Below are positions 1 to 64,000 of a stretch of 64,000 nt of DNA, piece by piece. The translations under genes and the position numbers were made by a program. Location: NCBI GenBank assembly GCA_902521315.1, contig CABYRH010000003.1, positions 1-64,000 on the forward strand, given 5' to 3'. The notes beneath the pieces are model-generated. The model made no database searches. It was not told the origin of the DNA and worked only from the letters and a program-made list of their open reading frames with translations. The stretch's first letter is position 1; every line of letters starts with the position of its first letter. This DNA is from an uncultured Alphaproteobacteria bacterium (GTDB lineage Bacteria > Pseudomonadota > Alphaproteobacteria > HIMB59 > GCA-002718135).

Positions 1-3142
<3,142 letters not shown>

Positions 3143-3147
3143 ATTTA

Positions 3148-4377
3148 ATGAATACAATTCTACTTGGTAATTTAATCAAAATTAGATGGATAGCAATATT
3201 CGGTCAAGTTTTTGCAATATTTTTTGTTTCATTTGTTTTAAAAATTCAAATTCCATTACTTGAAACCTTATCAATAATATTATTATCGGTTTTAATAAAT
3301 TTTTATTCTTACTTTGAAGAAAGAAAGAATAAATCAATAAGCAATTTAAAAGCTTTTTCTTATTTGCTTTTTGACACTTTGCAACTAGGTTTTTTACTTT
3401 TTCTAACTGGTGGTATTATTAATCCATTTTCTATACTAATTTTAGCACCAGTCATTACATCAGCTTCATATTTACCAGCATTAATGACAGTGATTCTTTC
3501 AACAATATCTATTTTAATTATCATATTATTAAATTTCTATTTTATCCCACTTGATTTAGGAGCCAAATTTTTCTTGCCAGAGATTTATAGTTTTGGCTTA
3601 ATTTCAGCATTAATTATTACAGTAATTTTTATTGCTATTTATGCTTATTTATTTGCAAGTTCTTCAAGACAAATTTCAAACGCATTATCCATTTCTAAAC
3701 TCCAAATTTTGAATCAAAAGAAGATGACTGAGGTAGGCTCTCTTAGTGCTGCAGCTGCTCATGAACTAGGTACTCCGCTTAATACAATCTTTTTAATTTT
3801 GAATGATTTACTTAAAGAAAAAAAATTAATTGAAGATATAAATATTGCTAAGGATATTTTTCTATTAAAATCTCAAGCTGAAAGATGTAAAGAAATATTA
3901 CAAAGATTTTCTAAAAACCCTTTAAAATTAAAAGATAAATTTTTAGAGAAAGTTAAAATATCTGATTTAATAAAAATAAACTTTGATAAATTTAACAAAA
4001 ATAAGAGATTAATATTAAAAATAAATCCATCAGAATCTGAACCTGAAATAATCTATAAAGATGAAATTATGTATGCATTAGGTAATATCGTTCAAAATGC
4101 AATAACTTATTCTATAAGTACAACAAAAGTTGAATTAAATTATGAAAAATCAATTATTAATATTATGATTTCTGATGATGGTAGTGGCTTTTCAAAAGAT
4201 ATCATTGATAAAATAGGGGAACCATATGTTTCAAAAAATAATCATGGAATGGGTCTCGGCATATTTATAGCAAAAAACTTAATTGAAAATATGGGTGGGA
4301 ACATAAAATTTTATAATTCAAAAGATGATAAAGCTGTCGTTGAAATTATATTTGATAACTCTATCTTTAATATATGA
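3148..4377 (+). CDS. regB: Redox-sensing histidine kinase RegB/PrrB/ActS
   Basis: This membrane histidine kinase reports the redox state of the ubiquinone pool and phosphorylates RegA to adjust energy metabolism. Residues 1-170 hold about six hydrophobic segments, including the quinone-site motif GGIINPF (88-94). The H-box is HELGTPLNT with phospho-accepting His205. Cys247 in QAERCKEIL matches the redox-active cysteine of characterised RegB. The GHKL ATPase follows with GNIVQNA, DDGSGF and HGMGLGIF. The length (409) is slightly under Rhodobacter RegB. It overlaps regA by 4 bp, so the pair is co-translated. Family assignment is firm; sensing is inferred from the conserved residues. Confidence 0.93.
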   Translation: MNTILLGNLIKIRWIAIFGQVFAIFFVSFVLKIQIPLLETLSIILLSVLINFYSYFEERKNKSISNLKAFSYLLFDTLQLGFLLFLTGGIINPFSILILAPVITSASYLPALMTVILSTISILIIILLNFYFIPLDLGAKFFLPEIYSFGLISALIITVIFIAIYAYLFASSSRQISNALSISKLQILNQKKMTEVGSLSAAAAHELGTPLNTIFLILNDLLKEKKLIEDINIAKDIFLLKSQAERCKEILQRFSKNPLKLKDKFLEKVKISDLIKINFDKFNKNKRLILKINPSESEPEIIYKDEIMYALGNIVQNAITYSISTTKVELNYEKSIINIMISDDGSGFSKDIIDKIGEPYVSKNNHGMGLGIFIAKNLIENMGGNIKFYNSKDDKAVVEIIFDNSIFNI

Positions 4378-4901
4378 ATATGAAGTTATTAATTGTAGAT
4401 GACGATTTGCCTTTTAGAGAGAGACTCACAAGATCTATGGAAAAAAAGGGTTTTGAAGTGGTTTCTTCTCCTGGATTCAGAGATTCTTTAGCTAAAGTTT
4501 CTGAAAATAATTTTGATTATGCTGTAGTTGATATGAGATTGGAAGATGGATCTGGTTTAGAATTAGTAAAGGAATTGCAGAAAATTAGTCCACAAACCAA
4601 ATCACTATTGTTAACGGGTTATGGAAATATCGCAACAGCCGTGGCTGCAATTAAGTCTGGTGCAATTGATTATCTTCCTAAACCTGCAGAAATAGATCAA
4701 ATTTACGATGCTCTTACTAATTCCAAAGAAGTTTTGCCACCACCCCCAGAAAACCCAATGACAGCTGATAGAATTAGATGGGAACATATTCAAAGAGTGT
4801 TTATACAGTGTAATAGAAATGTATCCGAGACAGCAAGAAGATTAAGAATGCATAGGCGTACATTACAAAGAATACTGAATAAACATGCACCACGAGAATA
4901 G
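4374..4901 (+). CDS. regA: Response regulator RegA/PrrA/ActR
   Basis: Partner of RegB: a receiver domain plus a short Fis-type helix-turn-helix that binds promoters of respiration, carbon and nitrogen genes in alphaproteobacteria. The receiver has the acidic pair DDD (9-11), phospho-acceptor Asp53 in VVDMRLEDGSG, and LPKP with the conserved lysine. After a proline run (EVLPPPPENP), also typical of RegA, comes the nearly invariant C-terminal DNA-binding helix pair NVSETARRLRMHRRTLQRIL. The 175-residue length is normal. Its 3' end overlaps the next gene by 17 bp in another frame. Confidence 0.95.
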   Translation: MNMKLLIVDDDLPFRERLTRSMEKKGFEVVSSPGFRDSLAKVSENNFDYAVVDMRLEDGSGLELVKELQKISPQTKSLLLTGYGNIATAVAAIKSGAIDYLPKPAEIDQIYDALTNSKEVLPPPPENPMTADRIRWEHIQRVFIQCNRNVSETARRLRMHRRTLQRILNKHAPRE

Positions 4902-5916
4902 TAAATCATTATCTATAGTTATACCTGTTTTTAACGAAATTAATTTTCTTTCAAGACTTTTTGAACAAATTAAAAAATACTTTAATGACAAATATATTGA
5001 AGTTATTTTTGTTGATGATGGATCAACTGATGGTTCTTCTAATTTACTTGAAGAATTAAAACTTAAAAATAATTATAATTTTTTATTTAAACTTATTAAA
5101 CTCGATACTAATTTTGGAAAAGGAAAAGCAATTCAAACAGGTATTAAAAATTCAAATGGTGAATATGTTTTACTTCAAGATGCAGATCTAGAATTAGATT
5201 GTAAAGATGCAAAAGAAATGTTTGACATGATATTGTCTAATGAAGATATAAAATGCATCTTTGGAAGCAGGTATCTATCAGGTAAATTAAAAAAAAATAA
5301 TTACTTTTTCAACAATCTTGTTGGAAAATTTAATTCTTTAATATTTAATTTGTTTTTTTCACAATCATTAAGTGACGTACATTGCGGTTTAAAAATTTTA
5401 CACAGAAGTGTTGTTAACAAAATTAATCTTAGTGTAAACGATTTTGGTATTGAAATTGATTTAGCATCACAAATAGTAAGAAATAATTTTTTTATCTATG
5501 AATTTGGTGTTTCATATTTTTTTAGATCTAAATCTCAAGGAAAAAAAATAACATGGATTGATGGTTTAAAATCTTTTTATTATCTTATTAAAGCGAGATT
5601 TCTAGATAACTCCACTTCTACAAACTTATCAATAATCTATTCTTCATTTTATATGGCATTTGTAGGATCACATTTTGGTATGGGATTGGGCAATACTTTA
5701 TTTATAATAATTTTCTTCATTTCAGGTCTAGTAATAGGAATTAATTTCAAAATTTTATCTTCTACCATAATATTTCTATCTATTTTTGTTGGATCTTTAT
5801 TTGGTCAAGGAAACGGGACTTCACTTTCTGTGTTTATTTTCTTCATATTAGGTTTATTTGTTGCAATTAAATCTAAAAATTATTTTATAAATTCTAATTT
5901 TAATAATTATTTTTAA
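4885..5916 (+). CDS. Family 2 glycosyltransferase with C-terminal membrane domain
   Basis: The N-terminal 240 residues are a DPM1/ArnC-like GT2 domain: SIVIPVFNE, VDDGSTDGS, FGKGKA and the metal-binding LQDADLELD. Such enzymes move a sugar from an NDP-sugar to polyprenyl phosphate on the cytoplasmic face. The C-terminus (about 250-330) is membrane-embedded and internally repeated: residues 262-289 and 304-331 share the pattern FGxGxG...FFIxGLxxxI with a 42-residue period. The start overlaps regA, and the end overlaps the convergent ligase gene by 17 bp. The sugar is unknown. Its place next to an O-antigen ligase-type protein suggests envelope glycan work. Confidence 0.85.
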   Translation: MHHENSKSLSIVIPVFNEINFLSRLFEQIKKYFNDKYIEVIFVDDGSTDGSSNLLEELKLKNNYNFLFKLIKLDTNFGKGKAIQTGIKNSNGEYVLLQDADLELDCKDAKEMFDMILSNEDIKCIFGSRYLSGKLKKNNYFFNNLVGKFNSLIFNLFFSQSLSDVHCGLKILHRSVVNKINLSVNDFGIEIDLASQIVRNNFFIYEFGVSYFFRSKSQGKKITWIDGLKSFYYLIKARFLDNSTSTNLSIIYSSFYMAFVGSHFGMGLGNTLFIIIFFISGLVIGINFKILSSTIIFLSIFVGSLFGQGNGTSLSVFIFFILGLFVAIKSKNYFINSNFNNYF

Positions 5917-7222
5917 ACTTACTTAGACATAAACATAATCCAATAACAAAAAATGTAGTTATTCCATACCAATTCTTGATTAGACTTCCAGTAGACATGA
6001 TTGGCCAAAACATAGTCAAAATAATAGCTATAGAAATAATTTTATATTTTTTATCACCAGTGTTTTTAAGTATAAATACAACTAAATAGTACAGATAAAG
6101 AATAAAAGAAATAAATACAATCATTCCTCCTTCAGCTAACCATTGAATATAAATATTATGCGGGTGTGATGCACAATTATAATGTACCATTAATTTTTTA
6201 TACAACTCATTAGAATTACACAAATATTTAAAATTATTTATTCCAATACCTGTAATTGGATTATCTAAAAACATTTTGTATGATAATTTGTAAATTTCAC
6301 CATATGCAGATGTACTAAAGTTTTTAATTATTTCATAAAAATTTGGTTGAATATTTATAATTTTTGAACATATTTTTTCTGTATCATTTTCACATTTATA
6401 AAATTTTTCTATTTTTTGACCTTGATGAAATTGGGTAGACTCAATTACATTAAAGTCATTATAAAATGGATGTAAATAAATAGCTAAAAAAATAAATATT
6501 GTACCAATTAAAATTGATAATGTAATAGATTTTCTAAATTCATCTAAAAATATAAATAAAAATATTAAGCTTAAAGAGAATGTTGCAAACGCCATTCTTT
6601 CACCAGATACATAACAAACTAAAATTATGAGAGACAGATAAAGTGATTGAATAATTATATTATCTTCTAATTTTTTTATAGATATAAGAAAGGCAAATCC
6701 AAATAAACCAAACTTTGATACATATGATCCTGGAATTAATTCATCTCCAAATGGACCAGTTAATCTTCCATACCAGTTTGATTTAAATCCTAACAAATCC
6801 TCCTTAAAACCATCCTTAGATGTATAATTAATGAATTGATACAGTGTATCTATGTTAACAAATAAAACAAAAACTAATATGAATAATAATAACTTCTCAA
6901 AAATTTTCTTATCTTTAAAAAATACAAGATAACAAAAAAATGGTATTAATAATAATCTAATAAAAATTAGAGAATCAAGGAAAGAATTAGTCTTATTATA
7001 TGAAAAGAAACTTATTAATATTAAAGTAAACCAAAATATAATTGAAACTCTAAATAAATTTAATTTTATAAAGTTTTCATATTCTTTTTGATAAATAATA
7101 TAAAATATTCCAAATAGTACACCTGATGTAATTACAATATCTGGTACAGCTGGACCAGTAATTAAAAATAAAGGGATCAGAAAGTAAAGGAAACCAAATA
7201 AATTTTTAGATTGTAGTATCAT
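5900..7222 (-). CDS. O-antigen ligase/polymerase family membrane protein (WaaL/Wzy-like)
   Basis: A 440-residue, highly hydrophobic protein with about ten to eleven predicted membrane segments and a large periplasmic loop late in the sequence. The Wzy_C-type signature is visible: GPFGDELIPGSYVSKFG, then GERMAFATFSLSL, then NPITGIGINNFKYLC, and the loop SHPHNIYIQWLAEGG. The HPHN histidine is typical of WaaL ligases, which join undecaprenyl-linked glycan to lipid A-core. It follows the ABC ATPase with a 17-bp overlap and converges on the GT2 gene. Ligase and polymerase cannot be separated from sequence alone. Confidence 0.85.
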   Translation of the reverse strand: MILQSKNLFGFLYFLIPLFLITGPAVPDIVITSGVLFGIFYIIYQKEYENFIKLNLFRVSIIFWFTLILISFFSYNKTNSFLDSLIFIRLLLIPFFCYLVFFKDKKIFEKLLLFILVFVLFVNIDTLYQFINYTSKDGFKEDLLGFKSNWYGRLTGPFGDELIPGSYVSKFGLFGFAFLISIKKLEDNIIIQSLYLSLIILVCYVSGERMAFATFSLSLIFLFIFLDEFRKSITLSILIGTIFIFLAIYLHPFYNDFNVIESTQFHQGQKIEKFYKCENDTEKICSKIINIQPNFYEIIKNFSTSAYGEIYKLSYKMFLDNPITGIGINNFKYLCNSNELYKKLMVHYNCASHPHNIYIQWLAEGGMIVFISFILYLYYLVVFILKNTGDKKYKIISIAIILTMFWPIMSTGSLIKNWYGITTFFVIGLCLCLSKFKNNY

Positions 7223-8144
7223 TTTTACTAACTACTTTAATAAAGACATCTTCTAAATCGCCTTCTGAAGTATTAATTTCCTTAAACTCAATTTTATTAC
7301 TATTCAAAATATCAATAATTTTTTTTATATTGGTTTTATTTTTATCATAATTTAGTTTTAAAATGTTATTAGTAATTATGGGTTTAAATTCATTTAAATC
7401 TGAAGGTATGTTTACAATTTTATCTAAGACAAAGGAAACTGACTTAGTAGATATAATATTTAAAAGATCGTTTTTTGATCCTTCAATAACAATTTTACCA
7501 GAATTAATAATAGTTATATTATCACAAAGATTTTCAGCTTCTTCCAAATAATGGGTTGTTAAGCAAATTGTTTTACCCTGCTTGCTAATTCTTTTGATAT
7601 AATTCCAAACTGAAGTTCTTATATCAATATCAACACCTGCTGTAGGTTCATCTAAAATTATCATTTCAGGATCATGTACTAAGGCTTTCCCAATAAGTAA
7701 CCTTCTTCGCATCCCACCAGATAGGGTTCTGGCATAAGCATTTCTTTGGTCAGTCAATTTCAAATTTTCTAGAATTTCATCTGTTTTTCTTTTTCTTTTT
7801 GGGACACCATACAAACCTGCTTGAAGCTCTAGTAATTCAGCTGGAGAAAAAAAGGGATCTATATTGAGTTCTTGAGGAACTATTCCTATTTTGAATTTAC
7901 TTAATTTAATATTCTCATCAATATTTAATCCACAAATTTTAACATCACCAGAGTCTTTATTTACTAAACCACCAAGAATATTTATGAAAGTTGATTTACC
8001 AGCTCCATTAGGTCCTAGTAAACCATGAATTGTACCTTTTTCTATTTTAATACAAAAATCAATTAATGCTTTAACTTTTTGAGATTTTTTATAGAAAACT
8101 TTATTTACATTTTTAGCTTCAATTGAATATTTATAATCTGACAT
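7206..8144 (-). CDS. ABC transporter ATP-binding subunit (ABC-2/NatA-like)
   Basis: A 312-residue ATPase with Walker A (GPNGAGKST), Q-loop (VPQELNIDPFF), signature (LSGGMRRRLLIGKA), Walker B (MIILDEPTAGVDID) and H-loop (TTHYLEE). A tail of about 80 residues follows the domain, as in drug/lipid-export ATPases of the NatA/CcmA type. No permease is adjacent, although such ATPases normally pair with an ABC-2 permease. It overlaps the O-antigen ligase gene by 17 bp, so a role in envelope export is possible but unproven. The start codon lies 31 bp from the divergent polA start. Confidence 0.88.
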   Translation of the reverse strand: MSDYKYSIEAKNVNKVFYKKSQKVKALIDFCIKIEKGTIHGLLGPNGAGKSTFINILGGLVNKDSGDVKICGLNIDENIKLSKFKIGIVPQELNIDPFFSPAELLELQAGLYGVPKRKRKTDEILENLKLTDQRNAYARTLSGGMRRRLLIGKALVHDPEMIILDEPTAGVDIDIRTSVWNYIKRISKQGKTICLTTHYLEEAENLCDNITIINSGKIVIEGSKNDLLNIISTKSVSFVLDKIVNIPSDLNEFKPIITNNILKLNYDKNKTNIKKIIDILNSNKIEFKEINTSEGDLEDVFIKVVSKNDTTI

Positions 8145-8175
8145 TTATTTAAAATCTTATATATTTAACTTTGCA

Positions 8176-10917
8176 ATGAATAAAAAGAGTAGATTGATAT
8201 TAGTCGACGGTTCGGCATACATTTTTAGAGCTTATTATGGTCTTCCTCCAATGAATCGTGCTGATGGCACACCAATCAATGCAGTTTTTGGATTTACTAA
8301 CATGCTTGTGAAACTGATTGAAGATTATAGTGATGATAAAATGATTGTCATTTTTGATGCTGCAAGAGAAAATTTTAGAAATAAAATTTATCCAGAATAT
8401 AAAGCTAATAGAGGAGAAGCTCCAGATGATTTAATTCCACAATTTCCATTAATTAGAGAATGTGTAAGAAGCTTTAATATCCCCCAATTAGAAATAGAAG
8501 GATTTGAAGCTGATGATTTAATTGCAACTTATGTTAAGTTTGCGGAAAAAGATGAAATTGATACTATCATAGTTTCCTCAGATAAAGATTTAATGCAACT
8601 TGTTAGTAGCAAAGTAACAATGCTTGATCCAATGAAAAATAAAAAAATTGAGATAAAGGATGTAGAGGAAAAATTTGGAGTTACACCTAATAAAGTTATT
8701 TTTATACAAGCTTTAACAGGTGATAAAATAGATAATATTCCAGGCGCGCCTGGAATTGGTCCTAAAACAGCTTCTCAATTAATAAATGAATTTAATGATA
8801 TTGATGGTTTAATTAAAAATCTTGATAAAATTAAACAAGAAAAAAGAAGAAATATTCTAATAGAATCAGAAAATGACATTAGGTTAAGTTTAAAGCTTGT
8901 AACACTTAAAAATGATGTCCAGATACCTGAGAGTATTAATAAAATAAAAACTTATAATGAATTAAAAAATGAAAATAATAATATCTTTAATTTTCTTAAA
9001 GAACAGGGGTTTAAATCAACATCTGAAAGATTGAAATCTAATTCTTTTATATCAAGTGATAATAATAATATAGTTCCAAAAAAGGATATAGAACCAAAAT
9101 ACCTATTAATTAATTCAAAGAATATTTTTGAAAAAGTTTTGAGTGAAATTGAAAAAAATGGCATATGCGCTATTGATACTGAAACTAATTCACTCGATAT
9201 AGAAAAAGCTAAATTAGTTGGTATATCAATTTGCTGTAGTGAAAATGTTTCTTATTATATTCCTATAAACCATACCAGTTTTGATGGTTCTAAAAAAATT
9301 GATAATCAGTTAGAGGAAAAATATGTAATTAATCATATTAACAAAATATGTGAAAATGAATCTATCTTAAAAATTGGGCAAAACATAAAATATGATATTA
9401 GAATTTTAAATAAGTATGGAGTAATTTTTAATTCAATTGCAGATACTATGTTAATTTCCTATTCAATTGATAATGGGATTTTTAAACATAATTTAGATGA
9501 TTTATCATTTAATCACTTAAATCATACTACAATTAAGTATAAGGAAGTTGTTGGAACAGGGAAAAATGAAATTACCTTCGATAAAGTAACTATTGATAAA
9601 GCAATTAATTATGCTGCAGAAGATTCTCTATTAACATTCAGGCTTTTTCATCATCTTTATCCTCGTTTAATAAAAGAAAAGGCTAATTTTGTTTATCGAA
9701 ATATTGATTTACCTCTTGTAGAGGTATTATCATCGATCGAAGCAAATGGCATTGAGGTAAATAAAGAGTTTTTAACAAGTCTTAGTAATGAATTTGAAAA
9801 GGAAAGTAAAAAACTTGAAAAGAATATTTATAAACTTTCAAAAGAAGAGTTCAATATTGGCTCACCTAAACAATTAGGAGAGATATTATTTGTTAATCTT
9901 AAAATACCTGGTGGTAAAAAAACAAAATCAGGTACATATTCTACTGATTCTTCAACATTAAATAATTTAGCCTCAGAAGGATTTGAAATTGCACAACTTG
10001 TTCTTGATTGGAGAGAATTAACAAAACTTAAATCAACTTACACAGATGCCTTATTTAGATTAACAGATAGTAAAAGTAGAGTTCATACATCTTTTGGTTT
10101 AGCAAATACATTAACAGGGCGACTAAGTTCTACGGATCCAAATCTTCAAAATATCCCAATTAGAACTGAAAATGGAAAAAAAATAAGAACAGCTTTTGTT
10201 AGTGGAAAAGGTAAGAAATTAGTCAGTTTTGATTATTCTCAAATAGAACTTAGATTAGCTGCAGAAATTTCTGGTGATAAAAATTTTATTAAAGCTTTTA
10301 AAAATAATGAAGATATTCACGCTTCAACCGCTAAGGAAATATTTAATTTAAACGATAGTCAAATAAACAATGATTATAGAAGAAAAGCAAAAGCAATAAA
10401 TTTTGGTATTCTATATGGAATTAGTCCTTACGGTTTAGCTAAACAACTTGATATTTCAAATACTGAAGCAAAAAATTATATAAATGAGTATTTTATTAAA
10501 TATCCAAAAATTAAAAAATATATGGACTATCAAATTGATTTCGCAAAAACAAATCAATACGTTGAAACAATTTTTAAAAGGAAAATTAATATTAAGGGAA
10601 TTACTGACAAGAATTTTGCTGTTAGAGGTTTTGCAGAAAGACAAGCTATCAATGCCCCAATACAAGGTAGTGCAGCAGATATTATTAAGTTAGCAATGAT
10701 TCAAATTCATAAGGAAATAAAACTTAAAAATATTGAAGCCGAAATGCTTTTACAAGTACATGATGAACTAATTTTTGAAGTAGAAAATAAAAAATATGAC
10801 AGTTTAGTAAGTCATGTAAAAATGATTATGGAGTCAGTACATTTAAAATATAAAGATTTTTCTGTTCCACTTACAGTTGATTTTGGTGCTGGTGATCATT
10901 GGGGACAGGCACATTAG
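8176..10917 (+). CDS. polA: DNA polymerase I
   Basis: A 913-residue Pol I for Okazaki-fragment processing and repair synthesis. The 5' nuclease domain (about 1-300) has LVDGSAYIFRAYYG, EADDLIATY, SSDKDLMQL and the helix-hairpin-helix GAPGIGPKTA. The 3'-5' exonuclease (about 310-500) keeps the catalytic DTE pair in AIDTETNSL and the YAAEDSLLT motif, so proofreading looks intact. The polymerase domain has motif A (DYSQIELRLAA), the O-helix (RRKAKAINFGILYG) and motif C (QVHDELIFEV). It is a full-length, active-looking enzyme. It sits alone on the plus strand, followed by the small gene at 10928. Confidence 0.98.
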   Translation: MNKKSRLILVDGSAYIFRAYYGLPPMNRADGTPINAVFGFTNMLVKLIEDYSDDKMIVIFDAARENFRNKIYPEYKANRGEAPDDLIPQFPLIRECVRSFNIPQLEIEGFEADDLIATYVKFAEKDEIDTIIVSSDKDLMQLVSSKVTMLDPMKNKKIEIKDVEEKFGVTPNKVIFIQALTGDKIDNIPGAPGIGPKTASQLINEFNDIDGLIKNLDKIKQEKRRNILIESENDIRLSLKLVTLKNDVQIPESINKIKTYNELKNENNNIFNFLKEQGFKSTSERLKSNSFISSDNNNIVPKKDIEPKYLLINSKNIFEKVLSEIEKNGICAIDTETNSLDIEKAKLVGISICCSENVSYYIPINHTSFDGSKKIDNQLEEKYVINHINKICENESILKIGQNIKYDIRILNKYGVIFNSIADTMLISYSIDNGIFKHNLDDLSFNHLNHTTIKYKEVVGTGKNEITFDKVTIDKAINYAAEDSLLTFRLFHHLYPRLIKEKANFVYRNIDLPLVEVLSSIEANGIEVNKEFLTSLSNEFEKESKKLEKNIYKLSKEEFNIGSPKQLGEILFVNLKIPGGKKTKSGTYSTDSSTLNNLASEGFEIAQLVLDWRELTKLKSTYTDALFRLTDSKSRVHTSFGLANTLTGRLSSTDPNLQNIPIRTENGKKIRTAFVSGKGKKLVSFDYSQIELRLAAEISGDKNFIKAFKNNEDIHASTAKEIFNLNDSQINNDYRRKAKAINFGILYGISPYGLAKQLDISNTEAKNYINEYFIKYPKIKKYMDYQIDFAKTNQYVETIFKRKINIKGITDKNFAVRGFAERQAINAPIQGSAADIIKLAMIQIHKEIKLKNIEAEMLLQVHDELIFEVENKKYDSLVSHVKMIMESVHLKYKDFSVPLTVDFGAGDHWGQAH

Positions 10918-10927
10918 AATATATTTT

Positions 10928-11221
10928 ATGGAAATTAAAAAAAAAATTAAGAAAAGAAATCCCTTTGCTCAAGATTTAAAACTACCTAAATATAAACAAA
11001 GAATTGTTAGAAGTAAAAAAACTTACACAAGAAAAGAAAAAAAAAGGTTATCTAGAATTCTTCATCAAAAGTATTCATTTCAAACCATTTTTCAAGTTCG
11101 TAGTATCCTCCAATTTTTTCACCATTTAAAATTATTTGAGGAAAGGTTTTGGCGTTTGGAAACTTTTCAAAAAAATCTTCCCTTGTATAATCCGTATCAA
11201 GCATATAAATCTTTGGATTAA
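10928..11221 (+). CDS. Possible ArfA-like alternative ribosome-rescue protein, read-through tail antisense to grx
   Basis: A lysine/arginine-rich small ORF begins at ATG 10928, 10 bp after polA. Its first 40 residues (RNPFAQDLKLPKYKQRIV, then RSKKTYTRK) recall the ArfA pattern '..lFrqRvv..KKgkgsY.RK'. ArfA rescues ribosomes stalled on mRNAs without a stop codon. The conserved-looking part ends about where the convergent glutaredoxin gene begins. The frame then stays open for 57 more codons antisense to grx, which look non-conserved. In E. coli, arfA mRNA is truncated before its stop, so an unterminated core would fit that logic. The ORF is credible; the family call is tentative. Confidence 0.45.
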   Translation: MEIKKKIKKRNPFAQDLKLPKYKQRIVRSKKTYTRKEKKRLSRILHQKYSFQTIFQVRSILQFFHHLKLFEERFWRLETFQKNLPLYNPYQAYKSLD

Positions 11222-11291
11222 ATTTAGCTAACCGTAGTTTAGCTCTATCACAGTATCCACAATTAGTTTTAGAGTATATCTCTACTTCCAT
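11052..11291 (-). CDS. grxC: Glutaredoxin, dithiol CGYC type
   Basis: A 79-residue glutaredoxin that reduces disulfides with glutathione. The active site is Cys11-Gly-Tyr-Cys14, followed by the cis-proline motif TFPQI and the glutathione-binding GGYYELEKWF. Length and order match bacterial Grx3-type proteins. It lies immediately after nrdB (start shares one base with the nrdB stop), so its likely duty is delivering electrons to the NrdA C-terminal cysteines. Its 3' region overlaps the convergent ArfA-like ORF by 170 bp. The exact Grx number is a guess. Confidence 0.93.
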   Translation of the reverse strand: MEVEIYSKTNCGYCDRAKLRLAKFNPKIYMLDTDYTREDFFEKFPNAKTFPQIILNGEKIGGYYELEKWFEMNTFDEEF

Positions 11292-12280
11292 TAAAATGCT
11301 TCATCAAAACTTAAAGCTCTATCCGTTGGTCTTTGATACTCAGATACTCTTTTTTCAAAAAAGTTTGTGACGTTTTGAACATCCAAAGCCCTCATAAAAT
11401 CAAAAGGATTCTCTGTTTTAAAGACTCTATCAAATTCAAATAGATCTGCAATTCTATCTGCAACAGCTTCAATATATTGACACATTAAGTCAGCGTTCAT
11501 ACCAATCAAATCTACTGGGAGTGCATCTTTTACAAATTCCTTTTCAAAAGCTACAGCTTCTCTGACAATTTCCTCAAATTGTGATTGAGGTACGTCTGAA
11601 GGAATTAGAGATAAATCACTAATATCTGCATCAGTTAATGTTTTATTATTAAACTTGTCTCTTAAAGTCCTAAACATTAACGATGAGAAGCTAAAGTGCA
11701 TTCCTTCGTCTCTTGCAATCCAATCGTTAGATAAGGCTAAACCAGGTAATAACCCTCTTTTTCTAAAATAATATATGGCACAGAAAGAACCTGCAAAAAA
11801 CAATCCTTCAACTAATCCAAAACCTATTAATCTGGTTAGCAGATTTTGACTACCATTAAGCCATTTTGATACCCATTGTGCTTTATGATTAATACATGGT
11901 ACATTTTGTATTGCATCAAAAAGCATGTCTTTTTCTTTTGCATCTTTTACATAAGCTTCAATTTGAAGACCGTACATTTCTGCATGAATTGATTCATTCA
12001 ACATTTGCATTGAGATAAAACATCTTGCCTCAGGTATTAATATTTCTTTGTAAAATCTACTTGCTAAATTTTCATTAATCATTGCCTCAGAGTTTGCAAA
12101 ATACGCAAGTACGTGTTTTATAAAATGCTTTTCACCATCATTTAAAGTTTCAAGATCTCTTAAATCATCTTGCAATGATACTTCTTCAGTTGTCCAAAAG
12201 GCTTGAATATGTTGTTTGTACCTATCCCAAATTTCTTGGTTTTTTATTGGAAATATTGATTTAACGCCTTTTGATATCAT
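11291..12280 (-). CDS. nrdB: Ribonucleotide reductase class I, beta subunit
   Basis: The radical-generating R2 subunit works with NrdA to make deoxynucleotides aerobically. Metal ligands are seen in NESIHAEMY (Glu96, His99), GLVEG, and RDEGMHFSF. Tyr103, four residues after His99, occupies the radical-tyrosine position by comparison with mouse R2. The first ligand position (Glu65 in ANSEAMINENL) is Glu where mouse has Asp. The length of 329 is normal. A good Shine-Dalgarno (AAGGAG) precedes the start, separated from nrdA by 14 bp, which suggests independent strong initiation. The operon order is nrdA-nrdB-grx. Confidence 0.96.
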   Translation of the reverse strand: MISKGVKSIFPIKNQEIWDRYKQHIQAFWTTEEVSLQDDLRDLETLNDGEKHFIKHVLAYFANSEAMINENLASRFYKEILIPEARCFISMQMLNESIHAEMYGLQIEAYVKDAKEKDMLFDAIQNVPCINHKAQWVSKWLNGSQNLLTRLIGFGLVEGLFFAGSFCAIYYFRKRGLLPGLALSNDWIARDEGMHFSFSSLMFRTLRDKFNNKTLTDADISDLSLIPSDVPQSQFEEIVREAVAFEKEFVKDALPVDLIGMNADLMCQYIEAVADRIADLFEFDRVFKTENPFDFMRALDVQNVTNFFEKRVSEYQRPTDRALSFDEAF

Positions 12281-12294
12281 TCTTTACTCCTTCT

Positions 12295-15048
12295 TTATGC
12301 ACTGCAAGTTTCGCAATCTTCTGGTTCATTGTTTTGATTGATGGTAGTATTTATATAAGCATCTTTAGCTGCTTTTTCAGATGAAACTGTAACTTTTACA
12401 GCATCAACAGCTGACCTACTTCTTAGATAATACATTCCTGTTTTAAGTCCTTTTTTCCATGCATACATATGCATTGAATTAACTTTTCCAAATGTTGGTG
12501 TTGAAAGCCAAAGATTCATTGATTGGGTTTGATCAATAAATGGTGCTCTATCTGCTGACATATCTATGACAGTTTTTTGTGACACTTCCCAAACTGTTTT
12601 GTAAATTTCTTTAAGTTCAGTTGGAATTTCATTTATGTTTTCAACAGAACCATTTTCTAAAATTATTTTGTCTCTCATTTCTTTATTCCATAATCCTCTT
12701 TGAGAAAGTTCATTCACTAAATATCTATTTACGAGTAGGAACTCACCTGAAAGTGTTTGTCTTTTATATATATTAGAGGTTTGTATTTGGAATGTTTCAG
12801 TATTACCTAATATAATACCTGTTGACGCAGTTGGCATGCAAGCTGTGGTTAAAGAATTTCTTACACCGTGCTCTTTAATTTTAGCTCTAAGTGAACCCCA
12901 ATCCCACTTTGAAGAAGGATTAACATTCCATAGATCAAATTGAAATTTACCTTCCGAAATTGGTGAATTTTTGAATGTTTTGTATGCTCCTTTTTCTTTT
13001 GCTAACTCGCATGAAGCTTCTAAAGCTCCAAAGTAAATTGTCTCAAAAATTAATTTATTTATTTCTTTGGCTTCCTCAGATTCATAAGCTATTCCCAATT
13101 TAAAGTAGACATCAGCAAGACCCTGTATTCCTAAACCTATTGGTCTATGTTTGTTATTAGATCTTTCAGTTTTATCAGTTGGATAGAAATTAATATCAAT
13201 TACTTCATCTAAGTTTTTTGTAGCTAATTTTGCTGTTTCATAGAGACCATCATAATCATATATTAATTTTTTATCTGATTTTTTTACAAATTTTGGCAGA
13301 GCTATAGAAGCCAAGTTACATACAGATGTCTCATTCTTATCAGAGTATTCGACTATTTCTGCACAAAGATTTGAAGATTTAATGACGCCGATGTTTTTTT
13401 GGTTGGACTTATTGTTAATAGAGTCCTTATAAAGCATATAAGGTTGTCCTGTTTCTATCTGCGCTTCTATAATTTTAGACATTAGATCTCTTGCTTTAAT
13501 TTTTTCTAAATGCTTCATTTCATTTTCATACTTAGTGTAAAGTTTTTCAAACTCGTCACCATACACATCTGAAAGACCAGGACATTCATGTTCACTCATA
13601 AGTGTCCATTCTTCATCATTTTCTACTCTTTTCATGAATAAATCTGGTATCCATAAAGCATAAAACAAATCTCTCGCTCTAAATTCTTCGGCACCTGTAT
13701 TTTTTCTAAGTTCTAGAAATTTCTCAATATCAGCGTGCCAAGGTTCTAAGTAAACTGCGAAAGAACCTTTTCTTTTACCTCCGCCTTGATCAACTGATTT
13801 AGCAGTTTCATTAAAAATTTTAAGAAATGGAATAAGACCATTAGATTTACCATTTGTTGATTTTATTCTACTTCCACTTCCTCTAATGTTGTGAGCATGC
13901 ATTCCAATACCACCAGCTGTTTTAGATATTAGAGCACAATCTTTGATAGTATTAAAAATACCTTCGATAGAATCATCTTCCATACCTATTAAAAAGCATG
14001 ATGATAATTGCTGCATCTTTAATCCACTATTAAATAATGTTGGAGTAGCATGTGTATACATGCCACTAGATAGACTTTTATAGGTTTCTTTTATTTTATC
14101 TAAATTAAATTCGTTACCGGTAACTGTTAAAGTTACTCTCATCCATAGGTCCTGAGGTCTTTCAATTGTTTTATTATCAAACTTTAACAAATAAGCCCTA
14201 ATTAGTGTTGTGAGGGCAAAATAATCAAATGTATAATCTTTGTCATAATCAATTATTGATTCTATTGCGTCAGCATTTTCCATCACTTTTTTAAAATACT
14301 CTTCTCTTAATAAACCATCATCGTATAAATTTTTTGTCGCTATTATAAATCCTGGGGTTTCTTTATGTAATGAATTAACTTTTATTCTCGCGGCAAGATA
14401 AGAATAATCAGGATGCTCTACTGTTAAAGCGGCTGCAGTTTCAGCAAGATAAGTATCAATTTCAACAGAACTAATATCACTATACAATCCTGGAACAGCT
14501 TTTTGAACAACGACAATTGGATCAATATTTAATCCAGTTGATAGAACAGAGACTCTGTTGGTTATTTTATCCAGTGAAATCGGCTCTTTACTTCCATCTC
14601 TTTTGGTTACCATCATTGAAGAAGCTTTTTCTCCAACTTGCTCTTTTAGTTTTTTAGTGTGATATCTTGAAGCTGCTCTTTGTTCTCTATATAGGACATA
14701 TGCTCTAGCAACTTTATGATGCTCATCTCTCATAAGTGCTAATTCCACTTGATCTTGTATATCTTCAATGTGAATCATGTCGCCGTCGGCAATCCTTCTT
14801 GTTAGAGCCGAGACAACTTTATGTGTTAAAGCTTCAACAGTTTTATGAATTCCATCTTGTTGTTCTTTTTCTTTATTTTTGTCATTTCTAATTTTTGTTT
14901 GTGCTAAGAATGCTTTTTTTATAGCATTTGAAATTTTATCTGATTTGAAAGGAGTAATAGCTCCATCACGACGTACGACACTTAATGTTAAAATATTTAC
15001 ACTTTTTTCTTCCGGGATTTTTGCCGATACCTGTAGATTGTCTGCCAT
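12295..15048 (-). CDS. nrdA: Ribonucleotide reductase class I, alpha subunit
   Basis: The large catalytic R1 subunit, 917 residues. Two ATP-cone-like modules are visible at the N-terminus (about 20-115 and 143-225, the second starting VTKRDGSKEPIS), which would mediate dATP feedback. The catalytic barrel shows LSSCFLIGMED (one redox Cys), NLCAEI (thiyl radical site) and SVCNLASIAL (second redox Cys). The end is CETCSA, the swinging CxxC that glutaredoxin re-reduces. A NrdR box lies upstream, and a four-codon ORF (MDRI-stop) abuts its ATG. The start has no clear Shine-Dalgarno. Confidence 0.97.
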   Translation of the reverse strand: MADNLQVSAKIPEEKSVNILTLSVVRRDGAITPFKSDKISNAIKKAFLAQTKIRNDKNKEKEQQDGIHKTVEALTHKVVSALTRRIADGDMIHIEDIQDQVELALMRDEHHKVARAYVLYREQRAASRYHTKKLKEQVGEKASSMMVTKRDGSKEPISLDKITNRVSVLSTGLNIDPIVVVQKAVPGLYSDISSVEIDTYLAETAAALTVEHPDYSYLAARIKVNSLHKETPGFIIATKNLYDDGLLREEYFKKVMENADAIESIIDYDKDYTFDYFALTTLIRAYLLKFDNKTIERPQDLWMRVTLTVTGNEFNLDKIKETYKSLSSGMYTHATPTLFNSGLKMQQLSSCFLIGMEDDSIEGIFNTIKDCALISKTAGGIGMHAHNIRGSGSRIKSTNGKSNGLIPFLKIFNETAKSVDQGGGKRKGSFAVYLEPWHADIEKFLELRKNTGAEEFRARDLFYALWIPDLFMKRVENDEEWTLMSEHECPGLSDVYGDEFEKLYTKYENEMKHLEKIKARDLMSKIIEAQIETGQPYMLYKDSINNKSNQKNIGVIKSSNLCAEIVEYSDKNETSVCNLASIALPKFVKKSDKKLIYDYDGLYETAKLATKNLDEVIDINFYPTDKTERSNNKHRPIGLGIQGLADVYFKLGIAYESEEAKEINKLIFETIYFGALEASCELAKEKGAYKTFKNSPISEGKFQFDLWNVNPSSKWDWGSLRAKIKEHGVRNSLTTACMPTASTGIILGNTETFQIQTSNIYKRQTLSGEFLLVNRYLVNELSQRGLWNKEMRDKIILENGSVENINEIPTELKEIYKTVWEVSQKTVIDMSADRAPFIDQTQSMNLWLSTPTFGKVNSMHMYAWKKGLKTGMYYLRSRSAVDAVKVTVSSEKAAKDAYINTTINQNNEPEDCETCSA

Positions 15049-15063
15049 TTAAATTCTATCCAT
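15049..15063 (-). other. Four-codon ORF (MDRI-stop) abutting the nrdA start
   Basis: Reading the minus strand, ATG GAT AGA ATT TAA is followed at once by the nrdA ATG. The 14-base string TGGATAGAATTTAA is repeated at the end of cmk, just ahead of rpsA (30065-30078), where it encodes the last cmk codons. Whether the mini-ORF is translated or the repeat matters is unknown; it may be chance. Confidence 0.3.
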
Positions 15064-15086
15064 TTTTAAAAAATTATTGTCGAAAA

Positions 15087-15102
15087 ACACAATATGTAGT
15101 GC
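15087..15102 (-). promoter_or_regulatory. NrdR box upstream of nrdA
   Basis: ACACAATATGTAGTGC fits the NrdR consensus ACACWATATWTWGTGT at all but the last position or two. NrdR is the ATP/dATP-sensing repressor of ribonucleotide reductase genes. A weaker copy (10 of 16 positions) begins exactly 31 bp further upstream at 15118, the three-turn spacing typical of paired NrdR boxes. The location, 39 bp from the nrdA start, is right for repression. Confidence 0.75.
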
Positions 15103-15140
15103 CGCCGAAAAGGGACAATACAACATTTGCTCAATATCGC

Positions 15141-15161
15141 AATAAGAACAAAATAAGAACA
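15141..15161. repeat. Direct repeat, 11-bp period, in the nrdA/chvI intergenic region
   Basis: AATAAGAACA occurs at 15141-15150 and again at 15152-15161, one helical turn apart. OmpR-family regulators such as ChvI commonly bind tandem direct repeats with this period. It lies between the two divergent genes, behind the NrdR boxes, so it could serve either. The rest of the 288-bp intergenic region holds no other gene that I can see. Confidence 0.35.
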
Positions 15162-15296
15162 TAAATATTTTTTTTATCATGTCAATCCCTTACTTAATTC
15201 ATATTTTCAGGAGGCAAACAAGTTATTGAAATATTTACATTTACTTATCAACTTAAGTCACATTTTGTTAAATTTATTTAATGAGTCATTTTTTCT

Positions 15297-15325
15297 TTGA
15301 ACTTAAATCTGCCATAAATTATTAA
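15297..15325 (+). promoter_or_regulatory. Candidate sigma-70 promoter of chvI
   Basis: TTGAAC (15297-15302) and TATTAA (15320-15325) are separated by 17 bp. Transcription would start near 15332, leaving only about five bases before the chvI ATG, so the mRNA could be nearly leaderless. The match is modest and AT-rich DNA produces such boxes by chance. Confidence 0.35.
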
Positions 15326-15336
15326 TAAAAAGTAGT

Positions 15337-16021
15337 ATGACTAAAATAGCATTGGTTGATGACGAGCAGTCGATTCTCACATCAGTATCTCTTTCTCTCC
15401 AAAGTGAAGGGTTTAAAGTAGATACATTTCTTAATGGAGTTGAGGCCCTAGAGGCTCTTGAAAACAAATCTTATGATTTGGGATTGTTTGATATTAAGAT
15501 GCCTAAAATGGATGGAAATGAACTTCTTTCAAAAATACGTTCGAGCAAGATTGAAAATCTAAAAGATCTTCCGATTATTTTTTTAACATCAAAAGATCAT
15601 GAACAAGATGAGATCATTGGATTAAGAATGGGAGCTTCAGATTATATAAAAAAACCTTTTTCACAAAAATTATTAAATGAACGCATAAGAACAGTACTAA
15701 GAATTCATAACAATAGAACTGAAGAACAAAAGGATAATAATATTAAAAAACAAAATTTCATAAAAGGTGATTTAATACTAGATGAAGATAAACAATTATG
15801 TTTTTGGAAAGGTATAGAAATTGAACTTACAGTTGCAGAGTTTAATTTAATTAAATCTCTTGCTCAGTATCCTGGAGTAGTAAAGGATAGAAATCAATTA
15901 ATGGACGCTATGTATGGTGACTCTATATACGTTGATGATAGGACTATTGATAGCCATATAAAGAGATTAAGAAAAAAATTCAGATCTTATGACAATTCTT
16001 TTGACCAAATAAGAACAAGAT

Positions 16022-16050
<29 letters not shown>
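15337..16050 (+). CDS. chvI: Response regulator ChvI (OmpR family)
   Basis: DNA-binding partner of ChvG in the envelope/acid-stress system of alphaproteobacteria. The receiver has VDDE (7-10), phospho-acceptor Asp52 in GLFDIKMPKMDG and KKPF. The winged-helix output domain ends with DDRTIDSHIKRLRKKF and IRTRYGSGYSW, both characteristic of ChvI. The length of 237 is standard. It shares 29 bp with the chvG reading frame and begins a plus-strand run that continues through murU. Confidence 0.93.
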
Positions 16051-19044
<2,994 letters not shown>

Positions 19045-19052
19045 GAGTTAAT

Positions 19053-20222
19053 ATGAAAAGATCTTATTTATTTACAAGTGAATCAGTTTCTGAAGGCCAT
19101 CCAGATAAAGTTTGTGATAGAATTTCAGATATGGTTGTTGATACTTATTTATCATCTGGTGACCCACAAACACGAGTGGCTTGTGAGACTTTGACTACCA
19201 CTAATAAAGTAGTTTTAGCTGGAGAAGTAAGGGGCCCATCAGTTTCTAAAGATCAGATCATATCTCAAGTTAGGGATTGTATTAAAGATATTGGTTATGA
19301 ACAAGATGGTTTTCATTGGCAGAATTGTGATATTGAAAGTTTTCTTCATGAGCAATCAGCTGATATTGCTATGGGTGTTGATTCTGGCAGCAATAAAGAT
19401 GAGGGTGCAGGAGATCAGGGAATCATGTTTGGTTTTGCTTGTAAAGACACCGAATCATTAATGCCAGCACCGATACATTATTCTCATCAAATATTATATA
19501 AAATGGCACAAGCCCGTAAAGATGGATCTGCATCTGGTCTAGAACCAGATTCAAAAAGCCAAGTTACAATGCTTTATGAAAATGGAAAACCTAGCAAAGT
19601 TACTTCTTTAGTAATTTCTTCACAACACAAAGAAGGATTATCTCCAGAAGACGTAAAAGAAATTGTTAAACCTTTCGTATATGAGTGTATACCTAATAAC
19701 TTATTAGAAGGTCTTAAAGATGAAGAATTCTACGTTAATCCCACGGGAAACTTTGTAATTGGAGGCCCTGATGGTGACTCTGGTTTAACTGGCCGTAAAA
19801 TAATAGTTGATACATATGGTGGTGCAGCACCCCATGGTGGAGGTGCATTTTCAGGAAAGGATCCATCTAAAGTTGATAGATCTGCAGCGTATGCAGCTAG
19901 ATACTTAGCAAAAAACGTTGTTGCAGCGGATTTAGCTGATGAGTGTACTATACAGTTATCTTATGCAATAGGTGTATCAAAACCTCTATCGGTATATGTA
20001 AATACTAATGGAACAAATAAAGTTGATGAACAGAAAATTGAAAAATCTGTACAAGATTTATTTGATCTAAGTCCAAGAGGAATAAGAGAACATTTAAAAC
20101 TTACAAATGCAATTTATGTTCCAACTTCTGCTTATGGCCATTTTGGTAGAGAACCAAGTGATAAGGGACATTTTACTTGGGAAAAAACTGATTTAGTGGA
20201 AGCTCTAAAAGGTATTGCATAA
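19053..20222 (+). CDS. metK: S-adenosylmethionine synthetase
   Basis: Makes SAM from methionine and ATP. The 389 residues have the family markers [16 protein letters not shown] at the start, [50 protein letters not shown] and ARYLAKN. A clear AGGAG Shine-Dalgarno sits in the 8-bp gap after ahcY. I see no SAM riboswitch; there is no leader space for one here. The usual alphaproteobacterial position between ahcY and tsaE is not occupied by metK, so its insertion here is a lineage trait. Confidence 0.98.
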
Positions 20223-20228
20223 TAAAAT

Positions 20229-20675
20229 TTGCAAAAATTAAGTAATCAAATTTTAAATCTTAGTGAACTTGAAAAACTCTCAACTAATTTATGTAAAGAC
20301 ATATCTGTTGGAGATATTTACTTATTTCAAGGGGAGCTAGGTGCCGGTAAAACTACATTTGTAAGATTATTAATTAATAATCTTTTTGTATTAAATAATT
20401 TACCAAAACCATCTTCTATTACTAGTCCAACATTCCCTATTTTGATAACCTATGAACTGAATTCATCACAAATCTATCATTATGATCTTTATAGAGTAAA
20501 GAGTCTAAAGGAATTAGATGAATTAGATTTCTTCGAAAATTTAAATAATAATATTACATTTATAGAATGGCCTGAAATGTTAATTAGTTTACCGCTAAAC
20601 AAAAATCATTATTTAATAAATCTAGATATGATATCAGAAACTAAAAGAAAAATTAATATTAGTTTTAATAAATAA
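20229..20675 (+). CDS. tsaE: tRNA threonylcarbamoyladenosine synthesis ATPase TsaE
   Basis: TsaE is the P-loop ATPase that, with TsaB and TsaD, installs t6A37 on ANN-decoding tRNAs. Walker A is GELGAGKTT (35-43), preceded by the TsaE-typical GDIYLFQ. SPTFPI, HYDLYRV and FIEWPEML follow as in the family. The start codon is TTG: in-frame stops at 20220 and 20223 exclude any upstream start, and no ATG lies near the conserved N-terminus. The length of 148 is normal. It sits upstream of amgK and murU as in many proteobacteria. Confidence 0.95.
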   Translation: MQKLSNQILNLSELEKLSTNLCKDISVGDIYLFQGELGAGKTTFVRLLINNLFVLNNLPKPSSITSPTFPILITYELNSSQIYHYDLYRVKSLKELDELDFFENLNNNITFIEWPEMLISLPLNKNHYLINLDMISETKRKINISFNK

Positions 20676-20679
20676 TGCA

Positions 20680-21600
20680 ATGAATTCTGATCATAGTGAT
20701 TTAGAAAAAATTGAGGACGGATTATCTAATAAATTAATTTATAGAATTACTGAAAAAGAGAATACCAAAATAATAATTGATTTTTCTAGAGATAAACAAA
20801 ATTTTAAAAATTTCTTTACTGTTTATGAAATATTACAAAAGATTAATATATCAATTCCTAAGATATATGAAGTTAATCAAAAGCAATATAAAATATATAT
20901 GCAAGATTTTGGAAAAAATAGATTGAATAAAATATACAATAAAGACAATCTTTATAAACTTTTAAAACTAGCTGTAGAAAATTTAATTGTTATCCAAAAT
21001 GAATCAAATTTAAATAATTTAAAAAATTTAAAAGAATACACTTTTGAAGATTTAAAAATTGAACTTAAAGAGTTTGTTACTTATTATATTCCTAAAAACA
21101 AAAAAAATTCAAATTTTCCAACTTCAAAATTTTATGAATCATGGAAAAGTATATTTTATTCTCAAAATTATAATATGAAAAATTTTGCTCATAAAGACTT
21201 TGAATTTGTTAATTTATTTTTTTTAGAAAATTTTGAATCGCATTTACAATGTGGAATTATTGATTTTCAAAGTGCTTTTAAGGGATTTATAGGATGGGAT
21301 CTAATATCACTATTAGAAAATCCAAGAATTAATTTTACACGAGATTACAATGATAAATTAATTAAATATTTTTATGATAACACATCAATTATTGAAAATT
21401 TTAATACTTTTCTGGAACAATATTATGTTTTAAGTTTAGCTCGACAGACTCGATTACTTGGTAGATGGAGAAAATTACTTAGCACAAATAACGATAATAA
21501 ATACTTAGAATATTTAAAAATAACTAAATCTAGAACAACAGCGACATTGAATAATATTAAAAACTTTGAACTAAGATCAATGTATGAAAAGTATTTATAA
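20680..21600 (+). CDS. amgK: Sugar kinase AmgK (N-acetylmuramate/N-acetylglucosamine anomeric kinase)
   Basis: An aminoglycoside-phosphotransferase-fold kinase of 306 residues. In Pseudomonas and Caulobacter relatives AmgK phosphorylates MurNAc at C1 in the peptidoglycan-recycling shunt that bypasses MurA. The catalytic loop is AHKDFEFVNLF and the metal-binding segment is GIIDFQSAFKGFIGWDLISLL, matching the AmgK pattern IDFQDA..GP..YDL.SLL. The flanking tsaE and murU are the canonical neighbours, which supports this function over antibiotic resistance. It starts 4 bp after tsaE and is followed 3 bp later by murU. Confidence 0.87.
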   Translation: MNSDHSDLEKIEDGLSNKLIYRITEKENTKIIIDFSRDKQNFKNFFTVYEILQKINISIPKIYEVNQKQYKIYMQDFGKNRLNKIYNKDNLYKLLKLAVENLIVIQNESNLNNLKNLKEYTFEDLKIELKEFVTYYIPKNKKNSNFPTSKFYESWKSIFYSQNYNMKNFAHKDFEFVNLFFLENFESHLQCGIIDFQSAFKGFIGWDLISLLENPRINFTRDYNDKLIKYFYDNTSIIENFNTFLEQYYVLSLARQTRLLGRWRKLLSTNNDNKYLEYLKITKSRTTATLNNIKNFELRSMYEKYL

Positions 21601-21603
21601 TTT

Positions 21604-22284
21604 ATGAACAATTTTACTTTAATGATTTTATGTGCAGGTTTTGGATCAAGAATGCTTAATTTGACACACAATACTCCAAAACCTCTGTTAAAATATAAAA
21701 ATAAAGTATTATTAAAGAACACAATTGATTTCTTTACTAATATTGGATGTGATGAAATCTTAATAAATACACATTACTTACATCATAAAATTAAAATGTA
21801 TTTATGCAAAAATTTTAAAAAATATCCCATTCAGATTATCTATGAAAAAACAATACTTGGCACAGGTGGCGGGATAAAAAATATCTTCAATCATACAAAA
21901 AGAAATAAAATCTGTGTTGTTAATTCTGATATTTTTTGGACTGATAAAAATAAATCACATATCAAATATTTTCTAAGCAATTATCAAGATGTATCTCACT
22001 GTAAAATGTTGTTGTGTAAAGATATTAATTTTTTAGGTTTAAAAAAAGAAAATGGCGACTTTAATTTAAAAAGAAATGTAGTCATAAATTGGAAAAGTAA
22101 AAATGAGAAATTATACTATTCCGGTCTTCAAATCGTATCTAAAAATATCTTTAATAATAGAAAAAAAATATTCACTATGAATGAAATTTGGACAAAACTA
22201 ATAAAAAATCATCAAATCAAAGGTTACGTTATTTCCTCCAAAATTAGACATATTGGGGATAAAAAATCAATTTTAGAAAATTAG
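21604..22284 (+). CDS. murU: MurNAc-1-phosphate uridylyltransferase MurU
   Basis: A nucleotidyltransferase of 226 residues that turns MurNAc-1-P into UDP-MurNAc. The signature is CAGFGSRMLNLTHNTPKPLLK (the G-x-G-S-R loop and PKPLL lysine), followed by DEILINTHYLHHKI, TILGTGGGIKN and VVNSDIFW with the metal Asp. Length and neighbours (tsaE-amgK) fit MurU rather than RmlA or ManC. In many alphaproteobacteria addB-addA follow; here there are only 46 bp before trxA. Confidence 0.88.
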   Translation: MNNFTLMILCAGFGSRMLNLTHNTPKPLLKYKNKVLLKNTIDFFTNIGCDEILINTHYLHHKIKMYLCKNFKKYPIQIIYEKTILGTGGGIKNIFNHTKRNKICVVNSDIFWTDKNKSHIKYFLSNYQDVSHCKMLLCKDINFLGLKKENGDFNLKRNVVINWKSKNEKLYYSGLQIVSKNIFNNRKKIFTMNEIWTKLIKNHQIKGYVISSKIRHIGDKKSILEN

Positions 22285-22330
22285 ATTTAATTTAGCTTGA
22301 TTATAGATAAATATTTCTTAAATATTATTT

Positions 22331-22651
22331 ATGTCTACTCTTAAAACAAACGATCAAACTTTTGATGAAGATATATCTACCAATGACCTTCCGGTGGTGG
22401 TTGATTTTGGTGCAGAATGGTGTGGTCCATGTAAAGTACTTGATCCAATTTTAGAAGAAATTGCTGTTGAGAATAAAGATAAAGTTAAAATATATAAAAT
22501 GAACATTGATGAGAACCCTATGACACCTCAAAAATATGGTATTAGGGGTATTCCTACAATAATGATTTTTAAAAAAGGTGAGTTAATCGATACTAAGGTT
22601 GGCAGTCTTCCTAAAACAGCATTGGCAACCTGGATAGAAGCTAATTTATAA
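22331..22651 (+). CDS. trxA: Thioredoxin 1
   Basis: A 106-residue cytoplasmic dithiol reductase with active site Trp30-Cys31-Gly-Pro-Cys34 in GAEWCGPCK, the conserved DENP and the cis-proline motif RGIPTIMIFKKG. It supplies electrons to reductases such as RNR and PAPS reductase. It is the last gene of the plus-strand run, and its final six bases overlap the end of the convergent folC. No GC-rich terminator is visible at that junction. Confidence 0.97.
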   Translation: MSTLKTNDQTFDEDISTNDLPVVVDFGAEWCGPCKVLDPILEEIAVENKDKVKIYKMNIDENPMTPQKYGIRGIPTIMIFKKGELIDTKVGSLPKTALATWIEANL

Positions 22652-23905
22652 TAATTTTTTTCTAATTTTTCCTATCAGATACAAAGAGCCAGTAATTAGA
22701 AATATTTTTTGTTTATTAGAACTAAAATATTTTAGAGCATCATTTATATTATTTATTTTCTCACATTTAATAGAATGAAATTCACAAATTTCTTTAATTT
22801 GTTTGGTTTTAAATGCATTTTTTTCATCTGGAATTTTTATAGCCAAAACTTTGGATACTCTTTTTTTTATTTTGTTCAAAAATAAACTTGCTTTTTTATT
22901 ATTTAACATTCCAAACAAGACTGTAGGTTTTATTCTTTTATTTTTTAAAAATTCATTTAGTTTATCAGCTCCATCAATATTATGTGATCCATCAAGAATT
23001 ATTTTTTTATCTTTATAATTAATAATTTCTAATCTTCCTGGCCATACTGTTTTTTTTATCGCTGCATTAATTTCTTTTGATTTTAACTTATAACCCATTT
23101 TTTTTATGATTTTCGCAAAATATATAGATATTGATGCGTTTTCTTCCTGATGTTTTCCATTTAATGAAGGTCGATTATAGAGAAATTTTCTTCCATCTAG
23201 TTTCATTTCAAACTTATTTTTAAATGATTTTGTTACTTGAAATTCTTTTCCATAAAAATATTTATTTTCAAACTTATTTAATTTTTTTTGAATATGATCT
23301 TTTAATTCTATTGTTTGTTTACCAACTAAAACAAAATCACAATTCTTCACTATGCCCAGTTTTTCATTAGCAATTTTCTTAAGTGTTTTTCCAAGAAATT
23401 CCTCATGATCAAAACTAATTGGCGTTAAAATACTACATATTTTTTTTGGTATTATATTAGTTGCATCTAATCTGCCTCCTAATCCTGTCTCTAAAATAAG
23501 AAAGTCAGATCTTGATTGTTTAAACAATATGAAGGCTGCAGCTGTTGTTATTTCAAAGAAAGTTATTGGTTTATTATTATTTATTTTTTTTACAAATATA
23601 AGAGTTTCGTATAATTTTTTTGTACTTACTTCTTTATCATTTAGAATTATTCTTTCGTTAAATCTAGATAAATGAGGTGAGATATATGCATCACATTTAT
23701 ACCCATTCTTTAACAAAATATTTCTTATAAAACTTTGTACAGAACCTTTCCCATTTGTTCCTGCGATATGGATGGTTTTTGGTAGATGATCTTGAGGATT
23801 ATCTAATTTTTTTAACAATAATTTTAATCTATCTAATGAAAGGTCAATATATTTAGGATGAAGTTTAACTAGCTCATCTAACAACTTTTCTGTTTTAGAT
23901 TTCAC
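22646..23905 (-). CDS. folC: Dihydrofolate synthase/folylpolyglutamate synthase
   Basis: Mur-ligase-fold ATP enzyme that adds glutamate to dihydropteroate and then to folates. The 419 residues carry the P-loop AGTNGKGSVQSF, SPHLSRFNERI, ETGLGGRLDATN, the HEEFLG box (FDHEEFLGKT) and WPGRLE, followed by LDGSHN. It is the last gene of the 15-gene minus-strand run, 3 bp after accD. A downstream position after accD is usual in Alphaproteobacteria. The stop overlaps trxA. Confidence 0.96.
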   Translation of the reverse strand: MKSKTEKLLDELVKLHPKYIDLSLDRLKLLLKKLDNPQDHLPKTIHIAGTNGKGSVQSFIRNILLKNGYKCDAYISPHLSRFNERIILNDKEVSTKKLYETLIFVKKINNNKPITFFEITTAAAFILFKQSRSDFLILETGLGGRLDATNIIPKKICSILTPISFDHEEFLGKTLKKIANEKLGIVKNCDFVLVGKQTIELKDHIQKKLNKFENKYFYGKEFQVTKSFKNKFEMKLDGRKFLYNRPSLNGKHQEENASISIYFAKIIKKMGYKLKSKEINAAIKKTVWPGRLEIINYKDKKIILDGSHNIDGADKLNEFLKNKRIKPTVLFGMLNNKKASLFLNKIKKRVSKVLAIKIPDEKNAFKTKQIKEICEFHSIKCEKINNINDALKYFSSNKQKIFLITGSLYLIGKIRKKLL

Positions 23906-23908
23906 TTA

Positions 23909-24751
23909 TTAACTTATGTGATCTAATACTTTGTATAAAGTTTCTTTAAGATCTTTTCTATGAGAAACAATATCTACCATCCCATGATCTTTTAGATATT
24001 CAGCTTTTTGAAAATCTATAGGTAATTCTTCTCTGATGGTGTCTTGTATAACTCTTTTACCTGCGAAACCAATTGTAGCGCCTTTTTCTGCTATTGTTAT
24101 ATCACCTAACATCGCGAAAGAAGCTGTTACTCCACCAGTAGTAGGTTCAGTAAGAACAACTATGTAAGGTATATTATTTTCATTTAACAGATCAACAGCA
24201 GCAATTGTTCTAGGCATTTGCATTAAGCTTACAATTCCTTCCTGCATTCTTGCCCCACCAGATGAAGTAACAATTACATAAGGCAATTTGTTTTCTATAG
24301 CAACTTTAGCTCCTTTAACTATTGCTCCACCAACTGCTCTACCCATAGAACCTCCCATGAATTCAAAATTCATTAGTCCCGAGATAATTTCTTTGTCTTT
24401 AATTTTTCCTTTTATTAGAATAAAAGCATCATCCCTATTTGTTTTTTTTCTGTATTCTTTTAATCTATCTTTATATTTTTTTTTATCTGTGAATTTCAGT
24501 GGATCATCTGATATTTTATCTGGGATAATTTCACTATAATCACCATCATTGAAGAACAATTTTATCCTATCTTCTGCTGACATTCTAAAATGATAATTGC
24601 AATTTACACAAACATATAAATTTTCTTTTAAATCTTTATGATGAATCATATTTCCACATGAAACACAATTATTCCATAATTTCTCTGGAACACTTCTTCT
24701 TTTTACAAGTGAGGATAGTTTAGGTTTTACAAAATTTGTTAACCAATTCAT
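23909..24751 (-). CDS. accD: Acetyl-CoA carboxylase carboxyltransferase subunit beta
   Basis: The beta half of the carboxyltransferase that makes malonyl-CoA with AccA. A four-cysteine zinc ribbon is intact (Cys29, Cys32, Cys48, Cys51), followed by the crotonase-fold body with SGGARMQEGIVSLMQM, TEPTTGGVTASFAMLGD and IGFAGKRVIQDTI. The length of 280 is typical. It overlaps trpA by 4 bp and is followed by folC, an order conserved in the class. Confidence 0.97.
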   Translation of the reverse strand: MNWLTNFVKPKLSSLVKRRSVPEKLWNNCVSCGNMIHHKDLKENLYVCVNCNYHFRMSAEDRIKLFFNDGDYSEIIPDKISDDPLKFTDKKKYKDRLKEYRKKTNRDDAFILIKGKIKDKEIISGLMNFEFMGGSMGRAVGGAIVKGAKVAIENKLPYVIVTSSGGARMQEGIVSLMQMPRTIAAVDLLNENNIPYIVVLTEPTTGGVTASFAMLGDITIAEKGATIGFAGKRVIQDTIREELPIDFQKAEYLKDHGMVDIVSHRKDLKETLYKVLDHIS

Positions 24752-25542
24752 ATTTTAGTTCCATCTTTTAAATCTTTTGAAAATTTATTAATTTCTGACA
24801 ACATCTTATCTTTGTTATTTAAATTCTCTTCAATAATTTTAATTATACTTGAGCCAACAACTGCGCCATCAGCTATTTTGCATATATTGTTTACATCGGT
24901 TGAGTTTTTGATACCAAATCCTGGTACAACTGGTAAGTTCGTATGTTTTTTGATAAATGCTACCGATTTTTTAAGTTCATTAAGATCAGCAGATTTTTGT
25001 CCAGTAATTCCCATAACACTAACATAATATAAAAAACCACTAGCGTTTTTTAATATTAACTTAAGTCTTTCTTCGTCAGTTGTAGGAGTAATTAATCTAA
25101 TTAAATCAATTTCATTTTTTTTAAGTTCATTGATCAAATCTTCATCTTCTTCTGGTTGTAAATCTACAATTATTAAACCATCAACCCCATTTTCTTTGCA
25201 TTTTTTTACAAACTTCTCAATTCCAAAATATAGAATCAAATTATAGTAACCCATTAAAATAATAGGGAGCTCACTTTTTGTTTTTTTTGCCTCTGAGGCT
25301 AAAGAGAAAATATTTTCTAAATCAATTCCTCTACTTATAGCTCTATTACTTGATAGCTGAATTGTTGGACCATCAGCCATTGGATCAGAAAAGGGCATTC
25401 CAATTTCCATAATATCAGTTCCATTATTAATTATTGTCTTAATAATTTGTAAACTTGTTTCAAAATCAGGATCACCCCCAGTAACAAATGTTACTAATTT
25501 TTTTTCATCATTTTTAAATACCTGACTAATTAGTTTAGTCAT
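24748..25542 (-). CDS. trpA: Tryptophan synthase alpha chain
   Basis: Cleaves indole-3-glycerol phosphate to indole, which is channelled to TrpB. A TIM barrel of 264 residues with the catalytic Glu in MEIGMPFSDPMADGP, the Asp-containing LIIVDLQPEE, YYVSVMGITGQ and the phosphate-binding PVVPGFGI and GAVVGSSII. It is directly adjacent to trpB (no gap) and overlaps accD by 4 bp. Confidence 0.97.
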   Translation of the reverse strand: MTKLISQVFKNDEKKLVTFVTGGDPDFETSLQIIKTIINNGTDIMEIGMPFSDPMADGPTIQLSSNRAISRGIDLENIFSLASEAKKTKSELPIILMGYYNLILYFGIEKFVKKCKENGVDGLIIVDLQPEEDEDLINELKKNEIDLIRLITPTTDEERLKLILKNASGFLYYVSVMGITGQKSADLNELKKSVAFIKKHTNLPVVPGFGIKNSTDVNNICKIADGAVVGSSIIKIIEENLNNKDKMLSEINKFSKDLKDGTKI

Positions 25543-26751
25543 TTAAATATTTATGTTTAATTCATCGGCTATAGTAAAAATATCTTTATCTCCTCGGCCA
25601 CACATGTTCATGACAATAATTTTATCTTTACTATAGTTTTTTGCTATTTTCTTTAATGCAGCTAATGCATGCGCTGGTTCTAAAGCTGGAATTATGCCTT
25701 CTAATTTACAACAATATTGAAAAGCCTCCAGCGCTTCTTTGTCTGTTGCCGACATATACGTAACTCTTTTTTCTTCAAATAAAAATGAATGTTCCGGTCC
25801 AATTCCTGGATAATCTAAGCCTGCAGAAATGGAATGTGCTTCCTGAATCTGCCCAGATTTCGATTGTAATAAATATGTTTTATTTCCATGCAACACACCT
25901 GGCTTACCACCTGTTAAACTTGCTGCATGCTTATCAGTTTTTATCCCATGCCCTGCTGCTTCAACAGCAATCATTTCAACATTTGAGTCATCTAAAAATT
26001 CATGAAACAAACCTAAAGCATTTGAACCACCGCCAATACATGCCATTAATAAATCTGGAACTTTTCCTTCTAGTTCTTCAAGTTGTTTGCGAACTTCTTT
26101 ACCAATTATAGATTGAAAATTTCTAACCATAGTTGGGTAAGGATGTGGTCCTGCAGCAGTCCCAATTATATAAAAAGTATCTTTAACATTTGTTACCCAA
26201 TCTCGTAATGCTTCATTCATAGCATCTTTAAGTGATTTTGATCCAGTAGAAACTGATCGTATTTCTGCACCGAGTAATTTCATTCTGAACACATTTGGAG
26301 ATTGTCTTTCGATATCCTTTTCTCCCATATAAACTATGCATGGTAAACCAAATAGAGCACAAACTGTTGCTGTTGCGACACCGTGCTGTCCTGCTCCTGT
26401 TTCAGCTATTATTCTAGACTTACCCATTTTTTTTGCCAACAAAATTTGTCCCATGCAATTATTAATTTTATGGGCACCTGTATGATTTAATTCATCTCTT
26501 TTAAAATAAATTTTTGGACCTCCAAGATCATTACTAATCCTTTCAGCAAAGAAAAGAGGACTTGGTCTACCAACATATGTTTTTAAATAATAATTAAACT
26601 CATCTATAAAATTTTTATCATTTTTTATTTTTTCATATTCTTTTTCTACTTCAAGAATCAAGGGCATTAAGGTTTCTGAAACATATCTTCCTCCAAATTG
26701 ACCAAAATAACCTTTTTCATTTGGATAACTTTTATATGTATTTTTAAGCAT
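25543..26751 (-). CDS. trpB: Tryptophan synthase beta chain
   Basis: PLP enzyme that joins indole with serine. The 402 residues start with [15 protein letters not shown], carry the Schiff-base lysine in [24 protein letters not shown], the phosphate loop GGGSNA, and [14 protein letters not shown]. This is the standard TrpB1 type. It overlaps trpF by 8 bp. No trp attenuator is seen because the gene lies deep inside a long operon. trpC, trpD and trpE are not in this window. Confidence 0.98.
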
Positions 26752-27379
26752 CTTTTAATTTATCGATAAAATTATTTATAATGTGATTATCTTTAATGCC
26801 AAGCTCTTTTTCTACTCCAGAGGACAAATCTACACCAAACGGATTGATATCATTAAGAATTTCCTGAATATTTTTTATACTAATTCCACCTGATAAAAAC
26901 CATGGTTTGTTAGTATTTAGGTTTTTTAATATATTCCAATTAAAACTTTTTGCATTACCTCCAGGTAACTCATTTTTCTTTGGTTTATAATCAAATAAAA
27001 AATAATCTGAACTATTGTAGTTACTAATATTTCTTAAGTCATTTATGTTACTAATAGATATTGACTTAATTACTTTCACTCCATTTCTTTTTAAAGTTTT
27101 AATATACTCTTCATCCTCTGATCCATGTAATTGAACATATTTCAATCTAACTTTTTTTATTATATCTTCTATTTCATTAATATTTTTATTAACAAAAACA
27201 CCCACGCCATTAATATTTAAATTTTCAGATTTTTTTTGTAAATTACTTGCATCTTCAATTGAAATATTTCTTGGGCTATTAGGATAAAATATCATTCCAA
27301 AAAAATCTACATTATTATCCTCACAGCAGATTAGTGTATCTTCATTTTTTATTCCACAAATTTTAGTTATCATTATCAA
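26744..27379 (-). CDS. trpF: Phosphoribosylanthranilate isomerase
   Basis: A TIM-barrel isomerase of 211 residues in the tryptophan pathway. The catalytic cysteine is in KICGIK at the N-terminus, then [19 protein letters not shown], the catalytic Asp in FLFDYKP, FLSGGI and VDLSSGVE. All TrpF landmarks are in order. It overlaps pyrF (4 bp) upstream and trpB (8 bp) downstream. Confidence 0.96.
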
Positions 27380-28059
27380 ATTAAACTTTTATTAATATCT
27401 TTTAATGTTTTAAGTGGATCTCTGGATTTAGTTATAGGTCTTCCTATGACTAAATAATTTGCTCCTAGTTTTAAAGCTTTTTTTGGAGTCTCAACTCTCT
27501 TTTGGTCATCACTTTTTAATTTATTAGTAATCCTAATACCAGGTGTGACAATTATAAAATTTTTCCCAACTATTTTTCTTATTTGTTTTATTTCCTGAGG
27601 ACTACATACAACTCCATCAAGTTTATTTTTTTTCGCCTCTTGAGCAAATTTTTTTACTAATTTTAATACATTTTTTTGATTATAATATTTTTTAGTTTGA
27701 TCACTGTCTAAGCTTGTTAAAATTGAAACTCCTAAAATCATTGTATTTTTATTGTTTGCTGTGGACGCTATCATCATATTATCACCACCGGATATATGAA
27801 TTGTGGTAAAAAGGGGTTTCATTTTAATTAAAGCCTCCAATCCCTTCTCTACTGTATTAGGAATATCGTGTAATTTTAAATCAAGAAAAATTTTGGGGCA
27901 AATAGAATAAACTTTTTTATAACCTTCTAAGCCAAAATTATAAAAAAATTGATAACCAATTTTAAAAGCGAAAACGTCTTTTTTTAATATTTTTACTAAT
28001 TTGATTGTTTTATTTAAATTGTTGCTATCTAAAGCTACAATTATTTTTCTACACTTCAT
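27376..28059 (-). CDS. pyrF: Orotidine 5'-phosphate decarboxylase
   Basis: Last step of UMP synthesis. The 227 residues have VALDSNNLN, the catalytic DLKLHDIPNTV (Lys and Asp of the charge relay), GVVCSPQEI, VTPGIR and LVIGRPITKSRDP. These are all OMPDC motifs of the bacterial group I type. The start overlaps the 3' end of ihfB by 11 bp and the stop overlaps trpF. Confidence 0.97.
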   Translation of the reverse strand: MKCRKIIVALDSNNLNKTIKLVKILKKDVFAFKIGYQFFYNFGLEGYKKVYSICPKIFLDLKLHDIPNTVEKGLEALIKMKPLFTTIHISGGDNMMIASTANNKNTMILGVSILTSLDSDQTKKYYNQKNVLKLVKKFAQEAKKNKLDGVVCSPQEIKQIRKIVGKNFIIVTPGIRITNKLKSDDQKRVETPKKALKLGANYLVIGRPITKSRDPLKTLKDINKSLI

Positions 28060-28357
28060 CTTCTAATGGTGAATTAGTAAAACCATTTATCTTTCTATGC
28101 AATACCTTTCCAATTTTAAAATGTAATTTGAAGCTTTTATTTTTAAATAATTTTTCATTTGTTTTTGGATTTCTTACTATTTTTTCTTTATTAATTTTTC
28201 TACTTATTGTTCCAAAACCTCTTATTTCAATATTTTGACCGTTTCGTAATGATTTTGACATTTTTTTTACAAAGATTTCAAAAAGATCTTCGATATCTTC
28301 AAAATTCAAATTATTATGCTTTTTATGTAATTTTTCTAGGATTTGAGATTTTAACAT
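28049..28357 (-). CDS. ihfB: Integration host factor subunit beta
   Basis: A 102-residue HU/IHF-fold protein that bends DNA, here likely the beta subunit because it directly follows rpsA as ihfB does in proteobacteria. It has the N-terminal helical LKSQILEKL, IEIRGFGTISRK and the intercalating arm VRNPKTNEK with its proline. The C-terminal GKVLHRKIN is followed by about ten extra residues ending in acidic EDEV. HU cannot be wholly excluded from sequence alone. Confidence 0.88.
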   Translation of the reverse strand: MLKSQILEKLHKKHNNLNFEDIEDLFEIFVKKMSKSLRNGQNIEIRGFGTISRKINKEKIVRNPKTNEKLFKNKSFKLHFKIGKVLHRKINGFTNSPLEDEV

Positions 28358-28362
28358 TAATC

Positions 28363-30063
28363 CTATTTTTTTAATACTGATCCTAAAATATCACCCAAGG
28401 ATGCTCCAGATGCGCTCGATCCATACTTGTTAAGAGCTTCTTTTTCATCTTTGATTTCTAATTCCTTAATTGAAAGATTTACCGTTCTATTTTTGGTATC
28501 TATTGACAAAATAAGAGAGTCAACTTTTTCATCAAGTGCAAATCGCTCAATCTTATTTTCATTTTTGTCATTAGATAAATTTGATTTTTTAATAAATCCG
28601 AATATTTGTTTTTCATTATCTAACTCAATTTTTAAGCCTTTTTCATCAATGTTGATTATTTTACCAGTTACTTTAGAATTTATTGGATTTGCTTCGATAA
28701 AATCTTGAACTGGATCATTATTTAAATGTTTAACACCTAAACTAATTCTTTCTTTATCTGCGTTTATATCAAGTATTTTTACTTTTATTTTTTCACCTTT
28801 TTTAAAGTTTTTTATAACTTCTTCACATTCTTTTTCATCCCAACTTAAGTCTGAAATATGAACCATTCCATCTATTTCATCTATTACCTTAACAAAAATT
28901 CCAAAGTCTACTATATTAACTATTTCTGTCTCAAAAGTATCATTAACATCGAATTTTTGTTTAAGTTTAGTCCAGGGATTTTCTTTCATTTGTTTCAAGC
29001 TACAGTTCACTCTTTTTTTATCATCGTCAATATCTAAAACTAAAACTTCTATTTCATCATTTAAATTTACAATTTTTGAAGGATGAGGAGGTTTCTTTAA
29101 CCAACTGAGTTCATTCAATGAAATTGCGCCATCAAAATTATTATTAATGATTAAGTGCACGTTATTATCATTCATACTAATTACTTTAGCTAAAACTTTA
29201 TCATTAACCTTAATGTTTTCATTTACTTTTTCCCAAGGATTTTCAGTTAATTGTTTAATCCCAAGACTCAGTCTTGATAATTCTTCATCAAATTTTAAAA
29301 CTTTTATTTTTATTGTAGAATTCAGTTCTAGAACATCTGAAGGATTATTAATTTTTGTCCATGAAATATCTGTTACATGCACAAGCCCATCAATACCTCC
29401 CAAATCTATAAACGCACCATAATCAGTAATATTTTTTACCTTACCTTCAATTATAGATCCTTCTTTTATATTTTTAAGTAGTTCAGATCTTTGCTCTTTT
29501 AGCTCATTCTCAGTTATTGCTTTTCTTGAAACAACTATATTACCTCTGTATTTATCCATTTTTAGAATCATCAGTTCTAATGGTTTGTTTAATAACTCTT
29601 TTGTATCTTTAATTATTTGCCTAGTTTCAATTTGACTTCCAGGTAAAAAAGCAACAACACCATCTAAATCAACACTCATTCCACCTTTCACTCTATTAAA
29701 AGGAACACCTGTAACAACTTTATTTTCGTTAAAACTATTTTGAAGATTATGCCATGCCTTCTGTTTTACTGCCTTTTCTCTTGAAAGTGTTGTTTCACCA
29801 TTAGCGTTGTCAACATTTTCAATAAATACTTCAGTTACATCCCCAACTTCAACTTCTGTTTTCTGTCCAGGTCTTGAAAACTCACTTAGAGGAATACGAC
29901 CTTCACTTTTTAATCCAACATCAATAGTAACAACCTCATTTTCTATTGAAATAATTTTACCCGTTGCAATACTTTTTTCTTTTGCTGAAGAGTTTTTCAA
30001 TGAACCATCAATTAGAGTGTCATATTCAGAATTGGAAATTTTGGTTTCTGATTGTTGATTCAT
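28363..30063 (-). CDS. rpsA: 30S ribosomal protein S1
   Basis: S1 recruits and unwinds mRNA on the 30S subunit, which matters in a genome where few genes have a Shine-Dalgarno. The 566 residues hold about six S1 OB-fold repeats. The best are GKVKNITDYGAFIDLGGIDG with VHVTDISW, and EIVNIVDFGIFVKV with VHISDLSW; the first two are degenerate as usual. The start lies one base after the cmk stop with no recognisable Shine-Dalgarno. Confidence 0.97.
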   Translation of the reverse strand: MNQQSETKISNSEYDTLIDGSLKNSSAKEKSIATGKIISIENEVVTIDVGLKSEGRIPLSEFSRPGQKTEVEVGDVTEVFIENVDNANGETTLSREKAVKQKAWHNLQNSFNENKVVTGVPFNRVKGGMSVDLDGVVAFLPGSQIETRQIIKDTKELLNKPLELMILKMDKYRGNIVVSRKAITENELKEQRSELLKNIKEGSIIEGKVKNITDYGAFIDLGGIDGLVHVTDISWTKINNPSDVLELNSTIKIKVLKFDEELSRLSLGIKQLTENPWEKVNENIKVNDKVLAKVISMNDNNVHLIINNNFDGAISLNELSWLKKPPHPSKIVNLNDEIEVLVLDIDDDKKRVNCSLKQMKENPWTKLKQKFDVNDTFETEIVNIVDFGIFVKVIDEIDGMVHISDLSWDEKECEEVIKNFKKGEKIKVKILDINADKERISLGVKHLNNDPVQDFIEANPINSKVTGKIINIDEKGLKIELDNEKQIFGFIKKSNLSNDKNENKIERFALDEKVDSLILSIDTKNRTVNLSIKELEIKDEKEALNKYGSSASGASLGDILGSVLKK

Positions 30064-30064
30064 G

Positions 30065-30700
30065 TTAAATTCTATCCAACAGTATATTTATTTGATTAAC
30101 TGTATCTTTGAAACTACCGTTATTATTAATTATATGTGAACCTTTAGGTATCACCAGTGGCGAGTGTTTCCTTAGTTTATCTTGTTTATCTCTCAATTTA
30201 ATATCTTTCAAAATTTTTGGGTATATAGACTTTTCACCACTATCAATCAACTGTTTATATCTCCTTTTCGCTCTAATTTCAGGATTTACGTCTATATATA
30301 GTTTTAAATCAGCTTTTTTGAAAACTACAGATCCAATATCTCTACCATCAATAACAAATCCTTTCATTTTTTTATTTTTATTTACAAAATTATACTGGAA
30401 CTTATTGACGAAGTTTCTAACACAATTATGGACAGCTATTTTTGAAGCAAGCTTACTTATAACTTGCGTTCTAATAATTTTACTATTTCTAAAAGAAATT
30501 TGTTGAATTTCACTTAATTTATTCTTTATTTTATAAATATTTTTAATATCTATATTTTCAGTTAAAAAAATTAGTGCTAACCTCCTATATAATATACCTG
30601 AATCCAAATGATTTAATTTGCATTTTCTAGAAATGTATTTTGCTATCCTTTCTTTTCCTGAAGCAGCAGGCCCATCAATAGTAATTATTAATTTTTTCAA
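30065..30700 (-). CDS. cmk: Cytidylate kinase
   Basis: Phosphorylates CMP and dCMP. The 211 residues show the P-loop TIDGPAASGKERIA (Glu-Arg where most have Gly-Thr after the lysine), HLDSGILYR, DGRDIGSVVFKKADLK with the conserved GRDIG, and RAKRRYKQL. The altered P-loop tail is mildly unusual, but the rest is standard. It overlaps aroA by 4 bp and sits one base from rpsA, the classic aroA-cmk-rpsA order. Confidence 0.95.
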   Translation of the reverse strand: MKKLIITIDGPAASGKERIAKYISRKCKLNHLDSGILYRRLALIFLTENIDIKNIYKIKNKLSEIQQISFRNSKIIRTQVISKLASKIAVHNCVRNFVNKFQYNFVNKNKKMKGFVIDGRDIGSVVFKKADLKLYIDVNPEIRAKRRYKQLIDSGEKSIYPKILKDIKLRDKQDKLRKHSPLVIPKGSHIINNNGSFKDTVNQINILLDRI

Positions 30701-31995
30701 AAAATATTACCACCTAGATTATTAAATTCATTTTTAAAAGAGGGAAAACTAGTATTTATAGAATCTGAGTCTTTAATATTCAAAGGACCTAATTTTGTAC
30801 CCATTATACAAAATGCCATAGCTATACGATGGTCAAAATCAGTTTGAATTAAATTATTTTTTATTTGATATTCTTTACTAGGAAAAATAAATAAGTCGTC
30901 ATTTTCAGATTTACAATTAACGCCACAATTTTGCAAGTTAAGTAAAATTAATTTTAATCTATCACTTTCTTTAACCCTTAATTCTTTTAAACCTCGAAAT
31001 ATACTAGGTGATTTAGCAAATGAAGCGGCAATTGAAAGAATTGGATATTCATCTATCATTAAATCAGCATATTCAGGACCTAATTCGCAACCATTTAAGT
31101 CAGAACTTATAACCTCAATATCACAAATATTTTCATTATTATTTTTTCTATTATTAATCAGTTTAATTTTAGCCCCCATTTTTTTTAGTGCTAAAATTAT
31201 CCCATTCCTGGTAGGGTTATAATTAATATTTTTTAAAATTATTTTAGAATTTTTATTAATTAATGTAGATACAATAAAAAAAGAACTACTAGATAAATCA
31301 TTTGGTACATCAATATTATTAGCAACTAATTCTTTTTGTCCAACAATTTTTATTATTTTCTTATTTCCTATTTTTTTTATTTCAATGTTTGCTCCAAATG
31401 ATTCTAACATTATTTCTGTGTGATCTCTTGTTACTTTGTTCTCAGTTATTTCTGTTATACCTTTTGTATTTAAAGCAGCTAGCAACAGACCAGATTTAAT
31501 TTGAGCAGACGGAATTTTTAAATCAAAATTTGCCGCTTTTAAATTGCTCCTTTCAATAGTTAGAGGTAAAGATCCTTTAGTTGTATAAATTTTTGCATTC
31601 ATTTTAGTTAAAGGATCGGCAATTCTTTGCATAGGTCTACTAGATAATGATTTGTCACCAGTTAAAATAGAATTAAACTTCTGAGCAGACAAAAGTCCTG
31701 TTAGTAATCTAGCACTTGTTCCAGAATTTCCAAGATAGATTTCTCCATTAGCTTTATTTAATGAATTCAATCCTTTACCTTGAATTATTATTTTGTTTTT
31801 ACTTTCTTCAATATTAACTCCCAAAGATTTAAGTGCATTAAGCGTATGCAATACATCATCAGATTTTAAAATATTATTTATTTCACAAATACCATTTGAA
31901 ATAGATGGAATGATTACAGATCTGTGTGATATAGATTTATCTCCAGGTATTTGTGGCGTTCCATTGATACCTTTTGTAATAATATTACTTATCAT
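30697..31995 (-). CDS. aroA: 3-phosphoshikimate 1-carboxyvinyltransferase (EPSP synthase)
   Basis: Sixth step of the shikimate pathway. The 432 residues have PGDKSISHRSVII, the PEP-binding LGNSGTSARLLTGLL, GDKSLSSRPM, PSAQIKSGLLLAALN, ELRVKESDRL and DHRIAMAF. The N-terminal GNSGTSARL has an Ala after the Ser, which is the pattern of class II enzymes that tend to be glyphosate-tolerant; this is inference. It follows lptB by one base and overlaps cmk. Confidence 0.96.
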   Translation of the reverse strand: MISNIITKGINGTPQIPGDKSISHRSVIIPSISNGICEINNILKSDDVLHTLNALKSLGVNIEESKNKIIIQGKGLNSLNKANGEIYLGNSGTSARLLTGLLSAQKFNSILTGDKSLSSRPMQRIADPLTKMNAKIYTTKGSLPLTIERSNLKAANFDLKIPSAQIKSGLLLAALNTKGITEITENKVTRDHTEIMLESFGANIEIKKIGNKKIIKIVGQKELVANNIDVPNDLSSSSFFIVSTLINKNSKIILKNINYNPTRNGIILALKKMGAKIKLINNRKNNNENICDIEVISSDLNGCELGPEYADLMIDEYPILSIAASFAKSPSIFRGLKELRVKESDRLKLILLNLQNCGVNCKSENDDLFIFPSKEYQIKNNLIQTDFDHRIAMAFCIMGTKLGPLNIKDSDSINTSFPSFKNEFNNLGGNIF

Positions 31996-31996
31996 G

Positions 31997-32740
31997 CTAG
32001 AGTTGAAAATTTGAACCTAAATAAAATTTTTTAATTTTTTCATCTTTTACTGCAGAAATTGGATCGCCTTCATAAAATATAGCCCCTTCATTGACGATAT
32101 AAACTTTATCGACAATTTTTAGGGTCTCCCTAACATTATGATCAGTAATCAATATTCCAATATTCCTTTGTTTTAGTTTTTTTATTATAATTTTTATTTC
32201 TTCTATAGATACTGGGTCAATCCCTGTTAAAGGTTCATCAAGAAGTAAATATTTTGGATTTGTTGCAAGTGTTCTTGCAATTTCAAGTCTACGTCTCTCG
32301 CCTCCAGATAACACAATTGATTTTGATTTCCTAACATGATTAATATCAAATTCATTTAAAAGATTTTGCAATAATATGTTTTGTTTATTTTTATCTTTCT
32401 CTTTTATTTCAATTATTGATAAAAGGTTGTCTTCAACATTCATACCTCTAAAAATTGATGCTTCTTGAGGAAGATAACTTATGCCAAGTTTTCCTCTTAA
32501 ATAAATAGGTAAATTCGAGACATCTACCTTATCTAATACTATACTGCCACTATCTGGCTTAACTAATCCAACTATAATATAAAATGTTGTAGTTTTCCCA
32601 GCACCGTTTGGACCTAACAATCCCACAATTTCATTTCTATTTATTGAAATACTAATATCTCTTACGACCTGCTTATTACCATAAGTTTTTGAAATTTTTT
32701 TAATTGTTAGACCATTATCTAGAATATTGAATTTACTCAT
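31997..32740 (-). CDS. lptB: LPS export ABC ATPase LptB
   Basis: The ATPase of the LptB2FGC complex that extracts LPS from the inner membrane. The 247 residues contain Walker A GPNGAGKTTTF, YLPQEASIFRGM (the LptB-specific Q-loop segment), signature LSGGERRRLEIAR, Walker B LLLDEPLTGIDP and the ITDHNVRETL switch. It overlaps lptA by 8 bp. In many alphaproteobacteria rpoN, hpf and ptsN follow lptB; here aroA follows after one base. Confidence 0.97.
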   Translation of the reverse strand: MSKFNILDNGLTIKKISKTYGNKQVVRDISISINRNEIVGLLGPNGAGKTTTFYIIVGLVKPDSGSIVLDKVDVSNLPIYLRGKLGISYLPQEASIFRGMNVEDNLLSIIEIKEKDKNKQNILLQNLLNEFDINHVRKSKSIVLSGGERRRLEIARTLATNPKYLLLDEPLTGIDPVSIEEIKIIIKKLKQRNIGILITDHNVRETLKIVDKVYIVNEGAIFYEGDPISAVKDEKIKKFYLGSNFQL

Positions 32741-33494
32741 TATTTTGAATTATTACTTTTACCTTGTTTTGATTGTTAGATTTAATTTTATACGAATTAT
32801 TTCTAGTATCAAGAGTGCCGTAGTCGCCAGTTATTTTTTCTTCATTACGAATTATTATCACATCATCTATTAACTCAATTATTGAGGTATCATAATCAAA
32901 ATTAATTTTTTTTGCATACATTTCAGTATCATTATTTTTGACATAAGATATTTTTTCATCAATAACTTTTAAAAAAGTTATTTCTTTTTTATCATCTTTA
33001 TCAACAAAACTACCATCTATAGAATTAGCTATAATTACAATACTTTCATTAATTAATTTTGAATTTAAACCTTTTAGTAAGAAATCACCATTTTGATTAT
33101 TAACTTCTATAAAACCATCCGAAAACATTTCAACATCCTTGGTAAGTAATTTTGACCCCTGTCCTTCTACTCTTAATTTTTCAATCTTTACTCTAAAATT
33201 TAAAATATCTCCATTACTACTTATTCCAAATTCTTTAGAGAAAAAATCTACTTCACCTTTTGCATATAGGTTTGTTATATCATACAAACTTTTATCAAAA
33301 TCAATTTTTACATCATCAGCAGATAATGTAAAATTATCTGATTCAATTTTTACATTTTTTTTAAGCAAATAAAATTTCTCATCTTGAAAAACTTCAATTC
33401 CATCTTCTGTAGTAATTTCTGTCTCACCTATCTCTCTAGAACATAAACTAAAGGATATTAATGATATAATTATAAAGTTTACAAAAAATCTCAT
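32733..33494 (-). CDS. lptA: LPS transport periplasmic protein LptA
   Basis: An OstA-fold bridge protein of 253 residues that carries LPS across the periplasm. A signal peptide is clear (hydrophobic FFVNFIIISLISFSLC, 3-18), then two stretches of alternating beta-jellyroll character with FTLSADDVKIDF and SNGDILNFRVKIEKLRVEGQG. Sequence is divergent, as usual for LptA, so the call leans on its place between lptC and lptB. It overlaps lptC by 4 bp and lptB by 8 bp. Confidence 0.85.
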   Translation of the reverse strand: MRFFVNFIIISLISFSLCSREIGETEITTEDGIEVFQDEKFYLLKKNVKIESDNFTLSADDVKIDFDKSLYDITNLYAKGEVDFFSKEFGISSNGDILNFRVKIEKLRVEGQGSKLLTKDVEMFSDGFIEVNNQNGDFLLKGLNSKLINESIVIIANSIDGSFVDKDDKKEITFLKVIDEKISYVKNNDTEMYAKKINFDYDTSIIELIDDVIIIRNEEKITGDYGTLDTRNNSYKIKSNNQNKVKVIIQNNE

Positions 33495-33940
33495 TTTAAA
33501 ATTATATATGAATTTCCATGGAAAATAATTTTATTACCCTTATCATGAATATTAAAACCATCTGAAGAAATTGTTATATTTTCTGATTTAAATAATGATC
33601 TTGTTTTACTTTGTGCTGTCTGTTGATTTCTATTGAATACAACTTTATCTGTTTCAATACTAAAATTATTTGACTTAAATCTAACATTATTTTTTAGTAA
33701 AACTTCATCTTTGTTTAAGAAATTACCTTCAGACGCAGTAATGTAAATTTTTTTAGTTTTATTATTAATAGCAAACTTAGGTTCAGAAATATCTGCATCA
33801 GATAAATTATTTGTTTTGTCTTCAAATCTAAAACTATTTAGATTAGCTTGTTCATAAAAAACAATTAAAATGAAAAAAATTACTGCTAGTGAGCCTAACA
33901 AAATTATAAAATTTTTATTTATATGTAAAAAAAAATTCAA
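33491..33940 (-). CDS. lptC: LPS export protein LptC
   Basis: A 149-residue bitopic protein with one N-terminal membrane anchor (about 11-28, IILLGSLAVIFFILIVF) and a periplasmic OstA-like domain that receives LPS from LptFG and hands it to LptA. The repeated pattern KKIYITASEGNFLNKDEVLLKN resembles the family. It is shorter than E. coli LptC (191). Assignment rests on the anchor, the fold pattern and the kdsD-lptC-lptA-lptB order. Confidence 0.82.
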   Translation of the reverse strand: MNFFLHINKNFIILLGSLAVIFFILIVFYEQANLNSFRFEDKTNNLSDADISEPKFAINNKTKKIYITASEGNFLNKDEVLLKNNVRFKSNNFSIETDKVVFNRNQQTAQSKTRSLFKSENITISSDGFNIHDKGNKIIFHGNSYIILK

Positions 33941-33941
33941 G

Positions 33942-34901
33942 TTAACTCGTCAATCTTAATAAATCATGAATGTGCACAATCCCTATTGGAACTTTTTTTT
34001 CGCAAATAAATAAACTAGTTATTTTTTTTGTATTCATTAAATTGATTGCTTCCCCCACCAACATATTTCTATCTGTTAATGTAGGATTTTTTGTCATTAT
34101 TTCTGAGGCTTTTTTATCAAAAAATTTTGAATTTAATTTCCTTCTCAAATCACCATCTGTAATTATACCTACTAATTGTTTTTTATTATTAATTACTCCA
34201 ATACAACCAAAACTTTTTTTCGTCATAGTAAGTAATGCTTTAGACATTTTTTCATCTACTTTTGCCAAAGGCAATTCTTTTCCTAAATGCATAACATCAC
34301 TTAAGTTTTTTAAATCTTTACCAAGATTTCCCCCTGGATGAAGACTTTTAAATTGTTTACTTTTAAAGCCTCTTAATTCTAATAAACATATTGCAATACA
34401 GTCTCCAATAATCATGGACATTGAAGTAGAGCTTGTAGGTGCTAAGTTTAAAGGACAAGCCTCAATAGGTTTTTTATACAAAATTCCTATAGTGGCATTT
34501 TTATGTAGTATACTTTTTGAGTTACTGGTTACGCTGATAAGTTTTATATTAAATCTTTTAGTAAATTGAATAATATTATTGAGTTCAGATGTTTCACCTG
34601 AGTTAGAAATTGCTATTACACAATCATCTTTTTTTATACTCCCCAAATCACCATGACTGGCCTCAGTTGCGTGAACAAAATACGATGGAGTTCCTGTTGA
34701 GGTAAGAGTTGCAGAAATTTTATTCCCAATATGTGCACTTTTACCAACGCCAGTAATCACAACTTTCCCTTTTGTATTATAAATTACATTTACTGCCTTA
34801 CAGAAATTTGAATTAAATGTAGATTTTAAATTTTTTATACTGCTTAGTTCTCGTAATAATGTTCTATTTGCACTACTAATTATTTTTTTATTATATTTCA
34901 T
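33942..34901 (-). CDS. kdsD: D-arabinose-5-phosphate isomerase (KdsD/KpsF)
   Basis: Makes arabinose 5-phosphate, precursor of Kdo in LPS. A SIS domain (about 35-170) has TGVGKSAHIGNKISATLTSTG, HATEASHGDLG and SNSGETSEL. Two CBS domains fill the C-terminal third (about 200-319) with GIITDGDLRRKL and the closing GIVHIHDLLR. The 319 residues match the family. Together with lptCAB it shows the cell makes a Kdo-type LPS. Confidence 0.95.
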   Translation of the reverse strand: MKYNKKIISSANRTLLRELSSIKNLKSTFNSNFCKAVNVIYNTKGKVVITGVGKSAHIGNKISATLTSTGTPSYFVHATEASHGDLGSIKKDDCVIAISNSGETSELNNIIQFTKRFNIKLISVTSNSKSILHKNATIGILYKKPIEACPLNLAPTSSTSMSMIIGDCIAICLLELRGFKSKQFKSLHPGGNLGKDLKNLSDVMHLGKELPLAKVDEKMSKALLTMTKKSFGCIGVINNKKQLVGIITDGDLRRKLNSKFFDKKASEIMTKNPTLTDRNMLVGEAINLMNTKKITSLFICEKKVPIGIVHIHDLLRLTS

Positions 34902-35509
34902 TAATGTTTAAATATATCTTGTTCTGACCAACCATTAATGTCTAAATCTGTTCTGTATTGAATAAAATCAAAACAAGCTTTAGCTAGTTTACCTCTTTTT
35001 TCTCTCAATAACATCATATCAAGCTTGTCTTTAATTTTATGCAAATATAAGACATCAGTAGCAGCATATTTTTGTTGCTCTTTAGTTAATTCTCCACCCC
35101 AATCAGAAGATTGTTCAGTTTTTGAAACTGATTTTCCTAATAATTCACTACAAAGATCTTTGTATCCATGTTTATCAGTATATGTTCTAACTAACTTTGA
35201 TGCAATTTTAGTACAGTAAATATTTTTAATATTAATTTTGAAGTTGTGTTTGAATACAGCTACATCAAACCTAGCATAATGAAAAATTTTTTGAATTTTA
35301 TTATTCTTAAGAATTTTAATTAAATTAAAAGGTTTTCCGATAGATAAGTCAATTTTTACTAGATGACATACTTCATCACCATTAGAAATTTGGACTAAAC
35401 ATAATTTATCTCTTTTAGGATTTAATCCCATTGTTTCACTATCCAAAGCAATAATATTAGCAGCTTTAAAACTTGCTGGGAGATCTCCTTTATAGAAATT
35501 TATTTTCAT
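34901..35509 (-). CDS. rnd: Ribonuclease D, short alphaproteobacterial form
   Basis: A DEDDy 3'-5' exonuclease for tRNA 3' processing. Catalytic Asp23 and Glu25 are in ALDSETMGL, the second Asp in FHYARFDVAVF, and the Tyr/Asp pair in KYAATDVLYLHKI. At 202 residues it has only the nuclease domain; the HRDC domains of E. coli RNase D are absent, as in other alphaproteobacterial versions. It is the first gene of the 15-gene minus-strand run and starts 62 bp from the divergent gene at 35572. Confidence 0.92.
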   Translation of the reverse strand: MKINFYKGDLPASFKAANIIALDSETMGLNPKRDKLCLVQISNGDEVCHLVKIDLSIGKPFNLIKILKNNKIQKIFHYARFDVAVFKHNFKINIKNIYCTKIASKLVRTYTDKHGYKDLCSELLGKSVSKTEQSSDWGGELTKEQQKYAATDVLYLHKIKDKLDMMLLREKRGKLAKACFDFIQYRTDLDINGWSEQDIFKH

Positions 35510-35526
35510 TTTGATTTTATTGCCTG

Positions 35527-35532
35527 TATAAT
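35527..35532 (+). promoter_or_regulatory. Candidate -10 box of the NDUFA9-like gene
   Basis: A perfect TATAAT lies 40 bp before the ATG at 35572 in the 62-bp divergent gap with rnd. No convincing -35 partner is seen. AAAGG just before the start would serve as a close ribosome-binding site. Confidence 0.35.
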
Positions 35533-35571
35533 CTATATTTTTCCTCTATATCACTTATTTAATTAAAGGTC

Positions 35572-36477
35572 ATGAAATCAATAGTAATTTTTGGAGGCGC
35601 TGGTTTTGTAGGTAAACATTTAATAAGACGTCTAACTAAAAATGGCCATAAAATCATTGTTCCATATCAAAGATCTGTACAAGAAGCTAAAATCCGACTT
35701 TTAGGTGTAACAGGACAGGTAATTCCATTTCGTTATTCTTCATTGGAAGACAAAAGGCTCAAATCTGTTTTAAATAATACTGACATATGCATTAATTTAA
35801 AAACTACTTATGATAAAAAGAAAGGTGATTTTAACAATACAATATATAAATTTAATCAGAAACTGATTAGAATTTTAAAATCTAGTAATGAATTAAAACA
35901 ATTCATTCTTTTTTCTGGCCTAGGTGTAGATATTGATAAAAACTCAACAAGAAGCATTGCAGTACATAAATCTGAAAAGGAAGCCTTTAAACAACTAGAT
36001 AATGCAATTATTATTAGACCAGGTGTTATTATAGGAGGTGGTGATATTTTCTTAAAAAGACTTTTGCCAATATTTAAAGCTTCATTTTTTGTCCCACTTT
36101 TTGGAGATGGATCAACAAAATTCCAACCAGTATTTATTGATGATGTGTCCCTAGCTGTTGATGAAATAATTAATTCAAAGATTAAAGGGAAAAACATTTA
36201 CGAACTTGCAGGTCCTAGGATTTATTCTTACAAAGAATTTTTTAATCATATTTCTAATTTTTTAAACAAAACTCGAGTTTTAGTTCCTGTTCCTATGGCA
36301 TTTATGAAACCTATGATAAATATTGCTGAAAAAACTCCAATTTCACCTCTTACGTCAGAACAGTTAACATTATTTGAAACGGATAATCTTGTCGTAAATA
36401 TCGATAAATCATTCCAAAATCTTGATATTAATCCACAGGATACGCTACAAATACTTAAAAATATTGTTGTAAATTAA
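35572..36477 (+). CDS. Complex I NDUFA9-like NAD(P)-binding protein
   Basis: An atypical SDR of 301 residues. The dinucleotide motif is FGGAGFVGKHLI at the N-terminus, followed by NTDICINLKT and FSGLGVD in place of the usual catalytic strand. The YxxxK tyrosine position reads HKSEKEAF, so no dehydrogenase tyrosine is present. Then IIRPGVIIGGGD and PVFIDDVSLAV follow. This matches the alphaproteobacterial homologues of the mitochondrial complex I subunit NDUFA9, thought to be structural. It lies divergent from rnd and ends 118 bp before gltD. Confidence 0.85.
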   Translation: MKSIVIFGGAGFVGKHLIRRLTKNGHKIIVPYQRSVQEAKIRLLGVTGQVIPFRYSSLEDKRLKSVLNNTDICINLKTTYDKKKGDFNNTIYKFNQKLIRILKSSNELKQFILFSGLGVDIDKNSTRSIAVHKSEKEAFKQLDNAIIIRPGVIIGGGDIFLKRLLPIFKASFFVPLFGDGSTKFQPVFIDDVSLAVDEIINSKIKGKNIYELAGPRIYSYKEFFNHISNFLNKTRVLVPVPMAFMKPMINIAEKTPISPLTSEQLTLFETDNLVVNIDKSFQNLDINPQDTLQILKNIVVN

Positions 36478-36492
36478 GGGTTTTCTCATTTT

Positions 36493-36511
36493 TAGTACAT
36501 AAGTGGTACTA
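36493..36511. repeat. Perfect inverted repeat between the NDUFA9-like gene and gltD
   Basis: TAGTAC and GTACTA flank a 7-bp spacer, 15 bp after the upstream stop codon and 85 bp before gltD. It could be an operator for the glutamate synthase operon or a weak hairpin. There is no T-tract directly after it, which argues against a standard terminator. Confidence 0.35.
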
Positions 36512-36542
36512 TTATTTCAAAATTTTTGTTTCCTTTTTAATC

Positions 36543-36571
36543 TTGAATGTGTATTTGGTTCGATCTAGATA
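36543..36571 (+). promoter_or_regulatory. Candidate promoter of gltDB
   Basis: TTGAAT (36543-36548) and TAGATA (36566-36571) are 17 bp apart in the only substantial leader before gltD. The -10 match is poor, so this is a best guess for the operon promoter, not a firm call. Confidence 0.3.
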
Positions 36572-36595
36572 AAATAGTAAACAAATGATAACTAA

Positions 36596-38041
36596 ATGCT
36601 AAAATTCACAAAAATAAATAAGGAAAATCCTAGTAAAATATCTGCCAAAGATAGGGTTAAATCATTTGATGAAATTTATGCTAAATATGCCTCACAAAAG
36701 GCAGAAGAACAAGCTTCCAGATGTTCTCAATGTGGTGTTCCTTTCTGCCAAGTCCATTGTCCTTTACACAATAATATTCCAGATTGGTTAAAGCTAACTG
36801 CTGAGGATAGAATGCAGGAAGCATTTGAAATTTCAAGCTCTACAAATAACATGCCTGAAATTTGTGGTCGTATATGTCCCCAAGATCGTTTGTGTGAAGG
36901 TAACTGTGTAATTGAACAATCTGGCCACGGTACTGTTACTATAGGATCGATAGAAAAATATATTACAGATAAAGCTTGGGAAGAAGGTTGGGTTAAAAAT
37001 ATAGAACCAGTCGAAGAAAGAAATCAAAGTGTTGGAATTATCGGTTCTGGTCCTGCTGGATTAGCAGCAGCAGAAGAACTTCGTAAAAAAGGATTTCAAG
37101 TTACAATATATGATCGCTACGATAGACCAGGAGGTCTTTTAATTTACGGTATCCCAAATTTTAAACTAGAAAAAGATATTGTAATTAGAAGAACAAATCG
37201 ACTTAAAGAAAGTGGAATTAAGTTTGAATTAAACTGCGATATTGGCAAAGACATTACTTTTGAAGATATTAAAATTAAGCATGATGCAGTTCTTATAGCA
37301 ACTGGTGTTTACAAATTTAGAGAAATCAATCTAAATACATCCAATTTTAATAATGTTGTACCAGCTTTAGATTTCCTGATAGCAAGTAACAAGACTGGCT
37401 TAAAAGATAAAGTTGAAGATTTCACAAATGGAAGATTAAACGCAAATGGAAAAAATGTAGTTGTTATTGGTGGTGGTGATACCGCTATGGATTGTGTTAG
37501 AACGGCTGTCAGACAAGGAGCAAAATCTGTCAAGTGTCTTTACAGACGTGATAAGACAAACATGCCTGGTTCGCAAAGAGAAGTTCAAAATGCAATAGAA
37601 GAGGGTGTCGATTTTCAATGGTTGACTTTACCAACTGAATATTCGGGAAATGGGTCATTGCAAAATGTTAGAACCGTTTTAATGCAACTTGGAGAACCTG
37701 ATGAGTCAGGTAGAAGGAAGCCAGAACCAAAAGAAGGTACGGAAAAAGATTTAGATGTTGATTTAGCTATAGAAGCTTTGGGTTTTGAACCTGAAAATTT
37801 ACCTAAGCTTTTTGATTATAATGACCTGACAGTTACAAGATGGGGCACACTAAAAATAAATTATAAAAATATGATGACATCAATTGATGGAGTATTTGCT
37901 GCTGGAGACATTGTTCGTGGTGCAAGTTTAGTTGTTTGGGGAATCAAAGATGGTCGTGATGCAGCAAAAAATATTAATGAATATTTAGAAAACAATTTTT
38001 CCGATCAAAACAATATGAAAAAGAAAGCAGTAAATGCCTAA
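36596..38041 (+). CDS. gltD: Glutamate synthase small subunit
   Basis: The NADPH-oxidising beta subunit of GOGAT, feeding electrons to GltB. The N-terminal iron-sulfur segment has Cys43, Cys46, Cys51 and Cys55 (CSQCGVPFCQVHCP), followed by CGRICPQDRLCEGNC. The FAD and NADPH Rossmann motifs are IIGSGPAGLAAAEEL and VIGGGDTAMDC. The length is 481. The gene precedes gltB and overlaps it by 8 bp, the reverse of the E. coli gltB-gltD order. Confidence 0.97.
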   Translation: MLKFTKINKENPSKISAKDRVKSFDEIYAKYASQKAEEQASRCSQCGVPFCQVHCPLHNNIPDWLKLTAEDRMQEAFEISSSTNNMPEICGRICPQDRLCEGNCVIEQSGHGTVTIGSIEKYITDKAWEEGWVKNIEPVEERNQSVGIIGSGPAGLAAAEELRKKGFQVTIYDRYDRPGGLLIYGIPNFKLEKDIVIRRTNRLKESGIKFELNCDIGKDITFEDIKIKHDAVLIATGVYKFREINLNTSNFNNVVPALDFLIASNKTGLKDKVEDFTNGRLNANGKNVVVIGGGDTAMDCVRTAVRQGAKSVKCLYRRDKTNMPGSQREVQNAIEEGVDFQWLTLPTEYSGNGSLQNVRTVLMQLGEPDESGRRKPEPKEGTEKDLDVDLAIEALGFEPENLPKLFDYNDLTVTRWGTLKINYKNMMTSIDGVFAAGDIVRGASLVVWGIKDGRDAAKNINEYLENNFSDQNNMKKKAVNA

Positions 38042-41000
38042 TCACTATATTGAAAAGTATAAAAAGGATAAAAAATTCTTAGAAGAAAATCATGTTTATA
38101 ATGAACAAGATGAACACTCATCATGTGGTGTTGGATTAATTGCATCTTTAGATGGATCTGAGACAAGAGAAATAGTCGAGTTAGGAGTTCAAGCTTTAAG
38201 AGTTTTGTATCACCGGGGAGCAGTTGATGCTGATGGTAAAACGGGTGATGGTGCAGGAATACAGTTATCCATACCAAAGAATTTTTTTACTCAACAAATA
38301 GAAAGGACTGGTCATACCCCTAATGATTTACCTTTCGGGGTTGGCATGATTTTTTTACCACGTACAGATTTTGCCGCTCAAGAAAACGCTCGTACTATTG
38401 TTGAATCTGAAATAATCAAAGAAGGTTTGAAAATATATGGTTGGAGACACGTTCCAATTAATTCATCGATTATTGGTGATAAAGCAAAAGCAACAAGGCC
38501 TGAAATAGAACAAATTCTAATTTGTAATGAAGAACTAGAAGATGAAAAGCAATTTGATAATAAACTTTATATAATTAGAAAAAGAATAGAAAAAGAAATT
38601 AGAAATCAAAATATTTCAGACTTTTATATTTGCTCATTATCTTGTCAGTCTATTGTTTATAAAGGTATGTTTTTAGCAGAACAGCTTTCCAATTTTTATC
38701 CAGACATTCAAAATAAGAATTTTATTTCTAGATATGCAGTTTATCACCAGCGTTATTCAACTAATACATTTCCTACATGGTCTTTAGCACAGCCTTTTAG
38801 AGTGATTGCGCATAATGGCGAAATAAATACACTTAAAGGAAATAAAAATTGGATGGCTGCTCATGAGCCAAGAATGGAACATAAAAATTTTGGTAATAAT
38901 GTAGATGATTTAAAACCCATAATTGATGCTAAAGCGTCTGACTCTGCTGCATTAGATTCAACAATAGAGTTATTAGTTAAAGCTAATCGTTCTTTACCTA
39001 TGGCTAAAATAATAACAATTCCAGAAGCTTGGTCCCACAGAAGAGATTTTCCAAAAAAAATAAAAGATTTATACGCTTATGGTGGAGCAGTTATGGAGCC
39101 ATGGGATGGTCCAGCAGCAATATGTGGAGCGTACGGTGATTGGGCAATTGCTGGAATGGATAGAAATGGCCTTAGACCTATTAGATATACACTGACAAAA
39201 AATCTTCTTATTGCGGGCTCTGAAACTGGAATGGTTGATATTAAAGAAAATGAAATAGTAGAAAGAGGTAGGGTAGGACCAGGTCAGTTAATAGCAGTTA
39301 ACTTTAAAGAGAAAAAATTCTTTAAAGACCATGAGATAAAAAAGTATTTGGCAGAAACAAAACCTTTTGGTGATTGGACTAAAAAAATTACGTATATTGA
39401 TAAACTTGTTCAATCTGTTGATGAGGAATTTAGAGATTTAGACTCAGGAGATCTTCGAAAAAGAATGGCATGCTTTGCCTGGTCAGTAGAAGATATCGAA
39501 TTAATACTTCATCCAATGATTGCCGAAAAAAAAGAAGCAACAGGATCGATGGGAGATGACACTCCATTAGCTGTGTTGTCAAATAAATATAGAGGACTCC
39601 ATCACTTTTTTAGACAAAATTTTAGTCAAGTTACAAACCCACCAATTGATTCATTAAGAGAAAGAGTTGTTATGAGTCTTCGAACTAGAATTGGAAACTT
39701 AAGTAATATTCTTGATGAAGATGAAAACCAATGCGATCATTTACAATTAAACTCCCCTGTTCTTTCAATTGAGCAATTCAAATCTATGCGTAGATATATG
39801 AAAGATACCGTGAAGATCATTGACACTACAATGGATAAAACAAATCCTGAAAATAACTTTGAGACAGAAATTTCAAGAATAAATCAAGAAGCAGAACAGG
39901 CTGTTAGAGAAGGGTATGTTCATATAATTTTAAGCGACAAAGAAATGTCTAAAACAAGAATAGCCCTTCCCATGATATTAGTTACAAGTTCTGTCCATCA
40001 TCATTTAATTAAACAAAATCTTCGAACCTTTATTTCCTTAAATGTTCAATCTGCAGAATGTTTAGATGTACAATATTTTGCAGTGCTTATCGGAGTAGGA
40101 GCAACAAGTGTGAATGCTTATATGGCACAACAAGCCATAGCAGAAAGACATAAAAAAGGATTATTCAAAAATCTCTCATACGAAGAATGTGTAGAAAGAT
40201 TCATTAATTCCATAAATAATGGTTTGCTTAAGACTATGAGTAAGATGGGAATATCAGTGATTAATTCATACCGAGGTGGTTGTAATTTTGAAGCGATTGG
40301 ACTCAGTAGAAACTTAATGAGCAAATATTTCCCTTCTATGAGTTCTAAAATATCTGGTATCGGAATCAGCGGTATTGAAAGAAGATCAAGATTAGCTCAT
40401 GATAACGCTTATGAAGAAAACGTTATTACACTGCCGATTGGAGGAAACTATCGCTACAGATTTGGCGGGGAAAAACATGCTTTTGAAGCAAGATCAATTC
40501 ACATGCTTCAAACTGCGGTAACATCTAATAATTATTCTTTATTTAAAAAATATTCTTCGATGATTGATGAAATGGATCCTATAAATATTCGTGATCTTTT
40601 AGATTTCAAAAAGAATAACGATAACAATAACTCCAACACAGTAGAACCTTCTCAAGAAATTAGAAAAAGACTAGTTGCACCAGGGATATCACTTGGAGCC
40701 TTAAGTCCAGAAGCGCACGAAACTCTTTCCGTAGCTATGAACAGGATAGGAGCTAAATCAGATTCAGGAGAAGGTGGTGAAGATCCAATTAGATTTAAAC
40801 CTAAGCCAAATGGAGATAATGCATCATCAAAAATTAAACAAATTGCAAGTGGACGATTTGGTGTAACAGCGGAGTATTTAAATAATTGTGAAGAAATTGA
40901 AATTAAAGTTGCTCAAGGTGCAAAACCTGGTGAGGGTGGACAATTACCAGGTGGAAAAGTTACAGAATTAATTGCTAAACTTAGACATTCAACTGAAGGT

Positions 41001-42551
41001 GTGACACTTATTAGTCCTCCTCCTCATCATGATATTTATTCTATCGAAGATTTAGCTCAGCTGATTTACGATTTGAAACAAATAAATCCAAGAGCAAAAG
41101 TATGCGTTAAGTTAGTTGCTCAGTCAGGGATTGGGACAGTAGCAGCTGGTGTTGCAAAAGCAAAAGCTGACACGATACTCATCTCAGGTCACAATGGTGG
41201 AACAGGAGCAAGTCCACAAACAAGTATAAAGTATGCAGGACTTCCTTGGGAGCTTGGATTAAGTGAAGTACATCAAGTTCTATCTCTAAATAACTTAAGA
41301 GATAAAGTTGTTCTTAGAACTGATGGGGGTTTGAAAACAGGAAAAGATATTGTTATTGCGGCTATGCTTGGTGCAGAAGAATATGGAATTGGTACAGCAA
41401 GTTTAGTTGCTATGGGCTGTATCATGGTTAGACAATGTCATTCAAATACATGTCCCGTTGGAGTTTGCTCACAAGATGAAAAACTTAGAGAAAAATTTAC
41501 CGGAACACCAGAAAAAGTAATTAATCTTTTTAGTTTTATTGCTGATGAAGTTAGAGAAATTTTAGGATCACTAGGCTTTTCTTCTCTTGATGAAGTAGTT
41601 GGAAGATCTGATCTGTTATATCAAGTCAGTAGAGGAAGTTCTGATCTCGATGATTTAGATTTAAATCCAATTATTCAAACCATTGATTCATCAGTTGGAG
41701 AATTTGACATAAAGAAAAATACAATTAATAAAGTTAGTGATAGCCTTGATATTAAAATCATAGGGGACGCTAAGTCTTTCTTTGAAACAGATCAAAAAAT
41801 TGAACTAAACTATAATATCAAAAATACTGATAGAGCTATAGGTACAAGACTTGCATCAGAAATTACTACTACAAAAGGAATGAGTTCTCTTCCAGAGGAT
41901 TTCTTTACAGTTAATTTTCATGGTTCTGCTGGGCAATCTTTTGGAGCATGGAGTGTGCAAGGAACTACTCTCAAAGTTTTTGGTGATGCTAACGATTATG
42001 TTGCAAAAGGATTATCAGGGGGTAAAATTGTTATACAACCAAGCTCATCTTCACAACTAAAAACAAACAAAAATGTTATCATTGGGAATACTGTCCTATA
42101 TGGAGCAACGCGTGGTAAACTTTTTGCAGCTGGAACTGCTGGCGATAGATTTGCTGTTAGAAACTCTGGCGCACATGCTGTTATTGAAGGATGTGGTGAT
42201 AATGGATGTGAATATATGACTGGAGGAAGCGCTGTTATTCTTGGCGAAGTAGGAAATAATTTTGGAGCTGGAATGACTGGAGGTATGGCATTTGTGTACG
42301 ATAAAGAAGGAACTCTACCACTTCGAATTAATCTTGAGGATATTTTCTATCAACAACAAATGACAAATTATTGGGAAAAAGTTTTATATCAAAAAATTGA
42401 AGAACATATCAAAGAAACAAATTCAATGTACGCAAAAAATTTACTCGAAAATTGGGAAAATGAGAAATTACTCTTCTGGCAGATTGTTCCAAAAGAAATG
42501 ATCAATAAATTTGATCAACCTGTATTAATTCAAGAAGAAAAATCTGCTTAG
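38034..42551 (+). CDS. gltB: Glutamate synthase large subunit
   Basis: Converts glutamine plus 2-oxoglutarate to two glutamates. The 1505 residues begin with a propeptide; Cys31 in SSCGVGLIA would become the N-terminal nucleophile of the glutaminase domain after processing. The FMN-barrel synthase domain holds PPPHHDIYSIEDLAQLI and SGHNGGTGASP, and the [3Fe-4S] cysteines are in CIMVRQCHSNTCPVGVC. The C-terminal beta-helix has repeated G-rich turns (GGSAVILGEVGNNFGAGMTGG). It is the main ammonium-assimilation enzyme with GltD. The stop overlaps the convergent hydrolase gene by 4 bp. Confidence 0.98.
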   Translation: MPNHYIEKYKKDKKFLEENHVYNEQDEHSSCGVGLIASLDGSETREIVELGVQALRVLYHRGAVDADGKTGDGAGIQLSIPKNFFTQQIERTGHTPNDLPFGVGMIFLPRTDFAAQENARTIVESEIIKEGLKIYGWRHVPINSSIIGDKAKATRPEIEQILICNEELEDEKQFDNKLYIIRKRIEKEIRNQNISDFYICSLSCQSIVYKGMFLAEQLSNFYPDIQNKNFISRYAVYHQRYSTNTFPTWSLAQPFRVIAHNGEINTLKGNKNWMAAHEPRMEHKNFGNNVDDLKPIIDAKASDSAALDSTIELLVKANRSLPMAKIITIPEAWSHRRDFPKKIKDLYAYGGAVMEPWDGPAAICGAYGDWAIAGMDRNGLRPIRYTLTKNLLIAGSETGMVDIKENEIVERGRVGPGQLIAVNFKEKKFFKDHEIKKYLAETKPFGDWTKKITYIDKLVQSVDEEFRDLDSGDLRKRMACFAWSVEDIELILHPMIAEKKEATGSMGDDTPLAVLSNKYRGLHHFFRQNFSQVTNPPIDSLRERVVMSLRTRIGNLSNILDEDENQCDHLQLNSPVLSIEQFKSMRRYMKDTVKIIDTTMDKTNPENNFETEISRINQEAEQAVREGYVHIILSDKEMSKTRIALPMILVTSSVHHHLIKQNLRTFISLNVQSAECLDVQYFAVLIGVGATSVNAYMAQQAIAERHKKGLFKNLSYEECVERFINSINNGLLKTMSKMGISVINSYRGGCNFEAIGLSRNLMSKYFPSMSSKISGIGISGIERRSRLAHDNAYEENVITLPIGGNYRYRFGGEKHAFEARSIHMLQTAVTSNNYSLFKKYSSMIDEMDPINIRDLLDFKKNNDNNNSNTVEPSQEIRKRLVAPGISLGALSPEAHETLSVAMNRIGAKSDSGEGGEDPIRFKPKPNGDNASSKIKQIASGRFGVTAEYLNNCEEIEIKVAQGAKPGEGGQLPGGKVTELIAKLRHSTEGVTLISPPPHHDIYSIEDLAQLIYDLKQINPRAKVCVKLVAQSGIGTVAAGVAKAKADTILISGHNGGTGASPQTSIKYAGLPWELGLSEVHQVLSLNNLRDKVVLRTDGGLKTGKDIVIAAMLGAEEYGIGTASLVAMGCIMVRQCHSNTCPVGVCSQDEKLREKFTGTPEKVINLFSFIADEVREILGSLGFSSLDEVVGRSDLLYQVSRGSSDLDDLDLNPIIQTIDSSVGEFDIKKNTINKVSDSLDIKIIGDAKSFFETDQKIELNYNIKNTDRAIGTRLASEITTTKGMSSLPEDFFTVNFHGSAGQSFGAWSVQGTTLKVFGDANDYVAKGLSGGKIVIQPSSSSQLKTNKNVIIGNTVLYGATRGKLFAAGTAGDRFAVRNSGAHAVIEGCGDNGCEYMTGGSAVILGEVGNNFGAGMTGGMAFVYDKEGTLPLRINLEDIFYQQQMTNYWEKVLYQKIEEHIKETNSMYAKNLLENWENEKLLFWQIVPKEMINKFDQPVLIQEEKSA

Positions 42552-43279
42552 TTTTTTATTATTGATTGAATAGAATCATTCATTATTTTTAAATCAAATG
42601 GATTAGATAATCGATGATCACTATTTTTTAATAATTTTATTTGGATTTGATTTCCTTTAATTTTTTTTACTATTTTTTCTGGTATATCTGGAGTGACAAC
42701 ATTATCTTTTAGCCCTTGTATTAAAATTAATGGCTTATTCCATTTGAATTCTTTATTTAAAATTTTATTTTTTCTACCATCAACAATATATTTCTTTTTT
42801 ATAAGATAACTAAACCCGTAGGAGGAATATTTAATAATTCCTTTTTTCTTCATTTCTTGTTTTTTCTTTAAAGGGAGTTTTTTGTAAAACCCATCGATAT
42901 AATCAGGTGCTGCCGCTAGGCCAATTAATCCAGCAATTCTTTTTGGTCTTGCTTTGGCAGCTAAAAACATTAACCATCCACCCATACTGCTACCAACCAG
43001 AATTTGCTGTCCTTTTGCAATATTATCAATGATATCAATTAAGTCCTTCTTCCAATCTGAAATTGTAAAATCTTCGAATTTTCCATCAGATTTACCATGA
43101 CCACGGCATTCAAAACGGATAAACCGCAATTTATTTTTTCGCGCAAATCTTTCTAAAGACAAAGCTTTTTGACCACTCATATCTGAGTTAAGGCCATGGA
43201 TAAAGATGATACCAGGCCCTTTACCCTTTATAGATTTATAGCGAATTCTTTCTTTTTTCTTATTAATAAAGTAAGGCAT
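42548..43279 (-). CDS. Alpha/beta hydrolase
   Basis: A 243-residue single-domain serine hydrolase. The oxyanion-hole motif is FIHGLNSDMSG, the nucleophile elbow is GSSMGGW with Ser98, and a late GLKDNVVTP and SDHRLS likely supply the acid and His. The pattern FECRGHGKSDGKFEDFTISDW is typical of small cytosolic carboxylesterase/acylase-like proteins common in Alphaproteobacteria. The substrate is unknown. It is convergent with gltB and lies 30 bp from the divergent GT4 gene. Confidence 0.85.
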   Translation of the reverse strand: MPYFINKKKERIRYKSIKGKGPGIIFIHGLNSDMSGQKALSLERFARKNKLRFIRFECRGHGKSDGKFEDFTISDWKKDLIDIIDNIAKGQQILVGSSMGGWLMFLAAKARPKRIAGLIGLAAAPDYIDGFYKKLPLKKKQEMKKKGIIKYSSYGFSYLIKKKYIVDGRKNKILNKEFKWNKPLILIQGLKDNVVTPDIPEKIVKKIKGNQIQIKLLKNSDHRLSNPFDLKIMNDSIQSIIKN

Positions 43280-43309
43280 CTTTGATACAAATACTTATAT
43301 TTTAATAAA

Positions 43310-44437
43310 ATGTCATCATTTAATGTCGCTCAAATTCTTCCCTCTTTAGATTCAGGTGGTGTCGAAAGAGGCACTATTGAAGTTGCAAATTATTTATCTG
43401 AATTAAATTTAAAAAATAATATTATTTCCAATGGAGGGCGTTTAATTAAGGAAATTGATAAAAATTATACTGATCATTTTCAATTACCAGTTAACTCAAA
43501 AAATTTTTTTATTTATCCATTAATTGCTAATCAATTAAAAAAATTAATTTTTAATCAAAATATTAATGTTGTTCATGTACGATCAAGAGCACCAGCATGG
43601 ATTTTAAGTTTTATAAAAAATAGAAACTTCAAAACAATATCTACATTTCATAATGTGTATAGTGGTAATTCTTATTTTAAAAAAATCTATAATAAGCAAT
43701 TATCCAAAGTTGATCAGATTGTTGCTATTTCAAATTATGTAAAAAATGAAATTAGTAAAAAATACAATTTGGATTCAAATAAAATTAAAGTGATTAATAG
43801 AGGAGTTGATGTTAAATATTTTGAAAAACCAATTTTAGATTCTCAAATAGAAAATATAATAAATAAGTATCAAATTGATACCTCAAAAAATATTATTCTA
43901 TATCCTGCAAGGCTAACAAACTGGAAAGGTCAAATTGAGTTTTTAGATATATTTAATAAGATGCAAAATGATAATTTTTTACTTTATTTTGCAGGTGATA
44001 CAAAAAATCAATCTTATACAGAGAAACTACAAGATAAAATTCAAAGTTTTAACCTTGGTCATAAATGTAAGATTATAGGCAATCTACCAAGAGATGATTT
44101 GAAAACTTTATATTACCTATCATCAATTATTACCTCTTTTCCTTTACAAGCTGAAGGCTTTGGAAGAATTATAAGCGAAGCATTAATAATGAAAAAAAGG
44201 TTACTAGCCTTTAACTATGGTGGTGTTAAAGATCAGCTCAATAAATTAGATGATATTTATAAAGTAGATCCTCATAAATATAATGAAATAAACATAAAAC
44301 TTCAAAACATTATAAAAATAGACAAAGAAAAATTTTCTAATATTTCATTAGAAAGTAAAGACTATATATCAAAAACATTTTCAAAATACCAAATGGTACA
44401 AAGTTACGTAGACTTATATGAACAGCAGTCAATTTAA
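43310..44437 (+). CDS. Family 4 glycosyltransferase
   Basis: A GT-B enzyme of 375 residues. The N-terminus LPSLDSGGVERGTIEVANYL is the acceptor-side loop. The C-terminal donor domain has YPARLTNWKGQIEFL and the E-x7-E motif EGFGRIISEAL. Retaining GT4 enzymes build LPS core and other glycans from NDP-sugars. The 3' end overlaps the GT9 gene by 20 bp, so the two are co-translated and probably act on the same LPS core. The sugar is not predictable. Confidence 0.9.
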   Translation: MSSFNVAQILPSLDSGGVERGTIEVANYLSELNLKNNIISNGGRLIKEIDKNYTDHFQLPVNSKNFFIYPLIANQLKKLIFNQNINVVHVRSRAPAWILSFIKNRNFKTISTFHNVYSGNSYFKKIYNKQLSKVDQIVAISNYVKNEISKKYNLDSNKIKVINRGVDVKYFEKPILDSQIENIINKYQIDTSKNIILYPARLTNWKGQIEFLDIFNKMQNDNFLLYFAGDTKNQSYTEKLQDKIQSFNLGHKCKIIGNLPRDDLKTLYYLSSIITSFPLQAEGFGRIISEALIMKKRLLAFNYGGVKDQLNKLDDIYKVDPHKYNEINIKLQNIIKIDKEKFSNISLESKDYISKTFSKYQMVQSYVDLYEQQSI

Positions 44438-45353
44438 CAAAATACTAGTTGTAAAGCATGGATCACTTGGTGATATTGCATTTTCTATACTTGCTATGGC
44501 ATCAATTAAGCAGTTTTTTAGTAATGCCACTATTGACTTGCTCACTGAAGAAAAATACGCAAATTTTTTAAGAAATTCAAATTATTTTAATTCGATTTTT
44601 AAAGATAATAGAAAAGGAATAATTGATTCACTTAAGGTTATATTAAAAATTAATCAAAATAAATACGATCTAATCATAGATTTACAGAATTCTAAAAGAA
44701 CAAATAATTATTGGTCACTCTTAAAATTTATTTCAGAAGTAAAAGTTAACGGATCTCGTTCTAATTGTGATATTCAATATGTAATTCCTCCACAAGGAAC
44801 TGAATCTCCACAACAAGGTTTATACAATCAACTAAAGTTACTTGGAGTAAATGAAATTTATCAAAATGTAGATTGGCTTTCCAGAGATATTACGGCAATT
44901 AATGAAGATAAAATAATCTTAATGATACCTGGTGTTTCTAAATCAGGTAAGGACAAGCAATGGTCACCAGATAAATTTGCAATACTTGCAAGTACTCTAG
45001 AAAAAAAAGGATATCATATTTGTGTTATTGGGCAAAAATCAGATAAAGAAACAGTAGAAACGATCAATAATGCATGCCATAAGGTTATTGATTTAAGTGA
45101 TAAATCACCTCCTGAAATCATCTATTCCATCGCTAAAAAAAGTGATTTAATAATTAGTAATGATACTGGTCCAGGTCATATAGCAGCTTTAAGTAATTCA
45201 CCTATCCTTTTTTTAGCTAAAGATAATGTTATCTCAAAATCAAACTTATCTGAATATAAAAATGCTTATACGATTCTCACCGATACAATGGACTCAATTT
45301 CAGTAAAAAAAGTTTTAGATTTTTTACAAGATAGTAAATTAATCAATAAATGA
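44418..45353 (+). CDS. Family 9 glycosyltransferase (heptosyltransferase-like)
   Basis: A 311-residue GT-B enzyme of the ADP-heptose:LPS heptosyltransferase family. It has the N-terminal VVKHGSLGDIAFSILAM, the donor region MIPGVSKSGKDKQWSPDKFA and the family-typical SNDTGPGHIAALS. It would extend the LPS inner core. It overlaps the GT4 gene upstream by 20 bp and the convergent GT9 gene by 15 bp. Confidence 0.9.
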   Translation: MNSSQFNKILVVKHGSLGDIAFSILAMASIKQFFSNATIDLLTEEKYANFLRNSNYFNSIFKDNRKGIIDSLKVILKINQNKYDLIIDLQNSKRTNNYWSLLKFISEVKVNGSRSNCDIQYVIPPQGTESPQQGLYNQLKLLGVNEIYQNVDWLSRDITAINEDKIILMIPGVSKSGKDKQWSPDKFAILASTLEKKGYHICVIGQKSDKETVETINNACHKVIDLSDKSPPEIIYSIAKKSDLIISNDTGPGHIAALSNSPILFLAKDNVISKSNLSEYKNAYTILTDTMDSISVKKVLDFLQDSKLINK

Positions 45354-46346
45354 AATTAATTCTTTTTCTAAATTTTGGTTGTTAGAGAATAGTTTAGTAT
45401 ATTTTTTCTTCCACGGTGCATATTCTTCTGCAATCATACCTGGAAGATTATCTGAATCATAAATAACACAAAGTTTCGTTTCAGAAAGTGATGCAATATG
45501 TGTGCATCCACATTCAGGTGTAATTACATATGTTGAAGAATTTATTATTGATGTCCAATTATCAAAATTTAATTGATCTAAGATTAAAATATTATTTATA
45601 CTTTTAAGATTTTCAAACTCTTCATTAGTAATAATTTCATATTTTTTAAATATTTCATAGAATACATTTTTTGATGTTCCATCAGTTGTCATTACAATAT
45701 TGATTTTCAAATTTTTAAGATTGTCTAATAGATTGATAAAATTTTCTTCTGAAAAATATTTATTGATCCATTTTGAAGATAAATGAATTAAGCATAATTT
45801 TTTAGAACTAAATTCTATTTTATTAAATCCAAATTCATTCTTAATCTCTGAATTATTATTATAATTTAATCCATTTTTAATAACCAACTCCATCATAATT
45901 TCTGTTTGATGAATTGGGATTTTTTTTGAATATCTTAATTGCCGATCGATAATTAAGCAGTGAGTAAAAAAGATTTTACCCAAAATTCTATCAAAAAATT
46001 TACTCATGTAATTATTTTTGTATCGAGATTTAAAAATTAACAATGACTTTATTTTACTTTTAGAAAAAATTGATATTAATATACTATTTATACCAGGACT
46101 AAATGTGAAAATATAATCGTAATTTTCATTTCTTAATTTTGAAATTATTTTTAAGACTTGATAAAATTTATCTTGAAGTAAAAAAATTTTGTTAATAGGT
46201 TTATAGTTTTTACATATTTTTTGATTTTTTTGAGAACATACAATATCAATTTTATAATCCTGATTAGCTTCTTTTAGTCCTTGAACAACTGGAAGAGTAA
46301 GGATCATATCTCCCATTTTATCATTTCTAACTAAACAAATTTTCAT
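45339..46346 (-). CDS. Family 9 glycosyltransferase, divergent donor motif
   Basis: A second GT9 protein (335 residues) on the opposite strand. The N-terminus CLVRNDKMGDMILTLPVVQGL is the heptosyltransferase pattern with the general-base Asp. The C-terminal family motif, usually (D/N)(S/T)GPxH, reads TPECGCTHIASLS, with Glu-Cys instead of Asp-Ser/Thr; other GT9 landmarks such as LIHLSSKW are present. It likely adds heptose or another sugar to the LPS core. Its start lies 156 bp from infC, divergent. Confidence 0.85.
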   Translation of the reverse strand: MKICLVRNDKMGDMILTLPVVQGLKEANQDYKIDIVCSQKNQKICKNYKPINKIFLLQDKFYQVLKIISKLRNENYDYIFTFSPGINSILISIFSKSKIKSLLIFKSRYKNNYMSKFFDRILGKIFFTHCLIIDRQLRYSKKIPIHQTEIMMELVIKNGLNYNNNSEIKNEFGFNKIEFSSKKLCLIHLSSKWINKYFSEENFINLLDNLKNLKINIVMTTDGTSKNVFYEIFKKYEIITNEEFENLKSINNILILDQLNFDNWTSIINSSTYVITPECGCTHIASLSETKLCVIYDSDNLPGMIAEEYAPWKKKYTKLFSNNQNLEKELISFID

Positions 46347-46398
46347 AAAGTGTATTTAATAACTTAAAAAACAGTTTATATTTTTTAAAATCAGCCCT

Positions 46399-46412
46399 TG
46401 AATTTAAATTCA
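46399..46412. repeat. 14-bp perfect palindrome in the GT9/infC intergenic region
   Basis: TGAATTTAAATTCA is a perfect palindrome 25 bp upstream of the candidate infC -35 box, in the 156-bp divergent gap. It could bind a dimeric regulator. AT-only palindromes also arise readily in such DNA, so significance is uncertain. Confidence 0.3.
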
Positions 46413-46436
46413 TTTGAGATTATATCCTAACAAAAT

Positions 46437-46466
46437 ATGACAAAAGACTTAATTTCCTAATATGCT
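46437..46466 (+). promoter_or_regulatory. Candidate sigma-70 promoter of infC-rpmI-rplT
   Basis: ATGACA (46437-46442) and TATGCT (46461-46466) are 18 bp apart. Transcription would start near 46473, giving a leader of about 30 bases before the infC start. The position is right for the first gene of a ribosomal operon. The match is fair, not strong. Confidence 0.42.
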
Positions 46467-46502
46467 ATTAAATAATAGCTTTAACTTAATCTCTATATAA
46501 TT

Positions 46503-47042
46503 TTGGCTGTAAATTTCAAAACAAAGAAAAATACTGGTCCGAGAATTAATGAGCAGATTACTGCAAGTGAAGTCAGACTAATATCAAGTAGTGGTAAACA
46601 AATGGGGATATTAAGCATTCGTGAAGCTTTAATTCAAGCAGAAGATGAGGGTTTTGATTTAGTTGAAGTCTCTCCTGAAGCTAATCCACCAGTTTGTAAA
46701 ATTATAGATTATGGTAAATTAAAATATAGAGAGCAAAAAAGTAAGAAAGAAGCAAAAAAGAAACAAAAAACAATTGAAGTCAAAGAGATTAAAATGAGAC
46801 CTGGAATTGACACGCACGATTATAATGTTAAAATTAAAGCACTCTCAAAGTTTATAGGTGGTGGTAATAAAGTTAAAGTCTCTATGCGTTTCAGAGGACG
46901 TGAAATGGAGCATCAAAATTTAGGCTTTGATCTTCTAAAAAAACTAACTTCAGAAGTTGAAGAATATGCAAAAGTTGAAGTAGCTCCTAAGTTTGAGGGA
47001 AGACAAATAATGATGATACTTGTCCCTCAAGTTGCTAAATAA
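46503..47042 (+). CDS. infC: Translation initiation factor IF-3
   Basis: IF-3 binds the 30S subunit and rejects non-standard starts. The 179 residues have the N-domain GPRINEQITASEVRLI, LVEVSPEANPPVCKI and DYGKLKYREQK, and the C-domain KEIKMRPGIDTHDYNVK and RFRGREMEH. No ATG lies near the conserved N-terminus. The start is TTG at 46503 or ATT at 46500, in the context ATT-TTG-GCT, and no Shine-Dalgarno is visible. E. coli infC uses AUU for autoregulation by IF-3 discrimination, so the same control is likely here. Confidence 0.96.
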   Translation: MAVNFKTKKNTGPRINEQITASEVRLISSSGKQMGILSIREALIQAEDEGFDLVEVSPEANPPVCKIIDYGKLKYREQKSKKEAKKKQKTIEVKEIKMRPGIDTHDYNVKIKALSKFIGGGNKVKVSMRFRGREMEHQNLGFDLLKKLTSEVEEYAKVEVAPKFEGRQIMMILVPQVAK

Positions 47043-47078
47043 TTCTAAATATTGCAAAATACTCAATTATCAGTATAA

Positions 47079-47112
47079 GCCTAACAAACTTGTTATGGCC
47101 TGCGGGGCAGCC
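47079..47112 (+). promoter_or_regulatory. Structured rpmI-rplT leader with two mutually exclusive hairpins
   Basis: In the 102-bp infC-rpmI gap, hairpin A pairs 47079-47086 with 47091-47099 (eight pairs, one bulge at 47096). Hairpin B pairs 47097-47103 with 47107-47112 (six mostly GC pairs, bulge at 47100, loop GGG). Both need bases 47097-47099, so only one can form. No T-tract follows hairpin B. This looks like a switch, perhaps for L20 or L35 autoregulation as known in other bacteria; the regulator is inference. Confidence 0.45.
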
Positions 47113-47144
47113 TAACGGGTAAACTTATAATATAGGAGATAGTA

Positions 47145-47345
47145 ATGCCCAAGCTTAAAACTAAGAGTAGTTTAAAAAAAAGATTTTCTAGAACAGGTAC
47201 TGGTAAAATTAAATTTAAACCTGCTGGAAAGAGACATGGAATGAGTAAACGTTCCAATAAATTTATTCGTAACACGAAAAGATCTGCAATTATGTCACCA
47301 GGTGATTCTGCTTTGATTGATCATATGTTACCATACAACAAGTAA
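47145..47345 (+). CDS. rpmI: 50S ribosomal protein L35
   Basis: A 66-residue basic protein of the large subunit: [14 protein letters not shown], the [16 protein letters not shown] core and a C-terminal lysine. An AGGAG Shine-Dalgarno precedes the ATG, unlike most genes of the window. It lies between infC and rplT in the universal order. Confidence 0.98.
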
Positions 47346-47355
47346 GGGGAAATCA

Positions 47356-47709
47356 ATGGCAAGAGTATCACGAGGTGTTACAGCAAGAGCTAGACACAAA
47401 AAAGTACTTAAAAGAGCAAAAGGTTATTACGGTAGAAGAAAAAATGTTTTTCGAGTTGCTGTGCAGGCTGTCGAAAGAGGTATGCAATATGCTTATAGAG
47501 ATCGTAAAAAAAGAAAAAGTGATTTTAGGGGTTTATGGATTCAAAGAATCAATGCTGGTGTTAGACTTCATGGTTTAACATATTCGCAATTTATATCTGG
47601 TCTTAAAAAATCATCTATTGAAATAGATAGAAAGATTTTAGCGGATCTTGCAGTTAACCAGCCAGAGGCTTTTAAAGCTTTAGTTGATAAAGCTCAATCT
47701 GCTAGATAA
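47356..47709 (+). CDS. rplT: 50S ribosomal protein L20
   Basis: The 117-residue assembly protein L20: [47 protein letters not shown], then [19 protein letters not shown]. The start at 47356 is chosen because it gives the universal N-terminus and follows an AAGGGGA ribosome-binding site; an in-frame ATG 39 bp upstream lies inside rpmI. L20 is a known autoregulator of infC-rpmI-rplT operons elsewhere. Confidence 0.98.
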
Positions 47710-47738
47710 TTTTAATTAATAAAATATAATAGATATTG

Positions 47739-48797
47739 ATGGCATTTGCTGAAAATAAAATTGATGTTCTAAAAAAAATTAAAGCTTCAAAATCCTTCGA
47801 AGATTTAGAAAAACTTCGACTATATTATCTAGGTAAGAAAGGATTAATACCTGACGCTTTAAAAGGATTAGGTTCTTTGTCGATTGAAGAAAAAAAATCG
47901 AAAGGACAGGAATTAAATATTATTAAAAAAGAAATTGAAGAAGGTATTAAAAACCAAAGAACAGAAATTGAAAATATTGAAATTTCAAACAAGATTAATT
48001 TAGAATCAATTGATGTTACTCTACCACCTAATATTTCTGAAAAAGGAAAAATACACCCAATTAGTCAAACAATATTTAATATTATAGAAATTTTTGGAAA
48101 TTTAAATTATGCAGTGGAAACAGGTCCAGATATAGAAACAGATTTTAATAATTTTACAGCTTTAAATATCCCAGAACATCATCCAGCAAGAGAAATGCAG
48201 GATACTTTTTATGTTCAGGATAATGGAGACAAAAATGTTCTTCGAACCCATACCAGTCCTGTTCAAGTGAGAACTATGCTTAACACAAAACCACCTATTA
48301 AAATTATTGTGCCTGGCAGAACTTATAGAAGTGACTCAGATGCTACACATGCTCCTATGTTTCATCAGGTAGAAGGTTTAGTCGTTGATACAAGTTCTAC
48401 TATGGTTGATTTAAAATCAACACTCGTTTCATTCTTAGAAGAATTTTTCGAAGTAAAAAACTTACAATACCGTTTTCGCCCTAGTTACTTTCCTTTTACC
48501 GAGCCTAGTGCAGAAATGGATGTAGCGTATACCAAAGTAAATAATAAAATTAAAATTGGTGAAGGAGATAAATGGTTAGAAATATTGGGTTGTGGAATGG
48601 TCAATCCTATAGTTTTAGATAATTGTAATATCGATTCAAAACAGTTTCAGGGTTTTGCTTTTGGTATGGGAATTGAGCGTTTGTCGATGCTTAAATATGG
48701 CATTACAGATTTAAGAAGTTTTTTTGATCCAAATTATAGATGGCTGGATCATTATGGTTTTAGTATTTTGGATAACCAAACACGATCAGGGCTATAA
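47739..48797 (+). CDS. pheS: Phenylalanyl-tRNA synthetase alpha subunit
   Basis: The catalytic alpha chain of the (alpha beta)2 PheRS. An N-terminal coiled-coil (about 1-85) is followed by the class II core: motif 2 TYRSDSDATHAPMFHQVEG, FTEPSAEMDV, and motif 3 GFAFGMGIERLSML. ATG 47739 is chosen; a TTG directly before it would add one residue. The length of 352 is slightly longer than E. coli (327). It abuts pheT with no gap. Confidence 0.97.
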   Translation: MAFAENKIDVLKKIKASKSFEDLEKLRLYYLGKKGLIPDALKGLGSLSIEEKKSKGQELNIIKKEIEEGIKNQRTEIENIEISNKINLESIDVTLPPNISEKGKIHPISQTIFNIIEIFGNLNYAVETGPDIETDFNNFTALNIPEHHPAREMQDTFYVQDNGDKNVLRTHTSPVQVRTMLNTKPPIKIIVPGRTYRSDSDATHAPMFHQVEGLVVDTSSTMVDLKSTLVSFLEEFFEVKNLQYRFRPSYFPFTEPSAEMDVAYTKVNNKIKIGEGDKWLEILGCGMVNPIVLDNCNIDSKQFQGFAFGMGIERLSMLKYGITDLRSFFDPNYRWLDHYGFSILDNQTRSGL

Positions 48798-51188
48798 ATG
48801 AAATTTACACTAGACTGGCTAAAAGATCATTTAGATACTTCTGAAAATTTAAATACCATAACAGATACTTTAACCAATATTGGTTTAGAGATTGAAAGTG
48901 TAGAAGATAAATCAGAAATATTTAAGAATTTTACAGTAGCTAAAGTTTTAAAAGCAGAAAAACATCCAGATGCAGATAAGCTTAAAGTATGTCAGGTTGA
49001 AACAATAAATGGAAATTATCAAGTTGTGTGTGGTGCTCCAAATGCAAAAGAAGGCATGCTTGGAATTTTTGCGCCAGAAAATAGTTATATTCCTGGAACT
49101 GACTTACATTTAAAAAAAACTAAAATTAGAGGAGTTGAGTCTTGCGGAATGCTTGTCTCAGAAAGAGAGATGGGTATTTCTGATGAACATGATGGAATTA
49201 TTGAAGTAAAAGATAATTATAAAATTGGTGATTTATTTAGTAAAATTTTTGCAATAGATGAACCTATTATTGAAATTAATTTAACTCCAAATAGATCTGA
49301 CTGTTTATCGGTCAGAGGTATCGCAAGAGATTTAGCGGCAGCAGGAATTGGTAAATTAAAAGACATAAATTATAAAAAATCAAAAGAATCATTCAAAAGT
49401 CCAATTACGTGGAAAAAAGAATTTCAAAATAATAATCTATGTCCTGGAGTAGCAGGTCGATATTTTAAAAATGTCAAAAATGCAGAAAGCCCTAAATGGC
49501 TTCAAGATAGATTAACTGCAATCGGATTAAGGCCTATTTCAGCTCTTGTTGACATTACAAATTACATTACATTTGACTTGGGAAGACCGCTACATGTTTA
49601 TGATGCTGACAAAGTTTCAGGCAATTTAAAAATGCGACTAGCCAATAAAAATGAACAGTGTCTAGCACTAAATGAAGTTAATTATAAATGTGATAGTGAT
49701 ATGATTGTAATTTCTGATGATGAAAATAAACTTCATGGAATTGGCGGGGTCATGGGTGGCTTTGATAGTGGTTGTAGTATGGAAACCAAAAATGTTTTTC
49801 TAGAAGTTGCGTTATTTGATCCAGTTTCTGTCACTAAAACTGGAAGAAAACTTAATCTTCAAAGTGATGCACGTTACCGTTTTGAAAGAGGGATAGATAC
49901 TGACTCCATCTATTGGGGTGTAGATGCTGCAACTCAAATGATTTTAGAATTATGTGGTGGTGAAGTTAGTGAATTTGTCTCTTCAGAAATTAATATAGAA
50001 AAAAGTAAACCATTTATGTTTGATACAAATAAAGTGAAGACTTTCGGTGGAATAGAAATCAATAATGAGGAACAAGAAAAAATTTTAGTTTCACTTGGTT
50101 TTTCTGTTAATGAAAAAAAATCAAAATTTGAAATTCAAAGCCCTACTTTTAGACCAGATATTGTTGGTGAGGCAGATATAGTAGAGGAAATAATTAGAAT
50201 TTATGGTTATAATAAAATTCCTCTTAAAAAAGTAACTAATCAAGAAGAAAAAAAGCAGATTTTAAATACCAAAACAAAAACATTTTATAAAAGTAAAAAA
50301 ATTATGGCTCTGAATGGATATTCTGAAGTTGTAACTTGGTCGTTTATGGATGAAAATAATGCAAAAATTATATCAGATGAAATAATTAGTTTAAAAAATC
50401 CTATAAGTACCGATTTAAATACGATGAGACCATCTACGCTTCCAAATTTATTAGAAGCAATCAATCAAAATAAATCCAGAATGTATCTAAGAGCAAAAAT
50501 ATTTGAAGTAGGTCCAAATTTTTCTAAATCACTACCTGACCAACAAGAAAATGTTGCCACTGCTATAGCTTATGGCTCATCTGATGAACAAAATTGGTTA
50601 TCAAATAAAAAAAATATTGATGTCTTTAGTATAAAGGCTGATTTATTTGCTATTTTAGCTGATTTAAACGTACCTATAGATAATTTGATATATGAAAAAT
50701 TAGAAGGTAAAATTTATCATCCTGGCAAATCATCTTCTTTGAGGCTTGGGAAAAATAAAATAGCTAATTTTGGAGAACTACATCCAGTTCTATTAAAAAC
50801 AATGGATGTTAATTTGAAGGTATTTGGTTTTGAAATATATTTGGAGAATATTTCACAATTTCAAGAGAATAAATCTTTTTCAAAAGGAGGTTTTGCTAAT
50901 AATCCTTATCAAATGGTTGAAAGAGACTTTGCCTTTCTTTTCCCAAAAGAAGTAAGGGCTGGTGAGATAATTAAAAAAGTAAAAAAAATAGATAAAAATA
51001 TAATTCAAAACGTAACGATATTTGATGTTTATGAGGGTGATAAACTTCCAGAAAATAAAAAAAGTATTGCTTTTAGGGTTTTACTACAACCTCAGGATAA
51101 AACCTTCAACGATCAAGAAATTGAAGAATTATCTCAAAAAATAATTGAGGAAATATCTAAATCTTTTGATGCATCTATAAGAAAATAA
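48798..51188 (+). CDS. pheT: Phenylalanyl-tRNA synthetase beta subunit
   Basis: The 796-residue beta chain holding the editing site. In order: tRNA-binding EMAP-like domain (about 40-150, [24 protein letters not shown]), the B3/B4 editing domain ([25 protein letters not shown] in two parts), B5 ([24 protein letters not shown]), the catalytic-like core and the C-terminal FDX anticodon domain ([13 protein letters not shown]). It is a complete protein. The stop shares one base with the lepA start (TAATG). Confidence 0.97.
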
Positions 51189-52990
51189 TGACAGAACTTA
51201 GTTCTATTCGTAATTTCTCAATTGTTGCTCATATTGATCACGGAAAATCAACATTAGCCGATAGGCTTATACAGTTTTGTGGAGGTTTAACTGACAGGGA
51301 GATGAAAGAGCAGGTTTTAGATTCTATGGAATTAGAAAGAGAAAGAGGTATTACGATTAAAGCTCAAACAGTTAGACTTTCTTACAAATCAAATGATGGT
51401 ATGACCTACATACTTAATATTATTGACACTCCAGGGCATGTTGATTTCTCGTATGAGGTATCAAGATCTTTAGCAGCATGTGAGGGATCTTTATTAATAG
51501 TTGATTCTACACAGGGTGTTGAAGCTCAAACATTAGCTAATGCGTATCAGGCGATTAATAATGATCATGAAATTTTACCTGTTCTAAATAAAATTGACCT
51601 TCCTTCTTCTGAGCCAGATAAAATAAAATCACAAATTGAAGATGTGCTAGGAATTGAAACTGACAATGCTTCTCTTGTTTCAGCTAAAACAGGTGTTGGG
51701 ATAGAAGATTTATTAAATAAAATCATAACACTGCTCCCATCGCCATCAGGTGAAATAAGTAAAGAATTGAAATGTATGTTGGTTGATAGTTGGTATGACA
51801 GTTATCTTGGTGTTGTAGTTCTTGTAAGAGTTATAAATGGAGAACTAAAAAAAGGTCAAAAAATAAGATTTATGGCAACAGGCGCCACATATACAATTGA
51901 TAGAGTAGGTATATTTTCTCCTAAGGCCACTGAAGTTGATACACTTGGACCTGGTGAAATTGGCTTCATAAATTCTGGTATTAAAAGTGTTTCTGATTGT
52001 AAAGTTGGTGATACAATAACAGATGATAAGCTTCCAACCGAAGAAGTTCTCCCAGGTTTTAAACCATCCCAACCAGTAGTTTTTTGTGGAATGTTTCCTA
52101 TCGATTCTGATGACTATGAGCACATGCGAGATAGTATGTCAAAGTTAGCTTTAAATGATTCAAGTTTTTCTTATGAACCTGAAGTAAGTCCTGCTTTAGG
52201 TTATGGTTTTCGCTGCGGTTTTTTAGGTTTATTACATTTAGAAATTATTAGAGATCGGTTTGAAAGAGAATTTAATTTAGAACTCGTAACTACTGCACCA
52301 TCAGTTGTTTACAAAATATTAATGAAAGATGGATCAACTGTAAATCTACACAATCCTACCGATATGCCAGATCCAGTGAAAATAGAAAATATTTCAGAAC
52401 CTTGGATAAAGGCTACAATAATTGTACCTGAAGAATTTTTAGGATCAGTTCTAGAATTATGCACTTCTAAAAGGGGTATTCAACTAAATATGAGTTATGC
52501 AGGTAATAGACCTTTAGTAGAGTACAAACTTCCTTTGAATGAAGTCGTATTTGATTTTTATGATAGATTAAAATCAATTACTAAAGGTTATGCAAGTTTT
52601 GATTATGAAATTACAGGTTATGAAGTTAATAATTTAGTTAAAGTAGGTATACTTATAAATGGAGATCCAGTTGATGCACTATCTTTAATTGTTCACAAAG
52701 ATAGATCTGAACAAAGAGGTAGAGCATTGTGTGAGAGGTTAAAAGATTTAATACCTAGACAACAATTTAAGGTTGCAATTCAAGCAGCTATTGGTGGTAA
52801 AGTAATCGCACGAGAAACAGTAGCATCATTTAGAAAAGACGTAACACAAAAACTGTATGGTGGTGATGTAACTAGGAAGAATAAACTTCTGGATAAACAA
52901 AAAAAAGGTAAGAAAAGAATGAGACAATTTGGAAAAGTTGATATACCGCAAAATACTTTTCTAAACGCTTTAAAAATGAATGATAATTAA
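51188..52990 (+). CDS. lepA: Elongation factor 4 (LepA) GTPase
   Basis: A ribosome-associated GTPase of 600 residues related to EF-G. G1 is [14 protein letters not shown], switch II is [28 protein letters not shown] is G4 and SAKTG is G5. The LepA-specific C-terminal domain ends in [24 protein letters not shown]. It follows pheT directly and converges with the membrane-protein gene (4-bp overlap). Confidence 0.98.
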
Positions 52991-54489
52991 CTCTTATTCC
53001 TATTAATCAATTTACCATTGATTATTGGGGGCCATGTGTCATATCTCTTAAAATACCAATTATATTTTAAGATATTTTCTAAACAAAAGTATAATAGAAT
53101 TATTATAAGAATAAATCGTGAGTATTTTGAAATAGAGTCTTTAAATTCTATATAGATAAAAGTCCAGAAGGGTATTACTAAAAACGTAATCAATGATAAA
53201 TTATAAAAAAAACCAAACCTATAAGCGGGCGCTATCAGAAACCAAATACAATTAGAAATTAAAATTATAAACAACAATAAGAAATAACTTAATTTATTAT
53301 TAATTATACTACTAAAATTTAAATTATTTTTTTTAGATTTAATCAAAAAATATATAACAGGCAATAATATTAAAATTATAAATAAAAGGTAAGTCTCAAT
53401 AATTTTATTAAAATGATTATTAAACCAAGTTTGTATCCAGCTAAAATTTTCTACGCTGATACTTGTATTTATGTCTCCTTTTGCAAAAGATTCTATAAGG
53501 TAACTCTCTTTTACTGCTAAAGTATTATTTTTAAAACATGTAATTTCAATAGGCCATATTAAACATCCACTGATATTAATATTTTGAAAAAACCATATTA
53601 CAATTATTGTTAGAGGTATTAGTAATTTTAAAAAGTTTATTTTTGAAAACTTTAAATTTAAAAAAATTATTAAAAGATATAAAAAAATTAATGTGTTAGT
53701 GATTTTTAAAACAAAAGCTGTGCATGCAAGTATTAAAATTATAAACAATTCTTCATTAGTATAATTTTCCTTAACATCGAATGATTTATATAGTAAAAAA
53801 AAGAATATATATGACAATAGAATAAAACCTGGAACATCAGTTCCAAAATCTTTAAAATTATTTAAAACTCCTAATAAAAAAATTAATAAAAATAATGAAA
53901 ATATTCCAACATAAAAGTTTTTATTTTTTATAGATTTCTTAAATAATTTGTATGTATCATATACAGCTATAGAATAAAGAATAGAGCCAATAGTAAAATA
54001 TGTACTTGAGAAATAATCTACAATGAATATTGAATTTAAAAATAACCAAAAATTATTGTAACTTGTTCTTCGACCATGTTCTATTTCAAATAAATTTTCA
54101 GATTTGTAATTATTTATTATTTCTAAATGGTAACCAAAATCATCACTAACTCCTGAGAAAATACTAAAAATTGAGGAAAAAATTAAGATAAAAAATATAA
54201 GTTTAAGTTCATGAAATCTTAACAAATTACTTTTTGATAACAAAAAATATAATAATAAACCTATAATTATTACAGCAATACTAAGATTATTATTTATTGC
54301 GAAAAATAAATTAAGAAGTCCTAATATTATTCCAATAAAAAATAAACCTTTAATAAAAATTAAGTTTTTTAAATTAAGAAGATTATTATCAATTTTTAAT
54401 ACTCTATTTAATACATGCCCATATCCAACGACACTGATAAAGACTAATAGAGTATGAAAAGGATATATTAAATAATTTAGTGTATTCAC
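52987..54489 (-). CDS. Polytopic membrane protein of the polysaccharide island, possible GT-C-type transferase (copy 1)
   Basis: A 500-residue protein with about twelve hydrophobic segments and no family I can name firmly; it recalls the LIC_10190-type envelope proteins. Motifs: [10 protein letters not shown] (112-121) in a loop after about four segments, KDFGTDVP (213-220), and [13 protein letters not shown] (307-319) in an external-looking loop with cysteines 309 and 318. The 599-residue protein at 58522 shares all three with the same cysteine spacing. The acidic pair in a periplasmic loop resembles GT-C transferases that use lipid-linked sugars; that role is inference. It is the last gene of its cassette. 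Confidence 0.72.
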
Positions 54490-54502
54490 ATATTTTCTTT
54501 AT

Positions 54503-55402
54503 TTAGCATTTATTGAATTTATCTAAAATTCTAATAGTTTTGCATGAAATATCTAATAGCTCATTGGACAGAAAATAATCTGCTTTTCTAATGATATTTT
54601 CAAAATTATTTAATAATGATTCTAGCGGTGTTTGTAAATTTTTATGAACCAAAATATTATTTATATAAACTTCATGTTTTACAAAATCACAAATTAGAAA
54701 TTCTTTATTTGATAAAATTATTTTAAAAAATCTTTTTTTTGTGTGAAACAAATTTCCTGTTATTATTTTAACACTTATTAAATTATTTATTTTAAAGTTA
54801 AATCTTGATACTAATCCTTTTCCCGATATGCTTTTCTGTTTAATTTCTTTATATTTGAATTCAGAAATATGATCCTTTTTGAATAATTTGAATACTAATG
54901 AAAGAGAATGAAAACCCCAATCCCAAACTGGATTAATGTTTTTTCGAAATGGCCCTCTGCCACCCTCTATAATAATTATTTTCTTTATTTTATTGTGATT
55001 TTTTTTAATAAAATCATCAATTACATTGGCACACTCTGAAAAAATATTACTAAGATTTGGAATAGTTTGAATTTTGTGTTTTTTAATAATACTGGTCAAA
55101 TTTATTATACTTTTGTAACTATCTGTTATGGGTTTTTCTAAAATAACAGGTAAATTATGATAAATTAATAAGTTTATAACTTCAATATTTACTTTTGGTG
55201 AGGATGCAACATATAAACAATCAAGATTTTTTGAATTTATCATTTCTTCGACTTTTCTATAAATTTTTATAGAATCAGAAAATACTTTATTATCATTTCT
55301 ACATACCACATATTTTAATTCAAAATTTCTATTTTTATATATCTCATTAATGACAACATTAGACCATTTTCCACAACCAACTAAACCTAGCCTCAAAACC
55401 AT
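54503..55402 (-). CDS. Gfo/Idh/MocA-family sugar oxidoreductase
   Basis: A 299-residue NAD(P)-dependent oxidoreductase. The Rossmann motif is LGLVGCGKWSNVV at the N-terminus and the catalytic lysine lies in VILEKPITDS. The C-terminal sheet domain has NPVWDWGFHSLSLVFKLF, a WDWG.H pattern seen in sugar-nucleotide members of the family. It probably oxidises or reduces a keto-sugar for the surface glycan made by this cassette. It lies 3 bp after the SDR gene and 13 bp before the membrane-protein gene. Confidence 0.85.
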   Translation of the reverse strand: MVLRLGLVGCGKWSNVVINEIYKNRNFELKYVVCRNDNKVFSDSIKIYRKVEEMINSKNLDCLYVASSPKVNIEVINLLIYHNLPVILEKPITDSYKSIINLTSIIKKHKIQTIPNLSNIFSECANVIDDFIKKNHNKIKKIIIIEGGRGPFRKNINPVWDWGFHSLSLVFKLFKKDHISEFKYKEIKQKSISGKGLVSRFNFKINNLISVKIITGNLFHTKKRFFKIILSNKEFLICDFVKHEVYINNILVHKNLQTPLESLLNNFENIIRKADYFLSNELLDISCKTIRILDKFNKC

Positions 55403-55405
55403 AAA

Positions 55406-56437
55406 TTAAAATTTGTAATTTTTTGAAGCCCAAAATAAATAATTTTTAAGACCATTTTCCAATGAAATTTTTGGTTTGTAACTTAAATGTTTTTTTGCTT
55501 TGGAAATATCAGGACATCTTCGCAGAGGTTCGTCTTCAGGATAAGATTTTGGATAATTAATTTGCTTTGATTTTATTTTATTTATATGAATTTTTTCCAA
55601 AATTTTTATTACTTCTTTTACAGATATTTCTGGTCTTGTATTGCCAATGTTATATACTTCTCCTGATTTTCCAAAACACATAACTCTTAAAAAACCTTCA
55701 ATAGCATCTGTAATATAACAATAAGTTCTTGTTTGAGATCCAGAACCATAAATATTAAGTTCTTTATTTTTTAAGATATTACTTATGAAATTTGGAAAAA
55801 TTCTATAATCATTTTGTTTCATTCCCGGTCCATAAATATTAAAAGGTCTAATTATATTTGTATGAGTTTTAAAATATTTATTATGTATGTAGCAATAAGT
55901 TTCTCCTAATCTCTTACTTTCATCATAACAAGATCTTGGTCCTATAGAAGTTACGTTTCCGTTGTATGTTTCTTTTGTTGGAACATTTACTGCATCTGGA
56001 TTTCCATATATTTCACTAGTACTAAAATAAAATAGTTTAGATTTATTTTTTTTAGCTAAATTTAAACAATTTTTTATGCCTTCTATTGTAACGTCAATTG
56101 TTTCAAGGGGATATTTACGATAGTAAAACGGGCTTGCAATACCTGCGGCATGGATAATTAAATCAAATTTTTTATTTATAATGAATGGTTTAGAGAGATC
56201 TTTTTTAATTAATTCTATATTTTTATCAATTTTAAAATTACGTGTATTTTTATCAAATACTACTAATTTGATTGGTTTTTTTATTTGCATATTTAGCCTT
56301 TTAAAAACTTCTACAAAATATTTACCTATAAATCCATTACCTCCAGTTAATAATATACTTTTGTTTTCAAAATATTTTACTAATTCTTTTGTGTTTTTTA
56401 AAATTATTTCAATATCACTATCTAAGAAATCTTTCAT
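55406..56437 (-). CDS. NAD-dependent sugar epimerase/dehydratase (UDP-glucuronate decarboxylase-like SDR)
   Basis: An extended SDR of 343 residues. An N-terminal stretch of about 25 residues precedes LLTGGNGFIGKYF. The active-site set is STSEIYG, Tyr171 and Lys175 in SCYDESKRLGE, then RPFNIYGPGM and GSGSQTRTYCYITD. The GPRSCYDESKR segment is closest to UDP-xylose synthase (UXS), which oxidises C4 and decarboxylates UDP-GlcA; dTDP-glucose 4,6-dehydratase has a different SPYSASK context. It overlaps the methyltransferase by 4 bp. Exact substrate is uncertain. Confidence 0.82.
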   Translation of the reverse strand: MKDFLDSDIEIILKNTKELVKYFENKSILLTGGNGFIGKYFVEVFKRLNMQIKKPIKLVVFDKNTRNFKIDKNIELIKKDLSKPFIINKKFDLIIHAAGIASPFYYRKYPLETIDVTIEGIKNCLNLAKKNKSKLFYFSTSEIYGNPDAVNVPTKETYNGNVTSIGPRSCYDESKRLGETYCYIHNKYFKTHTNIIRPFNIYGPGMKQNDYRIFPNFISNILKNKELNIYGSGSQTRTYCYITDAIEGFLRVMCFGKSGEVYNIGNTRPEISVKEVIKILEKIHINKIKSKQINYPKSYPEDEPLRRCPDISKAKKHLSYKPKISLENGLKNYLFWASKNYKF

Positions 56438-57618
56438 AATAATACTTTAAATGGTATGGGTTTATAAAATTTAACTTTAATTTTTTTAAAATTTTTTCTA
56501 ATATCCTCTAAATATTCATAAGCAAATACGATTACAATGTTTATATTTTTATTTAAATTTTTCTCTTTACTAACAATTTTTATATGACTTCCAGGAGTAA
56601 ACTTATTTTGTTTTATCGGACTATCATCAATAATATATTTAATTAATTTACTATTAATATTTGAGAAATTTGTAATAGTAGAAACTCTTGCTGGAGCACC
56701 ATAACCTATTATAGTATTTCCTTCTTGGTTTAACTTAATTAATCTATCTCTAAATTTTTTAGATTCATTAATAATTTTTTTATTAATTTTTATTAATGAA
56801 TTAACATTAAAATAAATTTTTTCTTTTAATAAAATGTCTTTACATCTTTTTGTTTTTTTAACAAATTCAGAATTTTTTATATACAATCTTAACGAACTTC
56901 CATGAATGTTAACTATTTCAATATCGAATAAACTCATACCTATTGATTTAAAAATATAATCTATTGAATTAGCTGAGTAATAAAATGGTCTATCAAAATA
57001 AAAACGTTCATATTCTAAATTTTTTATAAATTTATATAAATATTCTATTTCAATTATTAAAATACCATTTTTCACAAGAAAATATTTAGTATTTTTAGCA
57101 AACTTAATTGGATTTTCTAAATGTGTAACAATACTTGAAGCAACCAATACATCTGGCTTTTTATGTTCTTGTATTATTTTATTGATTACTTTTTTCTCAA
57201 AAAAATCAATATATGTTTTTAGCCCTTTATCGTTAGCAATTTTTCCAACATTTATAGAAGGATCAATTCCAACACATTTAATTTTGTTTTTTCTCAGAGG
57301 CTCTAGAAATATTCCATCATTTGAACCAATATCAACAACAAATTTTGATTTTTTAAGTTTTCTAGCTAATTTTGAAAAATGAATTTTTAATCCTTTATTA
57401 ATTGATGATAAGTAAAAATACTCCTCAAACATTAATTTTCGACTAACAATATTTTTAATCTGAGCAGTTTGGCATTTTGCACAAAAAAAAATTGATAAGC
57501 CAAATTTTTTTTCTTTCTTAATTTCATTTTTATTTTTTGGATATTTATTAGCCAATGGCTGCTTACCAAGATTTAAAATTTCTTTTGTTCTATCTGATTT
57601 ACAAATTCTACATTTCAT
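56434..57618 (-). CDS. Sugar C-methyltransferase (TylCIII/NovU-like, zinc-binding N-terminus)
   Basis: A 394-residue SAM-dependent methyltransferase. Zinc ligands are Cys3, Cys6, Cys46 and Cys49 in the N-terminal domain. The SAM loop is VVDIGSNDGIFLEPL. The C-terminal domain has IIGYGAPARVSTITNF and YIIDDSPIKQNKFTPGSHI, characteristic of the C-methyltransferases that add a branch methyl at C3 of NDP-4-keto sugars. So the cassette may build a branched-chain deoxysugar. It is preceded by a GT2 one base upstream and overlaps the SDR gene downstream. Confidence 0.85.
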   Translation of the reverse strand: MKCRICKSDRTKEILNLGKQPLANKYPKNKNEIKKEKKFGLSIFFCAKCQTAQIKNIVSRKLMFEEYFYLSSINKGLKIHFSKLARKLKKSKFVVDIGSNDGIFLEPLRKNKIKCVGIDPSINVGKIANDKGLKTYIDFFEKKVINKIIQEHKKPDVLVASSIVTHLENPIKFAKNTKYFLVKNGILIIEIEYLYKFIKNLEYERFYFDRPFYYSANSIDYIFKSIGMSLFDIEIVNIHGSSLRLYIKNSEFVKKTKRCKDILLKEKIYFNVNSLIKINKKIINESKKFRDRLIKLNQEGNTIIGYGAPARVSTITNFSNINSKLIKYIIDDSPIKQNKFTPGSHIKIVSKEKNLNKNINIVIVFAYEYLEDIRKNFKKIKVKFYKPIPFKVLL

Positions 57619-57619
57619 A

Positions 57620-58318
57620 TCAAAAAAATATTTTTATTCTTGTAATTATTATCCAATAAATTACTGAAAATACGTCAAAATAACGAATTTTTTTACCCTC
57701 GTCATATTTTCTAGCATTATAATTAATTCCAATTTCATATATTTTTTTTGATCTACTAACAACATAAGTTAAGATTTCAGCATGCTGACCCCATCTGTAA
57801 GATTTTAATTTTTTAATATCTAAGTTTTCTTTTTTAAAAAGCATATAACAACAATAAATATCGGAAAAAGTTGTATTATTTATTAAATTAAATAAAGCAC
57901 TAATAAATTTATTACCTAACATATGCCAAAAATGTAAAACACTTCTTTCATTCCCAATAAATCTACTGCCAAGTATTAAGTCTGCCTGAAAGTTTTTAAT
58001 TTTATCTATGAATAAAACCAAATCATTTGGGTCATATTCCAAATCTGCATCTTGTATTACAATATATTCTGAACTTACTATTTTTAATCCTTCAATAACA
58101 GCCTTACCCTTTCCTAAATTTTTGTCTAAATTAATTAATTTATTATATAATTTTTCACCTTCAATTAATTTGTTTAAAGTTCCATCGGTTGACCCATCAT
58201 TTACAACTATTATTTCTAAATTAGTATTTTTTTTAAGTTCACTAACTCTATCTAAAATTTTTGTAATTGTTTTTTCTTCATTATATACTGGAATAATTAT
58301 TGAAAGTGATATTTTCAT
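57620..58318 (-). CDS. DPM1-like family 2 glycosyltransferase (first gene of cassette 1)
   Basis: A 232-residue single-domain GT2: LSIIIPVYNEEKTI, VVNDGSTDGT, NLGKGKAVIEGL, VIQDADLEYDP and LGSRF. This is the pattern of dolichyl/polyprenyl-phosphate sugar transferases. No C-terminal membrane domain is present beyond a hydrophobic stretch at the very end (VIYWIIITRI). It would load the sugar made by the following genes onto polyprenyl phosphate; the sugar is unknown. It heads the run GT2-methyltransferase-SDR-Gfo-membrane protein. Confidence 0.85.
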   Translation of the reverse strand: MKISLSIIIPVYNEEKTITKILDRVSELKKNTNLEIIVVNDGSTDGTLNKLIEGEKLYNKLINLDKNLGKGKAVIEGLKIVSSEYIVIQDADLEYDPNDLVLFIDKIKNFQADLILGSRFIGNERSVLHFWHMLGNKFISALFNLINNTTFSDIYCCYMLFKKENLDIKKLKSYRWGQHAEILTYVVSRSKKIYEIGINYNARKYDEGKKIRYFDVFSVIYWIIITRIKIFF

Positions 58319-58405
58319 CTTTTTATATTTTCATTTACAATATAAGAAATGTTTACAATATATATTAATAAACCAAATAAGCTCTAAGTATTATTAAATT
58401 AAACC

Positions 58406-58411
58406 TATAAT
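58406..58411 (+). promoter_or_regulatory. Candidate -10 box of tRNA-Ser
   Basis: A perfect TATAAT ends 14 bp upstream of the mature tRNA 5' end. No good -35 element is seen. Confidence 0.4.
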
Positions 58412-58425
58412 TAATTTATATTTAA

Positions 58426-58515
58426 GGAGAGATGTGAGAGTGGTTTAATCAGCACGCTTGGAAAGCGTGTGTAGTAGCAATACTACCGAGGGTTCGAATC
58501 CCTCTCTCTCCGCCA
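58426..58515 (+). tRNA. tRNA-Ser(GGA)
   Basis: A 90-base class II tRNA with the long variable arm of serine tRNAs. The acceptor stem GGAGAGA pairs with TCTCTCC (58505-58511). The anticodon stem CACGC/GCGTG encloses loop TTGGAAA with anticodon GGA at 58460-58462. The variable arm is GTAGTA-GCAA-TACTAC and the T-arm is GAGGG-TTCGAAT-CCCTC. The terminal CCA is encoded (58513-58515). It reads UCC and UCU. It sits between two sugar cassettes on the opposite strand. Confidence 0.97.
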
Positions 58516-58521
58516 TGCATA

Positions 58522-60321
58522 CTAATATAAAATATTTTTGTTCATAAAATTATAACAAGAATCATTGTAATTACGGCTATAAATCATGTATCCATATACC
58601 TTTGTCTGTTTTCCTAAACAAACTTCTTTCCCATCAGGAATACAGGGAAATTTGACATTACCACACATTAAAATAAAATCACTATTATTATCAAATAATA
58701 GTTTCTTAGAATAAATTCTCTTATAAAAATTTAAATTGTTTTTTTTATCATTAATATAATCTTCATTAATATTTAGCTGATGTAAGTTTGGCCATGGATA
58801 ATCACTAATTAATTCATTATTTAAATCATTTAAAATTCTATTTATATTTTTATATTCTAAGTAAAAAAGGGCTATTGACGCTAATATAACCATATTTGTG
58901 GTCTTAATATGTCTTTTAACAATACTATTAAAATATTTAAACAAAAGTGAAAAAGTAAAAACAAAACAAAAAGCACCTCCATATCTAATTTGAGGTGATA
59001 AATAGAACCATAATGCACAAGAAAGAAATGAAGATAAAATTAATAAATAATATTTTGAATTATTATGAACTAATATTGATTCTCTATTTTTTTTTGAATT
59101 TATTATTAATAACAAATAAATAATTGACGTTAATGCAAGTAAATTTATAATTTTTTTATAATTAGAATCTTTAATCCAATATTTCAGCCAAAAAAAAGGA
59201 GTAGTATTAGCATACTCACTGTATGTAAAAAAATTTTCACTTTTCAGATTTTTCCAAACAAATTTATCTTTAATATTGAAATGATCTTTAGCATAAAAAG
59301 GCCAACCTTTTGAATCAGCTTGAAGTTTTTTATTTTTTTGAATTACAATTTTTTGATCAATACCCCAAGTTAATTTTGTAAAACATGTATTGTGTATTGG
59401 ATAAACTATACATCCTGATTGAATAATATTTTTGACTATAAAAAAAGAAATAATTATAGATAAACAAACAACCAATAAATAATTTTCTTTTATATATTTA
59501 GGAATTCTGAAATAATAAAAAAAAATTAATAATAAGAATATTGGTAATATTATAACACTATTTACTCTTAAAATAATTGCCAAGGTTAGAAGGCACAGTA
59601 AAAAAGAAATTTTTCTATTACTATACCCTAATATTATACATTCATAAATTAATACACCGCACATTATTAAAATCAATTGTGGTGGTATACTTGTGCCAAA
59701 ATCTCTTAAACTTGAAAATACTATTATAGATAATATTAATATCAAATAATAAAACACATCCTTTGTTTTTATTACTTTATTAAAAATAAAAATTAGAAAG
59801 AATATATAAAAATATAAAATTGTAATTGAGTAAGAATTTTTAAATAAGAAAGGATGTTTAAATAAAACCAAAATATCATACAGGCTATTTGATGAATAGG
59901 CTAAAGTATCATTAATATTTACCAACCCAAAAATTATTTTCGAAGCTTCTAAGTATTTCATATATGGTAAATAATAGTGATAAAAATCTTCATTAGACTC
60001 AGCAATAATTCCTAATGGCAATAAAATAACACTCAAAATTATCAACTTAGTAATCTCTAATTTTTTTAATTGATTAGTAATAAAAGCATAAAAAAAAAGT
60101 ATTATGCCAATTATTTGAATACTTAAAATATTGAAGTCTAAAAATGTAAAAAAAAAATGAAATAAATTTGAAATAAAATAAAGAGTTAAAAAACCCATTA
60201 AACCTAAAAAACCTAAATCATTAGATTTATTAGTATTAGTTAAAATTAATTTACAAAATATAAATCCATATCCAATAATAATTAATGGTACAGAAAAATA
60301 GAAAAATAAAAAAAAAGTCAT
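58522..60321 (-). CDS. Polytopic membrane protein of the polysaccharide island, possible GT-C-type transferase (copy 2)
   Basis: A 599-residue protein with about twelve hydrophobic segments and a C-terminal soluble part of roughly 90 residues rich in cysteines. Motifs: ESNEDFYHYYLPY (108-120), RDFGTSIP (206-213), and SGCIVYPIHNTCF (302-314) with Cys304 and Cys313. All three align with the 500-residue protein at 52987, including the nine-residue cysteine spacing, so the two are distant paralogues. The function is unknown; a lipid-linked-sugar transferase is my inference from the acidic loop and the cassette position. It ends just 7 bp from the tRNA gene. Confidence 0.72.
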   Translation of the reverse strand: MTFFLFFYFSVPLIIIGYGFIFCKLILTNTNKSNDLGFLGLMGFLTLYFISNLFHFFFTFLDFNILSIQIIGIILFFYAFITNQLKKLEITKLIILSVILLPLGIIAESNEDFYHYYLPYMKYLEASKIIFGLVNINDTLAYSSNSLYDILVLFKHPFLFKNSYSITILYFYIFFLIFIFNKVIKTKDVFYYLILILSIIVFSSLRDFGTSIPPQLILIMCGVLIYECIILGYSNRKISFLLCLLTLAIILRVNSVIILPIFLLLIFFYYFRIPKYIKENYLLVVCLSIIISFFIVKNIIQSGCIVYPIHNTCFTKLTWGIDQKIVIQKNKKLQADSKGWPFYAKDHFNIKDKFVWKNLKSENFFTYSEYANTTPFFWLKYWIKDSNYKKIINLLALTSIIYLLLIINSKKNRESILVHNNSKYYLLILSSFLSCALWFYLSPQIRYGGAFCFVFTFSLLFKYFNSIVKRHIKTTNMVILASIALFYLEYKNINRILNDLNNELISDYPWPNLHQLNINEDYINDKKNNLNFYKRIYSKKLLFDNNSDFILMCGNVKFPCIPDGKEVCLGKQTKVYGYMIYSRNYNDSCYNFMNKNILY

Positions 60322-60342
60322 GATATATTAAAATTTCAAAAT

Positions 60343-61539
60343 CTAATCTACTTCTTTAATAACCTTTCTAATATCATTTGCTAATCTAATGATTACTCTT
60401 AAATCTATTTTTTTTGAAGAAATTCCCAACATAAAACCAGATGTATGTATTTTATCAGCATTGTGAAATTGATGTCTTGCAAAACTTTTAAATTTTTCTT
60501 TAATTATTTTTTGTTTTACAAAATTGCCACTTATTATAGGTCTTGTTTCAATACCTAGCTTATAAAGTTTTTCACAAATAATATCTCTTTTTTTATTTTT
60601 TATTTTTTTTAAAATTATTGGAAAGTTAAACCAACTGATTTCTGATTTGCTATAATTTGTAACAAAATTTATATTATCATTGAGGAATTTGTCCTTTCTA
60701 AATACATCATTTATAAGATTATAATTATGTAGTCTATTGTTTCTGTACTTATCTATTTTTTTTACTTGATTAAATAGAAGTGCAGCTTGTATATCTGTTA
60801 ATCTTAAATTATATCCAAGATTTATAAAATTAAATAATTTATTAAAACTTTTAGATTTATTTTTTTCTAAGTGATCTATTTCTCTAGACCAACCATGTGA
60901 TCTTAAAGATAACAAAATTTTATAATCTCTATAATTTTTACACAAAACTAAGCCTCCTTCACCCGAGGTAATATGGTGAGAAAAATAAAAAGAAAATGAG
61001 GATATTGCTCCATAACTGCCAAGATATTTATTATTAAACTTACTTCCTAGTGCTTCACAAGTATCCTCAATCAATACCAAATTATATTTTTTTACAATTT
61101 TCATTAAAAGAGCCATGTTTGTGCAATTACCAAGTGCATGTACAAGCATGATAGCTTTAGTTTTTTTTGTAATTTTTTTTTGAATTTTTTCTAAGTCAAT
61201 ATTTAAATTGTTAATATCTACATCAACAAAAACAGGTTTTAAGCCTGTTTGAATAATTGGATATAAAGATGTAGACCAGCAAAGAGTCGGTATAATAACT
61301 TCATCATTTTTATTTAAATTATATCTACTCTTATTATTTGTGAGTAATGATAAAGCAAGTAAATTTGCTGAAGATCCAGAATTCACTAACAAAGCGTATC
61401 TATTGAATTTTTTTGAAAAATATTTTTCAACTATTTTATTAAAGTATCCCCTTGTTATGTTACCACTTTTAATAACTTCAATAGCAAGTTTCTTATCTTC
61501 ATTATTTATTGTATTGGTTGTTAACGGATAATAAATCAT
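60343..61539 (-). CDS. colD: ColD-type PLP-dependent GDP-4-keto-6-deoxymannose 3-dehydratase
   Basis: A 398-residue DegT/DnrJ-fold protein. The usual Schiff-base lysine is replaced by histidine in SFYFSHHITSGEGG (His188/His189), the hallmark of the 3-dehydratases ColD and RfbH/E1 rather than aminotransferases. The context NSGSSANLLALSLL, CWSTSLYPIIQTGL, VDVDINNLNID, LEDTCEALGSKFNNK and GIETRPIISGNFVK closely follows E. coli ColD. I see no RfbH-type iron-sulfur cysteine cluster. ColD removes the C3 hydroxyl on the way to GDP-colitose; its substrate is the product of Gmd, encoded at the right edge. It overlaps the GT2 gene by 4 bp. Confidence 0.88.
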   Translation of the reverse strand: MIYYPLTTNTINNEDKKLAIEVIKSGNITRGYFNKIVEKYFSKKFNRYALLVNSGSSANLLALSLLTNNKSRYNLNKNDEVIIPTLCWSTSLYPIIQTGLKPVFVDVDINNLNIDLEKIQKKITKKTKAIMLVHALGNCTNMALLMKIVKKYNLVLIEDTCEALGSKFNNKYLGSYGAISSFSFYFSHHITSGEGGLVLCKNYRDYKILLSLRSHGWSREIDHLEKNKSKSFNKLFNFINLGYNLRLTDIQAALLFNQVKKIDKYRNNRLHNYNLINDVFRKDKFLNDNINFVTNYSKSEISWFNFPIILKKIKNKKRDIICEKLYKLGIETRPIISGNFVKQKIIKEKFKSFARHQFHNADKIHTSGFMLGISSKKIDLRVIIRLANDIRKVIKEVD

Positions 61540-62237
61540 ATTTTTCTAAATTTTATTTTAAAAATTCCTAATAAAGAATTAACTATATCTTTTAATCTTA
61601 CTGAACTACTCCCAAATTTTCTATTAATAAAAATAGTTGGATATTCATCAATGAGAAATTTTTTCTTTTTTAATATTATTAAAGTTTCAGTCAAATATAT
61701 AAAACCATTGTTTTTTATCTCATATTTTAAGAGTTCAGTAATTGATCTACGACTATATATTCTAAATCCATTAGTATAATCACTTATATCAAAACCAAAC
61801 AAAAATTGTGCTAAAAGATTTGCAAGTTTAGAGAATATTTTTCTTTTAATGGGCCATCCAACAATTTTGCTTTTTTTTAAATATCTGCTTCCAATTATTA
61901 AGTCATAATTTTTATTTGTGATCTTTTCTAAAAGAAACTTTATTTCATTTGGGTCATGAGAACAGTCACTATCCATTTCAATGATATAATCAAAGAAATG
62001 TTGATTTGCATACTCAAAACCAAATCTAATAGCACTTCCTCTACCCATTTTTACGTCTCTTTTTACATATTTCAAGTTTGAAAATTTATAATGTTCAATG
62101 TTTTGCTTAGTTAAAAAGTTGTTAGAGTCATCAATTAAAATGATATTTACATTTGTATATTCATTTTGAATAATTTTAATTAATTTAATAATATTTTCAT
62201 CTTCATTATAAGCAGGAATTATTATAAGTACTTTCAT
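61536..62237 (-). CDS. DPM1-like family 2 glycosyltransferase (first gene of cassette 2)
   Basis: A 233-residue single-domain GT2 with LIIIPAYNEDENI, LIDDSNN (DxSxx in place of DDGSxDG), MGRGSAIRFGFEYA, EMDSDCSHDPNEI and IGSRY, plus the DPM1-like SDYTNGFRIYSR. This is the dolichyl-phosphate mannosyltransferase type, which loads lipid phosphate from GDP-sugars; that suits GDP-linked sugars made by Gmd and ColD. It heads GT2-colD-membrane protein. Its start lies only 8 bp from the divergent SDR gene. Confidence 0.87.
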   Translation of the reverse strand: MKVLIIIPAYNEDENIIKLIKIIQNEYTNVNIILIDDSNNFLTKQNIEHYKFSNLKYVKRDVKMGRGSAIRFGFEYANQHFFDYIIEMDSDCSHDPNEIKFLLEKITNKNYDLIIGSRYLKKSKIVGWPIKRKIFSKLANLLAQFLFGFDISDYTNGFRIYSRRSITELLKYEIKNNGFIYLTETLIILKKKKFLIDEYPTIFINRKFGSSSVRLKDIVNSLLGIFKIKFRKI

Positions 62238-62245
62238 ATTATAAG

Positions 62246-63064
62246 ATGATTTTAGGTATAACTGGTCATAAAGGAATTTTAGGAAAATCTATCATAAATT
62301 ATATAAAAAAATATGAAAAAAGTAATTATAAGATATCTTTATATAAAAATAATGTTCTTGATTTTGAAAAATTAGGAAAATGGATCGATAAAATAGATAT
62401 CATCCTTCATCTTGCCGCAGTTACATCAATTTATGAAGTGAATAAAAATAAAAAATATGCTGAAAAAGTTAATTATCTATCTGTTAAATTTATAGCTCGA
62501 AAAATTAAGCAAATAAATTCAAATAAAAAATTAATATTTATTTCTTCTTCTCATGTTTATTCAAGTTCAAATAAAAAAATTAGTGAAAACTCATTAATTA
62601 ATCCTTCAACTTATTATGGTAAGCTTAAATATAGATCTGAAAAAGAAATACAGAGAAATTTATCTAATTTCTTAATAATTAGATTATTTAGTTACTATTC
62701 TCCAAAACAATCAAAGCAATTTTTAATACCAGCTTTAATCAATAAAATAAAAACTATAAAAGGAAAAAAGATTAAACTTAAAAATTATAATAATATAAGA
62801 GATATATCTACCATAGGTTACGTTACAAAACAAATATCTAGTCTAATTTTTATAAAATTTAATGGTATTGTTAATTGTGGATCAGGGTGTGGTATATCTC
62901 TTGAAAGCCTTGCAAAAAAAATTGCTCATGATAAATTTAAAAAAAATATTGAATTTGATAGAAGATTTAAACTAAAGAAACCAAGTAAAATCATATGCAA
63001 TAATGATAAATTATTAAAAATTACTGGTATTAAAAAAATGGATAATTTATTTAAGATACTATGA
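62246..63064 (+). CDS. NAD(P)-dependent sugar epimerase/reductase (RmlD/Rmd-like SDR)
   Basis: A 272-residue extended SDR. The dinucleotide motif is GITGHKGILG (4-13), followed by ILHLAAVTSIYEVNKN, SSSHVYS and the catalytic pair Tyr124/Lys128 (YGKLK). Its size and HLAA motif resemble RmlD/Rmd reductases that reduce the 4-keto group of NDP-6-deoxysugars. Overlap with gmd (4 bp) suggests it acts on the GDP-4-keto-6-deoxymannose that Gmd makes, or on the ColD product (a ColC-like step). The exact product is undetermined. Confidence 0.78.
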   Translation: MILGITGHKGILGKSIINYIKKYEKSNYKISLYKNNVLDFEKLGKWIDKIDIILHLAAVTSIYEVNKNKKYAEKVNYLSVKFIARKIKQINSNKKLIFISSSHVYSSSNKKISENSLINPSTYYGKLKYRSEKEIQRNLSNFLIIRLFSYYSPKQSKQFLIPALINKIKTIKGKKIKLKNYNNIRDISTIGYVTKQISSLIFIKFNGIVNCGSGCGISLESLAKKIAHDKFKKNIEFDRRFKLKKPSKIICNNDKLLKITGIKKMDNLFKIL

Positions 63065-64000
63065 AAAAAAAAATAGCTTTCATAACAGGTATCACTGGTC
63101 AAGACGGATCTTTATTAGCAAAATTACTTTTAAATAAAAATTATATTGTTCATGGAATTAAAAGAAGAGCATCATCATTTAATACAAAAAGAATTGACTC
63201 AATTTATCAAGATCATCAAAATAAAAGTAAAAGATTAATTCTTCATTATGGCGATCTTACAGATTCATTATCTTTATATGATCTATTAAATAAAATTAAA
63301 CCTGATGAAATATATAATTTAGGTGCACAAAGCCATGTTGCAATAAGTTTTATTAATCCTGAATATACAACCAATGTAGATGGAATAGGTAATTTAAGGT
63401 TACTAGATGCTATATCAAAATTAAAATTCAAAAAATCAGTGAAGTTTTTTCAAGCTTCTACTTCTGAAATGTACGGAAATCAAAAAAAAACACTTAACGA
63501 AGATTCAATTTTTGAACCAGTTAGTCCTTATGCATCAGCAAAACTTTTAGCTTATTGGAATACAAAAATTTACAGACAGGCTTATGGAATATTTGCTTCT
63601 AATGGCATTATGTTCAACCATGAGAGTTCCCAGAGAGGAGAAAATTTTATATCAAAAAAAACTACTAAAGCTGTAGCTGAAATTTCCCTTGGGTTAAGAG
63701 ATATTTTATATGTAGGAAATTTAAATTCATATAGAGATTGGGGATACGCTGGCGATTACGTTGAAGCTATGTGGAAAATTATGCAATATAAAAAACCTGA
63801 TGATTTTGTAATAGCTACAAATAAAACTCACAGTGTTAGACGTTTTATTGAAATTGCTTTTAAAAGAGTTGGTATAAAAATTATTTGGAAGGGCAAAGGT
63901 ATTAACGAAGTAGGATTTGAAAAAAAATCAAAAAAAATACTTGTGAAAGTTGATAAAATATATTTCAGACCAAATGAAGTTGAATACTTAAAGGGTAACT
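63061..64000 (+). CDS. gmd: GDP-mannose 4,6-dehydratase (N-terminal part; runs off the window)
   Basis: Open to the window's end (313 codons visible of about 350-375). The NADP motif is FITGITGQDGSLLA, then VHGIKRRASSFNT, NLGAQSHVAISF, the active site ASTSEMYG (Thr134, Glu136) and Tyr157/Lys161 in SPYASAKLLAYW, followed by NHESSQRGENFISKK. These are clear GMD signatures. The product GDP-4-keto-6-deoxy-D-mannose feeds fucose, rhamnose, perosamine or colitose routes; the ColD-type gene nearby points to the last. Confidence 0.96.
   Translation, partial: MKKKIAFITGITGQDGSLLAKLLLNKNYIVHGIKRRASSFNTKRIDSIYQDHQNKSKRLILHYGDLTDSLSLYDLLNKIKPDEIYNLGAQSHVAISFINPEYTTNVDGIGNLRLLDAISKLKFKKSVKFFQASTSEMYGNQKKTLNEDSIFEPVSPYASAKLLAYWNTKIYRQAYGIFASNGIMFNHESSQRGENFISKKTTKAVAEISLGLRDILYVGNLNSYRDWGYAGDYVEAMWKIMQYKKPDDFVIATNKTHSVRRFIEIAFKRVGIKIIWKGKGINEVGFEKKSKKILVKVDKIYFRPNEVEYLKGN

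Follow-up and report, generated by a model that had tools for sequence, protein, structure and literature searches.

The window, a 64,000-nucleotide stretch of DNA from an uncultured alphaproteobacterium, carries two gene cassettes around a tRNA-Ser(GGA) gene (58426..58515, plus strand; detected by ARAGORN), with slot 1 located 5' and slot 2 located 3' of the tRNA. The conserved left boundary of slot 1 is lepA (51188..52990, plus strand), the end of which overlaps the first cassette gene by 4 bp. Cassette 1 lies entirely on the minus strand and comprises the genes for MP1, a predicted GT-C transferase of 500 aa (52987..54489) with a conserved Asp117 (DDFxYH) and Cys309/Cys318; a Gfo/Idh/MocA oxidoreductase of 299 aa (54503..55402; PF01408, E 2.6e-11), a putative ketoreductase; a UXS-like SDR of 343 aa (55406..56437; human UXS1, E 2.5e-54), a putative UDP-glucuronate decarboxylase yielding a 4-keto-pentose; a sugar C-methyltransferase of 394 aa (56434..57618; PF08421, PF13489, and PF08484); and GT2a, a putative polyprenyl-phosphate sugar synthase of 232 aa without TM segments (57620..58318).

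On the minus strand, cassette 2 encodes MP2, a predicted GT-C transferase of 599 aa with a C-terminal soluble part, Asp112, and Cys304/Cys313 (58522..60321); a ColD-like 3-dehydratase of 398 aa in which His stands for the PLP Lys (60343..61539; ColD, E 4e-75); and the DPM1-type GT2b, 233 aa and also without TM segments (61536..62237; P. furiosus DPMS, E 1e-23). All eight open reading frames and the tRNA were confirmed at the positions and on the strands given in the first-pass annotation, and its class labels agreed with Pfam/NCBIfam (two GT2s, a C-methyltransferase, an epimerase-type SDR, GFO_IDH_MocA, and DegT). The genes it had listed for the cassettes were correct, but the end it had set for cassette 2, at 62237, was not. 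Two relatives carry the same set of five genes, which assigns two plus-strand genes to this cassette as well: one at 62246..63064 for an RmlD-type SDR of 272 aa (PF04321; RmlD-type solved relatives), a putative 4-ketoreductase, and one for Gmd, a GDP-mannose 4,6-dehydratase of 347 aa (63061..64000 in the window, to 64104 on the contig). The 272-aa SDR is identically placed in loci L089, L090, and L120.

Predicted sugar-making enzymes

The GDP-L-colitose pathway consists of Gmd, ColD, and ColC. Cassette 2 resembles it in that its Gmd exceeded the cut-off of TIGR01472 (501.6 versus 415 bits; GMD structures, E 2e-122) and its dehydratase is of the ColD type, with ColD as the best solved relatives and with the PLP lysine replaced by His (SFYFSHHITSGEGG), a sequence kept in all four complete copies of this type. 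It differs in its third enzyme, a short SDR resembling RmlD, and possibly in its product, which may be a different 3,6-dideoxyhexose; furthermore, cassette 2 is tied to a lipid loader and a GT-C. We predict that cassette 2 covers three steps on the way to a GDP-3,6-dideoxyhexose of the colitose type.

The cassette 1 sugar is predicted to be a C-methylated pentose. The UXS motifs S(T/S)SE, YDESK (YxxxK), and QTR, the residues of which we take to have their UXS roles, are kept in 16/16 cassettes. The C-methyltransferase matched TcaB9 (E 6e-49), but in 16/16 cassettes it has YFDRP where TcaB9 has YDEHF; the Glu-His pair after the Tyr, presumably catalytic in TcaB9-type C-3 methyltransferases, is replaced by Asp-Arg. 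For the Gfo oxidoreductase, a single distant solved relative was found (3c1a, E 1e-6). The UXS-like SDR, the Gfo oxidoreductase, both GT2s, and the 272-aa SDR all scored under the equivalog cut-offs.

Membrane proteins and GT2 partners

As had been proposed, MP1 and MP2 are paralogues, though distant ones (27% identity across about 324 residues, E 3e-10), and DFGT..P and SGC-x7-TCF occur in both. In SGC-x7-TCF, all 59 rows of an alignment (A1) keep the second Cys. Invariant, too, are D117 and D112, in 64 and 59 aligned rows, respectively; GT-C glycosyltransferases conserve an acidic residue in the first extracytoplasmic loop, and range offsets suggest that D117 and D112 may stand at the position of ArnT D55. 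MP2 scored 110.3 bits against NCBIfam NF047510 (LIC_10190), over the curated cut-off of 100, and MP1 scored 96.6 bits, which makes it a relative of the family only. Under-cut-off matches to NF047510 occurred in 2/14 control genomes at E ≤ 0.001 and in none at 1e-10. A search of the accessible literature retrieved no paper naming the LIC_10190 family.

The first-pass annotation had expected a GT-C fold, and the structure models of both proteins indeed adopted one with confidence. VIA-align comparison of the predicted models returned GT-C or GT-C-like proteins in rows 1-39 and 1-38, with ALG12 and ArnT nearest, and the models also resemble Pmt4, STT3, and PglB; Foldseek alone against the PDB gave no match at E ≤ 0.001 for either model. 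We conclude from the models that MP1 and MP2 are predicted GT-C glycosyltransferases.

The nearest relatives of GT2a and GT2b are lipid-phosphate sugar synthases, with DPM1/DPMS, ArnC, and GtrB as solved relatives, and both match the PHROG family phrog_841 ("GtrB-like O-antigen conversion"). Against more specific models they remained under the cut-offs (GT2a, AglJ, 105 versus 325 bits; GT2b, PpgS, 79 versus 370 bits). The DAD and GSRF motifs of GT2a are kept in 16/16 cassettes, and the donor of GT2b is expected to be a GDP-sugar. The reported lack of GtrA in the window extends to the entire 87%-complete genome, where no protein exceeded the cut-off; the best was a sub-threshold match of 14.9 bits on another contig, and controls also match at such a loose limit. 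The slot 2 GT2s of four relatives carry a fused GtrA domain.

Membrane proteins never found near a DPM1-like GT2 would have spoken against this partnership. A GT2 gene lay within 3.6 kb in 37 of 43 full-length homologues of the order (fragments of ≤450 aa were dropped here and from the tree). The other six had no GT2 on the examined stretch; four of them are one type, 95 to 97% alike, and the five genomes tested all have GT2s elsewhere. GT2 genes numbered 2 to 8 per genome (15 genomes counted). Outside the order, a GT2 was found within 3.6 kb at two of nine family sites and at 8.6 kb at a third (controls, 0/8 stretches); at four of these nine sites the family match was missed by the membrane-protein model, and two were far under the family cut-off. 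Because only 2/9 outside sites had a GT2 within 3.6 kb, we rejected the pairing as a family-wide trait of LIC_10190: in this order the pairing is common, whereas it is uncommon at the sampled sites outside.

A probable two-slot exchange site in relatives

Gene order was compared in relatives that are probably AEGEAN-169/HIMB59. A lepA match was present in 79 genomes of the same family, of which 62 were informative, having lepA and tRNA-Ser on one retrieved stretch; in G036 and G117 the lepA side is absent from the stretch, while others end early or show no tRNA-Ser, and eight genomes of a second family were excluded from the slot 1 count. Slot 1 was empty in 21 of the 62 genomes, with tRNA-Ser 4 to 15 bp from lepA, contained the full cassette 1 in 13, and held an Alg9-like GT-C with a GT2 in 4. 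In line with the gene-order check suggested earlier, the same two slots hold different sugar genes, GT2s, or GT-Cs. The lepA-tRNA-Ser region is probably a two-slot exchange site in which the tRNA is the anchor between the slots.

Cassette 1 varies as a block: its genes covary with each other (r 0.85 to 0.95) but not with lepA. Median pairwise amino acid identity was 97.5% for lepA at the 13 cassette-bearing loci and 46% for MP1 (16 rows, one of them a 210-aa fragment), a divergence by which MP1 qualifies, at the sequence level, as the variable transferase of a Gtr three-component system. One relative has internal deletions in the cassette 2 GT2 and GT-C, with the sugar genes still open, and in another the transferase is deleted. 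With near-identical flanks and very different cassettes, these loci therefore constitute natural gain, loss, and swap pairs.

Pairs of UbiA and a large membrane protein also occupy slot 1 in relatives. These 650- to 663-aa proteins are at most candidate GT-Cs: the two scanned against Pfam (L124 and L140) had no match, and the membrane-protein model gave none either. In the accessible parts of the literature, we recognized no description of this lepA/tRNA-Ser locus; PMC10734472 describes LPS islands of the order, and "lepa" occurs 0 times in the portion available.

Probable glycosylation modules and alternative explanations

Each cassette is, in our judgment, probably a largely self-contained module for extracytoplasmic glycosylation, and the slots are probably exchanged as blocks. 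The best reading is that these modules are chromosomal and work like Gtr serotype-conversion systems. The GT-C folds, the DPM1/ArnC/GtrB-like GT2s, and the slot variation support the logic first put forward, in which a sugar is loaded on a lipid and transferred outside. In cassette 2, Gmd would convert GDP-mannose to GDP-4-keto-6-deoxymannose, the ColD-like enzyme would 3-dehydrate this product, and the 272-aa reductase would then give a GDP-3,6-dideoxyhexose. On the membrane's inner face, GT2b would load the dideoxyhexose onto polyprenyl phosphate; a putative flippase would turn the lipid-linked sugar over, and MP2 would pass the sugar on to an acceptor in the periplasm, of which LPS/O-polysaccharide is the most likely. 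The UXS-like SDR of cassette 1 would convert UDP-GlcA to a UDP-4-keto-pentose, to which the C-methyltransferase would attach a methyl branch next to the keto group. The Gfo oxidoreductase would then reduce the product, which GT2a and MP1 would load and transfer. Swapping of slots 1 and 2 between cells as blocks, presumably by homologous recombination, would create combinatorial surface variation, which may have an anti-phage role.

According to the part of PMC3688519 available, the GtrA-GtrB-GtrC systems of Salmonella and Shigella likewise combine a lipid-phosphate sugar synthase with a variable membrane transferase, are horizontally acquired, and lie beside tRNA genes. Unlike these systems, the cassettes have no GtrA over the cut-off and thus no recognizable flippase in this 87%-complete genome, each carries its own nucleotide-sugar enzymes, no phage was found, two slots surround one tRNA, and the transferases are related to LIC_10190. 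ArnC-ArnT, which modifies lipid A with aminoarabinose, is similar in pairing a GT2 loader with a GT-C (ArnT-like fold over 321 to 366 residues) in an operon that also encodes a UXS/ArnA-like SDR and further sugar enzymes. However, the sugars differ, the best ArnT alignment leaves out the first 85 or so residues at the N terminus, the ten cassette proteins scanned include no ArnE/F-type protein, and GT2a and GT2b have no TM segments, whereas ArnC has them. The three-component pentofuranose systems of GT136, as far as described in the available part of PMC11127046, also comprise a lipid-phosphate sugar synthase, a flippase, and a GT-C, and the UbiA pairs in slot 1 of relatives resemble them; the loaders of the window, in contrast, are GT2s.

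The cassettes might instead be remnants of phages or integrative elements integrated at the tRNA gene, like the Salmonella gtr operons, which adjoin tRNA genes at phage-derived sites (available part of PMC3688519). Their G+C content of 22% versus 31% in pheT-lepA, the match of both GT2s to a phage-carried GtrB-like family, and the location of further homologues of the order near tRNA-Met, -Val, and -Arg would fit this origin. However, slot 1 is located 5' of the tRNA, whereas attachment at tRNA genes usually takes place on the other side; the one tRNA 3'-end pattern searched for has no second copy within the window, and inspection of the junctions by eye showed no target duplication. The phage link drawn in the first-pass annotation was also not supported: at the sensitivity used, neither viral contigs nor phage records contained a relative of MP1 or MP2, and the scan of ten cassette proteins gave no structural or integration family of phages. 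The phage families that did match were all metabolic, GtrB-like in the case of both GT2s. Carriage by a phage or prophage was not found. We regard a phage origin as quite improbable.

Two other explanations concern the transferases themselves. With a Wzy/WaaL role, the membrane proteins would be the polymerases or ligases of a short polymer on the cell surface, and GT2a and GT2b would be ordinary transferases of the cytoplasm that attach the cassette sugar to an undecaprenyl-PP oligosaccharide. The genome does hold two Wzy_C proteins and LpxC, and GT2a and GT2b share the lack of a TM segment with many cytoplasmic GT2s; we consider the Wzy/WaaL role very improbable. The fold likeness to Pmt4, STT3, and PglB raises another alternative, in which the modules have a PMT/PglB-like role and their targets are proteins of the periplasm or outer membrane, not LPS. 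Sequence does not reveal the acceptor, and we hold this alternative to be unlikely.

Beyond the glycosylation modules as such, a broader and more tentative proposal, which we would not call probable, is that the locus serves an abundant ocean clade as a phage-free glycotype switch with two slots. Independently of the other, each slot would take up a complete module, consisting of a nucleotide-sugar pathway, a GT-C from any family, and a loader of any class (GT2, UbiA, or a fusion of GT2 and GtrA), and therefore the surface types would be the combinations of slot 1 and slot 2. As parts of this proposal, the LIC_10190 proteins would be a new GT-C family, and cassette 1 would provide a C-methyl-branched pentose donor on polyprenyl phosphate.

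In summary, these results suggest that a streamlined marine lineage with few GT2 genes has serotype-conversion logic on its chromosome. They propose a testable function for the hitherto uncharacterized LIC_10190 membrane-protein family, and the natural gain, loss, and swap pairs make the function of surface variation in ocean bacteria directly testable.

Two cassettes around a tRNA-Ser gene

The positions of the eight ORFs and the tRNA-Ser(GGA) gene listed in the first-pass annotation were confirmed. Cassette 1 (52987-58318, minus strand) is a tight operon encoding the membrane protein MP1, a Gfo oxidoreductase, a UXS-like SDR, a C-methyltransferase and GT2a. It fills slot 1, between lepA and the tRNA gene: at its far end there is a 4-bp overlap with the lepA end, and 107 bp separate its first gene from the tRNA. 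Cassette 2 starts 6 bp past the tRNA (slot 2). Its minus-strand genes encode MP2, a ColD-like DegT protein and GT2b; they are followed by plus-strand genes for a 272-aa RmlD-like SDR and the 347-aa Gmd (63061-64104 on the contig, crossing the window end). Gmd matched TIGR01472 (501.6 bits; cut-off, 415) and GMD structures, and this assignment is secure. The divergent start codons of GT2b and the SDR are only 8 bp apart (62237-62246), as in two stretches from relatives (L089 and L090); promoters would need to sit within coding sequence. The complete Gmd-SDR-GT2b-DegT-MP2 set was found again in relatives G079 and G068; in G102, MP2 and part of DegT (97%) were followed by the contig end. The G+C content of the cassettes is 21.7% and 22.5%, versus 30.9% for pheT-lepA.

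Predicted loaders, sugars and transferases

By a simple hydropathy count, neither GT2a nor GT2b has TM segments, and both matched phrog_841 (GtrB-like O-antigen conversion). The top solved relative of GT2b was the Pyrococcus furiosus dolichyl-phosphate mannose synthase (DPMS; E 1e-23), followed by ArnC and GtrB; the solved relatives of GT2a were likewise DPMS, ArnC and GtrB. GDP-mannose is the DPM1 donor, and a DPM1-type GT2b would fit a GDP-sugar produced with Gmd. Since the genome contains five PF00535 genes, it is unlikely that two adjoin two GT-Cs by chance. A third GT2 (343 aa) adjoins a Wzy_C/O-antigen-ligase-type protein at 4885-7222, a pair possibly linked to the acceptor glycan.

The colitose route consists in outline of Gmd, 3-dehydration and 4-reduction. 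Cassette 2 would encode this route in outline, and its product may differ in stereochemistry: Gmd would convert GDP-mannose to 4-keto-6-deoxymannose, the ColD-like enzyme (in which His replaces Lys) would perform the 3-dehydration, and the 272-aa SDR, whose nearest solved relatives are RmlD-type, the 4-reduction. In cassette 1, the SDR matched human UXS1 (E 2.5e-54), with motifs conserved in 16/16 cassettes. The C-methyltransferase matched TcaB9 (E 6e-49) but has Asp-Arg at the Glu-His positions (16/16), which makes methyl position and substrate uncertain. Comparison with solved relatives showed the Gfo enzyme to be divergent.

MP1 and MP2 share an SGC-x7-TCF motif with a nearly invariant Cys pair (MP2 C304/C313, 59383-59412; MP1 C309/C318, 53536-53565), possibly an extracytoplasmic disulfide. 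Homologues were detected in 37/162 genomes of the order (profile A1 of the homologues, E<=1e-5), and 17 named loci with homologues belong to uncultured Alphaproteobacteria with AG- isolate names. Own genome included, the NCBIfam model matched 15/61 close relatives (E<=0.001), 6/386 genomes in the class sample and 6/397 in the phylum sample (both E<=1e-10). A precomputed Pfam accession, PF26626.1, is attached to homologues.

Proposed exchange of slot contents

Among 79 same-family lepA genomes, 62 had lepA and tRNA-Ser on one fetched stretch. Slot 1 was empty in 21 (gap 5-15 bp) and occupied by the complete cassette 1 in 13; one genome had cassette 1 lacking an MP1 ORF, four had an Alg9-like GT22 plus GT2, and 23 had other genes or none. 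The last include UbiA/large-membrane-protein pairs, two Pfam-confirmed for UbiA (G088, L124:8627-11457; G096, L140:6122-8953) and a third called from membrane-protein similarity and by eye (G015, L142:7221-10031). Their 650-663 aa membrane proteins (43-49% alike) had no Pfam match in the two scanned; the pairs resemble polyprenyl-phosphoribose plus GT-C systems.

Slot 2 of relatives also varied in content. Its variants were MP2-DegT-GT2b with Gmd; MP, GT2, a 303-314 aa protein and SDR; MP facing a GT2-GtrA fusion (PF04138, 43-45 bits in 4/4 scanned); MP, SDR and a FAD enzyme without GT2; MP alone; and GT2 plus GT22. The first four types, with four rows each and labels set by us from neighbouring genes, were each recovered as one fully supported group in a tree of 43 rows, a clustering favoured by near-copies among the rows; cassette 1 rows needed two changes.

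Across 16 cassette 1 loci, median identity was 64.9% for GT2a, 67.7% for the C-methyltransferase, 66.9% for the SDR, 46.6% for Gfo and 46.2% for MP1 (one row a fragment), and 97.5% for lepA (13 loci). For the 13 loci in which every gene was present, distances correlated within cassette 1 (r 0.85-0.95; 0/499 permutations as high per pair) and scarcely with lepA (r 0.02-0.17; 34 to 190/499). Dereplication to eight loci gave 0.61-0.89 (0 to 8/999) and 0.09-0.22 (49 to 235/999), respectively. Thus, cassette 1 varies as a block, independently of the lepA that it overlaps. The insertion point is the 4-15 bp gap from lepA to the tRNA; inspection by eye revealed no target duplication at slot 1 junctions.

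Other slot contents (Pfam) were an AT3-SGNH acyltransferase (L131:10026-11969), a carbamoyltransferase (L140:4084-5943) and a glutaminase-ankyrin protein (L089:8290-10326). In L028:1641-8034 and L030:1754-8146, the ~6.2 kb between two tRNA-Met genes holds genes for a GT2, an SDR, a homologue of the MPs and a membrane protein of 656/662 aa (46% alike, without family assignment), as if a cassette had split a tRNA pair. In G101 (L095:659-6314), a slot 2-type membrane protein is followed 6 bp further on by GT2a, as if both cassettes were fused; ARAGORN found no tRNA on this contig.

Proposed loader-transferase coupling and known systems

Some results weigh against the coupling. Within the stretch fetched, six of 43 full-length homologues were not accompanied by a GT2; four of these six belong to a single type (95-97% alike), one stands alone by the tRNA and another is close to the end of its contig. 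For five of these genomes a PF00535 count was made, and it showed GT2s at other sites. With the 15 cassette 1 copies left out, a GT2 lay <=3.6 kb from 22/28 homologues; outside the order this held at 2/9 sites, and 0/8 control stretches had a GT2. Natural losses were also seen. In G102, MP1 is reduced to its two ends (~1.3 kb gone internally) and the remaining four cassette 1 ORFs match the window lengths. Cassette 2 of G113 lacks ~0.6 kb inside GT2b and ~1.7 kb inside MP2, with DegT, SDR and Gmd still open (90-98% identity). Joint loss of loader and transferase with sugar enzymes retained is what the proposed coupling predicts; the losses come from two genomes only.

The cassettes probably work like Gtr and ArnC/ArnT systems. 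As to the likeness to phage serotype conversion, no phage link of the cassettes was found: searches at the sensitivity used gave no viral relative for either membrane protein, and none of ten cassette proteins matched a phage structural or integration family. The Gtr system as defined needs the flippase GtrA, for which the 87%-complete genome gave a sub-threshold match only, so the window cassettes are not members of it. Salmonella Gtr operons also adjoin tRNA genes and have a variable transferase (PMC3688519), and a version with a UbiA-family synthase, MATE flippase and GT-C is already known (PMC11127046). The window cassettes are distinct in carrying nucleotide-sugar pathways, in that two slots surround one tRNA, and in that the loader and GT-C classes vary among occupants of the same site.
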